NCBI GenBank assembly: GCA_015232015.1
Contig: JADGAM010000021.1
Span: 1 to 38,001 of the forward strand
Direction: 5' to 3'
Length of the DNA: 38,001 nt
Source of the DNA: Oligoflexia bacterium
Lineage (GTDB): Bacteria; Bdellovibrionota; Bacteriovoracia; Bacteriovoracales; Bacteriovoracaceae
Positions 1 to 38,001 of the stretch are shown one piece after another. How positions within the stretch are numbered: position 1 is the stretch's first letter; each line of letters starts with the position of its first letter. The notes below the pieces were generated by a model. The model was given only the letters and a program-made list of their open reading frames with translations, searched no databases and had not been told where the DNA came from. A program made the translations under genes and the position numbers.

Positions 1-471
1 AAATTGCGATATTAAATTTTTCTTCTTTGCAAGCTTTGCCCCTTTCAATTCCACCAATTTTTTTGTGTCATATACGTAATCACTAAAAGACTCATCAATA
101 ATTAATTCAAAGTATTTTAAAAAATCTTCTTTGCAACTATCTACAATCTCTAAATCAATAAGGTAAAAATTTCCAGACTTACCCTGGCGGATCATCTCAT
201 CAGAAATTTTCAAATAAATACTTATATCTATTTTATTGCACATACCGATAACCATAGTGCAGTAATCTCTTTGCGAATCGTAAAATAATAATTTCTGATC
301 TAGATTAATCCAACTTAATCCATACTGCTCGCTCCAAATAAACAAATTAGTAAAGCTATAATCACTTAATTTAGGATTAAATTTTTTTAGAATGGGAAAA
401 AGTATTTTTTTATCCTCAATGTTAAATTTTCTAAAATCATTAAGATTAATCTTTATCTCATTCATTATCAT
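1..471 (-). CDS. DUF2156 family protein, 3' end cut off by window
   Basis: Only the first 157 codons are inside the window. The gene opens at ATG 471 with an AAGGAGAG ribosome-binding site about 13 bases upstream; a second ATG at 465 is farther from that site and less likely. The protein starts MIMNEIKINLNDF and contains FNPKLSDYSFTNLFIW (about residues 31-46) and, near the cut, SDYVYDTKKLVELKG followed by a basic KLAKKKN stretch. These match my memory of the DUF2156 fold (related to the C-terminal domain of phosphatidylglycerol lysyltransferases, a GNAT-like fold). No signal peptide is visible, so it should be cytoplasmic. It lies 62 bases downstream of a GNAT acetyltransferase on the same strand, probably the same transcript. 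The substrate is unknown. The family call is fairly firm; the function is not. Confidence 0.7.
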   Translation of the reverse strand, partial: MIMNEIKINLNDFRKFNIEDKKILFPILKKFNPKLSDYSFTNLFIWSEQYGLSWINLDQKLLFYDSQRDYCTMVIGMCNKIDISIYLKISDEMIRQGKSGNFYLIDLEIVDSCKEDFLKYFELIIDESFSDYVYDTKKLVELKGAKLAKKKNLISQF

Positions 472-512
472 ATTATTTTTAGCTCTCCTTCTGCGCTGAA
501 TGTCTTTAATTT

Positions 513-533
513 CTATAGTCTTAAAGACTATAG
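513..533 (-). other. hairpin between GNAT gene and DUF2156 gene
   Basis: CTATAGTC (513-520) and GACTATAG (526-533) are perfect inverted arms, giving an 8-bp stem with a 5-base loop. It begins directly after the stop codon of the acetyltransferase gene on the minus strand and ends about 25 bases before the next gene's ribosome-binding site. No U-tract follows, so it looks more like an intercistronic stabilising or attenuating hairpin than a full terminator. Confidence 0.35.
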
Positions 534-998
534 TTAATCCTCTAATAACATAGGAGTATAATCTTTCATTTCTTTAAAACCCAAATCAGTATAGAAACTA
601 CTTGTTCCAGGTTGAGCAATTAATGCTATCCATGCCACTTTTTTTTCCTTTAAATGATCGACAATCTTTTTTACTATGCTTTTACCAATTCCTTTACCTC
701 TAAAACTTTTTGTTACAATTATATCTTGGATGTATGCATCTGAAAGTCCATCCGAAATTACTCTCCCCATACCAATTAATTTTTTTTGAGAAAATGCAGC
801 AACAAAACAGAAAGAATTCTTTATAACTTCATCTATGAGATGAATATTTTTTCTATCATCTTTTTTCCACCAATTGCCTTCTAAATAAAGTTGAAACACT
901 TCTTCTCTTAATGCATCAGTAATTTTTGTTTCTATTTTAATTTCTATTTCATTAGCATTATCTTTATCATTCAATTTATTATTCAAATTATTATTCAA
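534..998 (-). CDS. GNAT family N-acetyltransferase
   Basis: A 154-residue cytoplasmic acetyltransferase that would move an acetyl group from acetyl-CoA to an amine on an unknown small molecule or protein. The acetyl-CoA-binding motif A is clear: RGKGIGKSIV (residues 100-109, R-x-x-G-x-G), preceded by the beta-strand DIIVTKSF. Motif B follows as GTSSFYTDLGFKEM near the C-terminus. The start is TTG at 998, chosen because an excellent AGGAGG sits seven bases upstream. The first 25 residues are Asn/Asp/Glu-rich and encoded by an AT simple repeat, so they are probably a disordered tail. The DUF2156 gene follows on the same strand. The divergent protease gene starts at 1219, leaving a 220-base shared promoter region in which I see no convincing sigma-70 pair. 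Confidence 0.85.
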   Translation of the reverse strand: MNNNLNNKLNDKDNANEIEIKIETKITDALREEVFQLYLEGNWWKKDDRKNIHLIDEVIKNSFCFVAAFSQKKLIGMGRVISDGLSDAYIQDIIVTKSFRGKGIGKSIVKKIVDHLKEKKVAWIALIAQPGTSSFYTDLGFKEMKDYTPMLLED

Positions 999-1218
999 AT
1001 TATTTCCTCCTTTTAATTACAATTTTCAAACAATCTTTCTTTATCTTACTTTTAGAAGGCACATAATAACAAAATTGTACCATTTGTCTCTCTGCTCGTT
1101 AAGATGTAGTTAGGTTTTCACTTATTTTTATATTTAAGGTGCGTGTCTTTACATCCAGAAAAGAAAATAAAATAGTTAAGTATTCTGCTTTAAAAATATA
1201 AAAACGAGGAGAAATTAA

Positions 1219-4200
1219 ATGTCTTTTATTCTTAAAATGGCAGTCTTATCACTATTTTTGTTATTATTATTTGCATATGGTTGCAGTAAAGACCAAACAA
1301 TTGATCCCAAAATTATCGCAAAAGATGAAATTGCTAAGATTAAAGAGTGTGGAGTTGTATCCAATTCAGACTTAAGTAAACTTGAAGAGTATTCAAAAAA
1401 TTCAGTTACTTCAGTTACTTCAGTTACTTCAGTTACTTCAGTTACTTCAGTTACTAATGCTAACAAAGGTTTTAACAATAGTAACGGCAGTAGCGGCCAT
1501 AACACCAGCAACATCAGTGACAGCAATAATAAAAGAAGTTTTATTGTCTTAACTAACAACGAGGAATCCAACTCAAATTATAACTATGAAAGTCTTACAA
1601 AAAGAATTACTAGAACAGGAGGAGAAATTATTTTTGAAGATGCTCGTTTAGGTTACATTCACTTCAAATATCCCTCACACCTGGCCCTTAATCTCCTTCA
1701 CTCTGAATTAAACAACTTAAAAAGTTTTTTTATAGATAAAAGTTTAACCTACAAACCATATAAGATTAAAGAAAATGATTTAAAAAAATTCGAAAATGTT
1801 AATACTAACAATAGCTCTATTTCAAAAAATAAAAATATAAAAAATTTAAATAATATAAATAAGTTCACCAACGATTTATCAACTTACTCTAAAAGAAGTA
1901 ACATTTACTCTGCAGAGATGATGAAAATTCCTGAATTAAAAAAATATTTTAAAGAAAAATATAATCAAGAATTAGATGGAAGTAATGTTACAGTTGTTGT
2001 GGCGGATACTGGACTAGATATTTCAAGAACTGACGCCTTTCAAGATAGAATAATAGGACTTCATACTCTAAGATCAGTAGATAGTGCACTAATCACAAAA
2101 GCGGAAGTTAAAGAAATAGATGGACAGAAATATCTTTGGAGCAAACTAAACGGAGTGGAAGTTAAAATTTTAAAGAGCAAGCGATTAGAAGAAGATCGTC
2201 AATATTACATAGGTTACTTCACAGAAAAACAATTTGCTATTCTAGATGATGATCATAAAAACTATGATTTCAATCAAGACGGAGCAGCAACTGCAATATT
2301 TCCAATGGTGGTATATAAAAATAACGAAGACATATTTGAAGCGTATGTAAATGTTAATGATAAATTAACCTATGGAGAAAAAGGTGATAATTCCATAGAA
2401 GATGAAAATAAGTTATTAGACTTCAACTATGTTGCTAATAAATTTAAAGGAGAAGATCGCTTTATTAGAAATAGTAATTATCCTGCTCTAAGTTCTTATC
2501 GATATACTACTCGCTTAGATATAGTTGATTCTGAAAATACAAATAACCCAACTTTGTTAACAAATAGAAATAAAGGATTGATTAATCTGGGAATCACCAT
2601 CGCCCCAGGCCTTGAATTAACTAACGATGGTGAAGGTTTTAATAAAGTATCAACATCAGCAGAGGGACAAGAGATTTATAGAGTAGGCCTAGTTGGTTAT
2701 GATACTCATGCACATGGAACTTTTTGTGCTGGTTTGGCCGCAGGAAATTTTGATACCGCTGCCGAATTTAAATCTGGTGCTTATAATGCAAAAATAGTGG
2801 GATTAACTCTACTAGGTGGTGGGGGTGATACAGGGGATTTTGGAGATGCATTAATAAAAATCGCTCATACATATCCAAATGTGGTTTTTAGCTTTAGTTT
2901 TGGAGGTAGCTCCGCCATCAATGATACTCAATCAGATATGTCTAAAATTTATGATCGAATCGTCCGCACATATCAAACAGTATTTATTAAGGCCGCCGGA
3001 AATGAAGGTCCTGGAATAAAATCTCATGGAACCACAATTGCAAATCATGTCATCAGTGTTGCAAATTATTACTCTACAAATTCCCGTGAAACTCACGGAG
3101 AAGGTAACTTTCAAAATGATAAATTCTTCATTGAAAATTCCTCTTCTCGTGGTCCTTCTATTGATGGAGCTTTAAAACCCGATATTGGAGCTCCCGGATG
3201 GACAATGGGTGCCAGATCATTTTCCAAATTTATTAATGCTAACAATAAAGGAAGCTTTCAATATTGGTCCGGTACTTCGATGGCCACTCCTAATTTGGCA
3301 AGTGTTGTAGCATTACTTTACGATGGGGCAATCAAAGCAAAATTAATTAATGAAAGACTTATTGACCAAAGTGAAACTCCAAGTTTAAATCCAGGCCTAA
3401 ATCAAATTCTAAATCAAAAACCATATCCACCAATTGCCATTGATAAAATTTTTACTGCTCTTAAAAATTCGGCCCTTCCATATGATTCTCAAATAATAGG
3501 TTCGGCCATACTCGCAAGGGGAATGATCACAAAAGGGACAACTAATAATAAAATGGCCAAGGAAATGACTTTGCAAAGTAGTGTACAAAGGCCTGCGTGG
3601 ATAGAAGGAGGTGCCGGTCGAGTAAATGCTCTAGGTGCATTTGAGATAATTGAAAAAATTTATAATGAACCTATGCGCTTATATACAACTGAAACTCTTA
3701 CTACAATAAATGGGTATAATAATATTAATTCCGTTGGATATTTCGCTATCGATAAACTTCCAAAGTATATCGACTTTATGATTAAATTTGATCAAAAAGA
3801 TATTTTAATGAATATCATAGATCATGAGAGTTTTGTTTTAAAAATTGATAATGACATTGATTGGCTATCCTTTGACCCAAAGGAAATAATAAAGAATAAA
3901 TATGTCGATTTATTTGCAGCTGAAAAAGTTTTTGTTCGTGTGTACGTGAAAACAGAAAAGTTAATTCAAAATAATAGATTAAAAGCAGGACTTCATACTG
4001 CTATTATAAAAGCATTTAATCTTAATAGAAGTAACAAAATTGGAATTGATTTTTTTGATTTTGTTTTCCCCATTACTCTTATTGGATATAATACTCAGTA
4101 TGATCCCATAATTGATAATGATCATCTCTATGCTAAAGGTTTTATTCCTGCGGGACACTTCGTAAGATTTTTCTTACCTATGCAAAAAGAACAAGATGCA

Positions 4201-5169
4201 ATTCTTGCAGATTTAACAGTCTCTGATGACAATCCTGGGGATATGTCAATGTCAGTTTATTATCAAGGATTAGATATTCCATATAAAGATTTACAAGCAA
4301 CAACCATGTGGGCCTTAAGTTCTTCTCTTTTTGGAGAAGGAAGAGGTCGCTTAAGATATATTATATCCGAAAGACCGGCAGGTTTATATGAAGTTGATTT
4401 ACAAGCAGATATAAATGCTAGTTATAACTTTAATGGCGTTGATGGTTCATATTACAACTTTCAATCATCAAAGCTTACTCTTAATGTTCCTAAGGCATAT
4501 CTGACCAGTGATGGTGATAACAGTGAAGTTATACTAGAAAATGCAAAAAACACTGGTTCTTATTTAAGAATTTTTTCTGCCAATGTTGCTATAAATTCTT
4601 TGAGGCATAAGGAAACTGTTAAAATAAAAGATAAAGAAGCAATCCAATTTCCTATTACTGTTCATCCAGCAGTCAATGAATTACTTATCACTACTAGATA
4701 TTTAGGTACTGTTGAAAAAGTTGATATTGATATTTCCTTATTAAATGAAAAAGGAGAGGAACTAGCAACTTCTGGATCGCCAACTGCAGATGAAATTATT
4801 AAATTTGCTATGTCTGATACTTCTAATTCTACTTCTAAAAAATATACTCTTGCAATTACGGGGTATTCAATCCCCAGTGAATCAAAGGAAATTAATTTTG
4901 CACTCACTATAAAGCAAAACTTAAAAAATCCAGTAATCCTTGTAGATTCATTTAATGGCCCAAATAAAGATACTGTTTTGAAAAATAATTTTAGATGGGA
5001 TCATAATATGGAATATACTTTTAAAGGCAAAATCACTAACTCTACTCTTGTTGCGGAAACTACTCCTCAATTAGATAAATATGAACAAGTAATGAGCGCC
5101 ACTATCAAAGCAATGTGCGGAAGTGGTATTAATGAGAATGTTTTGATATTTGCTAAAGATCTTAACTAA
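1219..5169 (+). CDS. large subtilisin-family (S8) serine protease lipoprotein, TPP II/pyrolysin-like layout
   Basis: A 1316-residue exported protease. The N-terminus is a type II signal peptide with lipobox AYGC, lipidated at Cys22, so it should be membrane anchored outside the cytoplasm. The S8 triad is complete: Asp263 (VVADTG), His499 (HAHGTFCAG) and Ser687 (GTSMATP), with oxyanion Asn595 (AAGNEGP). The 236-residue gap between Asp and His is far longer than in classical subtilisins and is the arrangement known from tripeptidyl-peptidase II and pyrolysin; overall length is also like TPP II. Residues 110-175 may be an inhibitory pro-region. The remaining 600 residues are beta-rich, probably C-terminal accessory domains. 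Residues 62-79 are six SVT repeats. The start has a strong GAGGAG site. Likely role is extracellular protein digestion; the substrate is not visible. Confidence 0.93.
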   Translation: MSFILKMAVLSLFLLLLFAYGCSKDQTIDPKIIAKDEIAKIKECGVVSNSDLSKLEEYSKNSVTSVTSVTSVTSVTSVTNANKGFNNSNGSSGHNTSNISDSNNKRSFIVLTNNEESNSNYNYESLTKRITRTGGEIIFEDARLGYIHFKYPSHLALNLLHSELNNLKSFFIDKSLTYKPYKIKENDLKKFENVNTNNSSISKNKNIKNLNNINKFTNDLSTYSKRSNIYSAEMMKIPELKKYFKEKYNQELDGSNVTVVVADTGLDISRTDAFQDRIIGLHTLRSVDSALITKAEVKEIDGQKYLWSKLNGVEVKILKSKRLEEDRQYYIGYFTEKQFAILDDDHKNYDFNQDGAATAIFPMVVYKNNEDIFEAYVNVNDKLTYGEKGDNSIEDENKLLDFNYVANKFKGEDRFIRNSNYPALSSYRYTTRLDIVDSENTNNPTLLTNRNKGLINLGITIAPGLELTNDGEGFNKVSTSAEGQEIYRVGLVGYDTHAHGTFCAGLAAGNFDTAAEFKSGAYNAKIVGLTLLGGGGDTGDFGDALIKIAHTYPNVVFSFSFGGSSAINDTQSDMSKIYDRIVRTYQTVFIKAAGNEGPGIKSHGTTIANHVISVANYYSTNSRETHGEGNFQNDKFFIENSSSRGPSIDGALKPDIGAPGWTMGARSFSKFINANNKGSFQYWSGTSMATPNLASVVALLYDGAIKAKLINERLIDQSETPSLNPGLNQILNQKPYPPIAIDKIFTALKNSALPYDSQIIGSAILARGMITKGTTNNKMAKEMTLQSSVQRPAWIEGGAGRVNALGAFEIIEKIYNEPMRLYTTETLTTINGYNNINSVGYFAIDKLPKYIDFMIKFDQKDILMNIIDHESFVLKIDNDIDWLSFDPKEIIKNKYVDLFAAEKVFVRVYVKTEKLIQNNRLKAGLHTAIIKAFNLNRSNKIGIDFFDFVFPITLIGYNTQYDPIIDNDHLYAKGFIPAGHFVRFFLPMQKEQDAILADLTVSDDNPGDMSMSVYYQGLDIPYKDLQATTMWALSSSLFGEGRGRLRYIISERPAGLYEVDLQADINASYNFNGVDGSYYNFQSSKLTLNVPKAYLTSDGDNSEVILENAKNTGSYLRIFSANVAINSLRHKETVKIKDKEAIQFPITVHPAVNELLITTRYLGTVEKVDIDISLLNEKGEELATSGSPTADEIIKFAMSDTSNSTSKKYTLAITGYSIPSESKEINFALTIKQNLKNPVILVDSFNGPNKDTVLKNNFRWDHNMEYTFKGKITNSTLVAETTPQLDKYEQVMSATIKAMCGSGINENVLIFAKDLN
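1402..1455 (+). repeat. six exact 9-bp tandem repeats in the protease gene
   Basis: TCAGTTACT is repeated six times without a mismatch and encodes Ser-Val-Thr x6 between the lipidated N-terminus and the pro-region. Because the unit is a multiple of three, copy-number change lengthens or shortens the surface linker without breaking the frame. Confidence 0.95.
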
Positions 5170-5209
5170 GGGCCTGACCAGAGAGAAAGAGAGAAAAAAT
5201 AGAAAGTTT

Positions 5210-5265
5210 AGAAGTTAGAAGTTAGAAGTTAGAAGTTAGGAGTTAGAAGTTAAAAGTTAAAAGGG
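5210..5265. repeat. heptamer tandem repeat (AGAAGTT)n
   Basis: Five exact and three one- or two-base variant copies of AGAAGTT run from just after the protease stop codon into the last codons of the convergent beta-barrel gene (stop codon at 5250-5252). They resemble the heptanucleotide short tandem repeats described in cyanobacteria. No function can be read from the sequence. Confidence 0.85.
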
Positions 5266-5897
5266 AAGCTTAAACTTAAATATATTTCAGATTTATTCAC
5301 ATCTCGTTCATTATCTAACTTATAAGTTTTTTCATCGGCCTTCACACGTAATTTATCAAATGAAAACTTTCGATATTCTATATTCATCGCCATATAATAT
5401 AAAAATGCAACTCCTAAACCAACGGTATATCCAGTACCAAGATAAGCATCATCTTTTGAATATGGTCCATTATCATCTTTTTTCACGTATTCATCATAGC
5501 AATAAAATGTAGTCCATAATTTAACAAAAAATGGAGTTTGGTATCCCACAAATATTCCAGCATTACGTCCATCCATTTTTTGTTTCTTATCATTTACATC
5601 TGTCACTTTAGGTCCTTTACCAGTCCAGTCTTCACTAATCATGTCTCCTTGAATTCCGAGCATAAAACCAAATCTAATATAACCTAAACGTAAACCATAA
5701 CCTAAACCAGTACTCTCATTTTCGTAAGTAGTTCCTCCTGCTTCTAATTTTTGTTTAACCACCCCTTTTAAAGCATAACCTAAACTTGGTTCAATTAATA
5801 TGTTTGCATAGGAAAAATTGGCCAATATAAATAAAATACAATTAACCAGTATTAACCTAAAAAATATCGAGATTAGAAAATTTTTATATTGAAACAT
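5250..5897 (-). CDS. outer-membrane beta-barrel protein
   Basis: A 215-residue exported protein. The N-terminus is a long hydrophobic signal segment ending LANFSYA (about residue 31), after which alternating aromatic/small-residue strands begin (LGYALKGVVKQ, GYGLRLGYIRFGFMLGIQGD, AGIFVGYQTPFFVKLWTTFY, GLGVAFLYYMAMNIEYRKF). It ends SEIYLSLSFPFNF, with the terminal phenylalanine typical of proteins inserted by the BAM machinery. The size suits an eight-stranded barrel such as the OmpA/OprF N-terminal type or OmpW-like porins. No functional motif is recognised. It is downstream of a lipoprotein gene on the same strand, 46 bases away, with heptamer repeats between them. Confidence 0.75.
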   Translation of the reverse strand: MFQYKNFLISIFFRLILVNCILFILANFSYANILIEPSLGYALKGVVKQKLEAGGTTYENESTGLGYGLRLGYIRFGFMLGIQGDMISEDWTGKGPKVTDVNDKKQKMDGRNAGIFVGYQTPFFVKLWTTFYCYDEYVKKDDNGPYSKDDAYLGTGYTVGLGVAFLYYMAMNIEYRKFSFDKLRVKADEKTYKLDNERDVNKSEIYLSLSFPFNF

Positions 5898-5908
5898 TTA
5901 CTCTCTCC

Positions 5909-5929
5909 ATTACCTATTACCTATTACCT
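5909..5929. repeat. heptamer tandem repeat (ATTACCT)x3
   Basis: Three exact copies of ATTACCT lie between the lipoprotein gene stop (5944) and the beta-barrel gene start (5897). A different heptamer occupies the other end of the same beta-barrel gene. Confidence 0.8.
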
Positions 5930-5943
5930 AGAGTAATTTTTTA

Positions 5944-7584
5944 TTATAATTCCACATCTACCGGAGGAGTGGGTGTTACTCCTGCAATAGTACTTGTACT
6001 TACTAATGTATGAGCTGTTACTACAGTCGCAGGATAAGAATCATTTAGTCCATAATGAAAAGTACCACTGCTAGTTTGGCAAGCATTTACTGGAGCGTAT
6101 GAAATATTATCTGCTACCACAGAGAAAAGTAATGCCGATTTAGATTTTGTAATTGTTTGTCTTTGCGCTAATGCTTGGATGGGGGCCCCACTTAATTTTC
6201 CTCCAGGGCCGGCCCAATTACAATACATTCCACTAATAGTTCCCAAATTTAAATCTCCATTAATTGAAGGGCCAAATCCAAAATATGCTGTACCATTTGT
6301 TTTAGTTGAATCATTTGTGTCTTTAACAAGTGAAATATTAAATACTCTAGTAGCTCCATCATTATTTCCTGCCTGCCAAGCATATTGATATTCACCAATG
6401 CTATCTGATGGATTAAAACTAAAAACAGCATAATTAAAGTTTTCGACCCAACCACCCTCTCTTGTATTATCTGCAAATGCTTTAGTAGGGTCTATTGACC
6501 AATTATTTGAGCTAGCGAATGCATCCGCATGAGTAGGATTCCCGCAAAACTGAGCACTCATTAACTTATATTTCATTGTTGATGAATTTACTTTTTCATA
6601 TGCAATACTTCCTGCAAAAGTTTCTCCCTCTGAACTATAATCAGATTGAGTACAATTTACATTTGGAGTTTTTGATCCTATTTTCCAAGATAATTTTCCC
6701 TTATAACTAGAATTATCAGCGGAGGTTGGAATATGTTTCAAGCGAATGGTTACATCATTTGTAGTCACAGTTGTTGTAGTGGTAGTAGTAGGAGCAGTAG
6801 TAGTGGTAGCTCCTTTAAGAGTTGTAATGTACACAGGATTTCCATTAGAATCACTGCTTCCTCTAGTAATTGTGGCCAAAGTAACATTTAATCCTATGGC
6901 ATTTGCTATAAATGCAGCTGCAACTTCATTAGTTAAAGTTAATGTCTCTCCCTCAGCAGGTAGTGCTTTAGCATTAACCTTCGCTATACAAAATAGCGAG
7001 GCAGTAGACATAATCATGGTATCTGTAAGCGTTGCTACTCCTTGTACTTTCTTATTTAACTCAGACGCTGAACATGCTTCTGTTGTAGAACCTTCTGTTG
7101 AAGACCAAATACCCAAATCACCGGCAGGTAAGTGACCTGCAGTTTCCAGACCATCTGGATGTTGATTGTTATAGTATACAATTGGTCCATAGCAATTAGC
7201 ATTTTCTGTACTTACATGTATTTTAAAATTAAAATTGCATGCCACTATGTTTGAACCATTAAACATGTCTGTAATTGCCTCTACCTTAGTTGAATACGTC
7301 GCTGAAGAAATGATATCGGTTGCTAAAACAGCTATTCTTTTTGATTTTTTATAAGCTTCGGTAGAAGTGATACTTTGAGTAGGCGAGGAGAATGCAAGAC
7401 CTATAGGGAATGCATTTGAAATAGAATATAATCGAATATTTGGTGCTGAACCATCATCCCCGCAACTTACAAAAAACGTAAAAGTAAATATCAAAATAAA
7501 AATATATTTAGAAGCATACTTAAAAGAATAATAATTAATAAAATAAACTCTGAATGAAAAAAACAAATACTTTATTTGTTTCAT
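5944..7584 (-). CDS. Thr-rich exported lipoprotein, function unknown
   Basis: A 546-residue protein not recognised as any family. From ATG 7584 it has an unusually long signal region ending in lipobox FVSC (Cys41), followed by GDDGS. The mature part is Ser/Thr/Asn-rich; around residues 270-290 a run of Thr, Ala and Pro from a simple repeat looks like a linker between an N-terminal and a C-terminal beta-rich region. The C-terminal half has several Cys (QSDYSSEG, MYCNWAGPGG, VNACQTSSG contexts) that could form disulfides in the periplasm or at the surface. ATG 7584 is preferred because AAGGGG is six bases upstream; an in-frame TTG at 7605 is an alternative that would overlap a hairpin. It probably shares a transcript with the beta-barrel gene downstream. 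Confidence 0.65.
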   Translation of the reverse strand: MKQIKYLFFSFRVYFINYYSFKYASKYIFILIFTFTFFVSCGDDGSAPNIRLYSISNAFPIGLAFSSPTQSITSTEAYKKSKRIAVLATDIISSATYSTKVEAITDMFNGSNIVACNFNFKIHVSTENANCYGPIVYYNNQHPDGLETAGHLPAGDLGIWSSTEGSTTEACSASELNKKVQGVATLTDTMIMSTASLFCIAKVNAKALPAEGETLTLTNEVAAAFIANAIGLNVTLATITRGSSDSNGNPVYITTLKGATTTTAPTTTTTTTVTTNDVTIRLKHIPTSADNSSYKGKLSWKIGSKTPNVNCTQSDYSSEGETFAGSIAYEKVNSSTMKYKLMSAQFCGNPTHADAFASSNNWSIDPTKAFADNTREGGWVENFNYAVFSFNPSDSIGEYQYAWQAGNNDGATRVFNISLVKDTNDSTKTNGTAYFGFGPSINGDLNLGTISGMYCNWAGPGGKLSGAPIQALAQRQTITKSKSALLFSVVADNISYAPVNACQTSSGTFHYGLNDSYPATVVTAHTLVSTSTIAGVTPTPPVDVEL

Positions 7585-7603
7585 TCTCCACCCCTTATCA
7601 TTC

Positions 7604-7621
7604 AAGGAACGGGAGTTCCTT
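7604..7621 (-). promoter_or_regulatory. small hairpin just upstream of the lipoprotein start
   Basis: AAGGAAC and GTTCCTT (7 bp each) flank a four-base GGGA loop. The hairpin lies 20-37 bases before ATG 7584 in the leader and contains an AAGGAA that could serve the alternative TTG start. It could gate translation or be a transcription-factor dyad; the sequence does not decide. Confidence 0.35.
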
Positions 7622-7716
7622 AATTTATTGATTATTTTAATTTATAATTATAATTTTGATTTAATGATTAGATTATGTAAACAACAAAAAATAAAAAAGC
7701 AATAAAGCAAAAAGTA

Positions 7717-7795
7717 AAAAAAATAAAAAAACAAAAAAGTACTGGCATCATTATTATTTAAGTTTACCGCTACTTTTTTGTTTTTTTATTTTTTT
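7717..7795. terminator. perfect 25-bp A/T inverted repeat, probable bidirectional terminator
   Basis: The 25 bases at 7717-7741 are the exact reverse complement of 7771-7795, with a 29-base loop. One arm is A-rich and the other T-rich, so transcripts from either direction end in a U-rich run. It lies 55 bases past the stop of the leftward gene at 7850. The flank 7795-7825 continues as TTTTTTTG-type tandem units. Confidence 0.7.
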
Positions 7796-7849
7796 GTTTT
7801 TTTGTTTTTTTGTTTTTTTTATTTTATTGAATAATTAGTTAGTTATTAA

Positions 7850-9823
7850 TTATTTTTTACAAACACTTTGAGGAACAGTTCTAATAATTTTACTGAATAA
7901 TAAACCTAGACCTACAGTTCGGTATTCAACACATCTTTTTCCATTAAACATAGTTACACGAAATTTTGAATTTTTTTCAGATTTACATTGTGAATTATCC
8001 AAAACTGCTATCTCTTTCTTACTATTATAACTTGTACATCTCCCAGTAGCTGAATCCCAATCAATAAAGCTTATTAGTCCATCACTACCAATTGTGAATC
8101 TGTTATTACTAATTTTTTGAGCAAGAGCTTTCATTTTTTCCATTTTCTCTGGGTTCTCACTATATTTAATTATTTGATCTTTATCACTAGTATTTAATTC
8201 CCAAACATTTTTTTGTTGTCTAGATATTGATTCTAAAACTCCTAATGTAGCTTGTTCTAACAAGAGTTCAGCTTCACGAGCAATTCTCTCTTTTTCAAGC
8301 TTTTCTTTCTCTAAACGCTCTTTTTCAAGTCTCTCTTTTTCAAGTTTTTCTTTTTCTAAACGCTCTTTCTCAAGTCTCTCTTTTTCTAATTGCTCGCTCT
8401 TTTCTCTTGCTATTCTTTCTTGTTCTGTTTCAGCTTTCATAGCAGATTCTTTCATTAATTCATCCATCCCTTGACCAAATAGATCTTTTGCTAAAGGACT
8501 AAATGGATTAATAGCAGATTGTGCCCATGTAAAATCTGGATGTTTTCTAATTGAATCCCCAACATATCTACCACCAATAATATTTCCATCTTTATCTAGT
8601 TCAAGAATATATTTATAAGTTGCTTCTCTGAAGAAATTTGCTTTGCCCATAGCATTTTTGTGAGGTTGAACTTCAACAATATATTTAACCTTATTTTCAA
8701 TATATACTTGCTTAACTGTTCCTGGAGCAACATTAGCATCTGCAATCTCTTTACTTTTTATCATCTGATCAATTTTTTCTGGAGTTAACTCTTCAGATTT
8801 TAAAATCTTGTAAGCAACTACTCCTTGATTCCATACGGGGGCATCTGAAGTTACCTCTAAAACAAAACCTTTTTTCAATTTCCCAATTTTATTAGATAAA
8901 ACAATATGTAATGCTCCTGGGTTAATATCTAAAAAAGAAGGATCCTTAAGTGCCTCTTCCGCGTTCTCTTCATGATATGTATTGCACCTATCGCCGCAAA
9001 TAGGAGTTGAATCATGAGAATAATGGGCCGCTAGGTGGGCCACTAATGCTTTCATATCTGATGACCAAACAGGAAGTGATAATTTTATTCCAGCTGCTTC
9101 AGCATTTGTTTCACAATAGTTTGGTTCCTTTTCAGACACCGTTACTGGTGCCCAACCATGACATTGTCCAAACCAATTGATCTTATTTATATCTTTTAAA
9201 ATTTGATCACGTTCTTTATTAATTTTCTCCGCCAAAACAGTGTCTCCAGCTTCCACGGCAGCATTATGTCTTTTTAAAGCATCTTTTTTCTTAACATCTA
9301 AAGCATTATATTTATCACGAGTTATTTTTGTACGAGCTAATTCATTTCTAATAAGAGGATAATTAAACTTCTTATTTTTAATATCAAGAATCATTGGAGC
9401 TGGAATTTTTTCAAGATTAAATTTTGACATTTTACTAATGTCTGATTCTGTAATTTTCAATATTGAATCTAAATTATCTTTAACAGCATCTAGGCGTGCT
9501 TTTCTAGCATCAAATTCTTCAATTGTTTCATTTGATGCTTGTGCCTCTGTTGATGAATCAAATTTACCTTTAAATTGTACAGCAATTCCACCATGAACAA
9601 CAGCGTAGTAATCATCCGACCATCCTGGATTGCTTGTCTCTGCTTCTCCATTTTGATTAAGAACTGTATTAAGAGAAGCAAAGTTTCTGTCATAGGCCGC
9701 CTCTCCTTCAGTTCTCATAACATCTGGATTATTTTTAGCATCAATTATGCCTGCAGATACTTTTAGTCCACATAGACCTAGCATCAAGATCATTAATTTT
9801 AAAATTTTCATTTTTCTTTTCAT
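7850..9823 (-). CDS. secreted transglutaminase-elicitor-like protein with charged helical repeat
   Basis: A 657-residue protein with a Sec signal peptide (basic MKRKMKILK, hydrophobic core, ending KVSA near residue 24). The segment WFGQCHGWAPVTV places a Cys (221) in a context I associate with the transglutaminase-elicitor family (Phytophthora GP42-like, also in some bacteria). His306 (GALHIVLSNKIG) and Asp327 (EVTSDAPVWNQ) are candidate partners of a papain-like triad, and further cysteines (237, 276, 280) could form disulfides. Residues 474-517 are about seven LEKER/LEKEK pentads, a long charged helix. After it comes a small C-terminal domain with four Cys. A good GAGGT ribosome-binding site precedes ATG 9823. 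The gene is monocistronic, bracketed by two A/T hairpins. Protein cross-linking or proteolysis outside the cell is inference. Confidence 0.6.
   Translation of the reverse strand: MKRKMKILKLMILMLGLCGLKVSAGIIDAKNNPDVMRTEGEAAYDRNFASLNTVLNQNGEAETSNPGWSDDYYAVVHGGIAVQFKGKFDSSTEAQASNETIEEFDARKARLDAVKDNLDSILKITESDISKMSKFNLEKIPAPMILDIKNKKFNYPLIRNELARTKITRDKYNALDVKKKDALKRHNAAVEAGDTVLAEKINKERDQILKDINKINWFGQCHGWAPVTVSEKEPNYCETNAEAAGIKLSLPVWSSDMKALVAHLAAHYSHDSTPICGDRCNTYHEENAEEALKDPSFLDINPGALHIVLSNKIGKLKKGFVLEVTSDAPVWNQGVVAYKILKSEELTPEKIDQMIKSKEIADANVAPGTVKQVYIENKVKYIVEVQPHKNAMGKANFFREATYKYILELDKDGNIIGGRYVGDSIRKHPDFTWAQSAINPFSPLAKDLFGQGMDELMKESAMKAETEQERIAREKSEQLEKERLEKERLEKEKLEKERLEKERLEKEKLEKERIAREAELLLEQATLGVLESISRQQKNVWELNTSDKDQIIKYSENPEKMEKMKALAQKISNNRFTIGSDGLISFIDWDSATGRCTSYNSKKEIAVLDNSQCKSEKNSKFRVTMFNGKRCVEYRTVGLGLLFSKIIRTVPQSVCKK
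8273..8404 (-). repeat. 15-bp tandem repeat encoding LEKER/LEKEK helix
   Basis: Degenerate 15-bp units encode Leu-Glu-Lys-Glu-Arg or Leu-Glu-Lys-Glu-Lys, repeated about seven times. A five-residue period does not give a regular coiled-coil heptad, so a single charged alpha-helix is the likely structure. Confidence 0.8.
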
Positions 9824-10151
9824 TCTTATTACCTCTTGTTTTTGTTTTTTCTTTCTTAAGTTTGTGCGTTTATTTTATTTTCTGGAAAACACAACTTAGA
9901 TCTGGTTATTAATATTTTGTTTCTTAAAAAAACAATAAAAAATATTTAGGTACCAATATAAATCACAATTAAATATTTTTTATTTGTTTTTTTCAAAATT
10001 CTTTTAACTGATTAATTTTATTTGATTTGAAATTTTCAAGAGGTTAATAAGAATAAATTTAAGTGACAACAAATATGGGCAAATATACAAATATACAAAT
10101 ACACGAATAGCTTACTTAGTACAAATAGCTGTTTGTGGCCCTAACGTTGAG
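9824..10151. other. 328-base intergenic stretch holding an A/T hairpin
   Basis: No gene is seen. It must carry the promoter of the leftward transglutaminase-like gene, but I find no clean -35/-10 pair. The main structure is the hairpin at 9926-9993. At 10079-10105 a short ATACAAAT-type direct repeat is present. Confidence 0.5.
9926..9993. terminator. near-perfect 23-bp A/T hairpin, probable terminator of the small-lipoprotein pair
   Basis: The arm 9926-9948 pairs with 9970-9993 with a single bulged base and a 21-base loop. On the minus strand the second arm ends in a run of U, as in an intrinsic terminator for the lipoprotein genes that end at 10152. Its A-arm/T-arm make-up resembles the hairpin at 7717-7795. 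Confidence 0.6.
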
Positions 10152-10631
10152 TTAATAGATTTCTCGATAATAGAGACCAGTTACATTGATACTTCTTGGA
10201 CTATATATGGGAATAATTCCTAAAATAACATCTTTAAGAGAATAAAAAGTAGTTATTTCTAGTTCTTTAATTGAATCTTTTTCTCTAGGATTATTTATCT
10301 CATTAGTTACATCTCTTACATATTGATCTCGCAAATTTTCTATTAAAAATGGACAAATACTAACACTATAACTATTAGGATTTGTAGAACCAAAAAAAGC
10401 ATGAGTTCTAATATTTAAATTAAATCTGGAAATATCTTTATTATTAAATGAATCTACAACGTCTGCACGAAGCACTGACGTCGTGATTTTATGGAAATCG
10501 ATTGTATCTCTTATTTGACAGTGTTTAGAGCTAATAACTAAATTACTTCCACAAGAGGAAGTTAATAACATTACACTCATTGCACCTGTTAATATTCCAA
10601 AGTAAAATCCTTTCAATTTTTTATTCCCCAT
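10152..10631 (-). CDS. small lipoprotein with C-terminal GIIPIYSPR motif
   Basis: 159 residues with a type II signal peptide (lipobox TSSC, Cys27). The family is not recognised. The C-terminal YSLKDVILGIIPIYSPRSI, followed by NVTGLYY, is mirrored in the upstream neighbour, which ends WKDFLYMFFSLGIYTPRTV then LISGW; the pattern recalls short Bor-like lipoproteins with a terminal beta-strand. Other cysteines at 38 and 93 could pair in the periplasm. The reading frame overlaps the upstream gene by 19 bases, so the two are translationally linked. Residues about 49-61 (ITTSVLRADVVDS) are encoded by a GC-rich segment that recurs in non-coding DNA at 19401-19456. Function unknown. Confidence 0.7.
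   Translation of the reverse strand: MGNKKLKGFYFGILTGAMSVMLLTSSCGSNLVISSKHCQIRDTIDFHKITTSVLRADVVDSFNNKDISRFNLNIRTHAFFGSTNPNSYSVSICPFLIENLRDQYVRDVTNEINNPREKDSIKELEITTFYSLKDVILGIIPIYSPRSINVTGLYYREIY
10450..10487. repeat. short GC-rich dispersed repeat, copy A (inside a gene)
   Basis: Aligned with 19401-19456 in the same orientation: GAATCT, then three bases, then ACGTCTGC(A/G)CGA, and after a gap GC(A/G)CTGAC(G/A)TCG(T/C)GAT. About 30 of 36 aligned positions agree and the GC content is well above the surroundings. Copy A lacks roughly 18 central bases present in copy B. Confidence 0.6.
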
Positions 10632-11002
10632 CCGCTTATCAAAACAGTTCTAGGTGTATAAATTCCTAAAGAAAAAAACATATACAAAAAATCTTTCCAA
10701 GAAGTTTTTTCATAAATCTCTAATTTAGATATTTCAGTAAACCCTTCTATTTTACCAAGTCTATCGAGAAAGATTGTATGTTTTTTTGGAATAAGGCCGA
10801 AAAGATAAAAATCAACATCGCTATTAATATTAAAATTTTTATTATGTCCATTTTGCGGAGTAAAAAACACTGGAATATCTCCTGTATTTTTGTATGTTAT
10901 TCTGCTACAAGACACACTGATAAAAATTAATACTAATAATATATTTATATTTAAAAAAAATACAATTGCCTTCACATTAGTTGATGTAGTAGTTATTTCC
11001 AT
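10613..11002 (-). CDS. small lipoprotein with C-terminal GIYTPRT motif
   Basis: 129 residues; signal peptide with lipobox SVSC (Cys32). The mature part starts SRITYKNTGDIPVFFTP and ends with WKDFLYMFFSLGIYTPRTV followed by LISGWG, the same kind of ending as the gene it overlaps downstream, so the two may be divergent paralogues. DFYLFGLIPKKHTIFLD in the middle suggests a beta-sandwich. ATG 11002 has no clear ribosome-binding site and lies close behind a possible promoter, so a leaderless or nearly leaderless message is possible. No function is recognised; Bor-type outer-membrane lipoproteins are the closest idea. Confidence 0.65.
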   Translation of the reverse strand: MEITTTSTNVKAIVFFLNINILLVLIFISVSCSRITYKNTGDIPVFFTPQNGHNKNFNINSDVDFYLFGLIPKKHTIFLDRLGKIEGFTEISKLEIYEKTSWKDFLYMFFSLGIYTPRTVLISGWGIKN

Positions 11003-11016
11003 GCATATTATGATAA

Positions 11017-11044
11017 ATTATATTTATCTATTATCAAAGAGCAA
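11017..11044 (-). promoter_or_regulatory. candidate sigma-70 promoter for the small-lipoprotein pair
   Basis: On the minus strand TTGCTC (-35, 11039-11044), a 16-base spacer and a consensus TATAAT (-10, 11017-11022). The start of transcription would be around 11010, only some eight bases before the ATG. Confidence 0.35.
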
Positions 11045-11061
11045 AATAAAGGTTCGCACTA

Positions 11062-11877
11062 ATGATACCAATTATACCTATGATACCATTAAATCGTATA
11101 ATATCTTTTTCAACAATTATCATATATCTTTTATCTCTTTTTATTTTTGTATCTTGTGGCGGGATAAGCATGAAACGAGTTGAAAAAAATAACCCTGGTG
11201 ATTATTATTTACGTTCTGGCATTCAAGAATACTATCTTCCAGGTTTACCTGATTGGGCCAATTTTTCTAGTGCTGGTCAATGTAGACGAAAACATTCCAC
11301 TTATTATTTTGATCTTAAAAAAATATCTCAAAGTTTTAACTTCGATTATAAGCAAAGTGTTCAATTTCAACTTTCATTCAACAAATATTTGGCCGACTAC
11401 CACACTAAGTTCTCAATGAAAAAACTAAATATTAAAGATGAAGAGATCGTTTTTTATACTACTAAAGATCATATTACCTATGGGAATCTTCCTTTCAAGA
11501 TACCTTCTTACAAAAGAGTTAACTTAATTTGGATTGATGAGACAATAAATAATTCAACAAAATTAAAGTCTCTTACAAAGCTAATGAATAGTGATGAAAT
11601 TGGATCCGGGCATCCAGTTTTTATTTCATTATGTTTATTTAACGATGAAGTTGATTCATTTATAAGTGGAAAAGAATTTAAAGACACCGACATTAGAATT
11701 ATTTCCCATGAACTTTTTTCTATCTATAATGAAAAATTTGAAATGCTTAACCATTTTTATTTAAATTTTGACCTACTTTTTAACAAACAAGAGCAACAAT
11801 TGTTTCTATATCTTCCAAGTTCCTCTAAAAAACCGCCGTTAGAATTCAAAGGAACCTTTAAAATACATTATTACTGA
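11062..11877 (+). CDS. exported lipoprotein, function unknown
   Basis: 271 residues, divergent from the lipoprotein pair. The signal region is long (MIPIIPMIPLNRIISF, then a hydrophobic core) and ends in lipobox FVSC, Cys32, followed by GG. The mature protein has no family I recognise: it reads as a mixed alpha/beta periplasmic domain, with YYLPGLPDWANFSSAG near the start, YLADYHTKFSMKKL and a C-terminus ending LEFKGTFKIHYY, suggesting a final beta-strand. AAAGG nine bases before ATG 11062 supports the start. It is convergent with the hydrolase gene that follows, 127 bases away. Confidence 0.65.
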   Translation: MIPIIPMIPLNRIISFSTIIIYLLSLFIFVSCGGISMKRVEKNNPGDYYLRSGIQEYYLPGLPDWANFSSAGQCRRKHSTYYFDLKKISQSFNFDYKQSVQFQLSFNKYLADYHTKFSMKKLNIKDEEIVFYTTKDHITYGNLPFKIPSYKRVNLIWIDETINNSTKLKSLTKLMNSDEIGSGHPVFISLCLFNDEVDSFISGKEFKDTDIRIISHELFSIYNEKFEMLNHFYLNFDLLFNKQEQQLFLYLPSSSKKPPLEFKGTFKIHYY

Positions 11878-11950
11878 TTAATAATGGAAAAAAATTAACA
11901 TTAATTTGTATTATCTAGAGTACTTGCTATAGTCTTTTAAAAAATGATTT

Positions 11951-11977
11951 AGGTACAGGAGCGGGCGCGGAATCTGA
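11951..11977. other. GC-rich patch between convergent genes
   Basis: AGGTACAGGAGCGGGCGCGG and the bases after it stand out from flanking DNA that is mostly A and T. The patch lies between the lipoprotein stop (11877) and the hydrolase stop (12005). It has no start codon in good context and no strong hairpin; it may be a gene remnant or inserted sequence. Confidence 0.35.
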
Positions 11978-12004
11978 CAAACCTCAAGTTGTTTATCACA
12001 AGTA

Positions 12005-14128
12005 CTATAACACTAACGATAATGCTTTAAATAATTCTTCTCTGGGAAATTTGTTTTGTTGTTCTATTAAATTAAACGTAGAACCAAAGGCAATTCCCCA
12101 ATGATCAACACCTGCAATTCCAAGCCAAGTAGTCTTTAAAGGATTTTTTATATAATATGGATTTAAAGCAGCATTGAGTTCATTCCAAAAAACTGCTTTA
12201 TGCATAACTACTTTGCTATCATTGAGATAAAAACCATAATGCTTGGCCATTAATTTGTAACTATATTGTTGAATTAAATAATCTAATCCTACACTAGGAT
12301 AATAGTAAGGATTAATTTCTTCAGCTGCCTGATTTTGATCTTTATTATTTTCTTTATTATTCTCAAACATAGTTGCAGTTATTGAATAATAATTAATGTC
12401 TTTTGTAGGCAAGTTACTTGTACGCCACCACTCTAAACGATCTTTAGTGGAAATTTGATATAATAACTTGTATAAGTGTTCACAAACAATTCTTAATTTT
12501 TTAATTATAAGATCGTGTTCAAAATAAATATTATTTAAATGTAATCCTTCTAAACCAATTTTAAAAACAAGATATAAAATCAATTGGGGATCAACAGTTT
12601 TTAATGCTGAAACTCCATTCCTTGCTATTGCAATTATTTCAATTGCATCCTCGATTACCCTTCTAGGATTTAAAAATGATTTTTTTTCTAATTGAGAATA
12701 TTTTATAAAAAAATTATTTATCTTATCATTTAAAGCTGTGTTGTTTGTATTAGATTTATAATTACTAAAATCCGTAACCACAAGCATATTTTTTATGAAG
12801 CTTACAATTGTATACATATTGTAAGCAATTGTAGGCAGTCTACTTAAAAAATTAAGTGAACCAAATATTATTCCTTCATGTGGATATTGGCCAATGTAAC
12901 GTAAACTCGCGGCCATGTTCATAATTGCTTTCAGTTGCTTACATGCTTCTGCTGTAGGACTTATATGGCATACTCCCTCATCAGAGTAATCAGTACCGTA
13001 AAGCACACCGCTTAATGAAATAACACCTCTAACACTTTTCTGCCATTCATTGTATGTCTTTAACATTTCTAATCCTACAAAAACACCTCGAGAATAACCT
13101 AATAAATAAAGATTCGAAGGCGTTTCACCTAGGATAGAAAAAACTTTATTCAAGCGTCTCGTATATACCCTCGACATAAGACGATAATCTTCCAAAGTCT
13201 CTAAAGACAAAAGAGGTGATTGTAACAATATAACTCTAACAACCTCTTGATTATCACCGCTATCTTCATTAATTTCATTCTTTTCATTCTTAAAATCATT
13301 TACTGAAAAACTTGAAATATTAATTAATTCTTCAATAGCTGCATTTTTATATCCCATTTTAGTTTTTGCATTGTATGGATTGTAATTATTATTTGATTCA
13401 CCGTAAGTATCAAGTTCTGTCTTCAAAAGTGTTTGATATTGATCTCTCAATAGATCATTTTCAACATCAATTGATTTTCGATAGTTGAGCTTTTTAATCC
13501 ATTTTTTGTAAAATAATGATTTTTTTTGATATTTTGGAGTAAAAATTTCATGAAACATCTGATATTTAGTAAATTCGGTAAACATACCTGTTAATAAAAC
13601 TATGGTAATCGGATTTTTCTTTAATTTCAGCAATGATTGATCAATTTTCTTTTCTATAGATTCACTTTGAGATTCATTTTGATACTCACTTTGATACTCA
13701 TTTTCAACTTCATTAGGAGATTCAGTAAGTCCTTTGAGCGATTTATTCGTACTGCTGATAGAGTTGTAATATATATCTACAGGTTTTATTTCACTAAAAT
13801 TCCTTGAAATTACATCAAGTATCTTCATTCCTTCTTGACTATTACTTCCATCTTTATTGATCGTATCAGCAATTAAATTACTTTTTATAGATTGTAATAA
13901 TTTTGAAGGTGGTAGATAGATAATCTTTTTTATATCTAAATTACTACCATTTTTACGAAGAAGATTATCAAAAATTAATCGAAAATCATTTGCAATATTA
14001 TCAGTATTATTTGTATCTTTTGGAATGTTTGCAGAGTAGCAATTTACAGAGGTAAATTTGAATAATAAAATAGCCACAAAAACGAAATCACACACAAAAA
14101 GGTATCCACGCCTTCTAAAAGTTTTCAT
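12005..14128 (-). CDS. exported alpha/beta-hydrolase-like protein
   Basis: 707 residues. The N-terminus is a basic, hydrophobic signal peptide ending near NCYSA (residue 33), giving a periplasmic or secreted protein. A nucleophile elbow YLLGYSRGVFVG gives Ser346 in G-x-S-x-G, preceded by the strand VVRVILLQSPL and followed by RGVISLSGVLYGTDY, the usual alpha/beta-hydrolase succession. VDHWG near the C-terminus (His676) is the likely catalytic His; the acid is not obvious. Residues 145-160 are an EYQSEYQNESQSES simple-repeat linker. The first 170 and the middle 250 residues have no assigned domain, so the protein is much longer than a plain hydrolase. A GAGGT site precedes ATG 14128. Substrate unknown; lipase or esterase is a guess. 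Confidence 0.65.
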   Translation of the reverse strand: MKTFRRRGYLFVCDFVFVAILLFKFTSVNCYSANIPKDTNNTDNIANDFRLIFDNLLRKNGSNLDIKKIIYLPPSKLLQSIKSNLIADTINKDGSNSQEGMKILDVISRNFSEIKPVDIYYNSISSTNKSLKGLTESPNEVENEYQSEYQNESQSESIEKKIDQSLLKLKKNPITIVLLTGMFTEFTKYQMFHEIFTPKYQKKSLFYKKWIKKLNYRKSIDVENDLLRDQYQTLLKTELDTYGESNNNYNPYNAKTKMGYKNAAIEELINISSFSVNDFKNEKNEINEDSGDNQEVVRVILLQSPLLSLETLEDYRLMSRVYTRRLNKVFSILGETPSNLYLLGYSRGVFVGLEMLKTYNEWQKSVRGVISLSGVLYGTDYSDEGVCHISPTAEACKQLKAIMNMAASLRYIGQYPHEGIIFGSLNFLSRLPTIAYNMYTIVSFIKNMLVVTDFSNYKSNTNNTALNDKINNFFIKYSQLEKKSFLNPRRVIEDAIEIIAIARNGVSALKTVDPQLILYLVFKIGLEGLHLNNIYFEHDLIIKKLRIVCEHLYKLLYQISTKDRLEWWRTSNLPTKDINYYSITATMFENNKENNKDQNQAAEEINPYYYPSVGLDYLIQQYSYKLMAKHYGFYLNDSKVVMHKAVFWNELNAALNPYYIKNPLKTTWLGIAGVDHWGIAFGSTFNLIEQQNKFPREELFKALSLVL

Positions 14129-14302
14129 AAATCTACCTCGAAAAAATTTTATAATTTTGTTATTCTATTAAAGTGTCATATACATTTATAGGTGTATATA
14201 TATATACGCTAAATAAAATTAGAAATTAAATCAATGGGACATAGTTATTCTTAACATAAAACTAACTTAAGTCCTGAAAAAAAATATAAGGATTAAAATA
14301 AT

Positions 14303-15934
14303 ATGTTACAACTTTCAAATCTCTCAAAAATATTAGGTGGTCAAAAAATATTCAGCAATGTCACTTTTAAAATTAATCCCGGAGAAAAAGTGGGATTAGT
14401 GGGCGCCAATGGTACTGGTAAAACCACAATCTTTCGCCTAATTATTGGTGAAGATCGCGCGGATGAAGGGCAAATTAGTTTGCAAACTAATACTAGGCTT
14501 GCTTATTTCTCTCAAAGTGTTGGTGAAATGAGAGGGAATACTGCGCTTCAAGAGGTTGTTAGTGGCCATAAAAAAGTTAAATTACTTCAAGATGAAATTA
14601 CAAAATATGGAAATCAATTGGCGGATTCTTCTCTCGATGAAAAAGAGATGAATAAAATTTTAGATCGTATGGGAAATGCCCAAAGTGAATTTGAAAAACT
14701 TGGAGGATATGAGGTTGAAAGTAATGCCGAAGAGATATTGACTGGTCTTGGTATCAAACCAATAGATCATTCTAAAATGGTAGAAGATTTTAGTGGTGGT
14801 TGGAAAATGAGAATTGCTCTGGCCAAAGTATTAATTTGTACTCCTGATGTTATTTTAATGGATGAACCTACAAACTATCTTGATATGGAAACAATTCTTT
14901 GGCTGGAAGAGTGGCTGCTTAATTTTAAAGGAGCAATTCTTATGACCACACATGATCGCGATTTTATGAATAAAATTGTAAAAAAAATTGTAGAAATTTC
15001 TCAAGGAACCGCCACGATTTACTCTGGAAATTATGATTTCTATCTACAAGAAAGAGAGATGAGAAAAAAGCAAAATGAGGCGGAATATAATCGTCAAAAA
15101 GATATGTTAAAAAAAGAAGAAGAGTTTATTGCTCGTTTTCAAGCAAGAGTTTCACATGCAGCGCAGGTTCAATCACGAGTAAAAAAGCTAGAAAAAATTG
15201 AAAGAGTTGAATTAATGAGTGATGAAGATGAGATGCGCATTTTATTACCGGAAATTCCTCGAGGGGGAAATGATGTCATAGCTATAAAAAATCTTACAAA
15301 AACATGGACCGATTCCAAGGGCAATAAGAATGAAGTTTTTAGCTCACTTTCAATGATCATAAATCGCCAAGAAAGAATAGCTGTCGTAGGGATTAATGGT
15401 GCTGGAAAATCAACATTGCTTAAAATTTTAGCATCTCAAACTAATGCTAGCAGTGGAGAGGTAATTATAGGACCTAGTATTGGTTGTGGTTATTTTGGTC
15501 AACATACAATAGAAGTTTTAAACGTAGAAAATACTGTTTTTGAAGAGTTAAGCACCAAACTTCCAGATAAAAACGATGCCGCTATCAGAAACATCTTGGC
15601 GGCCTTTCTTTTTAAGGGAGATGAGGTTTTTAAAAAGATTCGCTACCTTTCAGGAGGGGAGAAAGCGCGAGTGGTTTTGGCATCTATTCTCTCCTCTCCA
15701 CTTAATCTACTATTGTTGGATGAACCTACAAACCATCTGGATATAAAATCTCGTGAAGTTTTACTAGATACTCTCAAGCGCTACCAGGGTACTCTACTTG
15801 TTGTAAGTCACGATCGCTTTTTCTTGCGTGCAATTGCAAGCAAAGTTTTAGAAATAGATAAAGGGAGTGCTTATTTATACCCAGGTGATTATCAAGAGTA
15901 TCTGGAATCAAAAAAAACAACAAAAATAAAATAG
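14303..15934 (+). CDS. ABC-F family ATPase (ribosome-associated)
   Basis: 543 residues with two ABC domains and no membrane segment, as in ABC-F translation factors. Domain 1: Walker A GANGTGKTT (34-42), signature FSGGW (163-167), Walker B VILMDEPTN. Domain 2: Walker A GINGAGKST (363-371), signature LSGGEKAR (449-456), Walker B LLLLDEPTNHLD. Between them lies the charged helical P-site tRNA interaction linker (about 240-320, with QERE, KKEEEFIARFQAR and VKKLEKIERVEL). Family members bind the ribosomal E site and either regulate translation (EttA, YbiT, Uup) or protect against antibiotics; the linker is short and the general Uup/YbiT-like reading is preferred over resistance. AAGGA lies 11 bases before ATG 14303. 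The RNA helicase follows 76 bases later, likely co-transcribed. Confidence 0.93.
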   Translation: MLQLSNLSKILGGQKIFSNVTFKINPGEKVGLVGANGTGKTTIFRLIIGEDRADEGQISLQTNTRLAYFSQSVGEMRGNTALQEVVSGHKKVKLLQDEITKYGNQLADSSLDEKEMNKILDRMGNAQSEFEKLGGYEVESNAEEILTGLGIKPIDHSKMVEDFSGGWKMRIALAKVLICTPDVILMDEPTNYLDMETILWLEEWLLNFKGAILMTTHDRDFMNKIVKKIVEISQGTATIYSGNYDFYLQEREMRKKQNEAEYNRQKDMLKKEEEFIARFQARVSHAAQVQSRVKKLEKIERVELMSDEDEMRILLPEIPRGGNDVIAIKNLTKTWTDSKGNKNEVFSSLSMIINRQERIAVVGINGAGKSTLLKILASQTNASSGEVIIGPSIGCGYFGQHTIEVLNVENTVFEELSTKLPDKNDAAIRNILAAFLFKGDEVFKKIRYLSGGEKARVVLASILSSPLNLLLLDEPTNHLDIKSREVLLDTLKRYQGTLLVVSHDRFFLRAIASKVLEIDKGSAYLYPGDYQEYLESKKTTKIK

Positions 15935-16010
15935 AGAAATAAAATAGAGACATTTATCTTCAAAAATGGTAGAGCAGACTATCTAAATTGATTTAATCAT
16001 AAGGAATACC

Positions 16011-17957
16011 ATGAAATCTGAGAATAAAAACAGGCCTAAGGCCAAAACTCAATCTGAAATCAGTTCAATTAATGAAATTAGTAAAATAATCCACGACAAT
16101 GATGATAACAATGACTATGAAGAATATGATGACGATTCTAGTGACATCGGTAATGAAGACGAAGTTGAAGATGATGATACTCTTAATTTTAAAAAACTAG
16201 GTCTTTCGGCCGAATCAATCAAAGCAATTTCAGAAAAGGGATTTGAAATCCCAACTCAAATTCAAGCAGAAACCATTCCCCTCCTTTTAAAAGGTAAAAA
16301 AAATATTGTGGCCCAATCCAAGACTGGGACGGGAAAAACCGCAGCTTTTGGTCTTCCTATATTAGAAAAAATTCCACATAACTCTAAAAATATTCAAGCA
16401 TTAATTCTAGCTCCTACGCGTGAACTTGCAATTCAAGTTGCAGAAGAGATTGATTCCCTTAAGGGTGATCGTAAAATCTCTATTGCTACTGTTTACGGAG
16501 GTCAATCTATTCGCGATCAAATAAAAAGATTACGTCGAGGAGTTGACATAGTTGTTGGAACTCCTGGAAGAGTTATAGATTTTTTAGAACGAGAAGAATT
16601 AGATTTTAGTCATATCACTCATCTTGTTTTAGATGAAGCAGATGAAATGCTCAACATGGGGTTTTGGGAACAAGTAGAAGAAATTATCAAAGTATCAAAT
16701 CCTAAACGTAAGATGCTTCTTTTTTCAGCAACTATGCCTGATAGAGTATTAAGAACTATTAAAGAATACATGGGTGATTATCATCTTGTCCGTACAAAAA
16801 GCAAGGAAATGACGGTTGAACTTACTGAACAATATTTTGTTGATGTAAGACCTGATGATAAAGTTGAAGCATTATCTAGAATTATTGATATTGAAGAAGC
16901 ATTTTATGGAATAGTATTTTGCCATACGAGAGCAGATGCCGATGATTTAGGAACAAATCTAATTAATCGTGGTTATAATGCCGACATTTTACATGGAGAT
17001 ATCTCTCAATCTCAACGAGAGGTTATTTTAAAAAAATTCAGAAATAAGATTATAAATATATTAGTGGCAACAGACGTTGCTGCTCGAGGAATCGATGTAA
17101 ATGATCTAACCCACGTAATAAACTACTCTGTTCCCAAAAATGCTGATATCTATGTTCACCGAATTGGAAGAACCGGTCGTGCTGGCAAACAAGGAGTGGC
17201 CATTACTTTTGTTACCTCTAAAGAATTTAGTAAATTAAGCGGTATAAAAAGATTTTCTAAGGCAAATATTCAAAAGAAAAAAATTCCTTCACCAAAAGAT
17301 ATTGTTAATGTTAAAAAATTAAAAATCATTAAAGATGTTAGAGCACTTTATTCTGAAATGTCTGAAATAAATAATGATTTGGAAAACAAAAAACAAAATA
17401 TTGTTGTAGAAAAAGCAGAGTTAAACACTCTTAATGATTTTCAAAAAATGGCACATAAGATTCTTAAAGATGAAGAAAATTCTCATCTCATGATTGCAGC
17501 TTTATTAAAATATTCTTTCAAAGACTTGTTAGATACTACTAAATATAGTGAAATCGAAGAATTTACCTATAACAAACGTTCTTCTGTTCCTGCTTCAACT
17601 TCAACTTCACACTCTCGTTCATCTTCTAGAAGCAATTACAGCAGCGATAGTAATGATCGTGAACGTGGCCGTGGTCGTGGCAGTGATCGAGATGGCAACA
17701 GCAGCAGTAAAGATCATGTAAGATTATTTGTGGCCCTAGGGAAAAAAGATAATATAACTAAAAGCAAATTAGTTTCTACTATAAAAGAAAATACTGATGT
17801 GACAGCAAATTGTTTTTATGCAATCGAAGTCTTTGATAACTATTCTTTTGTAACTGTTTCTCCAAAGGAAGCAAAAATAATTTTAGATTTTTATAAAAAG
17901 AATAACAAGGGCAGACGACCTCTAATAGAACAGGCATCCGAAAAAAGACCACGATAA
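16011..17957 (+). CDS. DEAD-box ATP-dependent RNA helicase with DbpA-type RNA-binding domain
   Basis: 648 residues. The helicase core is complete: Q-motif GFEIPTQIQ, Walker A AQSKTGTGKT (101-110), PTRELA, TPGR, DEAD (208-211), SAT (239-241), ARGID and HRIGRTGRAG. The last ~75 residues (from VRLFVALGKKDNITKSKL) match the DbpA/CsdA RNA-recognition fold that targets structured rRNA. An acidic, Asp/Glu-rich 55-residue N-terminal tail and a Ser/Arg/Gly-rich linker (about 520-565) flank the core. Role is most likely ribosome assembly or cold-related RNA unwinding in the cytoplasm. AAGGAATACC precedes ATG 16011. It follows an ABC-F gene, so both would act on ribosomes. The gene ends 22 bases from a convergent hydrolase gene with no clear terminator between. 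Confidence 0.95.
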   Translation: MKSENKNRPKAKTQSEISSINEISKIIHDNDDNNDYEEYDDDSSDIGNEDEVEDDDTLNFKKLGLSAESIKAISEKGFEIPTQIQAETIPLLLKGKKNIVAQSKTGTGKTAAFGLPILEKIPHNSKNIQALILAPTRELAIQVAEEIDSLKGDRKISIATVYGGQSIRDQIKRLRRGVDIVVGTPGRVIDFLEREELDFSHITHLVLDEADEMLNMGFWEQVEEIIKVSNPKRKMLLFSATMPDRVLRTIKEYMGDYHLVRTKSKEMTVELTEQYFVDVRPDDKVEALSRIIDIEEAFYGIVFCHTRADADDLGTNLINRGYNADILHGDISQSQREVILKKFRNKIINILVATDVAARGIDVNDLTHVINYSVPKNADIYVHRIGRTGRAGKQGVAITFVTSKEFSKLSGIKRFSKANIQKKKIPSPKDIVNVKKLKIIKDVRALYSEMSEINNDLENKKQNIVVEKAELNTLNDFQKMAHKILKDEENSHLMIAALLKYSFKDLLDTTKYSEIEEFTYNKRSSVPASTSTSHSRSSSRSNYSSDSNDRERGRGRGSDRDGNSSSKDHVRLFVALGKKDNITKSKLVSTIKENTDVTANCFYAIEVFDNYSFVTVSPKEAKIILDFYKKNNKGRRPLIEQASEKRPR

Positions 17958-17979
17958 TATGCAACGTTAGGGTTAATTT

Positions 17980-19359
17980 TTATGGTCTGAGATAATAATC
18001 TTCAGTACTATTTGGTTCACTTTTGCGAATGAAAAGTCTTTTATTTGCATCTATTCCTAACAATAGTTGAAATATATCAGTTAAAATTGATCGTGAAGAA
18101 TATAAACCATGTCCAAGCCCTGCAATCCCTAGTGCCGGGGCATCTATTTCTCCCACATTTATTGAATCAACTCCTTCTAATTTTCCACAACCACCCATAC
18201 GACGATTTTTATTATAAATCTCTGATACAGCTATGGCATTGTCATTGTATGAACAATAAACAGTAATTCTTCCTGTAATTTGTTTTAGTGCAGGTAAGTA
18301 TTGTTCAAAATCATTAACCGGGATATCTGGAGCATTTAAAATTAATTCTCCAATGAATTTTTTGTTCCACCTTGAATTTTGGGTATAAGGGAAAGTGTTA
18401 GTAATTGTATTAGTTGTTGTATTAGTTATTGTATTAGTAATTGTGTTAGTAGTAATAAAGGCAGCTTCTTCACTCTCAAGATTATTCACAGTTTGTGCTA
18501 ATGCTGGAATCACTATTTGATGTCCCATAGAATGAACCATTAGATGAACAGTAATACCTAATTTAGAAAGTAATTTTAATAAATGTGTAAATTGTGGGAT
18601 TGAACTTATAACATTATTACGATTATTTTCATATGTCTTATTAATCATCGCGCTCTCAAACATACCTTCGGCCGCTCCCGCAGGCCAAGAAAATAAAACT
18701 ATAGGTCCTTGAAATTTTAAATCGTATGCTATCTGTGCAGTTCTAATTATTGCCTCTTCAAACTTAACATTAAAACCATGAACAAAAATTAATATATCAG
18801 TTGGACGTTGTTGTTGTGATTGGTTTAGATATAATTGAAATAAACTTTCTGTAAGTGAGTTTTGTTTTACCACTTTAAAATATTGATGAGAATTATCGCG
18901 AGGATTATCTGTAATTTCAAAATTACCTACACGATGAAATTTAGGAACGTTAATTCGACAAATTCCATATGCTAAAGATGAATTATTATTATTATTATTA
19001 TTATTACTATTGTTCGATTCAACTCCGAATGAATTATTGTTACAAGCGGAGGGGTTGTTAAGCATTTTTCTATTGGTCGCATAGACAATATCTAATGCCA
19101 TTGTTTCATCGTATGAATGTTTTATTAAATAATTTAATTCCTTTCGTAATTGTTCACTTCCAAAGCTGCGAACTACCTTCTTTGCAGAAGGAACAGTGGT
19201 TGGAGTGATAGGAGGATTTATCGATGGAATAGAAGTAGGATTATTAGAAATAGGAATAGATGTTGAACAACTATATATTAGGATCAAAGAAAAAAATGTA
19301 AAAAATGTTGCTATTAATATTCTTGTTAATTTTATTTCTAGAGATAGATAGTTTTTCAT
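17980..19359 (-). CDS. lipoprotein alpha/beta-hydrolase of the DUF900 type
   Basis: 459 residues. Type II signal peptide with lipobox IYSC (Cys31), then a Pro/Ser/Thr-rich spacer. The core matches DUF900 hydrolases: LDIVYATNRK, ILIFVHGFNVKFEEA (oxyanion HGF 194-196), AYDLKFQGPIVLFSWPAG, nucleophile Ser277 in VHSMGH, a candidate Asp in SYNDNAIAVS and His in GLGHGLYSS. It would be an outer-membrane-anchored serine hydrolase of unknown substrate. Two in-frame simple repeats interrupt it: eight-plus Asn around residue 120 and a TNTI-type tract around 305-325; both lie in positions expected to be loops. The upstream region carries a GC-rich repeat (19401-19456). Confidence 0.85.
   Translation of the reverse strand: MKNYLSLEIKLTRILIATFFTFFSLILIYSCSTSIPISNNPTSIPSINPPITPTTVPSAKKVVRSFGSEQLRKELNYLIKHSYDETMALDIVYATNRKMLNNPSACNNNSFGVESNNSNNNNNNNNSSLAYGICRINVPKFHRVGNFEITDNPRDNSHQYFKVVKQNSLTESLFQLYLNQSQQQRPTDILIFVHGFNVKFEEAIIRTAQIAYDLKFQGPIVLFSWPAGAAEGMFESAMINKTYENNRNNVISSIPQFTHLLKLLSKLGITVHLMVHSMGHQIVIPALAQTVNNLESEEAAFITTNTITNTITNTTTNTITNTFPYTQNSRWNKKFIGELILNAPDIPVNDFEQYLPALKQITGRITVYCSYNDNAIAVSEIYNKNRRMGGCGKLEGVDSINVGEIDAPALGIAGLGHGLYSSRSILTDIFQLLLGIDANKRLFIRKSEPNSTEDYYLRP
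18396..18452 (-). repeat. degenerate 12-bp tandem repeat encoding TNTI units
   Basis: Units of the form GT(A/G)TTAGT(T/A)(A/G)TT encode Thr-Asn-Thr-Ile/Thr, about five times, within the DUF900 hydrolase. Confidence 0.8.
18982..19008 (-). repeat. trinucleotide microsatellite encoding poly-Asn
   Basis: ATT repeated about nine times (AAT on the coding strand) gives a run of Asn in the DUF900 hydrolase. A one-unit slip changes length without a frameshift. Confidence 0.9.
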
Positions 19360-19400
19360 CTTTAATTAATCTTTCCTTTTTTTTAAATTAGATTGCAATT

Positions 19401-19456
19401 GAATCTGCTACGTCTGCGCGATTGCGACTTCCTGACGCGTGCGCTGACATCGCGAT
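19401..19456. repeat. short GC-rich dispersed repeat, copy B (intergenic)
   Basis: Starts GAATCTGCTACGTCTGCGCG and ends GCGCTGACATCGCGAT, matching the two ends of 10450-10487, with an extra central piece that repeats CTGACGCG. It lies 42 bases upstream of the hydrolase start and before a possible promoter of the rightward beta-barrel gene. GC content is strikingly higher than the flanks. Confidence 0.6.
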
Positions 19457-19460
19457 CCTA

Positions 19461-19489
19461 TTGACAATGTTTCGTCCCTGGCCGAAAAT
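19461..19489 (+). promoter_or_regulatory. candidate promoter for the beta-barrel gene
   Basis: A consensus TTGACA (19461-19466) is followed after 17 bases by GAAAAT (19484-19489), four of six matches to TATAAT. It would start a leader of about 55 bases ahead of ATG 19552. Confidence 0.35.
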
Positions 19490-19551
19490 GCTTTCATAGG
19501 AAATAAAGTGTATATTGCGTTTATTAGAATGACAATATCATTAATTATTAC

Positions 19552-20364
19552 ATGCATCCAGCATACACATTGTATATAAACTATATGAAGCTTTTTGAAA
19601 AATTTTTAAAATTTACACTTATATTTGTATTTATATCTATATCTTTAGTTTGCTGTTTCCTCTATGTTAACGACGAAAATCATTGCTTTGGATTTAGTAT
19701 TAATAATAAAATTTTAGATATCAATGCCGTTGGTGGTTTGCCTCAATTACTTGGAGGTGAAGTAGCATTTGTAGGAGTTCCTTATTTAGTCTTTGGTGTT
19801 GGTTATGGATATTATCCTATTAATAGTTATTTACAAAAACATATAACCATAAAAAACATTGCTCTTGGAACCGACTTCGAAATCATTCCCTCTCAAGAAT
19901 ACACATTAAATACTTACTCTGGTTTTATTAGATTATTTCCTTTTAACAGTAACAATAGTGGATTCTTTATACAATTAGGATATGCTCCCTGGAAATTGAA
20001 CGCAAAACTACAAGGAGATCTTTATAGTAAAAAGTTAAAAAAAAAATTGTTTGATGATATCATAACAGGAAGAGGTGAATTAGAAGAAAAAATTTTTGCA
20101 TTTACTATCGGTCATCAATTACTTTTTTCAAATGGTATATTTATTATTGGAGGAGTGGGTATTTCTAAATTAGAAAGGCCTGATTATACACTCGAAATAC
20201 AAGGTAATTACCTTACTTATATGCTCATGATACCATCATTAAAAACTGAATACGAAAATGCTAAGGCAGAGGTGCAAGGGCAAGTTGATAAAAAGATTGA
20301 TGAATTTTATATTAAATATAAATACATCCCTTCAGCTTTCTTGGGAATCGGGTTTAGATTTTAG
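19552..20364 (+). CDS. outer-membrane beta-barrel-like protein
   Basis: 270 residues from ATG 19552; an in-frame ATG at 19585 (MKLFEKFLKFTLIFVFISIS) would give a more ordinary signal peptide. Neither start has a clear ribosome-binding site, so the start is open. After the hydrophobic N-terminus, strands with Gly and aromatic alternation follow (VAFVGVPYLVFGVGYGYYPI, YSGFIRLFPF, GFFIQLGYAPW, FAFTIGHQLLFSNGIFIIGG), and the protein ends SAFLGIGFRF with the C-terminal Phe of BAM substrates. The 215-245 segment is charged and helical (a likely loop or plug). No family is recognised. It is convergent with the S1-domain gene. Confidence 0.65.
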   Translation: MHPAYTLYINYMKLFEKFLKFTLIFVFISISLVCCFLYVNDENHCFGFSINNKILDINAVGGLPQLLGGEVAFVGVPYLVFGVGYGYYPINSYLQKHITIKNIALGTDFEIIPSQEYTLNTYSGFIRLFPFNSNNSGFFIQLGYAPWKLNAKLQGDLYSKKLKKKLFDDIITGRGELEEKIFAFTIGHQLLFSNGIFIIGGVGISKLERPDYTLEIQGNYLTYMLMIPSLKTEYENAKAEVQGQVDKKIDEFYIKYKYIPSAFLGIGFRF

Positions 20365-20415
20365 ACTTTTGATTTGTGATTTTTGATTTGTTACTTTTTA
20401 TTGACTTCTACTACT

Positions 20416-22140
20416 TTACTTATCTCTTAATTTGATATTTTTAAATTTATCTGCAAGTTTTGCTTGAAGACCTGAACCTGTGTTTGTGTTGGCATTTTTT
20501 GAATTTAAATTTGAATTTGAAGAAGATCCTGAGGCTGAGGCATTTACATGTTTCTTCCACTCATCTTTATTTGGATCTGGAGGCACATCCAAGGCAATAC
20601 GTCTTCCTTCTGTATCAATTTCTGCAATCTGTAACGTTATTTGATCATCAATTTTAAATTTATCATAGTGAAAGTCAGGAAGAGAATCTAAAACTTCAGT
20701 GGCAGTTGCTCTTGATTTAGGAAGAAGTCCAATAATACCTTCCTCTAATTCCACAAAAATCCCATACAGCTCTCTACGAACAACTTTACCAGTAACTATA
20801 GTTCCGACTGGAAATTTATGAGGAACAAGGACCCAAGGGTCTTCGCCTGCATCTTTTAATGATAAAAGAATTCGTTTCGTATCAGTTGTAATTTCCTTAA
20901 TCTTAACTGTAATTCGCTCACCCTCTTTTATTAGATCATCAGAGCGAACAACTCTTTTTGTATGACTCATTTCAGAGAGAGGAATTAATCCTTCTATTCC
21001 AGGGGCCAATTCAACAAAAGCACCAAACTTCAAACAACGAATAACTTTTCCTGCAACAACTTGACCTTCTTTAAAATTTTGAGAGATATTTGTCCAAGGT
21101 TCTTCAGTTGCCTGTTTCATGGATAAAGAAATTTTTAATCGACCTTCTTTTTGCTCAACCTTTAATATCTTTGTTACTACCTCTTGACCAATGGTAAGCA
21201 CATCGTGAGGATTATTTATTCGAGACCAACTTAGCTCTGAAATATGTAAAAGTCCCTCAATCCCGGGAGCGATTTCAACAAATGCTCCGAAGACCTCAAT
21301 CTTTCTAACCTGGCCCTTTACTATTTCACCCTCTCTATTTTCTTTTATGAAGGCCTTTTCAGAGATTGATTTTTGATTTAGTAAAAGTTTTTTTCGAGAA
21401 ACTATAATATTTCTTCCACCCTCTGAAATATCAGTAACAAGAAAATCAAATTTTTGTCCAACGAAGCCATCAGCAGTTTCTACTCTGGCCAAATCTATTT
21501 GACTGATTGGACAGAATGCAATCTTTCCATGAATAGAAACACGTATACCGCCGTTACAAACTTCTGTTACTTTTCCCTCTATAGGAAGTGACATCTGGAA
21601 TGCTTCAACAATATCTTCCGCCTGACTTCTGGCCGATGGTGATGTGGATAATGAAATTCCTCTTTTTATCCTTGTTATATAAAGATCAAGGTGATCACCA
21701 ACTTTATAAGGAAAACTCCCATCATTTTTATCTAACAGCTCTCTCTTGGAAATGGTTCCATCAGCAGGTCTGCTGCCGGCCCCTCCCTTAATAGTGAAAA
21801 AAATCTCTTCATCAGTAATTGCTGCAAGTTCGCATTTAACTTTTTCTCCAAGTGATAGTTTTTTTTGAGGTGTAGAAAAAGATTCTTTAAGAAGATTAGT
21901 GAAATCACTGCTTGTTGAAGTTTCTGAGAAAGGGAGATTGTTATCTCTATCTATATCTTTCTCCTTAGTTACTTCTAAGCTAGCATCATATGACCCATCA
22001 TCAAAGTCATTGCTAAATTCTTTTAAAAAACTTTCATTTAATTTATTTTTGCTAAGTGTTTTATTTTTCATTTCATGATTATATAAAAATTTTGAAGAGC
22101 TTGGCAATCTCGCAATAGAAGATAAACATCTCTTAAACAT
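20416..22140 (-). CDS. S1-domain RNA-binding protein, ribosomal protein S1-like
   Basis: 574 residues with five S1 RNA-binding repeats at about 97-167, 185-250, 268-343, 356-430 and 442-520. Repeats 3 to 5 are the most canonical (GQVRKIEVFGAFVEIAPGIE, GKVIRCLKFGAFVELAPGIE, GKVVRRELYGIFVELEEGI). Ribosomal S1 of Gram-negatives usually has six repeats and similar length, so this is either a shortened S1 or a paralogue acting in mRNA binding. The N-terminal 95 residues are Ser/Asp/Glu-rich and not domain-like; the C-terminus ends in an Asn/Ser-rich linker and a basic patch (LADKFKNIKLRDK). ATG 22140 has no clear ribosome-binding site and ATG 22071 is an alternative. Confidence 0.85.
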   Translation of the reverse strand: MFKRCLSSIARLPSSSKFLYNHEMKNKTLSKNKLNESFLKEFSNDFDDGSYDASLEVTKEKDIDRDNNLPFSETSTSSDFTNLLKESFSTPQKKLSLGEKVKCELAAITDEEIFFTIKGGAGSRPADGTISKRELLDKNDGSFPYKVGDHLDLYITRIKRGISLSTSPSARSQAEDIVEAFQMSLPIEGKVTEVCNGGIRVSIHGKIAFCPISQIDLARVETADGFVGQKFDFLVTDISEGGRNIIVSRKKLLLNQKSISEKAFIKENREGEIVKGQVRKIEVFGAFVEIAPGIEGLLHISELSWSRINNPHDVLTIGQEVVTKILKVEQKEGRLKISLSMKQATEEPWTNISQNFKEGQVVAGKVIRCLKFGAFVELAPGIEGLIPLSEMSHTKRVVRSDDLIKEGERITVKIKEITTDTKRILLSLKDAGEDPWVLVPHKFPVGTIVTGKVVRRELYGIFVELEEGIIGLLPKSRATATEVLDSLPDFHYDKFKIDDQITLQIAEIDTEGRRIALDVPPDPNKDEWKKHVNASASGSSSNSNLNSKNANTNTGSGLQAKLADKFKNIKLRDK

Positions 22141-22275
22141 TTTTTCATTATGTATAATTTTATAAATATAACAAGAATTGATTAAAACAATGTATTCTCA
22201 TCTCCGACACTAGAAAGCTTTCCCTCTAGAAAAACTTTCATCCAAGGCCAACAATAACCAATAGGTGATCAAATA

Positions 22276-22404
22276 ATGGTTGCTCCAAAAGAGATAGTTG
22301 ATTATTTGCATTTTGATAATCTTTCTTGTGGATATCCGAATAAACCATTTATTCCATCCCTATCAAATGACGGCAATAAGAAACTCGCTTCACTGGGTCT
22401 TTAA
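22276..22404 (+). CDS. possible small protein (42 aa), unrecognised
   Basis: A short frame starting MVAPKEIVDYLHFDNLSC and ending NKKLASLGL. It is notable because AGGTGATC, an eight-base match to the complement of the 16S 3' end, sits five bases before the ATG. It lies in the 301-base gap between the S1 gene (leftward) and the second class II aldolase (convergent). The rest of the gap shows only a ten-base palindrome GAAAGCTTTC (about 22214-22223) within a short direct repeat. An in-frame stop lies 18 bases upstream of the ATG, so it is not the open end of a longer frame, but it could still be a remnant. Confidence 0.35.
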   Translation: MVAPKEIVDYLHFDNLSCGYPNKPFIPSLSNDGNKKLASLGL

Positions 22405-22441
22405 TTACCGTTTCTACTATTTGAATTGAGACGTTATTAAA

Positions 22442-23227
22442 TTAATTTTCTAATCTTTTTAATACTTCATAAACTAATTGATTAACCATCTCTTCAGTTA
22501 GTTCAGTTGAATCATTTAATTCATTTGCTGAAGATTTTTTTCTTTGCTTAGACTCAAGTAATGCATTTCTTATTCCTTTCAAACGTTCGATCTCTTGAGG
22601 AGGAAGAGGAGTCACTGATGATGAAGCTAAAGAAAGTTTCATTGATTCACTAATAATCTTTGCTGTATGCTCTAGCGATTCCAACTTTAAATATGCATCC
22701 ATCAAACTATCACCAACAGTAAGTGACCCATGTCTTGTTAAAATAATTACATCGTTGTCAATAATTGATTTTTCAATGGATTTTGGAACTGCTTCGGTGG
22801 TTGGAGTTGCGTACTCTGTAATTTTAATATTTCCTAGAGTAAAAATAGTTTCTGGTAAAATACAATCACTAAGCCTAATATTTGCAACTGAAAAGGCGGT
22901 AGTAATTGGAGGATGCGCATGAACTACTGCTTTTATATCTGAACGAAGTTCATAAACCTTAAGATGCATTTTAATTTCACTTGAAGGTTTAGAATTGAGA
23001 CTAGTTCCACCAGAAATTTTTTCTCCATTTTTATTTATTATCACCAATGCTTCTGGAGTTAACATGCCTTTGCTAACTCCACTTGGTGTAGTAACAATTG
23101 TTCCATCATCTAATAAAACACTTACGTTTCCATCATTGGCCGCTATATATCCATTTTTATACATAAGTTTGGCCACATCAACTATTTGTTTCTTTAATTC
23201 TTCTATAGTCATAATTGTCTTATTCAT
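22442..23227 (-). CDS. class II aldolase with C-terminal encapsulation peptide (BMC cargo 2)
   Basis: 261 residues, FucA/RhaD/AraD class II fold. Metal and catalytic residues are present: GNVS (33-36), TPSGVSKG, acid Glu84 (SSEIKMHL), His103 and His105 (HAHPP) and His187 (LEHTAK). It should cleave a sugar-1-phosphate such as fuculose-1-phosphate to dihydroxyacetone phosphate plus lactaldehyde; ribulose-1-phosphate (glycolaldehyde) is an alternative. After a Ser/Lys/Asn linker the last 20 residues, TEEMVNQLVYEVLKRLEN, form an amphipathic helix of the kind that targets enzymes to microcompartments. It is the last gene of the operon, 14 bases behind its paralogue. The start lies in a 14-base direct repeat that makes two candidate ATGs (23227 and 23212); neither has a strong ribosome-binding site. 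Confidence 0.88.
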   Translation of the reverse strand: MNKTIMTIEELKKQIVDVAKLMYKNGYIAANDGNVSVLLDDGTIVTTPSGVSKGMLTPEALVIINKNGEKISGGTSLNSKPSSEIKMHLKVYELRSDIKAVVHAHPPITTAFSVANIRLSDCILPETIFTLGNIKITEYATPTTEAVPKSIEKSIIDNDVIILTRHGSLTVGDSLMDAYLKLESLEHTAKIISESMKLSLASSSVTPLPPQEIERLKGIRNALLESKQRKKSSANELNDSTELTEEMVNQLVYEVLKRLEN

Positions 23228-23241
23228 AATTGTCTTAAATT

Positions 23242-24051
23242 TTATTTATTTAACATTTTTTTTATCTCTTGAGAGATAATCGTTTTTAATACATCAGCAG
23301 ATGGTAGTGATTGTGATGATGATGGAGATTGATATTGATATTGATATTGAGATTGAGCTTGAGATGAATTCATCTTAATTTTTGGTCCAAGACCTAGTTC
23401 TGCACGTTTTATAAGCAAAGATTTAATCTCGTTATCTTGCAGAGTTGTAATCTTTTTATTATCTTGTCTTGAAGACATCTCTAAATAATAATTTATCTGT
23501 GCCATATGCTCTAAAAGTTCAAGACGAAGATATGCTTGCTCAAGACTATCACCAATTGCAAGCACACCATTTCCAGACATCATAAAAACATCCGCTTCGT
23601 TTAGAGCAGTATCAACTCCTCTTAATTGCTCTTCACTACCAGGAAGTGACATAGCAACCACTGGAATATAATTGCCGATAGAAATAATTGCTTCTGCTAA
23701 GTGTGGAGTAATCGCGTTTCCCAGTAGCCCACAAGTGGTCGCAAAAGGAGGATGCGCATGAATAACTGCTTTTGCTTCTGGCCTTACCTCATATGCTTTT
23801 AAATGCAATTTTACCTCTGAAAAAGCTTTGCCATTTCCTGGTCCTGCAATTTTTTTTCCTTCTTTATCCAGAGTGATTATCCAATCATCTCTCATAAGTC
23901 CTTTACTAATTGCAGTTGGAGTGGCCAAGAAATTATCATTAAAGCGAACAGTAATGTTACCATCATGGTTCGCAACAAATCCTTTAGCATCCAGCTTATG
24001 AGAGAAATAGGTAATCTCTTTTGCTATTTGATGAAATGAAAGATCATTCAT
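23242..24051 (-). CDS. class II aldolase with C-terminal encapsulation peptide (BMC cargo 1)
   Basis: 269 residues, paralogue of the next gene. Class II signature: GNIT (31-34), TPTAISKG, Glu79 (FSEVKLHLKAYE), His98/His100 (HAHPP) and His182 (LLEHMAQ), so the zinc site and catalytic acid are intact. Between the two paralogues the middle third differs (here LAEAIISIGNYIPVVAM), suggesting a different substrate or a division of labour. Residues 228-250 are a Gln/Ser/Tyr linker written by a six-base microsatellite, and the end SADVLKTIISQEIKKMLNK is an amphipathic helix typical of encapsulation peptides. The aldehyde product would be used by the aldehyde dehydrogenase in the same shell. It could act as an epimerase-like member instead, but the compartment context favours aldol cleavage. 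Confidence 0.88.
   Translation of the reverse strand: MNDLSFHQIAKEITYFSHKLDAKGFVANHDGNITVRFNDNFLATPTAISKGLMRDDWIITLDKEGKKIAGPGNGKAFSEVKLHLKAYEVRPEAKAVIHAHPPFATTCGLLGNAITPHLAEAIISIGNYIPVVAMSLPGSEEQLRGVDTALNEADVFMMSGNGVLAIGDSLEQAYLRLELLEHMAQINYYLEMSSRQDNKKITTLQDNEIKSLLIKRAELGLGPKIKMNSSQAQSQYQYQYQSPSSSQSLPSADVLKTIISQEIKKMLNK
23327..23363 (-). repeat. six-base microsatellite in the aldolase targeting linker
   Basis: ATTGAT/ATTGAG units encode alternating Gln-Tyr and Gln-Ser residues just before the encapsulation helix of the aldolase. Confidence 0.8.
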
Positions 24052-24091
24052 AATTTTTGTTCTTGATTTTTATTTTTATTTTTATCTTAAT

Positions 24092-24111
24092 GTTTAAATT
24101 TAAATTTAAAC
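24092..24111. other. 20-bp perfect palindrome after the BMC-T gene
   Basis: GTTTAAATTTAAATTTAAAC reads the same on both strands and lies four bases past the BMC-T stop codon. As RNA it would be a weak A-U stem between cistrons, without a U-tract; it may tune expression of the aldolases rather than end transcription. Confidence 0.4.
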
Positions 24112-24114
24112 GAT

Positions 24115-24771
24115 TTAATCTAATTGAGATCCCATTTTTGATTTTTGAACTTCATTTAATTTTTTTAAAATATTGAGAGCGGCCTCTGAAGCTGAATCAA
24201 TTTCCGATTCACTTCCACTTAAAATTAATCTTCCTGAAGCACCAAATGGAATTATGTCTATTAATTTTATGTTAGCTGCTTTTAAGGCCTCATTACATGC
24301 AATTGTTAAGTAAGCTGCGGGAGTAGTCTCTAAAATAAAAATAGACTCTCCGGCCAATACCATATTACCTCTGGCCATTCCAGTAAACATGATCGCATGA
24401 TCTTGTTGTACTCCACGAATAATTTTATTAGTAAGAATTTTTACTTCTGCTCTATCATTTTCACTTAATTTTGTTGCTCTTAAAACTGCACGGCCGGCCT
24501 CTCTAACTTCGCCTTGATTTGGGTGATGAACTTGCATCATTCCAAATTGCCTTTCAGTGACAACCGAGCTTAGACGAACAGAGGTGGCCTTTAATGCAAG
24601 ATCAATCATAGAGTGAATTTCCATAGCAGGAGCAATCTCAATCATCAAAGCAGCATCATATTCAGCAGGATCGTAAACACGATTATCTTTAGCAGTATAT
24701 TGCGCTAATTGGGGTTGCATACTATCTATGAATATAAGAGTACGAAGTTCAAAATTTGTAGGTATGCTCAT
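24115..24771 (-). CDS. BMC-T (tandem-domain) shell protein, permuted/double-stacking type
   Basis: 218 residues with two fused BMC domains forming a trimeric pseudohexamer of the shell facet. Residues 9-25 (LRTLIFIDSMQPQLAQY) with the following Asp/Tyr-rich turn, and the first-domain start MIEIAPAMEIHSMIDLALKA, are features I recall from Haliangium-type BMC-T proteins that stack as dimers of trimers. The second domain runs FILETTPAAYLTIACNEALK to IIPFGASGRLILSGSE. Such proteins are thought to have gated central pores that pass larger metabolites such as cofactors or sugar phosphates. AAGGAG precedes ATG 24771. It lies between deoC and the aldolases. The stacking type is inference from memory. 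Confidence 0.88.
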   Translation of the reverse strand: MSIPTNFELRTLIFIDSMQPQLAQYTAKDNRVYDPAEYDAALMIEIAPAMEIHSMIDLALKATSVRLSSVVTERQFGMMQVHHPNQGEVREAGRAVLRATKLSENDRAEVKILTNKIIRGVQQDHAIMFTGMARGNMVLAGESIFILETTPAAYLTIACNEALKAANIKLIDIIPFGASGRLILSGSESEIDSASEAALNILKKLNEVQKSKMGSQLD

Positions 24772-24835
24772 AATATTTTATTTCTCCTTAATTTTTAATT
24801 TTAATTTTTAATTTTTAATTTTAATTTTAATTTTT

Positions 24836-25648
24836 TTAATAAGACGAATTGCTTTTTTTACCAGTTACAATTGCTACACTAGAAGATGCTCCTACTCGAT
24901 TAGCTCCAGCTTTAATCATTGCTAAAGCATCTTCACGAGAACGAACACCACCAGAAGCTTTAACACCTAATGAAGAACCAACAATTTCTCTCATCAGTGC
25001 TATATCTTCAACAGTTGCTCCACCCTTTCCAAAACCTGTTGAAGTTTTAACAAATGCCGCTCCTGCGGTTTTTGATAAAACACAAACAATAACTATCTCA
25101 TCATGAGTAAGTCCACCTGATTCTAAAATAACTTTTACCGGATAAGGGTGAGATGCCTGGGTAACGGCAACAATGTCATCAAAAACTGTTTTATAATCTT
25201 TGGATTTCAGTGCTCCAATATTTACGACCATATCAATTTCTCTAGCTCCGGCCATAATGGCCTCTCGATATTCAAATGCTTTTGAAGATGCAGTGGCCGC
25301 TCCCAAAGGAAATCCTACTACTGCAATTGGTTTGACCGATGAACCGGCCAATTGTTCTGCAACTAATGGGATGTTTGATGAATTCACACAAACTGTCGCA
25401 AAGTTATACTGTTTGGCCTCTTCACATACTTTTATTAATTCAGCTCTAGTTGCATCTGGTTTTAATAATGTGTGATCAATCATCCTTGCTAATTCATGAT
25501 CATATTCTCCTGAAAAATTGTTATTACCACCACTGCCCCCACTGCCACTGCTACCTTTGCCATTGCTATTACCAGCATTATCAGAAGATGAATTTTTACT
25601 ATTAAATTTCAAGGTACACAAACCATAAGTTCTTATACTTGAATTCAT
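24836..25648 (-). CDS. deoC: deoxyribose-phosphate aldolase with N-terminal extension (BMC cargo)
   Basis: 270 residues. DeoC splits 2-deoxyribose-5-phosphate into acetaldehyde and glyceraldehyde-3-phosphate. Class I aldolase residues are intact: Asp139 (REIDMVVN), Schiff-base Lys201 (FVKTSTGF) and Lys230 (VKASGGVR), within IDHTLLKPDAT to GASSSVAIV. The catalytic domain begins only at about residue 50. Before it come MNSSIRTYGLCTLKF and a Gly/Ser/Asn linker (20-45), the layout of a targeting segment plus spacer, although the segment does not look like the usual amphipathic helix. Acetaldehyde made inside the shell would feed the aldehyde dehydrogenase of the same operon. AAGGGAG precedes ATG 25648. 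The usual ESxLLTDEE-type segment reads ESGGLTHDE here, a modest departure. Confidence 0.95.
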   Translation of the reverse strand: MNSSIRTYGLCTLKFNSKNSSSDNAGNSNGKGSSGSGGSGGNNNFSGEYDHELARMIDHTLLKPDATRAELIKVCEEAKQYNFATVCVNSSNIPLVAEQLAGSSVKPIAVVGFPLGAATASSKAFEYREAIMAGAREIDMVVNIGALKSKDYKTVFDDIVAVTQASHPYPVKVILESGGLTHDEIVIVCVLSKTAGAAFVKTSTGFGKGGATVEDIALMREIVGSSLGVKASGGVRSREDALAMIKAGANRVGASSSVAIVTGKKSNSSY

Positions 25649-25713
25649 TTTTATATCTCCCTTCTATATATATTATCTATATTTTATATATTATTAATTA
25701 TTATTAATATTTT

Positions 25714-25989
25714 TTATTTTTTTGTAACCTTATCTACAATTCCTATTATCACAGAGTGAAGTGGATCATCTTTTGTTCCTAACAACTCTTGAGCGCTCTT
25801 TCCATCTTGTGAATAGATTACAATATCGCCTGGTCCCGCATCGGTTTCATCACATGGAATTGACAAAATCGCCACGCCCTCGTCATTACCATATTGATCT
25901 ATTGGCTGTACAATTAACACCCTATGGTTGTTAAAACATGGATGCTTTATTGTTGAAACGACATTTCCTTTAACTCTTCCTAATTTCAC
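25714..25989 (-). CDS. BMC-P pentameric vertex protein (EutN/CcmL family), third copy
   Basis: 91 residues, one EutN/CcmL domain: MKLGRVKGNVVSTIKHP, then VLIVQPIDQYGNDEG, a DAGPGDIVIYSQDGKSAQ loop and VIIGIVDKV. Pentamers of this family cap the twelve corners of the shell. The start is GTG at 25989 with GGAG eleven bases upstream. Unlike the other two it has a Cys in the first loop (KHPCF) and a second in IPCDETD. It lies 41 bases behind the second BMC-P and 65 bases ahead of deoC. Confidence 0.92.
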   Translation of the reverse strand: MKLGRVKGNVVSTIKHPCFNNHRVLIVQPIDQYGNDEGVAILSIPCDETDAGPGDIVIYSQDGKSAQELLGTKDDPLHSVIIGIVDKVTKK

Positions 25990-26030
25990 AATTTTTCTAT
26001 CTCCAAAATACCAAATATTTTCAAATATTC

Positions 26031-26342
26031 TTAATTATTTTCAAATACCTTTTTTCGTAAATCTTCATCGACTTTCTCCCATTCAATATTAACTGTATCA
26101 ACAAAACCAGTTATGGCCGCATCTACAGGGGGAACACTTTTTAAGGCAAATGCCGCCTCTCTTGAAAGTGTATAATAAACAATGTCCCCAGGGCCTGCAC
26201 TGACAACATCAATGGCAGCAATAATATCCCCACTCTCCTTAAGTTTATCATCTAATGGTTGAATTAAAAGTAATTTTTCCCCATGTAATTTGGGATCTTT
26301 TATTGTTGCAACCACCGTACCTACTACTCTTGCAAAACGCAT
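26031..26342 (-). CDS. BMC-P pentameric vertex protein (EutN/CcmL family), second copy
   Basis: 103 residues: MRFARVVGTVVATIKDP, LLLIQPLDDK, VVSAGPGDIVYYTLSREAA and AAITGFVDTV give the complete EutN/CcmL fold, with a charged C-terminal tail (EKVDEDLRKKVFENN) not seen in the other copies. Expected role is a shell vertex. AAGGAG lies nine or so bases before ATG 26342. It sits just after the PduT-like shell gene. Confidence 0.93.
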   Translation of the reverse strand: MRFARVVGTVVATIKDPKLHGEKLLLIQPLDDKLKESGDIIAAIDVVSAGPGDIVYYTLSREAAFALKSVPPVDAAITGFVDTVNIEWEKVDEDLRKKVFENN

Positions 26343-26399
26343 ATTTTTATGAGCTCCTTATCTAAATAATCTAAATAAATAACAAGTCAAAATAATAAA

Positions 26400-26954
26400 T
26401 CAAAAGAGAGTATTTAAAAATTCTTGATGAGGATTTGCAATTATCTCAAATCCCACTAAATTTCCCTCTGATAATAAAAGTTCTTTAGCGGCACCAACCG
26501 CCTCTTCCATATCATTAAGTTCTCCAGTTAAAATAAAATAGGCCTTGCCGCCTAATCCATTTGCCAATCTAATATCAGCTGCCTGTACGGCCGCTTTTTT
26601 TAGTGCTACATCCATTGCTAAAAAAGCATCAGCAACTGAAAAACTTTCTACAATTCCCACGGCATCCCACTTTATATTTTTTGTTGTAGCAGTCAGTGCA
26701 GGGATAATTCCTTCATGCACGTATGGAATATAAATATTTGCAATTAACAAATCTCCTGCTCGCTCTCTTCCACTTTCCATTGCTTCTTTCACCTCTTCAA
26801 CTTCACCCGCTACCATCACAATAAATTTTCCTGGGCAAATTGAATGGGCCTTTATCAACTGCACTTGAGATTTTTTTATCATAACATCTGCAACAACATA
26901 CCCACGTGCTATTGATTTTAATTCTAAAATTCCGACAGCTGGCAAATTAAACAT
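26400..26954 (-). CDS. PduT-like BMC-T shell protein with Fe-S cysteine
   Basis: 184 residues, two BMC domains (about 5-90 and 95-180), no permutation. The pore-loop sequence SICPGKF is the same as in PduT of the Salmonella Pdu shell, where the Cys (Cys38; Cys40 here) binds a [4Fe-4S] cluster at the trimer axis. It should pass electrons through the shell rather than metabolites. The gene follows the PduS-like gene by six bases, and its GAGGAG ribosome-binding site is made from the last codons of that gene, so the pair is translationally coupled, which fits a PduS-PduT complex. The second-domain loop is NGLGGKAYF. Shell identity is certain; cluster presence is inference from the motif. Confidence 0.92.
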   Translation of the reverse strand: MFNLPAVGILELKSIARGYVVADVMIKKSQVQLIKAHSICPGKFIVMVAGEVEEVKEAMESGRERAGDLLIANIYIPYVHEGIIPALTATTKNIKWDAVGIVESFSVADAFLAMDVALKKAAVQAADIRLANGLGGKAYFILTGELNDMEEAVGAAKELLLSEGNLVGFEIIANPHQEFLNTLF

Positions 26955-26960
26955 ACTATG

Positions 26961-28559
26961 CTACTCCTCCACACTACTGCCACTTATACCACTTGTATTA
27001 TTCGTACTACTTGTATTCGAGTTTATAATTGTTATCTCTTTATCACTTATATTTTTCACAAATCCATTTATAGAAGCATGATAAATTGACCCTAATTTAT
27101 TATTATTTCCATTATTCCCATTACCCATTTCAATATCAATATTAGGAGTAATCGCAATGATATCACCTAAAGAAACATTTGTTCCAACTGTTACAATTGG
27201 TTTTGCTGCTTCTCCAATATGTTCTGCTATGTTTATAGTAACACTTCTAACCTCTGAGGGATATATCACCTCATAATGAACATTATGAACATCATGAGTA
27301 TTATGATTATTATGAGCATCATGAAAATTTTGAGTATCGTAATCGGCCAATCTTAATTTGGTGATTAATTTTTTCGTTGGAATTTTTCTAAATTCTAATG
27401 CTTCTAAAGTTTTTATTGGCGAATTTGAGTGAGGATTTTTCATCCCAGCTCGACTTAAGAGCTTTCTATATTCGGCCAAAATCTTTCTAGGAGAAAGCTC
27501 CATTACATCACAAGCAAAGAGTTCACAAACTCCACACTGACTACATAAAAACGCAGAGGTAATTGCATTTAGTGGTGCTGATAAATTATAATCCAGCATT
27601 CGCATAGATTGATGAGGATTTAAGGAATGTCCGAGTAAAGAACGCGGGCAAAGCTCACTACAACGATAACATTGGCAACAACTGGCCTTAGATTTTTTTA
27701 CCATCTGATTAAGATCTATCTCTTGTGCTTTAACTAATAGATGATCTTTTGGCAGTAGTATTATTCCACTCGATCTTTTACCAACATTAATTTTTTCTGT
27801 ATCTACAAGTTTGCCCATCATTGGGCCACCATCAATAATCTTTAATTGAGAGAGCGGCCGTTTTAATTTTACTCTAGATATTAGATCATTTATGGAAATT
27901 CCGATGGGTGCTTTAAAAACTTTTACTCCTTCAACTTCACCTGTAACGGTTACTAATCTACTGGTTACAGAAATTCCTCCACCATCAATTGCTTCAGATA
28001 ATTGGGCCAAGGTCAATACATTGTGAACCATTACTCCCACCGAAAGAGGCAATCCTCCCTCTGGAATTATCCTGGAAGTAGTCTCGTAGACTAATAAAAA
28101 TTCATCTCCTACTGGATAATAACTTTCAAGCAGATGTAATTTAATTTCAAAAATATTTGGATTATAAATTCCTTGAGATGCTCTTTGACTTATTATTTTT
28201 TCAAGTTCAACTACTACATCTTTGTACTCGCCTTTAACTGCAATAATTCCTAATTTGGCCTGACAAATTCTCATTGAATGTTCAAGACCTAAAATTACTT
28301 GCTCAGGAAATTTGCGCATGAGTAATTTATCACTCTCCAAAAGTGGCTCACACTCACTTCCATTTGCAATAACTGTATCGATTTTTTTTGTCAGAGTTTG
28401 CGCCGAAAGAAATTTTTTATATAAGGGAAAGCCACCACCACCGGCCCCAATAATACCAGCATCCATTGATTTTTTTATAAGATCATTTATAAAATTACTA
28501 TTACTACTGTTATTACTGCTGTTACTATTATTACTACTATTAATACTATTATTACTCAT
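26961..28559 (-). CDS. PduS-like flavin/Fe-S oxidoreductase of the microcompartment
   Basis: 532 residues of the PduS/RnfC family, which oxidises NADH with FMN and two [4Fe-4S] clusters. The dinucleotide/flavin segment GIIGAGGGGFPLYKKF (36-50) and ANGSECEPLL come first. The cluster motifs are Cys295/297/300/304 (CQCYRCSELCP) and Cys339/342/345/350 (CSQCGVCELFAC). Known PduS proteins are about 450 residues; the excess is an Asn/Ser-rich 22-residue N-terminal tract and a His/Asn insert (HDAHNNHNTHDVHNVH, 413-428), both from simple-repeat DNA, and an Asn/Ser tail. It would re-oxidise NADH made by the aldehyde dehydrogenase and hand electrons to the PduT-like protein. The start ATG overlaps the dehydrogenase stop (ATGA). 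No other Rnf genes are near, so RnfC of an Rnf complex is unlikely. Confidence 0.92.
   Translation of the reverse strand: MSNNSINSSNNSNSSNNSSNSNFINDLIKKSMDAGIIGAGGGGFPLYKKFLSAQTLTKKIDTVIANGSECEPLLESDKLLMRKFPEQVILGLEHSMRICQAKLGIIAVKGEYKDVVVELEKIISQRASQGIYNPNIFEIKLHLLESYYPVGDEFLLVYETTSRIIPEGGLPLSVGVMVHNVLTLAQLSEAIDGGGISVTSRLVTVTGEVEGVKVFKAPIGISINDLISRVKLKRPLSQLKIIDGGPMMGKLVDTEKINVGKRSSGIILLPKDHLLVKAQEIDLNQMVKKSKASCCQCYRCSELCPRSLLGHSLNPHQSMRMLDYNLSAPLNAITSAFLCSQCGVCELFACDVMELSPRKILAEYRKLLSRAGMKNPHSNSPIKTLEALEFRKIPTKKLITKLRLADYDTQNFHDAHNNHNTHDVHNVHYEVIYPSEVRSVTINIAEHIGEAAKPIVTVGTNVSLGDIIAITPNIDIEMGNGNNGNNNKLGSIYHASINGFVKNISDKEITIINSNTSSTNNTSGISGSSVEE
27270..27330 (-). repeat. ATGAAC/ATTATG-type repeat encoding the His/Asn insert of PduS-like protein
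   Basis: Degenerate six- to nine-base units (ATGAACATTATGAACATC and relatives) encode the His/Asn run between the cluster domain and the C-terminal domain of the PduS-like protein. Confidence 0.7.
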
Positions 28560-30049
28560 ACAATCCTAAAATAGCCATTACTCAAAACGCATCTACGTGA
28601 ACGTACAAAGTGCCTTGCGGTTGTAACTCCCTCTCCTGTTGGAGAAGCAATGGTAAATGATGTTGGCCCTTCTCCTTCAAATGCAAGACCGGCCAATGCT
28701 GGACCATTTTTGACAAATATGGAAGTGTTCATCTTAACTGCCATCTTGTGCATATTTTCTATATTACGAGAATGAATAACTGCTGTATGTCTGCAACCTG
28801 CCTCTAAGTTATAAGCAAGTTCAATTGCTTCATCAATATTATTTACTCGTATAAGAGGAAGAATAGGCATTAACATTTCTGTTTTTGCAAATGGGTGATA
28901 CTTTTCAGTCTCCACAAAAGCTAATCTAACAGCAGTATCAATTTGCAACCCAACTTCTCCTAAAATTAATTGAACATCTTTACCAACAAAGTTTTTATTT
29001 GGATGTCCACTTTCATCAATCAATAAGCGGGTCAATCTATTTCCATGAAATTGAGAAAGCTCATAAGCACCAGCTGACAATAGTGCTTTTTTCAGAGGAT
29101 TAAATGCCTTCTCAGTAACTATTATCTCTTTTTCCAACACACAGATAATATTATTATCCATGCTTGCACTTGCAATAATATCTCTAGCGGCCTTTTCGAT
29201 GTCTGCTGTTTCATCTACCACTACTGGAGGATTTCCTGGTCCTGCCGCTATAACTCTCTTCCCAGATTTCATTGCAACTTTAACTACTGCGGGTCCTCCA
29301 GTTACAACAAGTAATGCTATATCTGGATTAGTCATCAATTTCTGAGCAGAATCTATTGTTGGATTAATAATGGTTGTTAAAAGATTTGCAGGGCCACCCT
29401 CTGAAATAATTGCTCGATTAAGTAAAGATATTGTATACGCAGACGTTTTCTTGGCCGATGGATGCGGATTAAACACAACTGTATTTCCGCCAGCAAGCAT
29501 TCCAATACCATTATTAATTATAGTTTCAGAGGGATTTGTACAAGGAGAGATACTTCCAATTACACCGTAAGGTGCTTGCTCAATTATGGTTAATCCATTA
29601 TCTCCTGTAAAAGCTGTTGGATTTAAATCTTCTATCCCTGGTGTTTTATTAATGGCCAAAAGATTTTTTTTTATTTTATCATCGACTCTTCCAAGTCCTG
29701 TTTCATCTTTCGCCATTTGTGACAGACGAGAGACATCTTCTCTTGCATATTTTCTTATAGCAGAAATTATCTTTGATCTTTGCTCAAGAGATATCTCTTG
29801 ATATTGCGAGAATGCTCGCTTTGAAGCGGCCACCGCCTCCTCAATGCTATTAAAACATCCCGTAGTAGTTGTTGAAGATGGGAAAGAAGAAGAAAAAGAA
29901 GAAGATAGTAAGGATGAAGGTAAGGTTGAAGAAGGAGGTAAGAGTGAAGAAGGAGCTGGTACAGGCGCTTTTTGTTGCGCTTGTTTTGCTCGATACTCTT
30001 CAACTACTCGACTAACAATATTATCAATTTGGGTTTCGTTTATTTTCAT
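28556..30049 (-). CDS. CoA-acylating aldehyde dehydrogenase with N-terminal encapsulation peptide
   Basis: 497 residues, EutE/PduP family: aldehyde + CoA + NAD+ to acyl-CoA + NADH. Catalytic Cys303 lies in NNIICVLEKE, the position of PduP NLPCIAEKE, with the cofactor segments ISPCTNPSETIINNGI and AAGPGNPPVVVDE. The N-terminus ETQIDNIVSRVVEEYRAK (5-22) is an amphipathic helix as in other encapsulated EutE/PduP enzymes, joined by a Pro/Ser-rich linker (28-63) to the catalytic domain starting at FNSIEEAV. It is the core enzyme expected to consume acetaldehyde or lactaldehyde from the aldolases. AAGGG is nine bases before ATG 30049. It overlaps the PduS-like gene by four bases. Substrate choice between C2 and C3 aldehydes cannot be read off. 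Confidence 0.95.
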   Translation of the reverse strand: MKINETQIDNIVSRVVEEYRAKQAQQKAPVPAPSSLLPPSSTLPSSLLSSSFSSSFPSSTTTTGCFNSIEEAVAASKRAFSQYQEISLEQRSKIISAIRKYAREDVSRLSQMAKDETGLGRVDDKIKKNLLAINKTPGIEDLNPTAFTGDNGLTIIEQAPYGVIGSISPCTNPSETIINNGIGMLAGGNTVVFNPHPSAKKTSAYTISLLNRAIISEGGPANLLTTIINPTIDSAQKLMTNPDIALLVVTGGPAVVKVAMKSGKRVIAAGPGNPPVVVDETADIEKAARDIIASASMDNNIICVLEKEIIVTEKAFNPLKKALLSAGAYELSQFHGNRLTRLLIDESGHPNKNFVGKDVQLILGEVGLQIDTAVRLAFVETEKYHPFAKTEMLMPILPLIRVNNIDEAIELAYNLEAGCRHTAVIHSRNIENMHKMAVKMNTSIFVKNGPALAGLAFEGEGPTSFTIASPTGEGVTTARHFVRSRRCVLSNGYFRIV

Positions 30050-30065
30050 TTTTTAAACCCTTCTT

Positions 30066-30368
30066 TCATTCATTAGAGGATGATTTGGAATAACGAGTTT
30101 TTCCTTCAACATCCATGGTATCCACTATCGCTATTATTACTGCATCTACCGGTTTATTTTGAGTAACATCTGTTAATCTGGCCGAGCTTCCTGATGCAAG
30201 CAACACTATCTCATCAATTCCAGCTCCAACAGAATCGATAGCACAAATAACTCCTCCCTTAGATACTCCCTCAACATCTGCAGGTTGTACCAATAAGAGT
30301 TTGAGTCCATCCATTCTACCTTCTTTCTTAGTAGCAACTACAGTACCTACTACTTTTGCAATTTGCAT
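30066..30368 (-). CDS. BMC-P pentameric vertex protein (EutN/CcmL family), first copy
   Basis: 100 residues from ATG 30368 (MQIAKVVGTVVATKKEG), with GGAG nine bases upstream; an in-frame TTG six bases earlier is not needed. LLLVQPADVEG, the loop SVGAGIDEIVLLASGSSARL and VIIAIVDTMDV complete the fold, followed by a short Ser/Lys tail. The family makes shell vertices. It is the second gene of the operon, between BMC-H and the aldehyde dehydrogenase. Confidence 0.93.
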   Translation of the reverse strand: MQIAKVVGTVVATKKEGRMDGLKLLLVQPADVEGVSKGGVICAIDSVGAGIDEIVLLASGSSARLTDVTQNKPVDAVIIAIVDTMDVEGKTRYSKSSSNE

Positions 30369-30446
30369 AAGCAAAATCTCCTATTCTCAATATCCTCGAT
30401 AATTCTCAATAATTTTCGATAATTCTTAATAATTCTTAATTAAGTC

Positions 30447-30755
30447 TTATTTTGTTTTAGTGGTAGCTGTTGTAGTAGCTGCGCGACCCAATGGTAAAAC
30501 ATCTTCAATATTTGTATGTGGACGTGGAATTACATGAACGGAAACTAACTCACCAACTTTTTCAGCGGCCCTTATACCGGCCTCAGTTGCGGCCTTTACT
30601 GCAGCAACATCTCCACGAATGATTGCAGTAGTAAGTCCTCCACCAACTTTCTCATAACCAACAAGTTCAACTTTAGCCGCCTTCAACATAGCATCAGCTG
30701 CTTCTACCATTGCTACAAAACCTCTAGTTTCAATCATACCTAAAGCGTCAGACAT
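30447..30755 (-). CDS. BMC-H hexameric shell protein
   Basis: 102 residues, single Pfam BMC domain: [20 protein letters not shown], pore loop KVGGG (36-40), [20 protein letters not shown] and [14 protein letters not shown], then an Ala/Thr simple tail. This is the bulk facet tile of the shell and the only BMC-H in the window. The Lys/Gly pore matches those that pass small polar or anionic metabolites. It has a strong AAAGGAG site, is first in the operon and lies about 88 bases behind a predicted promoter, which suits the high expression needed for a shell tile. Confidence 0.97.
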
Positions 30756-30849
30756 AGTTTTCTCCTTTTAGAAAGAACAAAATAAATAAAAAATAAAAAT
30801 AAAAATAAAAAAACAATTATAAATAAATAACTACAGTGCACACGTTCGG

Positions 30850-30878
30850 ATTTTATTTGGAATTTTTAAATATGACAA
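30850..30878 (-). promoter_or_regulatory. promoter of the microcompartment operon
   Basis: Minus strand: TTGTCA (-35, 30873-30878), a 17-base spacer and TAAAAT (-10, 30850-30855), each five of six to the sigma-70 consensus. Transcription would begin near 30843, leaving a leader of about 88 bases before the BMC-H ATG. Confidence 0.6.
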
Positions 30879-30880
30879 TA

Positions 30881-30899
30881 ATAATTACGAAGTAATTAT
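30881..30899. promoter_or_regulatory. dyad next to the BMC promoter, possible activator site
   Basis: ATAATTAC and GTAATTAT are perfect 8-bp arms around GAA. The dyad starts three bases upstream of the -35 hexamer, the usual place for an activator or for a repressor that blocks the -35. No regulator gene is in the operon. Confidence 0.4.
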
Positions 30900-30908
30900 A
30901 AATAAAAA

Positions 30909-30951
30909 ACCGATCGATAAATAATATAAAAATATATATTTATCAATCGGT
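30909..30951 (-). terminator. intrinsic terminator of gdhA
   Basis: ACCGATCGATAAAT (30909-30922) pairs with ATTTATCAATCGGT (30938-30951) over 14 positions with one G-U pair. On the minus strand TTTTTTATT follows at once. It lies 58 bases past the gdhA stop and just before the BMC promoter, insulating the two transcripts. Confidence 0.75.
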
Positions 30952-31009
30952 CTATTAAATTAATTAATCAAATTAATTAATCAAAAAATAAAATAAAATA
31001 AAAATTAAA

Positions 31010-32386
<1,377 letters not shown>

Positions 32387-32427
32387 CTAAAAAAATTAGT
32401 CAGTGAAAATAAACTGTAAAAAAATAT

Positions 32428-35400
32428 TTAAAAACCTAAAACACCTAAACCTGTTTTTGTATCAATTTTAACAATTACAGGCGAAGATAATTTTATGTGA
32501 CTAATAAATTTTGTTTCTTCTACTACCTCTAAAATATTCTTATTAAAATTACCATTAAGTTTATCCCATCTCAAGAAATCTTCTTGCTGGTAAACTGTAA
32601 AATAAATCACTCCCAGAGAAGTTATATTGTGGAAAAAATGTGTACCTTGAGAGGGATCAACCTTATAATTCTCAATCGATGCTTCAACTATCCCACCAAC
32701 CAGCGAAATATCTTTCCACACTATAGGAATTCCCAATCTACTATCAGAAGAACCCCAACGTCCAGGACCAATTAGTAAATAACGTTGATTCTTTTCTTCA
32801 AATTTTGCATTAATTTCAGAGATCTCTTTTGCAATAGCCACTGTATCTCTAAAAGAAAAATTTTCCTTCTTTACAAAAACAACATCTCTTACATTTTGCA
32901 ATATTCCACGTCCTAAGGCATTGGTAGAGTAAACTACGGCATTACTCACATCTTCCTTCGTTATCACTATATCCATATCTTCAATCCTATTTGCCATCGG
33001 TCGTATTTGAAGCAAAATAAATTCATTTGTATGATTTTTCTCAGTTTTAATATTGATCGCATACTCCAATTCAATATCACAACCTAATCCCTCTTTACCT
33101 ATTTCCAAAATCGTAGAAATGAGTTCAGCAACAGGTAACATGTCATACTTCAAAATATTTGCAAATGTAAGAATTGGAGTTCCACGTTTAGAGGTTGTAT
33201 CACTGATTTGATTGTCTTGAGCTACGTAAACACTCATCAGTGATTCATTAGCACCTTCACTAACAGCATCCACTACCAATCGCTTATGAAGATTAACATC
33301 ATCATCAAGCCAAATCTCTTGATTACATTTGAATTTCTCCTGATTTATAACAGTGTTTTTACATTGAACTGTAAATCTTTTGCTATTTATACTACTTGTA
33401 TTGTTTGTGCTGCAATTACTGTTATTATGATTACTAATATTATAATCTGAGATATTATTATCAATATAATCTGAACTTGTTATACCATTTCGACCTTCAC
33501 TGGGCCTACAACTTCCCATTTTCAGAGCATAAAAATATTGTTGGGCATTTTTTAAAATCGAAGTTACATCATAAAATTGTGGTAATACTTGAGGATATTT
33601 TGGAGAAAAGCGGAGTGATTGTCCTCCATCGACCACAGTCTTTCCCAGGCCTAAAGCAATATGTGCTACTCCCTCTTCTGCTTTCATAAATGAAACTGGA
33701 TAGAAGTTGTGTGATTGAGCGGTTCCTGAAATAGTAGGATAATAATAATCACCAAAGCGCTGTCCACAAAGTTCTTGAATACTAATGGCCATCTGTTCTT
33801 CTTCAGTTCTATGTCCTGTAGTTTTAGCAAAAGTACGTGGTGGTTTATAAAAAACTGAAGCATATATTAATTTTATGGCCCTTAAAAGCTGACGATGACA
33901 TTCCTTAATATCACTATGATCATTAGGCAACATGTATGTTTTATAAATGCCTGCATATGGCTTAAATTGACTATCTTCTAAAAGTCCAGAAGAGCGAACC
34001 GCAAGTGGATAACGAGCATGTTCTAAAAATTCTAACAAATCTTCTTCGAGTGATGTAGGAAGTTTTGCTTCAACAAATCTGGAGGCAATAATCTCATCGC
34101 TACATTCTATTTTAATAAATTCTTCTAAATTATTTTCCTCTAAAAATTGGTCATAAATATCAGTGGTAATTACTAATGTTTTGGGAATAGTAACTTTTAT
34201 ATTGGAAAATTTTTTAAGTCTTTCAGTATTGTTTTCAATACACTTAAGCATAAAGGCAAGCCCTCTGGCCTTACCCCCCATTGAACCATTGCCAATCTTT
34301 AAAAACTCAGACTCAGGATAAAAACTATTGCGATCAAAATTTATTACTATACCCCGACGCTGTAAAATACGAACAGAATGAATACTATCAATTAAAAATT
34401 TTCTTATCTCCTGCACGCTTGAAAAATCTTCATATCTGGGATTTCGAACCTTTTGTGCTAACTCAAATTGTGATCGTGCTAGAAACCAAGTAGAAAAAGA
34501 GTGCCCTAAAACTGCTTGATGCTTAAGTGATTCATCAGGAACTTCGCTTAAAATTCTCTCCATCTCTACTAAATTGGCCGCCCTTGCCACCTCTGTGCCA
34601 CTAGGCATGCGAAAAATATAATCACCAAATCCCAAATTATCTAAGAAAAATTGCCGAATCTCTTGTAAGAGAGTGGGTGAATTTTTATCTAAGAAAAATG
34701 CTTTAATTTTTTTTGCTTTTTCTCGATTTTTTTCCTCTGAGCTAAAAAGAAATGTTGGAAGATATGGTAACTCTTTTTTTATCTTTTTTAATAGGCTGAT
34801 TCCTGCTTCATCATCAATTTCTCCACCTCTATTTTTAGGATACCTAATATCTGAAAAGAGGCCAAGCAAATATGGTTTAAATTTGTTGTATAGAGATAGT
34901 GCCTGTTCATAATTACTGGCCAATAATAATTTTGTTCTGGCCCTCAAATGTAACAATCGATGCTCATCATTTACTCCCTCTTCTAAAATATTTTGAGTCT
35001 GTTCAAAGATTGCTTCATAAATTAAAGGCAGTAGTGAAGAATAGTAGGTTGGAGAATCCTCCACTAAAATTAATACTTGTACATTTGCTTCCTCTGTATC
35101 ATGAACAACATTCATTTTATCTTCTTGCCACTTTAGTATTGCCCACAATATGTTTCTATTTCCATGCCAAACAAATAATTTATCGATACTATTTTCAAAT
35201 TGTGATAATTTTTCTGCATATTGAGTTAAACCTAGAGAACTTTGAACCAACAAAATAACCGCCATATCACGTTTGATTGAAAGCTGTTTTAACTCTGATC
35301 CAAATGATACTGCATCCATCTCCAAATATCTGGGCATAATTACAACAACATCAACTTCATACTTACTTACAATATCAAGGGCCCCTCTTATAGTAGAAAC

Positions 35401-35580
35401 AATAGTAAAACGTGGAGGGTAAGTCATATTCATACCGCGATCACTGGCAAAAACATGTTCCATTAACCCCCCATCTTCTTCCATAATAAAAGCATCGTAG
35501 GGACTTGATACAATTAAAATCTCTTTTACTCTATAGGGCATTAAATTATGATATGTCTTGAAATTTGAATAAGAATGCAT
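32428..35580 (-). CDS. receiver-PEP-synthase-like protein (PPDK N-terminal domain)
   Basis: 1050 residues. Residues 17-150 look like a degenerate receiver with no phospho-acceptor Asp (VVVIMPRYLE). Residues 167-310 are a convincing receiver: acidic pair Glu174/Asp175 (LVEDSP), acceptor Asp244 (LFSDIRYP), Ser280 and Lys299 (FLDKNSP). From about 425 a pyruvate/PEP-binding ATP-grasp-type domain follows (GNGSMGGKARGLAFM, 430-444; YPLAVRSSGLLEDSQFKPY, 524-542), and a family-specific GPGRWGSSDSRLGIP (938 on). I see no phosphohistidine swivel domain with its TxxGGxTSH motif, so it is not a standard PEP synthase. The family is widespread but uncharacterised to my knowledge. Residues 699-735 are an Asn/Ser insert from simple repeats. 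GGAG precedes ATG 35580; pepT is 26 bases upstream. Confidence 0.8.
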   Translation of the reverse strand: MHSYSNFKTYHNLMPYRVKEILIVSSPYDAFIMEEDGGLMEHVFASDRGMNMTYPPRFTIVSTIRGALDIVSKYEVDVVVIMPRYLEMDAVSFGSELKQLSIKRDMAVILLVQSSLGLTQYAEKLSQFENSIDKLFVWHGNRNILWAILKWQEDKMNVVHDTEEANVQVLILVEDSPTYYSSLLPLIYEAIFEQTQNILEEGVNDEHRLLHLRARTKLLLASNYEQALSLYNKFKPYLLGLFSDIRYPKNRGGEIDDEAGISLLKKIKKELPYLPTFLFSSEEKNREKAKKIKAFFLDKNSPTLLQEIRQFFLDNLGFGDYIFRMPSGTEVARAANLVEMERILSEVPDESLKHQAVLGHSFSTWFLARSQFELAQKVRNPRYEDFSSVQEIRKFLIDSIHSVRILQRRGIVINFDRNSFYPESEFLKIGNGSMGGKARGLAFMLKCIENNTERLKKFSNIKVTIPKTLVITTDIYDQFLEENNLEEFIKIECSDEIIASRFVEAKLPTSLEEDLLEFLEHARYPLAVRSSGLLEDSQFKPYAGIYKTYMLPNDHSDIKECHRQLLRAIKLIYASVFYKPPRTFAKTTGHRTEEEQMAISIQELCGQRFGDYYYPTISGTAQSHNFYPVSFMKAEEGVAHIALGLGKTVVDGGQSLRFSPKYPQVLPQFYDVTSILKNAQQYFYALKMGSCRPSEGRNGITSSDYIDNNISDYNISNHNNSNCSTNNTSSINSKRFTVQCKNTVINQEKFKCNQEIWLDDDVNLHKRLVVDAVSEGANESLMSVYVAQDNQISDTTSKRGTPILTFANILKYDMLPVAELISTILEIGKEGLGCDIELEYAINIKTEKNHTNEFILLQIRPMANRIEDMDIVITKEDVSNAVVYSTNALGRGILQNVRDVVFVKKENFSFRDTVAIAKEISEINAKFEEKNQRYLLIGPGRWGSSDSRLGIPIVWKDISLVGGIVEASIENYKVDPSQGTHFFHNITSLGVIYFTVYQQEDFLRWDKLNGNFNKNILEVVEETKFISHIKLSSPVIVKIDTKTGLGVLGF

Positions 35581-35606
35581 TTTAATTCACTCCTTAAAAA
35601 GGAATT

Positions 35607-36887
35607 TTAAACAGCTGTTGAAAGTTCAATGATTTTTAATATGGTTTCCGTTGACTTCAATAAATAATCAACCGATTGCCATTCAGTTACAGCATGAGCA
35701 TTATCTCCACCGTAAAAAATGTTGGGAGTAGGAAGTCCCATTGCGGTCAAACCAGATCCATCCGTTCCTCCTCTTATGGGAGTAAATTCTAAATCTAATC
35801 CACATTCTTTAGTAGCATCTTTCAACAATTTCAAAGCTAGTGGCGCTTCTTCTAGTAATCTTTTTTTCATATTCCTATATGTTGGGATTATATTTAAATC
35901 AATTTTGGCCTCTGGATAAAGTTTGGCCACTTCTAAAATTATTCCCTCTACAATTTTTTTAAGGCCGATTAATTCTTCATCCTCAAAACTTCTAAACAAT
36001 AATTTTAATTTCGCCTTGTCTACTGATGCTTCTACGACATGCGGGTGAATGTATGATTCATAATTTTCAGTGCTTTCAGGAGACATGTGTAGAGGTAAGC
36101 GATTTACAATGGCGGTTACTACTTTCACAGCATTTATCATAATATTTTTTGCTTTACCTGGATGAATATTTTTTCCTTGAATAATTATTTCGGCAGCATC
36201 AGCACTGAATGTCTCCATATTAATAGTAAAACCACCATCCACTGTATAGGCAAAATCAGAATCAAATTTCTTTATATCAAAATTTATTACACCTTTGCCG
36301 ATTTCTTCATCAGGAGTAAAAGCAATTCTTAAATCTCCATGAGGAATTTGAGGATGTTTTTGTAAATACTCTAAGGCCACCATGATTGCTGCAATTCCTG
36401 CTTTATCATCACTTCCAAGTAAGGTTGTTCCATCACTAGTAATTATTGTGTGTTTAATACATTTTCTTAGATATTTCGATTCACTTTCTTTAATCACTTC
36501 ACCACTTTTTAATGTTATATCTCCTCCTTCGTAACATCTGATAATTGAGGGATTAACATTTTTACCACTTACCTCGCAAGATGTATCAAGATGAGCTATG
36601 AAACCTATTTTGGGAATTTTAGAACTTTTTAAATTTGATGGAAGGTGTGCCATCACAATACATTTATCATCTACGTGAGCATTACTAATACCTAGTTCTT
36701 TTAATTCGCTTACCAATAAATTAGCTAGATCAAATTGAATTTTCGTACTAGGTTCAATTGCAGAATCTGCATCAGAGGTAGTATCAATTTTTACATATTT
36801 TAAAAAACGTTCTTCAATCTTCTCTTTCATTTTATCTTTAATTAAGTTATTAAAAATTTCTGAGCAATTTAAACAATTATTTTTCAC
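35607..36887 (-). CDS. pepT: peptidase T (M20 tripeptidase)
   Basis: A cytoplasmic zinc aminotripeptidase that removes the N-terminal residue of tripeptides. M20 motifs with numbering from GTG 36887: His99/Asp101 (AHLDTS), bridging Asp160 (LLGSDDKAG), catalytic Glu194/195 (TPDEEIGKG), Asp217 (TVDGG), and the final His in YGGDNAHAVTEW; IRGGTDGSGLTAMGLP matches PepT of E. coli closely. GTG 36887 is chosen because AAGGAG sits six bases upstream; ATG 36911 is in frame but that AAGGAG would then be inside the gene, and ATG 36830 would give an E. coli-like N-terminus. The extra residues hold two Cys (NNCLNC). It is the first of a pepT, PEP-synthase-like, gdhA run. Confidence 0.93.
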   Translation of the reverse strand: MKNNCLNCSEIFNNLIKDKMKEKIEERFLKYVKIDTTSDADSAIEPSTKIQFDLANLLVSELKELGISNAHVDDKCIVMAHLPSNLKSSKIPKIGFIAHLDTSCEVSGKNVNPSIIRCYEGGDITLKSGEVIKESESKYLRKCIKHTIITSDGTTLLGSDDKAGIAAIMVALEYLQKHPQIPHGDLRIAFTPDEEIGKGVINFDIKKFDSDFAYTVDGGFTINMETFSADAAEIIIQGKNIHPGKAKNIMINAVKVVTAIVNRLPLHMSPESTENYESYIHPHVVEASVDKAKLKLLFRSFEDEELIGLKKIVEGIILEVAKLYPEAKIDLNIIPTYRNMKKRLLEEAPLALKLLKDATKECGLDLEFTPIRGGTDGSGLTAMGLPTPNIFYGGDNAHAVTEWQSVDYLLKSTETILKIIELSTAV

Positions 36888-37078
36888 AAAAAACTCCTTG
36901 TTTATTTTCATTCATACATATTTATTATTTTCAGTATATTCTTGATATAAATACTTTTATTAAGAAATAGCAATTGGAAATAAAATTTTCCCTAAAATGT
37001 CTGCGAAATATCATAGAATTTAAATATTAATTTGAAGGACATATCTAATCAATTTGCTACCAACAAATATTTTTTTAA

Positions 37079-37087
37079 TGCTATAAT
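37079..37087 (+). promoter_or_regulatory. extended -10 promoter of the rightward gene
   Basis: TGCTATAAT is an exact extended -10 element. No -35 at proper spacing is seen, which extended -10 promoters tolerate. Transcription would start near 37094, about 60 bases before the GTG. The 245-base space between pepT and this gene holds nothing else clear. Confidence 0.5.
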
Positions 37088-37156
37088 AATTTGAGCATAT
37101 ACTAATATATACTATACATAAATTGTGAATGTAAAAATTTGTAGAGGAATATCGAA

Positions 37157-38001
37157 GTGTCTCAAACACAAACACAAACACAATCACAACAGCAGGGAGC
37201 AAAAAAAGCAGATGCGATTTTATACATCGGAGAGGATGAGCGCTATTGGTCTCAAATACAAGATAGGCTAAAAGATTTATCAAAAGGTAAATCTTTTGAT
37301 TTTCAAATGGACAGTCTAACAACTTTTGTTGATTTTGTATGGTTTATATTAAAAATAATAAAAATTGCCCCTAAAGTTATATATCTTGATTTTACTACCA
37401 ATCCACTATTCACCTTGAAAGTTGGAAGAATATTAAGAAGATTAACTCCTGTTAAAGATATTATTATTATTGGTCTATTTGATCAAAATGCTGATATGGC
37501 ATTAATGAAAGAATCAGGCATTGCCGGTATTTGTATTAATCATATTAAAGGAATCGAGATTCATGATGTTGCATTTGATGCACTTGTCTTGATGTTTCCC
37601 AAAGAAAATACCAAATGCCAATTTGCCTCTGCCAATAGAAAACAAAATCTAGACATGGTTGAAATAGTTCGAGTAGGTTATGTTACAGTTGATTATATAC
37701 ATATTGAAGGAAACACTCCTCTCGAAGATAACGAATACTTAACTTTTGATACAAAATTTTTTGATCGTTTTATTTTTTCTAAATCATATCAAGTTAAAAA
37801 AAAGGGACAAAACGGATTATTTTATGATTTTGATAATTTTTATCATTTTGCCTATTCATATTTAGAACCATTACCGCCTCCGGCGGCCAATGAACCTCCT
37901 GAAGTACAAAAATCCAAAGAGAAGCAAAGAAATTTAGAAATACAGGAGATGAAGCAACGACAGATCGATTGGATTAACGTTAATATTGGAAAAGTCCTAC
38001 C
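37157..38001 (+). CDS. receiver-like domain protein, 3' end cut off by window
   Basis: An open frame of 281 codons running off the window. The start is GTG 37157 with GAGGA about eight bases upstream; a (CAAACA)n repeat then encodes QTQTQTQSQQQ. Residues 19-145 resemble a response-regulator receiver: ILYIGEDERYW (acidic pair Glu26/Asp27), acceptor-like Asp78 (VIYLDFTTNP), a beta-4 strand DIIIIGLFDQNAD and GIAGICIN. The usual Lys is not obvious. A second region (residues 160-225; VEIVRVGYVTVDYIHIEG, FDRFIFSKSYQVKKKGQ) could be a beta-rich output domain, followed by a Pro-rich then charged helical linker. No DNA-binding motif is visible in the part present. Divergent from pepT. Confidence 0.75.
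   Translation, partial: MSQTQTQTQSQQQGAKKADAILYIGEDERYWSQIQDRLKDLSKGKSFDFQMDSLTTFVDFVWFILKIIKIAPKVIYLDFTTNPLFTLKVGRILRRLTPVKDIIIIGLFDQNADMALMKESGIAGICINHIKGIEIHDVAFDALVLMFPKENTKCQFASANRKQNLDMVEIVRVGYVTVDYIHIEGNTPLEDNEYLTFDTKFFDRFIFSKSYQVKKKGQNGLFYDFDNFYHFAYSYLEPLPPPAANEPPEVQKSKEKQRNLEIQEMKQRQIDWINVNIGKVL

What the first reader, a model, noticed from the sequence alone, without database searches (positions are those of the whole stretch)
22442..30755. An aldolase-fed bacterial microcompartment with three aldolases and no other signature enzyme
Eleven consecutive same-strand genes encode one BMC-H, two BMC-T, three BMC-P, an acylating aldehyde dehydrogenase, a PduS-like protein, DeoC and two class II aldolases. 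DeoC makes acetaldehyde and class II sugar-phosphate aldolases make lactaldehyde or glycolaldehyde, so three aldehyde sources feed one dehydrogenase. BMC classifications describe sugar-phosphate-utilising loci (DeoC) and planctomycete-type loci (class II aldolase) separately; both together with two aldolase paralogues is a combination I do not recall. If the host is a predator or necrotroph, DNA- and cell-wall-sugar-derived phosphates would be natural substrates; that part is inference.
Basis: partly seen in the sequence, partly recalled or inferred. Interest (0 to 1): 0.85.

Follow-up and report, generated by a model that had tools for sequence, protein, structure and literature searches.

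The report
Deoxyribose-fed bacterial microcompartment with electron wire
A Bdellovibrionota bacterium carries a conserved protein-shelled organelle that probably splits DNA-derived deoxyribose phosphate into an aldehyde and burns it, with an iron-sulfur pore that seems to carry the electrons out; one of its three supposed aldolases has an altered metal site.

Summary
They are not a one-off: the order BMC-H, BMC-P, AldDh, PduS, BMC-Ts, BMC-P, BMC-P, DeoC, BMC-Tdp, Ald2A holds in 10 of 12 shell-bearing genomes of the class (two are cut by contig ends) and in one marine MAG; an Aminicenantes MAG keeps it up to DeoC.

1. DeoC looks intact and is the likely aldehyde source. In 9 of 12 shell-bearing genomes it is the only DeoC found.
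2. Ald2A has Asn for the third metal histidine in all 12 loci with plain DeoC. Only Ald2B looks canonical; within this locus type it occurs in three genomes, where sister loci have triosephosphate isomerase.
3. PduL is absent (0 of 14 genomes); the locus has no alcohol dehydrogenase. PduS and the PduT-like shell protein probably reoxidise NADH. The pore cysteine is in 12 of 12 loci with intact PduS, 0 of 3 with degenerate PduS, 0 of 32 without PduS found.

AldDh groups with HO-like loci (my label), not RpiB-DeoC SPU loci. I call it a new variant of a known kind. Catalysis, metals, electron flow and substrate are inferred; Sutter's supplementary catalogue could not be read.

The parts
30447..30755 (-). 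BMC-H, hexameric shell protein
   Evidence: PF00936, 107.6 bits
30066..30374 (-). BMC-P1, pentameric vertex protein (first of three BMC-P)
   Evidence: PF03319, 97 bits; best PDB match is a vertex chain of the shell structure 5v74, E 1.1e-28; that 5v74 is the Haliangium shell is recalled and fits the chain names HO-5815/HO-5816
28556..30049 (-). Acylating aldehyde dehydrogenase with N-terminal encapsulation-peptide-like helix
   Evidence: PRK15398 661 bits, above cut-off; in a clade of 14 rows (100/99) that holds every PduS-bearing locus of the tree except L030, outside the RpiB-DeoC SPU clade
29996..30049 (-). Putative encapsulation peptide of AldDh (residues 1-18)
   Evidence: Similar stretch, by eye, near the N-terminus of all 13 AldDh listed; type II AldDh carry the EP there (PMC8217296). 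Function inferred
26961..28559 (-). PduS-like NADH:FMN/two-[4Fe-4S] reductase (RnfC_N barrel at the C-terminus, unlike RnfC)
   Evidence: PF01512 and PF13534 above cut-off; C-terminal PF13375 at E 2e-5, 25.0 bits, just under its cut-off of 25.6; glycine loop, Cys54 equivalent and both cysteine clusters kept; PduS domain set in PMC6325248
26400..26954 (-). BMC-Ts, PduT-like tandem-domain shell protein
   Evidence: PF00936 twice; TIGR02526 152 bits, below its cut-off of 250; PDB matches 3pac and PduT 3n79
26835..26837 (-). Pore cysteine Cys40 (SICPGKF), equivalent of the PduT [4Fe-4S] ligand
   Evidence: Codon TGC; aligns with ICPGKF of 3pac and ISPGKF of 3n79; PduT motif C-P/S/A-G-K/R/S-Y/F in PMC6325248
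26031..26342 (-). BMC-P2
   Evidence: PF03319, 78.9 bits
25714..25989 (-). BMC-P3
   Evidence: PF03319, 71.9 bits
24836..25648 (-). DeoC, deoxyribose-5-phosphate aldolase; only DeoC found in the assembly
   Evidence: TIGR00126 264 bits, above cut-off; one match in the genome; FVKTSTGF, VKASGG and EIDM motifs read directly
25607..25633 (-). N-terminal tail motif RTYGLCTLK of DeoC, where most sister loci have an EP-like helix
   Evidence: meaning unknown
24115..24771 (-). BMC-Tdp, CcmP-like shell protein with a predicted gated pore
   Evidence: PF00936; NF053796 182 bits, below its cut-off of 340; PDB 7dhq, then HO-5816 (5v74, 2e-51) and CcmP (4ht5)
23242..24051 (-). Ald2A, class II aldolase-family protein with altered metal site (third His to Asn)
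   Evidence: PF00596; E79, H98, H100 invariant in the 12-row alignment; Asn in all 12 rows from loci with plain DeoC; model pLDDT 84.3, FucA fold
23569..23571 (-). Asn161 codon (AAT), position of the third metal-binding His of FucA
23254..23298 (-). Putative C-terminal encapsulation peptide of Ald2A (residues 252-266)
   Evidence: Predicted helix after residues 226-250 with pLDDT under 50; ADVLKTIISQEIKKM
22442..23227 (-). Ald2B, class II aldolase with intact E-H-H-H site; within this locus type only in the window's lineage, at the position of TIM in sister loci
   Evidence: PF00596; metal triad; presence and absence
22445..22498 (-). Putative C-terminal encapsulation peptide of Ald2B (last 18 residues)
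   Evidence: TEEMVNQLVYEVLKRLEN read from sequence; function inferred

Best explanation
The locus builds one polyhedral metabolosome. 2-Deoxyribose-5-phosphate from nucleosides enters, perhaps through the CcmP-like gated pore. [quoted passage not shown] The locus has no alcohol dehydrogenase, so NADH is reoxidised by PduS (FMN plus two Fe-S clusters) docked on the PduT-like trimer; its pore [4Fe-4S] cluster passes electrons to the cytosol. Triose phosphate goes to glycolysis, helped in sister loci by a TIM encoded next to the locus. In the window's lineage a canonical class II aldolase, Ald2B, has been added as a second aldehyde source of unknown substrate. Ald2A is a conserved, probably encapsulated homologue that is probably not an ordinary aldolase. 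Shown here: genes, order, conservation, residue patterns, and the co-occurrence of PduS redox residues with the pore cysteine, including their joint loss. Inferred: catalysis, substrate, metal and Fe-S binding, direction of electron flow, CoA handling.
For: Ten-gene core in 10 of 12 carriers of the class (the other two, G042 and G121, are cut by contig ends) and in L007. DeoC: 118 of 129 class genomes have a match; in 9 of 12 shell-bearing genomes the only copy is of the BMC type (8 in the locus; G042's on a separate contig, placed with g15 BMC DeoC by tree). PF07831 pyrimidine phosphorylase domain in 123 of 129, including all 12. Seven of 7 sister class loci read past Ald2A have TIM next (four by Pfam; all seven by my own profile; L047's is cut). 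PduL 0 of 14. Pore Cys in 12 of 12 loci with intact PduS, 0 of 3 with degenerate PduS, 0 of 32 without PduS found. Between two g45 species PduS is 55% identical, the nine other core proteins 82-94%. PduS oxidises NADH, carries FMN and two [4Fe-4S], binds PduT; PduT cluster +99 mV, above the flavin (PMC2982820).
Against: No biochemistry. Two genomes of genus g45 (L046, L047) keep the locus with a degenerate PduS and no pore Cys, so electron export is not essential to every member; both also hold a second, cytosolic-looking DeoC. L092 has shell, AldDh and a degenerate PduS but no DeoC, Ald2A, BMC-P2 or BMC-P3 match in its 19.9 kb, and EutC upstream, so the chassis is not tied to DeoC. L008 lacks Tdp, Ald2A and TIM in its 17.9 kb. 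CoA recycling is unexplained without PduL. The window's DeoC lacks the EP-like helix of most sister loci. In the PduS tree the three degenerate copies form one clade (97/94), so the co-loss may be a single event; the AldDh tree leaves it open. A standard DeoB was above cut-off in 1 of 129 genomes only, so the mutase step is not identified. DeoC and the phosphorylase are near-universal in the class, so they do not by themselves tie the pathway to the shell. The host genome was not searched for alcohol dehydrogenase, Pta or TIM.
Confidence: 0.6

Rival explanations
1. One reading: a multi-sugar aldolase compartment. DeoC gives acetaldehyde and both class II aldolases cleave fuculose-, rhamnulose- or ribulose-1-phosphates to lactaldehyde or glycolaldehyde for one dehydrogenase.
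For: Both proteins belong to PF00596 and have EP-like C-termini; Ald2B has an intact E-H-H-H site; PVM and GRM5 compartments use such aldolases (PMC4207490).
Against: Ald2A lacks the third metal His in all 12 loci with plain DeoC. Neither protein reaches an NCBIfam cut-off; the best Ald2B score is 128 bits against 250. No sugar kinase or sugar isomerase family among the 26 window ORFs scanned, of 39 of at least 80 aa. Within this locus type Ald2B is in only three genomes.
Confidence: 0.12
2. Two-deoxypentose compartment: DeoC handles 2-deoxyribose-5-phosphate and Ald2B handles 5-deoxyribulose-1-phosphate from 5'-deoxyadenosine, so that both deliver acetaldehyde to the one AldDh.
For: Ald2B matches DrdA (6btd) at E 7.9e-20, better than E. 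coli FucA at 5.3e-14. DrdA makes acetaldehyde and DHAP (PMC6079011). One acetaldehyde dehydrogenase would serve both. Ald2B stands where sister loci have TIM, the other route to DHAP.
Against: YgbL (6vop, 6voq) matches better still. No DrdK or DrdI gene was recognised among the window ORFs scanned; the rest of the genome could not be searched (cap reached).
Confidence: 0.15
3. HO-type compartment with DeoC parked in the operon. The real substrate is that of HO compartments (unknown) and DeoC works in the cytosol.
For: AldDh lies on the HO-like side of the tree; BMC-P1 best matches a 5v74 vertex protein; the window's DeoC lacks the EP-like helix of its relatives; 1 of 20 HO-like loci fetched has DeoC within the stretch read (many are cut).
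Against: DeoC has an EP-like N-terminal helix in 9 of the 11 sister rows listed (by eye) and in L097; it keeps its place in every complete locus of the type; BMC-type DeoC is the only DeoC found in 9 of 12 genomes.
Confidence: 0.13

Closest known systems
SPU (sugar phosphate utilising) metabolosomes, Axen 2014 and Sutter 2021
   Same: DeoC plus AldDh; Atribacteria SPU loci also have PduS, and one of them TIM (PMC4207490); DNA-sugar catabolism proposed
   Different: RpiB, shared by all seven SPU subtypes, is not in this locus: where found it lies on another contig; no PduL; extra class II aldolase-family protein; AldDh and DeoC outside the RpiB-DeoC clades
HO (Haliangium ochraceum) type
   Same: BMC-P triplet, CcmP-like BMC-Tdp; aldolase in the main locus of HO type II; some HO genomes carry DeoC with an EP-like extension elsewhere (PMC8217296)
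   Different: PduS and the pore cysteine, DeoC inside the operon, Asn-type Ald2A. None of 20 HO-like loci here has PduS, and none of their BMC-Ts has the Cys ('HO-like' is my label)
SPU-like loci of Latescibacteria
   Same: AldDh, PduS and class II aldolase (PMC4207490)
   Different: They have PduL, RpiB and acetate kinase and a class II aldolase instead of DeoC
PVM, PVM-like and GRM5 (fucose/rhamnose)
   Same: Class II aldolase; GRM5 also has PduS and PduT (57 of 57, PMC6325248)
   Different: Here DeoC, no glycyl radical enzyme, Ald2A metal site altered
PduS/PduT of PDU and GRM compartments
   Same: Domain order, cysteine clusters, CPGK-F/Y pore motif
   Different: No cobalamin enzyme or glycyl radical enzyme in the locus; the pair would serve NADH reoxidation

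Membership tests
SPU | DeoC-type aldolase (PF01791) in the locus | tested here: met
SPU | RpiB (PF02502) in the locus (shared by all seven subtypes) | tested here: not met
   Own RpiB on C376, locus on C133; of 14 genomes with this locus type 13 have RpiB, in none on the contig of the locus (contig lengths for G129, G130, G042 checked)
SPU | AldDh on the SPU branches of Sutter's tree | tested here: inconclusive
   Not with the RpiB-DeoC rows, but no labelled SPU5 or SPU7 reference was at hand and Sutter places HO AldDh nearest those
HO | BMC-P triplet | tested here: met
   Three PF03319 proteins; Sutter's colour classes not tested
HO | BMC-Tdp of the CcmP or CsoS1D clades | tested here: met
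   NF053796 (below its cut-off) and HO-5816 and CcmP matches
HO | AldDh grouping with HO loci | tested here: inconclusive
   Groups with Myxococcota and Bdellovibrionota HO-like rows, branch 90/94, not starred; no named Haliangium AldDh in the tree
HO | No obvious signature enzyme in the locus | tested here: not met
   DeoC in the operon
PVM / PVM-like | Class II aldolase signature enzyme | tested here: inconclusive
   Ald2B canonical, Ald2A altered; substrate untested
PVM / PVM-like | DeoR-family regulator in or beside the locus (in most such loci) | tested here: not met
   No DeoR-family match among the 26 window ORFs scanned, which include the locus and its neighbours
GRM5 | Glycyl radical enzyme | tested here: not met
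   None among the eleven genes
PduS | 51-kDa NADH/FMN domain, dicluster ferredoxin domain, C-terminal RnfC_N barrel | tested here: met
   (RnfC_N just under its cut-off); motifs; domain set. SLBB (PF10531) not reported by the scan
PduT | Pore cysteine in C-P/S/A-G-K/R/S-Y/F | tested here: met
   SICPGKF
PduT | Bound [4Fe-4S] cluster | not testable with these tools
   Needs purified protein
Class II (FucA-type) aldolase, for Ald2A | Three His metal ligands and catalytic Glu | tested here: not met
   E79, H98, H100 kept, third is N161
Class II (FucA-type) aldolase, for Ald2B | Three His metal ligands and catalytic Glu | tested here: met

The most novel reading that the evidence does not exclude
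A class of metabolosome that replaces shell alcohol dehydrogenase (and lacks PduL) by a wired shell: the PduS/PduT pair respires luminal NADH through an Fe-S pore, and the wire's two halves are gained and lost together. Beside it sits a repurposed, metal-site-altered aldolase homologue (Ald2A) that accompanies plain DeoC and has a new, non-aldolase function inside the shell.
Probability: 0.35. Interest if true: 0.78.

Novelty: new variant of a known kind. Interest (0 to 1): 0.6.

Why it matters
PduS/PduT electron export across a shell was suggested in 2010 (PMC2982820) and the pair's role in B12-independent compartments was still called open in 2019 (PMC6325248). The strict match between PduS redox residues and the pore cysteine, including joint loss within one operon type, makes it testable with natural matched pairs (intact and degenerate loci). 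The locus also ties a shell organelle to DNA-sugar catabolism in Bdellovibrionota, a phylum that includes predators (recalled), with BMC-type DeoC the only deoxyribose-phosphate aldolase found in 9 of 12 carriers of the class. Ald2A gives a conserved, apparently encapsulated class II aldolase homologue with an altered metal site and unknown function.

Tried and rejected
Rejected: (1) 'RnfC' as the name of the redox protein. NCBIfam scores it highest as rnfC (below cut-off), but the RnfC_N barrel is C-terminal, as in PduS. (2) Full SPU membership, because RpiB is not in the locus. (3) PduL elsewhere in the genome. (4) Ald2A as an ordinary fuculose-phosphate aldolase. (5) Two independent co-losses of PduS redox residues and pore Cys as an established fact: the PduS tree joins the three degenerate copies, the AldDh tree does not decide; I claim one or two. 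(6) Promoter and terminator scan: 40 promoter-like sites against 39.1 in shuffles, 6 terminator-like against 4.7; nothing usable. (7) DeoB as a marker of the pathway: above cut-off in 1 of 129 genomes. (8) L092 first looked like a counter-example (PduS present, pore Ser); its PduS proved degenerate.

Led nowhere: literature on Bdellovibrio(nota) or Bacteriovorax compartments (nothing relevant in the titles and abstract starts listed). Supplementary Data 2 of PMC8217296, which would settle whether a MIC, HO or SPU entry already covers this locus, could not be read (supplement look-ups capped at 0).

Rows left out of counts: in the 47-row pore table I used the window plus the 46 of 49 loci with a BMC-Ts match above 90 bits; L029, L104 and L106 have none. 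L051, L052 and L055 were omitted as second copies of L010, L009 and L006; L054 ends before the gene. Several of the 32 loci without PduS are short contigs (for example L018, L022, L024, L031, L083), so absence of PduS is not proven there; near-identical pairs (L019/L021, L025/L026) were counted separately. In the class II table (21 rows) one more row, L023, was assigned to my Ald2A profile; it has His and its locus no DeoC, so I count it among the nine canonical rows. In the DeoC tree cyt_L065 was dropped by the program for too few columns.
Full report
What is there. Eleven minus-strand genes run from 30755 to 22442: BMC-H, BMC-P1, acylating AldDh, PduS-like, BMC-Ts, BMC-P2, BMC-P3, DeoC, BMC-Tdp, Ald2A, Ald2B (families). 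The four PF00936 domains found in the assembly are all here. The host is a 4.9 Mb, 413-contig assembly, 84.7% complete. Its nearest relative with this locus is G059 of the same genus, AldDh 84% identical. By contig position this is the assembly behind L005, titled an Oligoflexia bacterium, a name NCBI places in Bdellovibrionota.

A conserved locus. A scan of genome contigs with AldDh gave 27 loci. Within the window's class, 12 of 129 genomes have this AldDh at E 1e-100 or better, and the same 12, and no others, have a BMC-P match. The order H, P1, AldDh, PduS, Ts, P2, P3, DeoC, Tdp, Ald2A holds in 10 of these 12; the other two, G042 and G121, are cut by contig ends. It also holds in L007, a marine MAG titled only 'bacterium'; L008, an Aminicenantes MAG, keeps it up to DeoC. 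Within this locus type Ald2B is found only in the window, L005 (G059) and L006 (G060). In the seven other class loci whose sequence runs past Ald2A (L009, L046-L050, L053; L047 cut by its contig end) the next gene is triosephosphate isomerase: four shown by Pfam, all seven by a profile built from those four. That profile finds no TIM in the window or in the L005, L006 and L008 stretches; L007's contig ends after Ald2A.

Where it belongs. In an AldDh tree of 50 rows, the PduS-bearing loci except L030 form a clade of 14 (100/99). L092, which has PduS but no DeoC, is in it. The clade sits with Myxococcota and other Bdellovibrionota loci, mostly of the order Tdp, H, P1, AldDh, Ts, P2, P3, which I call HO-like. 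The RpiB-DeoC loci of Neomarinimicrobiota, Zixiibacteriota and others fall in a different clade (100/98). The root is for drawing only and the branch that separates the two halves has 90/94, not starred. The DeoC tree agrees: BMC DeoC of this type form a group at 100/99 (which also takes in L069 and L070, from genomes without BMC), apart from the DeoC of RpiB-DeoC loci, 100/99. RpiB exists in 13 of the 14 genomes with this locus type, in none on the contig of the locus. PduL is in 0 of 14; the control search finds it in E. coli and Thermotoga.

Aldehyde source. DeoC keeps the lysine and aspartate motifs of the family (residue roles recalled). TIGR00126 finds DeoC in 118 of 129 class genomes. 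In 9 of the 12 carriers the only DeoC found is of the BMC type: 8 lie in the locus, and that of G042 is on another contig and sits with its genus's BMC DeoC in the tree. G120 and G122 have a second copy outside the locus; in G121 the locus is cut and only the outside copy was seen. PF07831 (pyrimidine nucleoside phosphorylase) is in 123 of 129, including all 12. A standard DeoB is above cut-off only in G109. PF07831 and DeoC are near-universal in the class, so they show that the pathway is available, not that it goes with the shell. Deoxynucleoside sugar is the best substrate guess.

Ald2A is not an ordinary aldolase. Glu79, His98 and His100 are kept, but the third metal ligand of FucA is Asn161 in the 12 Ald2A sequences of loci with plain DeoC (window, L005-L007, L009, L046-L050, L053, L097). 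The nine other class II homologues in that table, Ald2B included, have His. L097, an HO-like locus of another family without PduS, has the same Asn-type protein and its own DeoC with an EP-like helix, so Asn-type Ald2A travels with plain DeoC in this sample. The model (pLDDT 84.3) has the FucA fold and ends in a low-confidence linker and a helix, the usual look of an encapsulation peptide. Twelve rows are a shallow alignment, and a model cannot say whether metal binds.

The electron outlet. BMC-Ts has SICPGKF at the PduT cysteine (ICPGKF in 3pac, ISPGKF in 3n79). I tabulated 47 BMC-Ts sequences against PduS. Intact PduS (glycine loop, Cys54 equivalent and both tetracysteine motifs): 12 loci, all Cys; eleven are of this locus type and one, L030, of another. 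Degenerate PduS (glycine loop changed, three of four cysteines of the first cluster and the last of the second gone): L046, L047, L092, with Gln, Gln, Ser. No PduS found: 32 loci, none Cys. The degenerate genes are still open frames of normal length, but L046 and L047 PduS are 55% identical while the other nine core proteins are 82-94% identical; in the intact pair L009/L049 PduS is 88%. Parsons and colleagues showed that PduS is an NADH-dependent FMN protein with two [4Fe-4S] clusters, that it co-purifies with PduT, and that its cysteine variants lose cobalamin reductase activity; they suggested electron export (passages of PMC2982820). Ferlez and colleagues give the PduT motif and call the role of the pair in GRM compartments open (passages of PMC6325248). 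The pattern here supports a functional tie in a compartment with neither a cobalamin nor a glycyl radical enzyme in its locus, where NADH reoxidation is the obvious need. It is comparative evidence; the loss may be one event (97/94 in the PduS tree) or two, and the other contrast is between locus types.

Known and new. Axen 2014 describes SPU loci (DeoC, AldDh, RpiB; PduS in Atribacteria, TIM in one of them), suggests that PduS might make an alcohol, and describes SPU-like loci with a class II aldolase and PduS (passages of PMC4207490). Sutter 2021 gives DeoC and RpiB as shared by all SPU subtypes, places HO AldDh nearest SPU5 and SPU7, and notes HO loci with an aldolase in the main locus and DeoC with an EP-like extension elsewhere (passages, outline and part 1 of 3 of Results of PMC8217296). 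I did not find this gene set described in the listings or in those passages, but the locus tables are in supplements that I could not open, and L009 comes from a 'GWA2' assembly that probably predates the 2021 survey (recalled). It may be filed there under a MIC, HO or SPU number. I therefore call it a new variant of a known kind.

Mechanism, with status. Shell (families shown; assembly inferred). Deoxyribose-5-phosphate to G3P and acetaldehyde by DeoC (inferred from family, residues and copy number). Acetaldehyde to acetyl-CoA by AldDh (family). NADH to PduS to pore cluster to cytosol (inferred; residue co-variation shown). G3P to DHAP by TIM in sister loci (gene shown). CoA recycling unknown; passage of large cofactors through gated BMC-Tdp pores is raised for other types in PMC8217296 and is a guess here. 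Ald2B substrate unknown; 5-deoxyribulose-1-phosphate (DrdA, 6btd, E 7.9e-20; PMC6079011 passages) is attractive because it too yields acetaldehyde, but YgbL (6vop) matches better.

Noticed in passing
window 25607-25633; L048 and L053 DeoC: DeoC tails of the window, L005 and L006 lack the EP-like helix and begin with RTYGLCTLK; L048 and L053 have both the helix and a similar stretch (TFGLTTIK, QYGLTTIS). A second, unknown linear motif may matter.
   Followed up: partly
L007, L009, L049, L050 DeoC linkers; RpiB-DeoC linkers of L011, L015, L016, L020: Cysteine-rich stretches (such as CSGCGKC, CNNCGQC, CRCGIC) lie between the N-terminal part and the DeoC core, like small metal-binding motifs.
   Followed up: no
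L092 (G310) 7338-9000: A related locus with degenerate PduS has EutC (PF05985) and a BMC-domain protein just upstream and no DeoC in 19.9 kb: perhaps an ethanolamine-fed version of the same chassis.
   Followed up: partly
L097 (G361) 7189-12864: HO-like locus with both DeoC (EP-like tail) and an Asn-type Ald2A but no PduS and a Ser pore: the two traits separate.
   Followed up: partly
L023: A record titled Bifidobacterium breve MAG carries an HO-like BMC locus; the title is probably wrong.
   Followed up: no
BMC-Ts of the loci: Loci with RpiB-DeoC mostly have His at the pore position, HO-like loci mostly Ser: the pore residue tracks the locus type.
   Followed up: partly
window 7850-9823: Protein with a transglutaminase elicitor domain (PF16683, E 2.5e-38), a family that I recall as named for oomycetes, in a bacterium.
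   Followed up: no
window 32428-35580: A 1050-aa PPDK_N-domain protein next to glutamate dehydrogenase (31010-32374) just upstream of the locus; of the loci only L005 shares the pair at this place.
   Followed up: partly

What the first reader, a model, noticed from the sequence alone, without database searches (positions are those of the whole stretch)
26400..28559. PduS/PduT-type electron outlet in a compartment lacking alcohol dehydrogenase and phosphotransacylase
Typical metabolosomes recycle NAD+ with an alcohol dehydrogenase and CoA with PduL or Pta. Neither is in this operon. Instead there is a PduS-like protein with both cluster motifs and a BMC-T carrying the PduT cysteine in SICPGKF, with coupled translation. 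The simplest reading is that NADH is re-oxidised by sending electrons out through the shell, making the route purely oxidative, and that acyl-CoA or CoA crosses the shell or is handled by an enzyme encoded elsewhere.
Basis: partly seen in the sequence, partly recalled or inferred. Interest (0 to 1): 0.7.

Follow-up and report, generated by a model that had tools for sequence, protein, structure and literature searches.

The report
Metabolosome with electron outlet, no phosphotransacylase
This bacterial protein compartment probably turns acetaldehyde into acetyl-CoA and appears to send the spare electrons out through an iron-sulfur pore in its wall; the same gene set occurs in several phyla, and two natural variants have lost both halves of the electron path together.

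Summary
The 11-gene operon (22442-30755, minus strand) encodes a PduS-like flavin/iron-sulfur protein and a PduT-like shell trimer with the pore cysteine, and no PduL, Pta or alcohol dehydrogenase. The genome has no PduL at all. It does carry a cytosolic Pta-AckA pair, one iron-type ADH and three zinc-type ADHs; none has an encapsulation peptide or a shell-gene neighbour.

The gene order is a cross-phylum locus type in Bdellovibrionota, Acidobacteriota/Aminicenantes, Myxococcota and Gammaproteobacteria MAGs. Its AldDH forms one clade (100/100). PduL is missing from 15 of 15 such loci but present in 36 of 39 other AldDH+PduS loci, so the missing phosphotransacylase is the unusual feature.

Best new evidence: among 68 PduS/PduT pairs only two have ruined PduS clusters and flavin loop, and exactly those two lack the PduT pore cysteine. 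The pair therefore works as one redox unit. One of the two carries B12-dependent EutBC in the same operon, which argues against a cobalamin-reductase role. Satellite EutBC-EutL modules in the two nearest relatives support acetaldehyde as the shared intermediate.

Electron export by PduS/PduT is already a published hypothesis. New variant of a known kind.

The parts
30447..30755 (-). BMC-H shell hexamer (EutM/CcmK-like), first gene of the operon
   Evidence: NCBIfam PRK15474 135 bits against cut-off 133; first gene of the conserved order in complete relatives
30066..30374 (-). BMC-P pentamer 1
   Evidence: EutN_CcmL 97 bits
28556..30049 (-). CoA-acylating aldehyde dehydrogenase with N-terminal encapsulation peptide (MKINETQIDNIVSRVVEEYRAKQ)
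   Evidence: PRK15398 661 bits; nearest solved relatives are AldDHs 4c3s, 5jfl; clade with the other loci of this type 100/100; peptide conserved in relatives
26961..28559 (-). PduS-like NADH/FMN/[4Fe-4S] electron-transfer protein
28425..28448 (-). PduS glycine loop GAGGGGFP (expected NADH/FMN site)
   Evidence: conserved in intact relatives, lost in G009 and L078
27648..27677 (-). PduS cluster-1 cysteines C295, C297, C300, C304
27510..27545 (-). PduS cluster-2 cysteines C339, C342, C345, C350
26400..26954 (-). PduT-like BMC-T shell trimer
   Evidence: two BMC domains 127 bits; PduT-family crystal structures 3pac 4.6e-38 and 3n79 1.2e-35
26835..26837 (-). Codon of pore Cys40 (SICPGKF), expected [4Fe-4S] ligand
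   Evidence: alignment; Cys in 66 of 66 pairs with intact PduS, Gln or Ser in the two pairs with broken PduS
26031..26342 (-). BMC-P pentamer 2
   Evidence: EutN_CcmL 79 bits
25714..25989 (-). BMC-P pentamer 3
   Evidence: EutN_CcmL 72 bits
24836..25648 (-). Deoxyribose-phosphate aldolase DeoC (releases acetaldehyde and glyceraldehyde 3-phosphate)
   Evidence: TIGR00126 264 bits against cut-off 117; catalytic motifs KTSTGFG and VKASGGVR conserved
24115..24771 (-). CcmP-like double-layer BMC-T (BMC-Tdp), candidate gated pore for large metabolites
   Evidence: 7dhq 180 bits, HO-5816 178 bits, CcmP 164 bits; among the most conserved proteins of the operon in relatives
23242..24051 (-). Class II aldolase-family protein a, with C-terminal encapsulation peptide; third zinc ligand His replaced by Asn161 (GNG)
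   Evidence: Aldolase_II 118 bits; GNG in all members of this type, His in AldII_b, GRM5-like loci and FucA
22442..23227 (-). Class II aldolase b, zinc ligands intact, C-terminal encapsulation peptide; its place is taken by triosephosphate isomerase in other genomes
   Evidence: Aldolase_II 152 bits
30896..30954 (-). Terminator-like hairpin with T run between gdh and the BMC operon
   Evidence: -22.6 kcal/mol, z -6.35; sequence

Best explanation
The operon builds an acetaldehyde-oxidising metabolosome. DeoC, and probably class II aldolase b, cleave deoxypentose phosphates in the lumen to acetaldehyde plus a triose phosphate; close relatives add ethanolamine ammonia-lyase as a second acetaldehyde source. 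The encapsulated AldDH makes acetyl-CoA and NADH. Lumenal PduS takes the electrons from NADH through FMN and two [4Fe-4S] clusters and hands them to the [4Fe-4S] cluster in the PduT pore, from which a cytosolic carrier removes them. NAD+ is thus restored inside without making alcohol. With no phosphotransacylase inside, acetyl-CoA leaves and CoA returns, most likely through the CcmP-like gated trimer. Shown here: gene content, conserved cofactor residues, absence of PduL, coupled loss of PduS and PduT redox residues. Inferred: substrate, direction of electron flow, CoA exchange, the outside carrier.
For: All PduS and PduT cofactor residues present. In 68 PduS/PduT pairs the only two with ruined PduS clusters and glycine loop (G009, L078) are the only two without the PduT cysteine (Gln, Ser); they are not sisters in the AldDH tree. 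L078 has EutB, EutC and EutL in the same operon, so the one member whose own operon holds a B12 enzyme is one that lost PduS chemistry. No PduL in 11 genomes. Pta and ADHs of the window genome lack encapsulation peptides. G024 (99% complete) has no PduL, no dedicated Pta and no Fe-ADH over cut-off; G023 (95%) has neither PduL nor Pta. PduL absent in 15 of 15 complete loci of this type, present in 36 of 39 other AldDH+PduS loci. EutBC-EutL satellites in G001 and G020 point to acetaldehyde. Published potentials fit outward flow: NADH -320 mV, PduS flavin -150 mV, PduT +99 mV (PMC6325248).
Against: No measurement exists. Only two loss events support the coupling. G009 keeps DeoC, AldDH and shell without the redox residues, so the outlet is dispensable in at least one lineage. 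Reduced PduS could act on something other than PduT. G000 is 84.7% complete, so an encapsulated enzyme could sit in a gap, although relatives agree. DeoB, the usual route to deoxyribose 5-phosphate, was found in only 1 of 7 genomes. The cytosolic electron acceptor is unknown; the search with PduS gave no RnfC in G000.
Confidence: 0.55

Rival explanations
1. The shell is open enough for NAD(H) and CoA: the CcmP-like trimer lets cofactors exchange with the cytosol, where Pta, alcohol dehydrogenase or respiration recycle them. PduS/PduT is an accessory.
For: Axen et al. offer a leaky shell as one explanation for incomplete cores; BMC-Tdp is highly conserved; cytosolic Pta-AckA and ADHs exist in this genome; G009 and L078 persist without the redox residues.
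Against: Does not explain why PduS and PduT residues are kept in all but two members and lost together, nor the conserved AldDH-PduS-PduT gene block.
Confidence: 0.2
2. PduS is a cobalamin reductase as in propanediol compartments, serving a B12-dependent enzyme.
For: Founding PduS reduces cob(III)alamin (PMC2982820 as summarised in PMC6325248); G001 and G020 carry satellite EutBC, which needs B12.
Against: No B12 enzyme in this operon, and no EutL-type shell gene was found in G000, G024, G012, G023 or G009. L078, with EutBC in its own operon, has a degenerate PduS.
Confidence: 0.1
3. Electrons flow inward: PduT/PduS keep a lumenal component reduced, for example the cysteine motif in the DeoC linker.
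For: A C-x(n)-C-x2-C-G-x-C motif sits in the DeoC linker of many members; the pair is in principle reversible.
Against: The motif is absent in G012 and G023, which keep intact PduS/PduT, and in the window. The published PduT potential of +99 mV is poor for a donor into the lumen.
Confidence: 0.07
4. A lumenal phosphotransacylase or alcohol dehydrogenase exists but was missed, in an assembly gap or carried in by protein-protein contact without an encapsulation peptide.
For: Genome 84.7% complete; a dedicated Pta exists in five of seven operon-bearing genomes; some known cargo lacks peptides (PMC6325248).
Against: PduL absent in all 11 genomes tested; G024 lacks PduL, dedicated Pta and Fe-ADH; G023 lacks PduL and Pta.
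Confidence: 0.08

Closest known systems
SPU (sugar-phosphate-utilising) BMC loci (PMC4207490, PMC8217296)
   Same: DeoC, acylating AldDH, BMC-P paralogues, often TIM; some carry PduS; AldDH lies in the neighbouring clade.
   Different: SPU types are defined by DeoC plus RpiB in the locus and mostly carry PduL; here RpiB is elsewhere in the genome, PduL is absent, and one or two class II aldolases are added.
HO BMC (Haliangium ochraceum type; PMC8217296)
   Same: BMC-P triplet and CcmP-like BMC-Tdp; an AldDH locus classed in 2014 as having an incomplete core; satellite EUT modules reported.
   Different: Here DeoC, PduS and a cysteine-bearing PduT are in the main operon. Detailed HO locus diagrams are in a supplement I could not open, so identity with HO type II was not tested.
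GRM5 / PVM class II aldolase compartments
   Same: Class II aldolase with C-terminal encapsulation peptide, AldDH; GRM5 also has PduS/PduT.
   Different: No glycyl radical enzyme, no PduL; aldolase a has Asn in place of the third zinc-ligand His.
Isethionate (IslA) compartment of Bilophila wadsworthia (PMC8667426)
   Same: Acetaldehyde-oxidising compartment with PduS/PduT and no recycling alcohol dehydrogenase; same electron-export proposal.
   Different: Has a phosphotransacetylase in the cluster and a glycyl radical signature enzyme.
PduS/PduT of propanediol compartments
   Same: Domain content, cluster motifs, pore cysteine, interaction expected.
   Different: No B12 enzyme or PduO in this operon.

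Membership tests
Catabolic bacterial microcompartment (metabolosome) | Shell proteins (BMC-H, BMC-T, BMC-P) with an acylating AldDH in one locus | tested here: met
Complete-core metabolosome | PduL or Pta and alcohol dehydrogenase in the locus or with encapsulation peptide | tested here: not met
SPU | DeoC (PF01791) in locus | tested here: met
SPU | RpiB (PF02502) in locus | tested here: not met
   no such ORF in the operon; the single RpiB is on contig C376
HO | BMC-P triplet and CcmP/CsoS1D-like BMC-Tdp | tested here: met
   (paralogue clades not typed)
HO | Locus layout and shell-protein clades of the HO type | not testable with these tools
   diagrams are in supplementary data that could not be opened
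PduT | BMC-T with pore cysteine, nearest to PduT structures | tested here: met
PduT | NCBIfam TIGR02526 curated cut-off | tested here: not met
   152.3 bits against 250.3
PduT | Bound [4Fe-4S] cluster | not testable with these tools
   needs EPR or Mossbauer
PduS | PF01512, dicluster and RnfC_N domains, next to pduT | tested here: met
   (RnfC_N 25.0 bits, just under its cut-off of 25.6)
PduS | Cobalamin reductase activity | not testable with these tools
   no B12 enzyme in the operon
RnfC (Rnf complex subunit) | TIGR01945 cut-off and rnf operon context | tested here: not met
   189.9 bits against 245.95; neighbours are BMC genes

The most novel reading that the evidence does not exclude
A cross-phylum class of purely oxidative metabolosomes: acetaldehyde from deoxysugar phosphates or ethanolamine is oxidised inside, electrons leave through the PduS-PduT relay in the shell, and acetyl-CoA and CoA cross the shell, so neither alcohol nor acyl-phosphate is made in the lumen.
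Probability: 0.4. Interest if true: 0.75.

Novelty: new variant of a known kind. Interest (0 to 1): 0.6.

Why it matters
What PduS/PduT do in compartments without B12 has been called an open question (PMC6325248). This locus type removes confounders of other systems (no glycyl radical activase and no B12 enzyme in the operon, no internal phosphotransacylase) and supplies two natural loss variants, one of them with ethanolamine ammonia-lyase. It makes electron transfer across a shell directly testable and asks how CoA is recycled without a phosphotransacylase inside.

Tried and rejected
Encapsulated PTAC or ADH at a satellite locus: rejected for this assembly. Treating the missing alcohol dehydrogenase as the unusual feature: rejected, because Fe-ADH was found in only 6 of the other BMC loci with my small HMM, so its absence beside PduS is common (zinc-type ADHs were not scored there). 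Glutamate dehydrogenase upstream as part of the operon: rejected, because it is beside the operon only in G000 and G001 and a strong terminator hairpin lies between. DNA breakdown by the standard DeoB route: not supported in 6 of 7 genomes. Promoter scan no better than shuffles. Structure prediction not used because sequence matches to solved PduT and RnfC were already clear.

Full report
The finding. The window is one whole contig (38001 bp) of a 4.9 Mb, 84.7%-complete genome. Its nearest named relatives are MAGs titled Oligoflexia bacterium, and other carriers are titled Bacteriovoracaceae and Bdellovibrionales. On the minus strand lies an operon of eleven genes: BMC-H, BMC-P1, AldDH, PduS-like, PduT-like, BMC-P2, BMC-P3, DeoC, CcmP-like BMC-Tdp, and two class II aldolases. 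A strong terminator-like hairpin separates it from the upstream glutamate dehydrogenase. In detail: PduS has both four-cysteine motifs and the glycine loop, and PduT has the pore cysteine, aligned with solved PduT structures. No phosphotransacylase or alcohol dehydrogenase is in the operon.

PduL is absent from this genome and from ten relatives. The genome has only this one locus with BMC domains. It does have an ackA-pta pair (C210), a second PTA_PTB-family protein (C124), an iron-type ADH beside a Crp/Fnr-like regulator (C372) and three zinc-type ADHs; none has an encapsulation-peptide-like extension and none lies beside shell genes. In relatives with the same operon, G023 (95% complete) has no PTA_PTB match at all, and G024 (99% complete) has only a MaeB-type fusion and no Fe-ADH over cut-off. 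So the missing recycling enzymes are not an artefact of an incomplete assembly. Cytosolic enzymes can still process acetyl-CoA once it leaves.

The locus type. Six other genomes of the family, and loci from MAGs titled Bdellovibrionales, Acidobacteriota, Aminicenantes, Deltaproteobacteria (placed in Myxococcota by the tree tool), Gammaproteobacteria and Coxiellaceae, share the order BMC-H, P1, AldDH, PduS, PduT, P2, P3, DeoC, BMC-Tdp, aldolase a, then triosephosphate isomerase or aldolase b where the contig reaches that far. Their AldDHs form one clade with 100/100 support, next to SPU loci. In 15 of 15 such loci with AldDH, DeoC and aldolase on the contig there is no PduL; in 36 of 39 other AldDH+PduS loci of at least 12 kb there is. 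This contrast, not the lack of alcohol dehydrogenase, is what sets the type apart. The PduL model was built from two sequences, so the 36 may be slightly low.

Natural loss variants. I scored the eight PduS cysteines and the PduT cysteine in 68 pairs. In 66 both are intact (at least seven of eight PduS cysteines). In two, G009 and L078, PduS has lost most of the cluster-1 cysteines, the last cysteine of cluster 2 and the glycine loop (GTDKLSVP and GAAGMGYP in place of GAGG-GFP), and exactly these two have Gln or Ser at the PduT pore (Fisher p 4e-4, descriptive because sequences are related). They lie on different branches of the AldDH tree and carry different replacements, so two events are likely. 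This indicates that the PduS and PduT centres are kept or lost as a unit. The PduS reading frame itself is kept in both, which suggests a second, structural role that remains unexplained.

What is oxidised. L078 carries EutB, EutC and EutL upstream of its shell genes and an amino-acid-type permease downstream, in place of DeoC and the aldolase. The two nearest relatives of the window, G001 and G020, carry a satellite ethanolamine permease-EutB-EutC-EutL module. DeoC and EutBC have one product in common, acetaldehyde. Triosephosphate isomerase in other members fits the second DeoC product. Class II aldolases of the fuculose type would give dihydroxyacetone phosphate and a small aldehyde (established chemistry), so aldolase b may be a further input; this is inference. 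L078 also separates hypotheses: if PduS served B12 reduction, the member with a B12 enzyme in its own operon should keep it, but that is one of the two that lost it.

Mechanism. NADH from AldDH, oxidised by PduS (FMN, two clusters), passed to the PduT pore cluster and out; published potentials are downhill. CoA and acetyl-CoA would exchange through the CcmP-like trimer, whose class is predicted to pass larger metabolites (PMC8217296). Direction and CoA exchange are inferred.

Comparison with the known. Axen et al. 2014 already described SPU loci with PduS and no alcohol dehydrogenase, metabolosomes with incomplete cores, and proposed electron transfer through PduS/PduT. Ferlez et al. 2019 and the Bilophila study of 2021 state the same hypothesis. 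The locus fails the SPU definition by lacking RpiB. It resembles the HO type in shell content, which I could not fully test. Hence: a new variant, with new comparative evidence for an old hypothesis.

Limits.

Noticed in passing
23242-24051 (aldolase a) and all its orthologues: The third zinc-ligand His of class II aldolases (FucA His155) is Asn in a conserved GNG motif in every member of this locus type, while aldolase b and GRM5-like aldolases keep His; the protein may be a changed catalyst or a core scaffold with an encapsulation peptide.
   Followed up: partly
DeoC linker in G024 (L027:7560-8522), L054, L056, L058, L062, L064-L068, L070, L071, L079, also SPU loci L092 and L107: Between the N-terminal encapsulation peptide and the DeoC catalytic domain lies a conserved motif like CxxxxxxCxxCGxC followed by a GAxRIG segment, probably a metal or Fe-S site; absent in the window, whose DeoC starts with RTYGLCTLK instead.
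   Followed up: partly
L147:8105-12435 (G001) and L148:4908-9143 (G020): Satellite ethanolamine modules (permease, EutB, EutC, EutL-type shell protein) in the two nearest relatives; no EutL-type BMC domain found in the window's 84.7%-complete genome.
   Followed up: partly
G009 PduS (L030:4414-5781) and L078:9968-11344: PduS reading frames are kept open although their redox centres are gone, which suggests a non-redox role.
   Followed up: no
Window, e.g. PduS N-terminus 28500-28559, AldDH linker, 17980-19359: Many proteins of this genome carry Asn/Ser/Thr-rich low-complexity inserts encoded by short repeats, absent in orthologues.
   Followed up: no
G000 and relatives: DeoB phosphopentomutase was found in only 1 of 7 genomes with this operon, so the source of deoxyribose 5-phosphate is unclear.
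   Followed up: no
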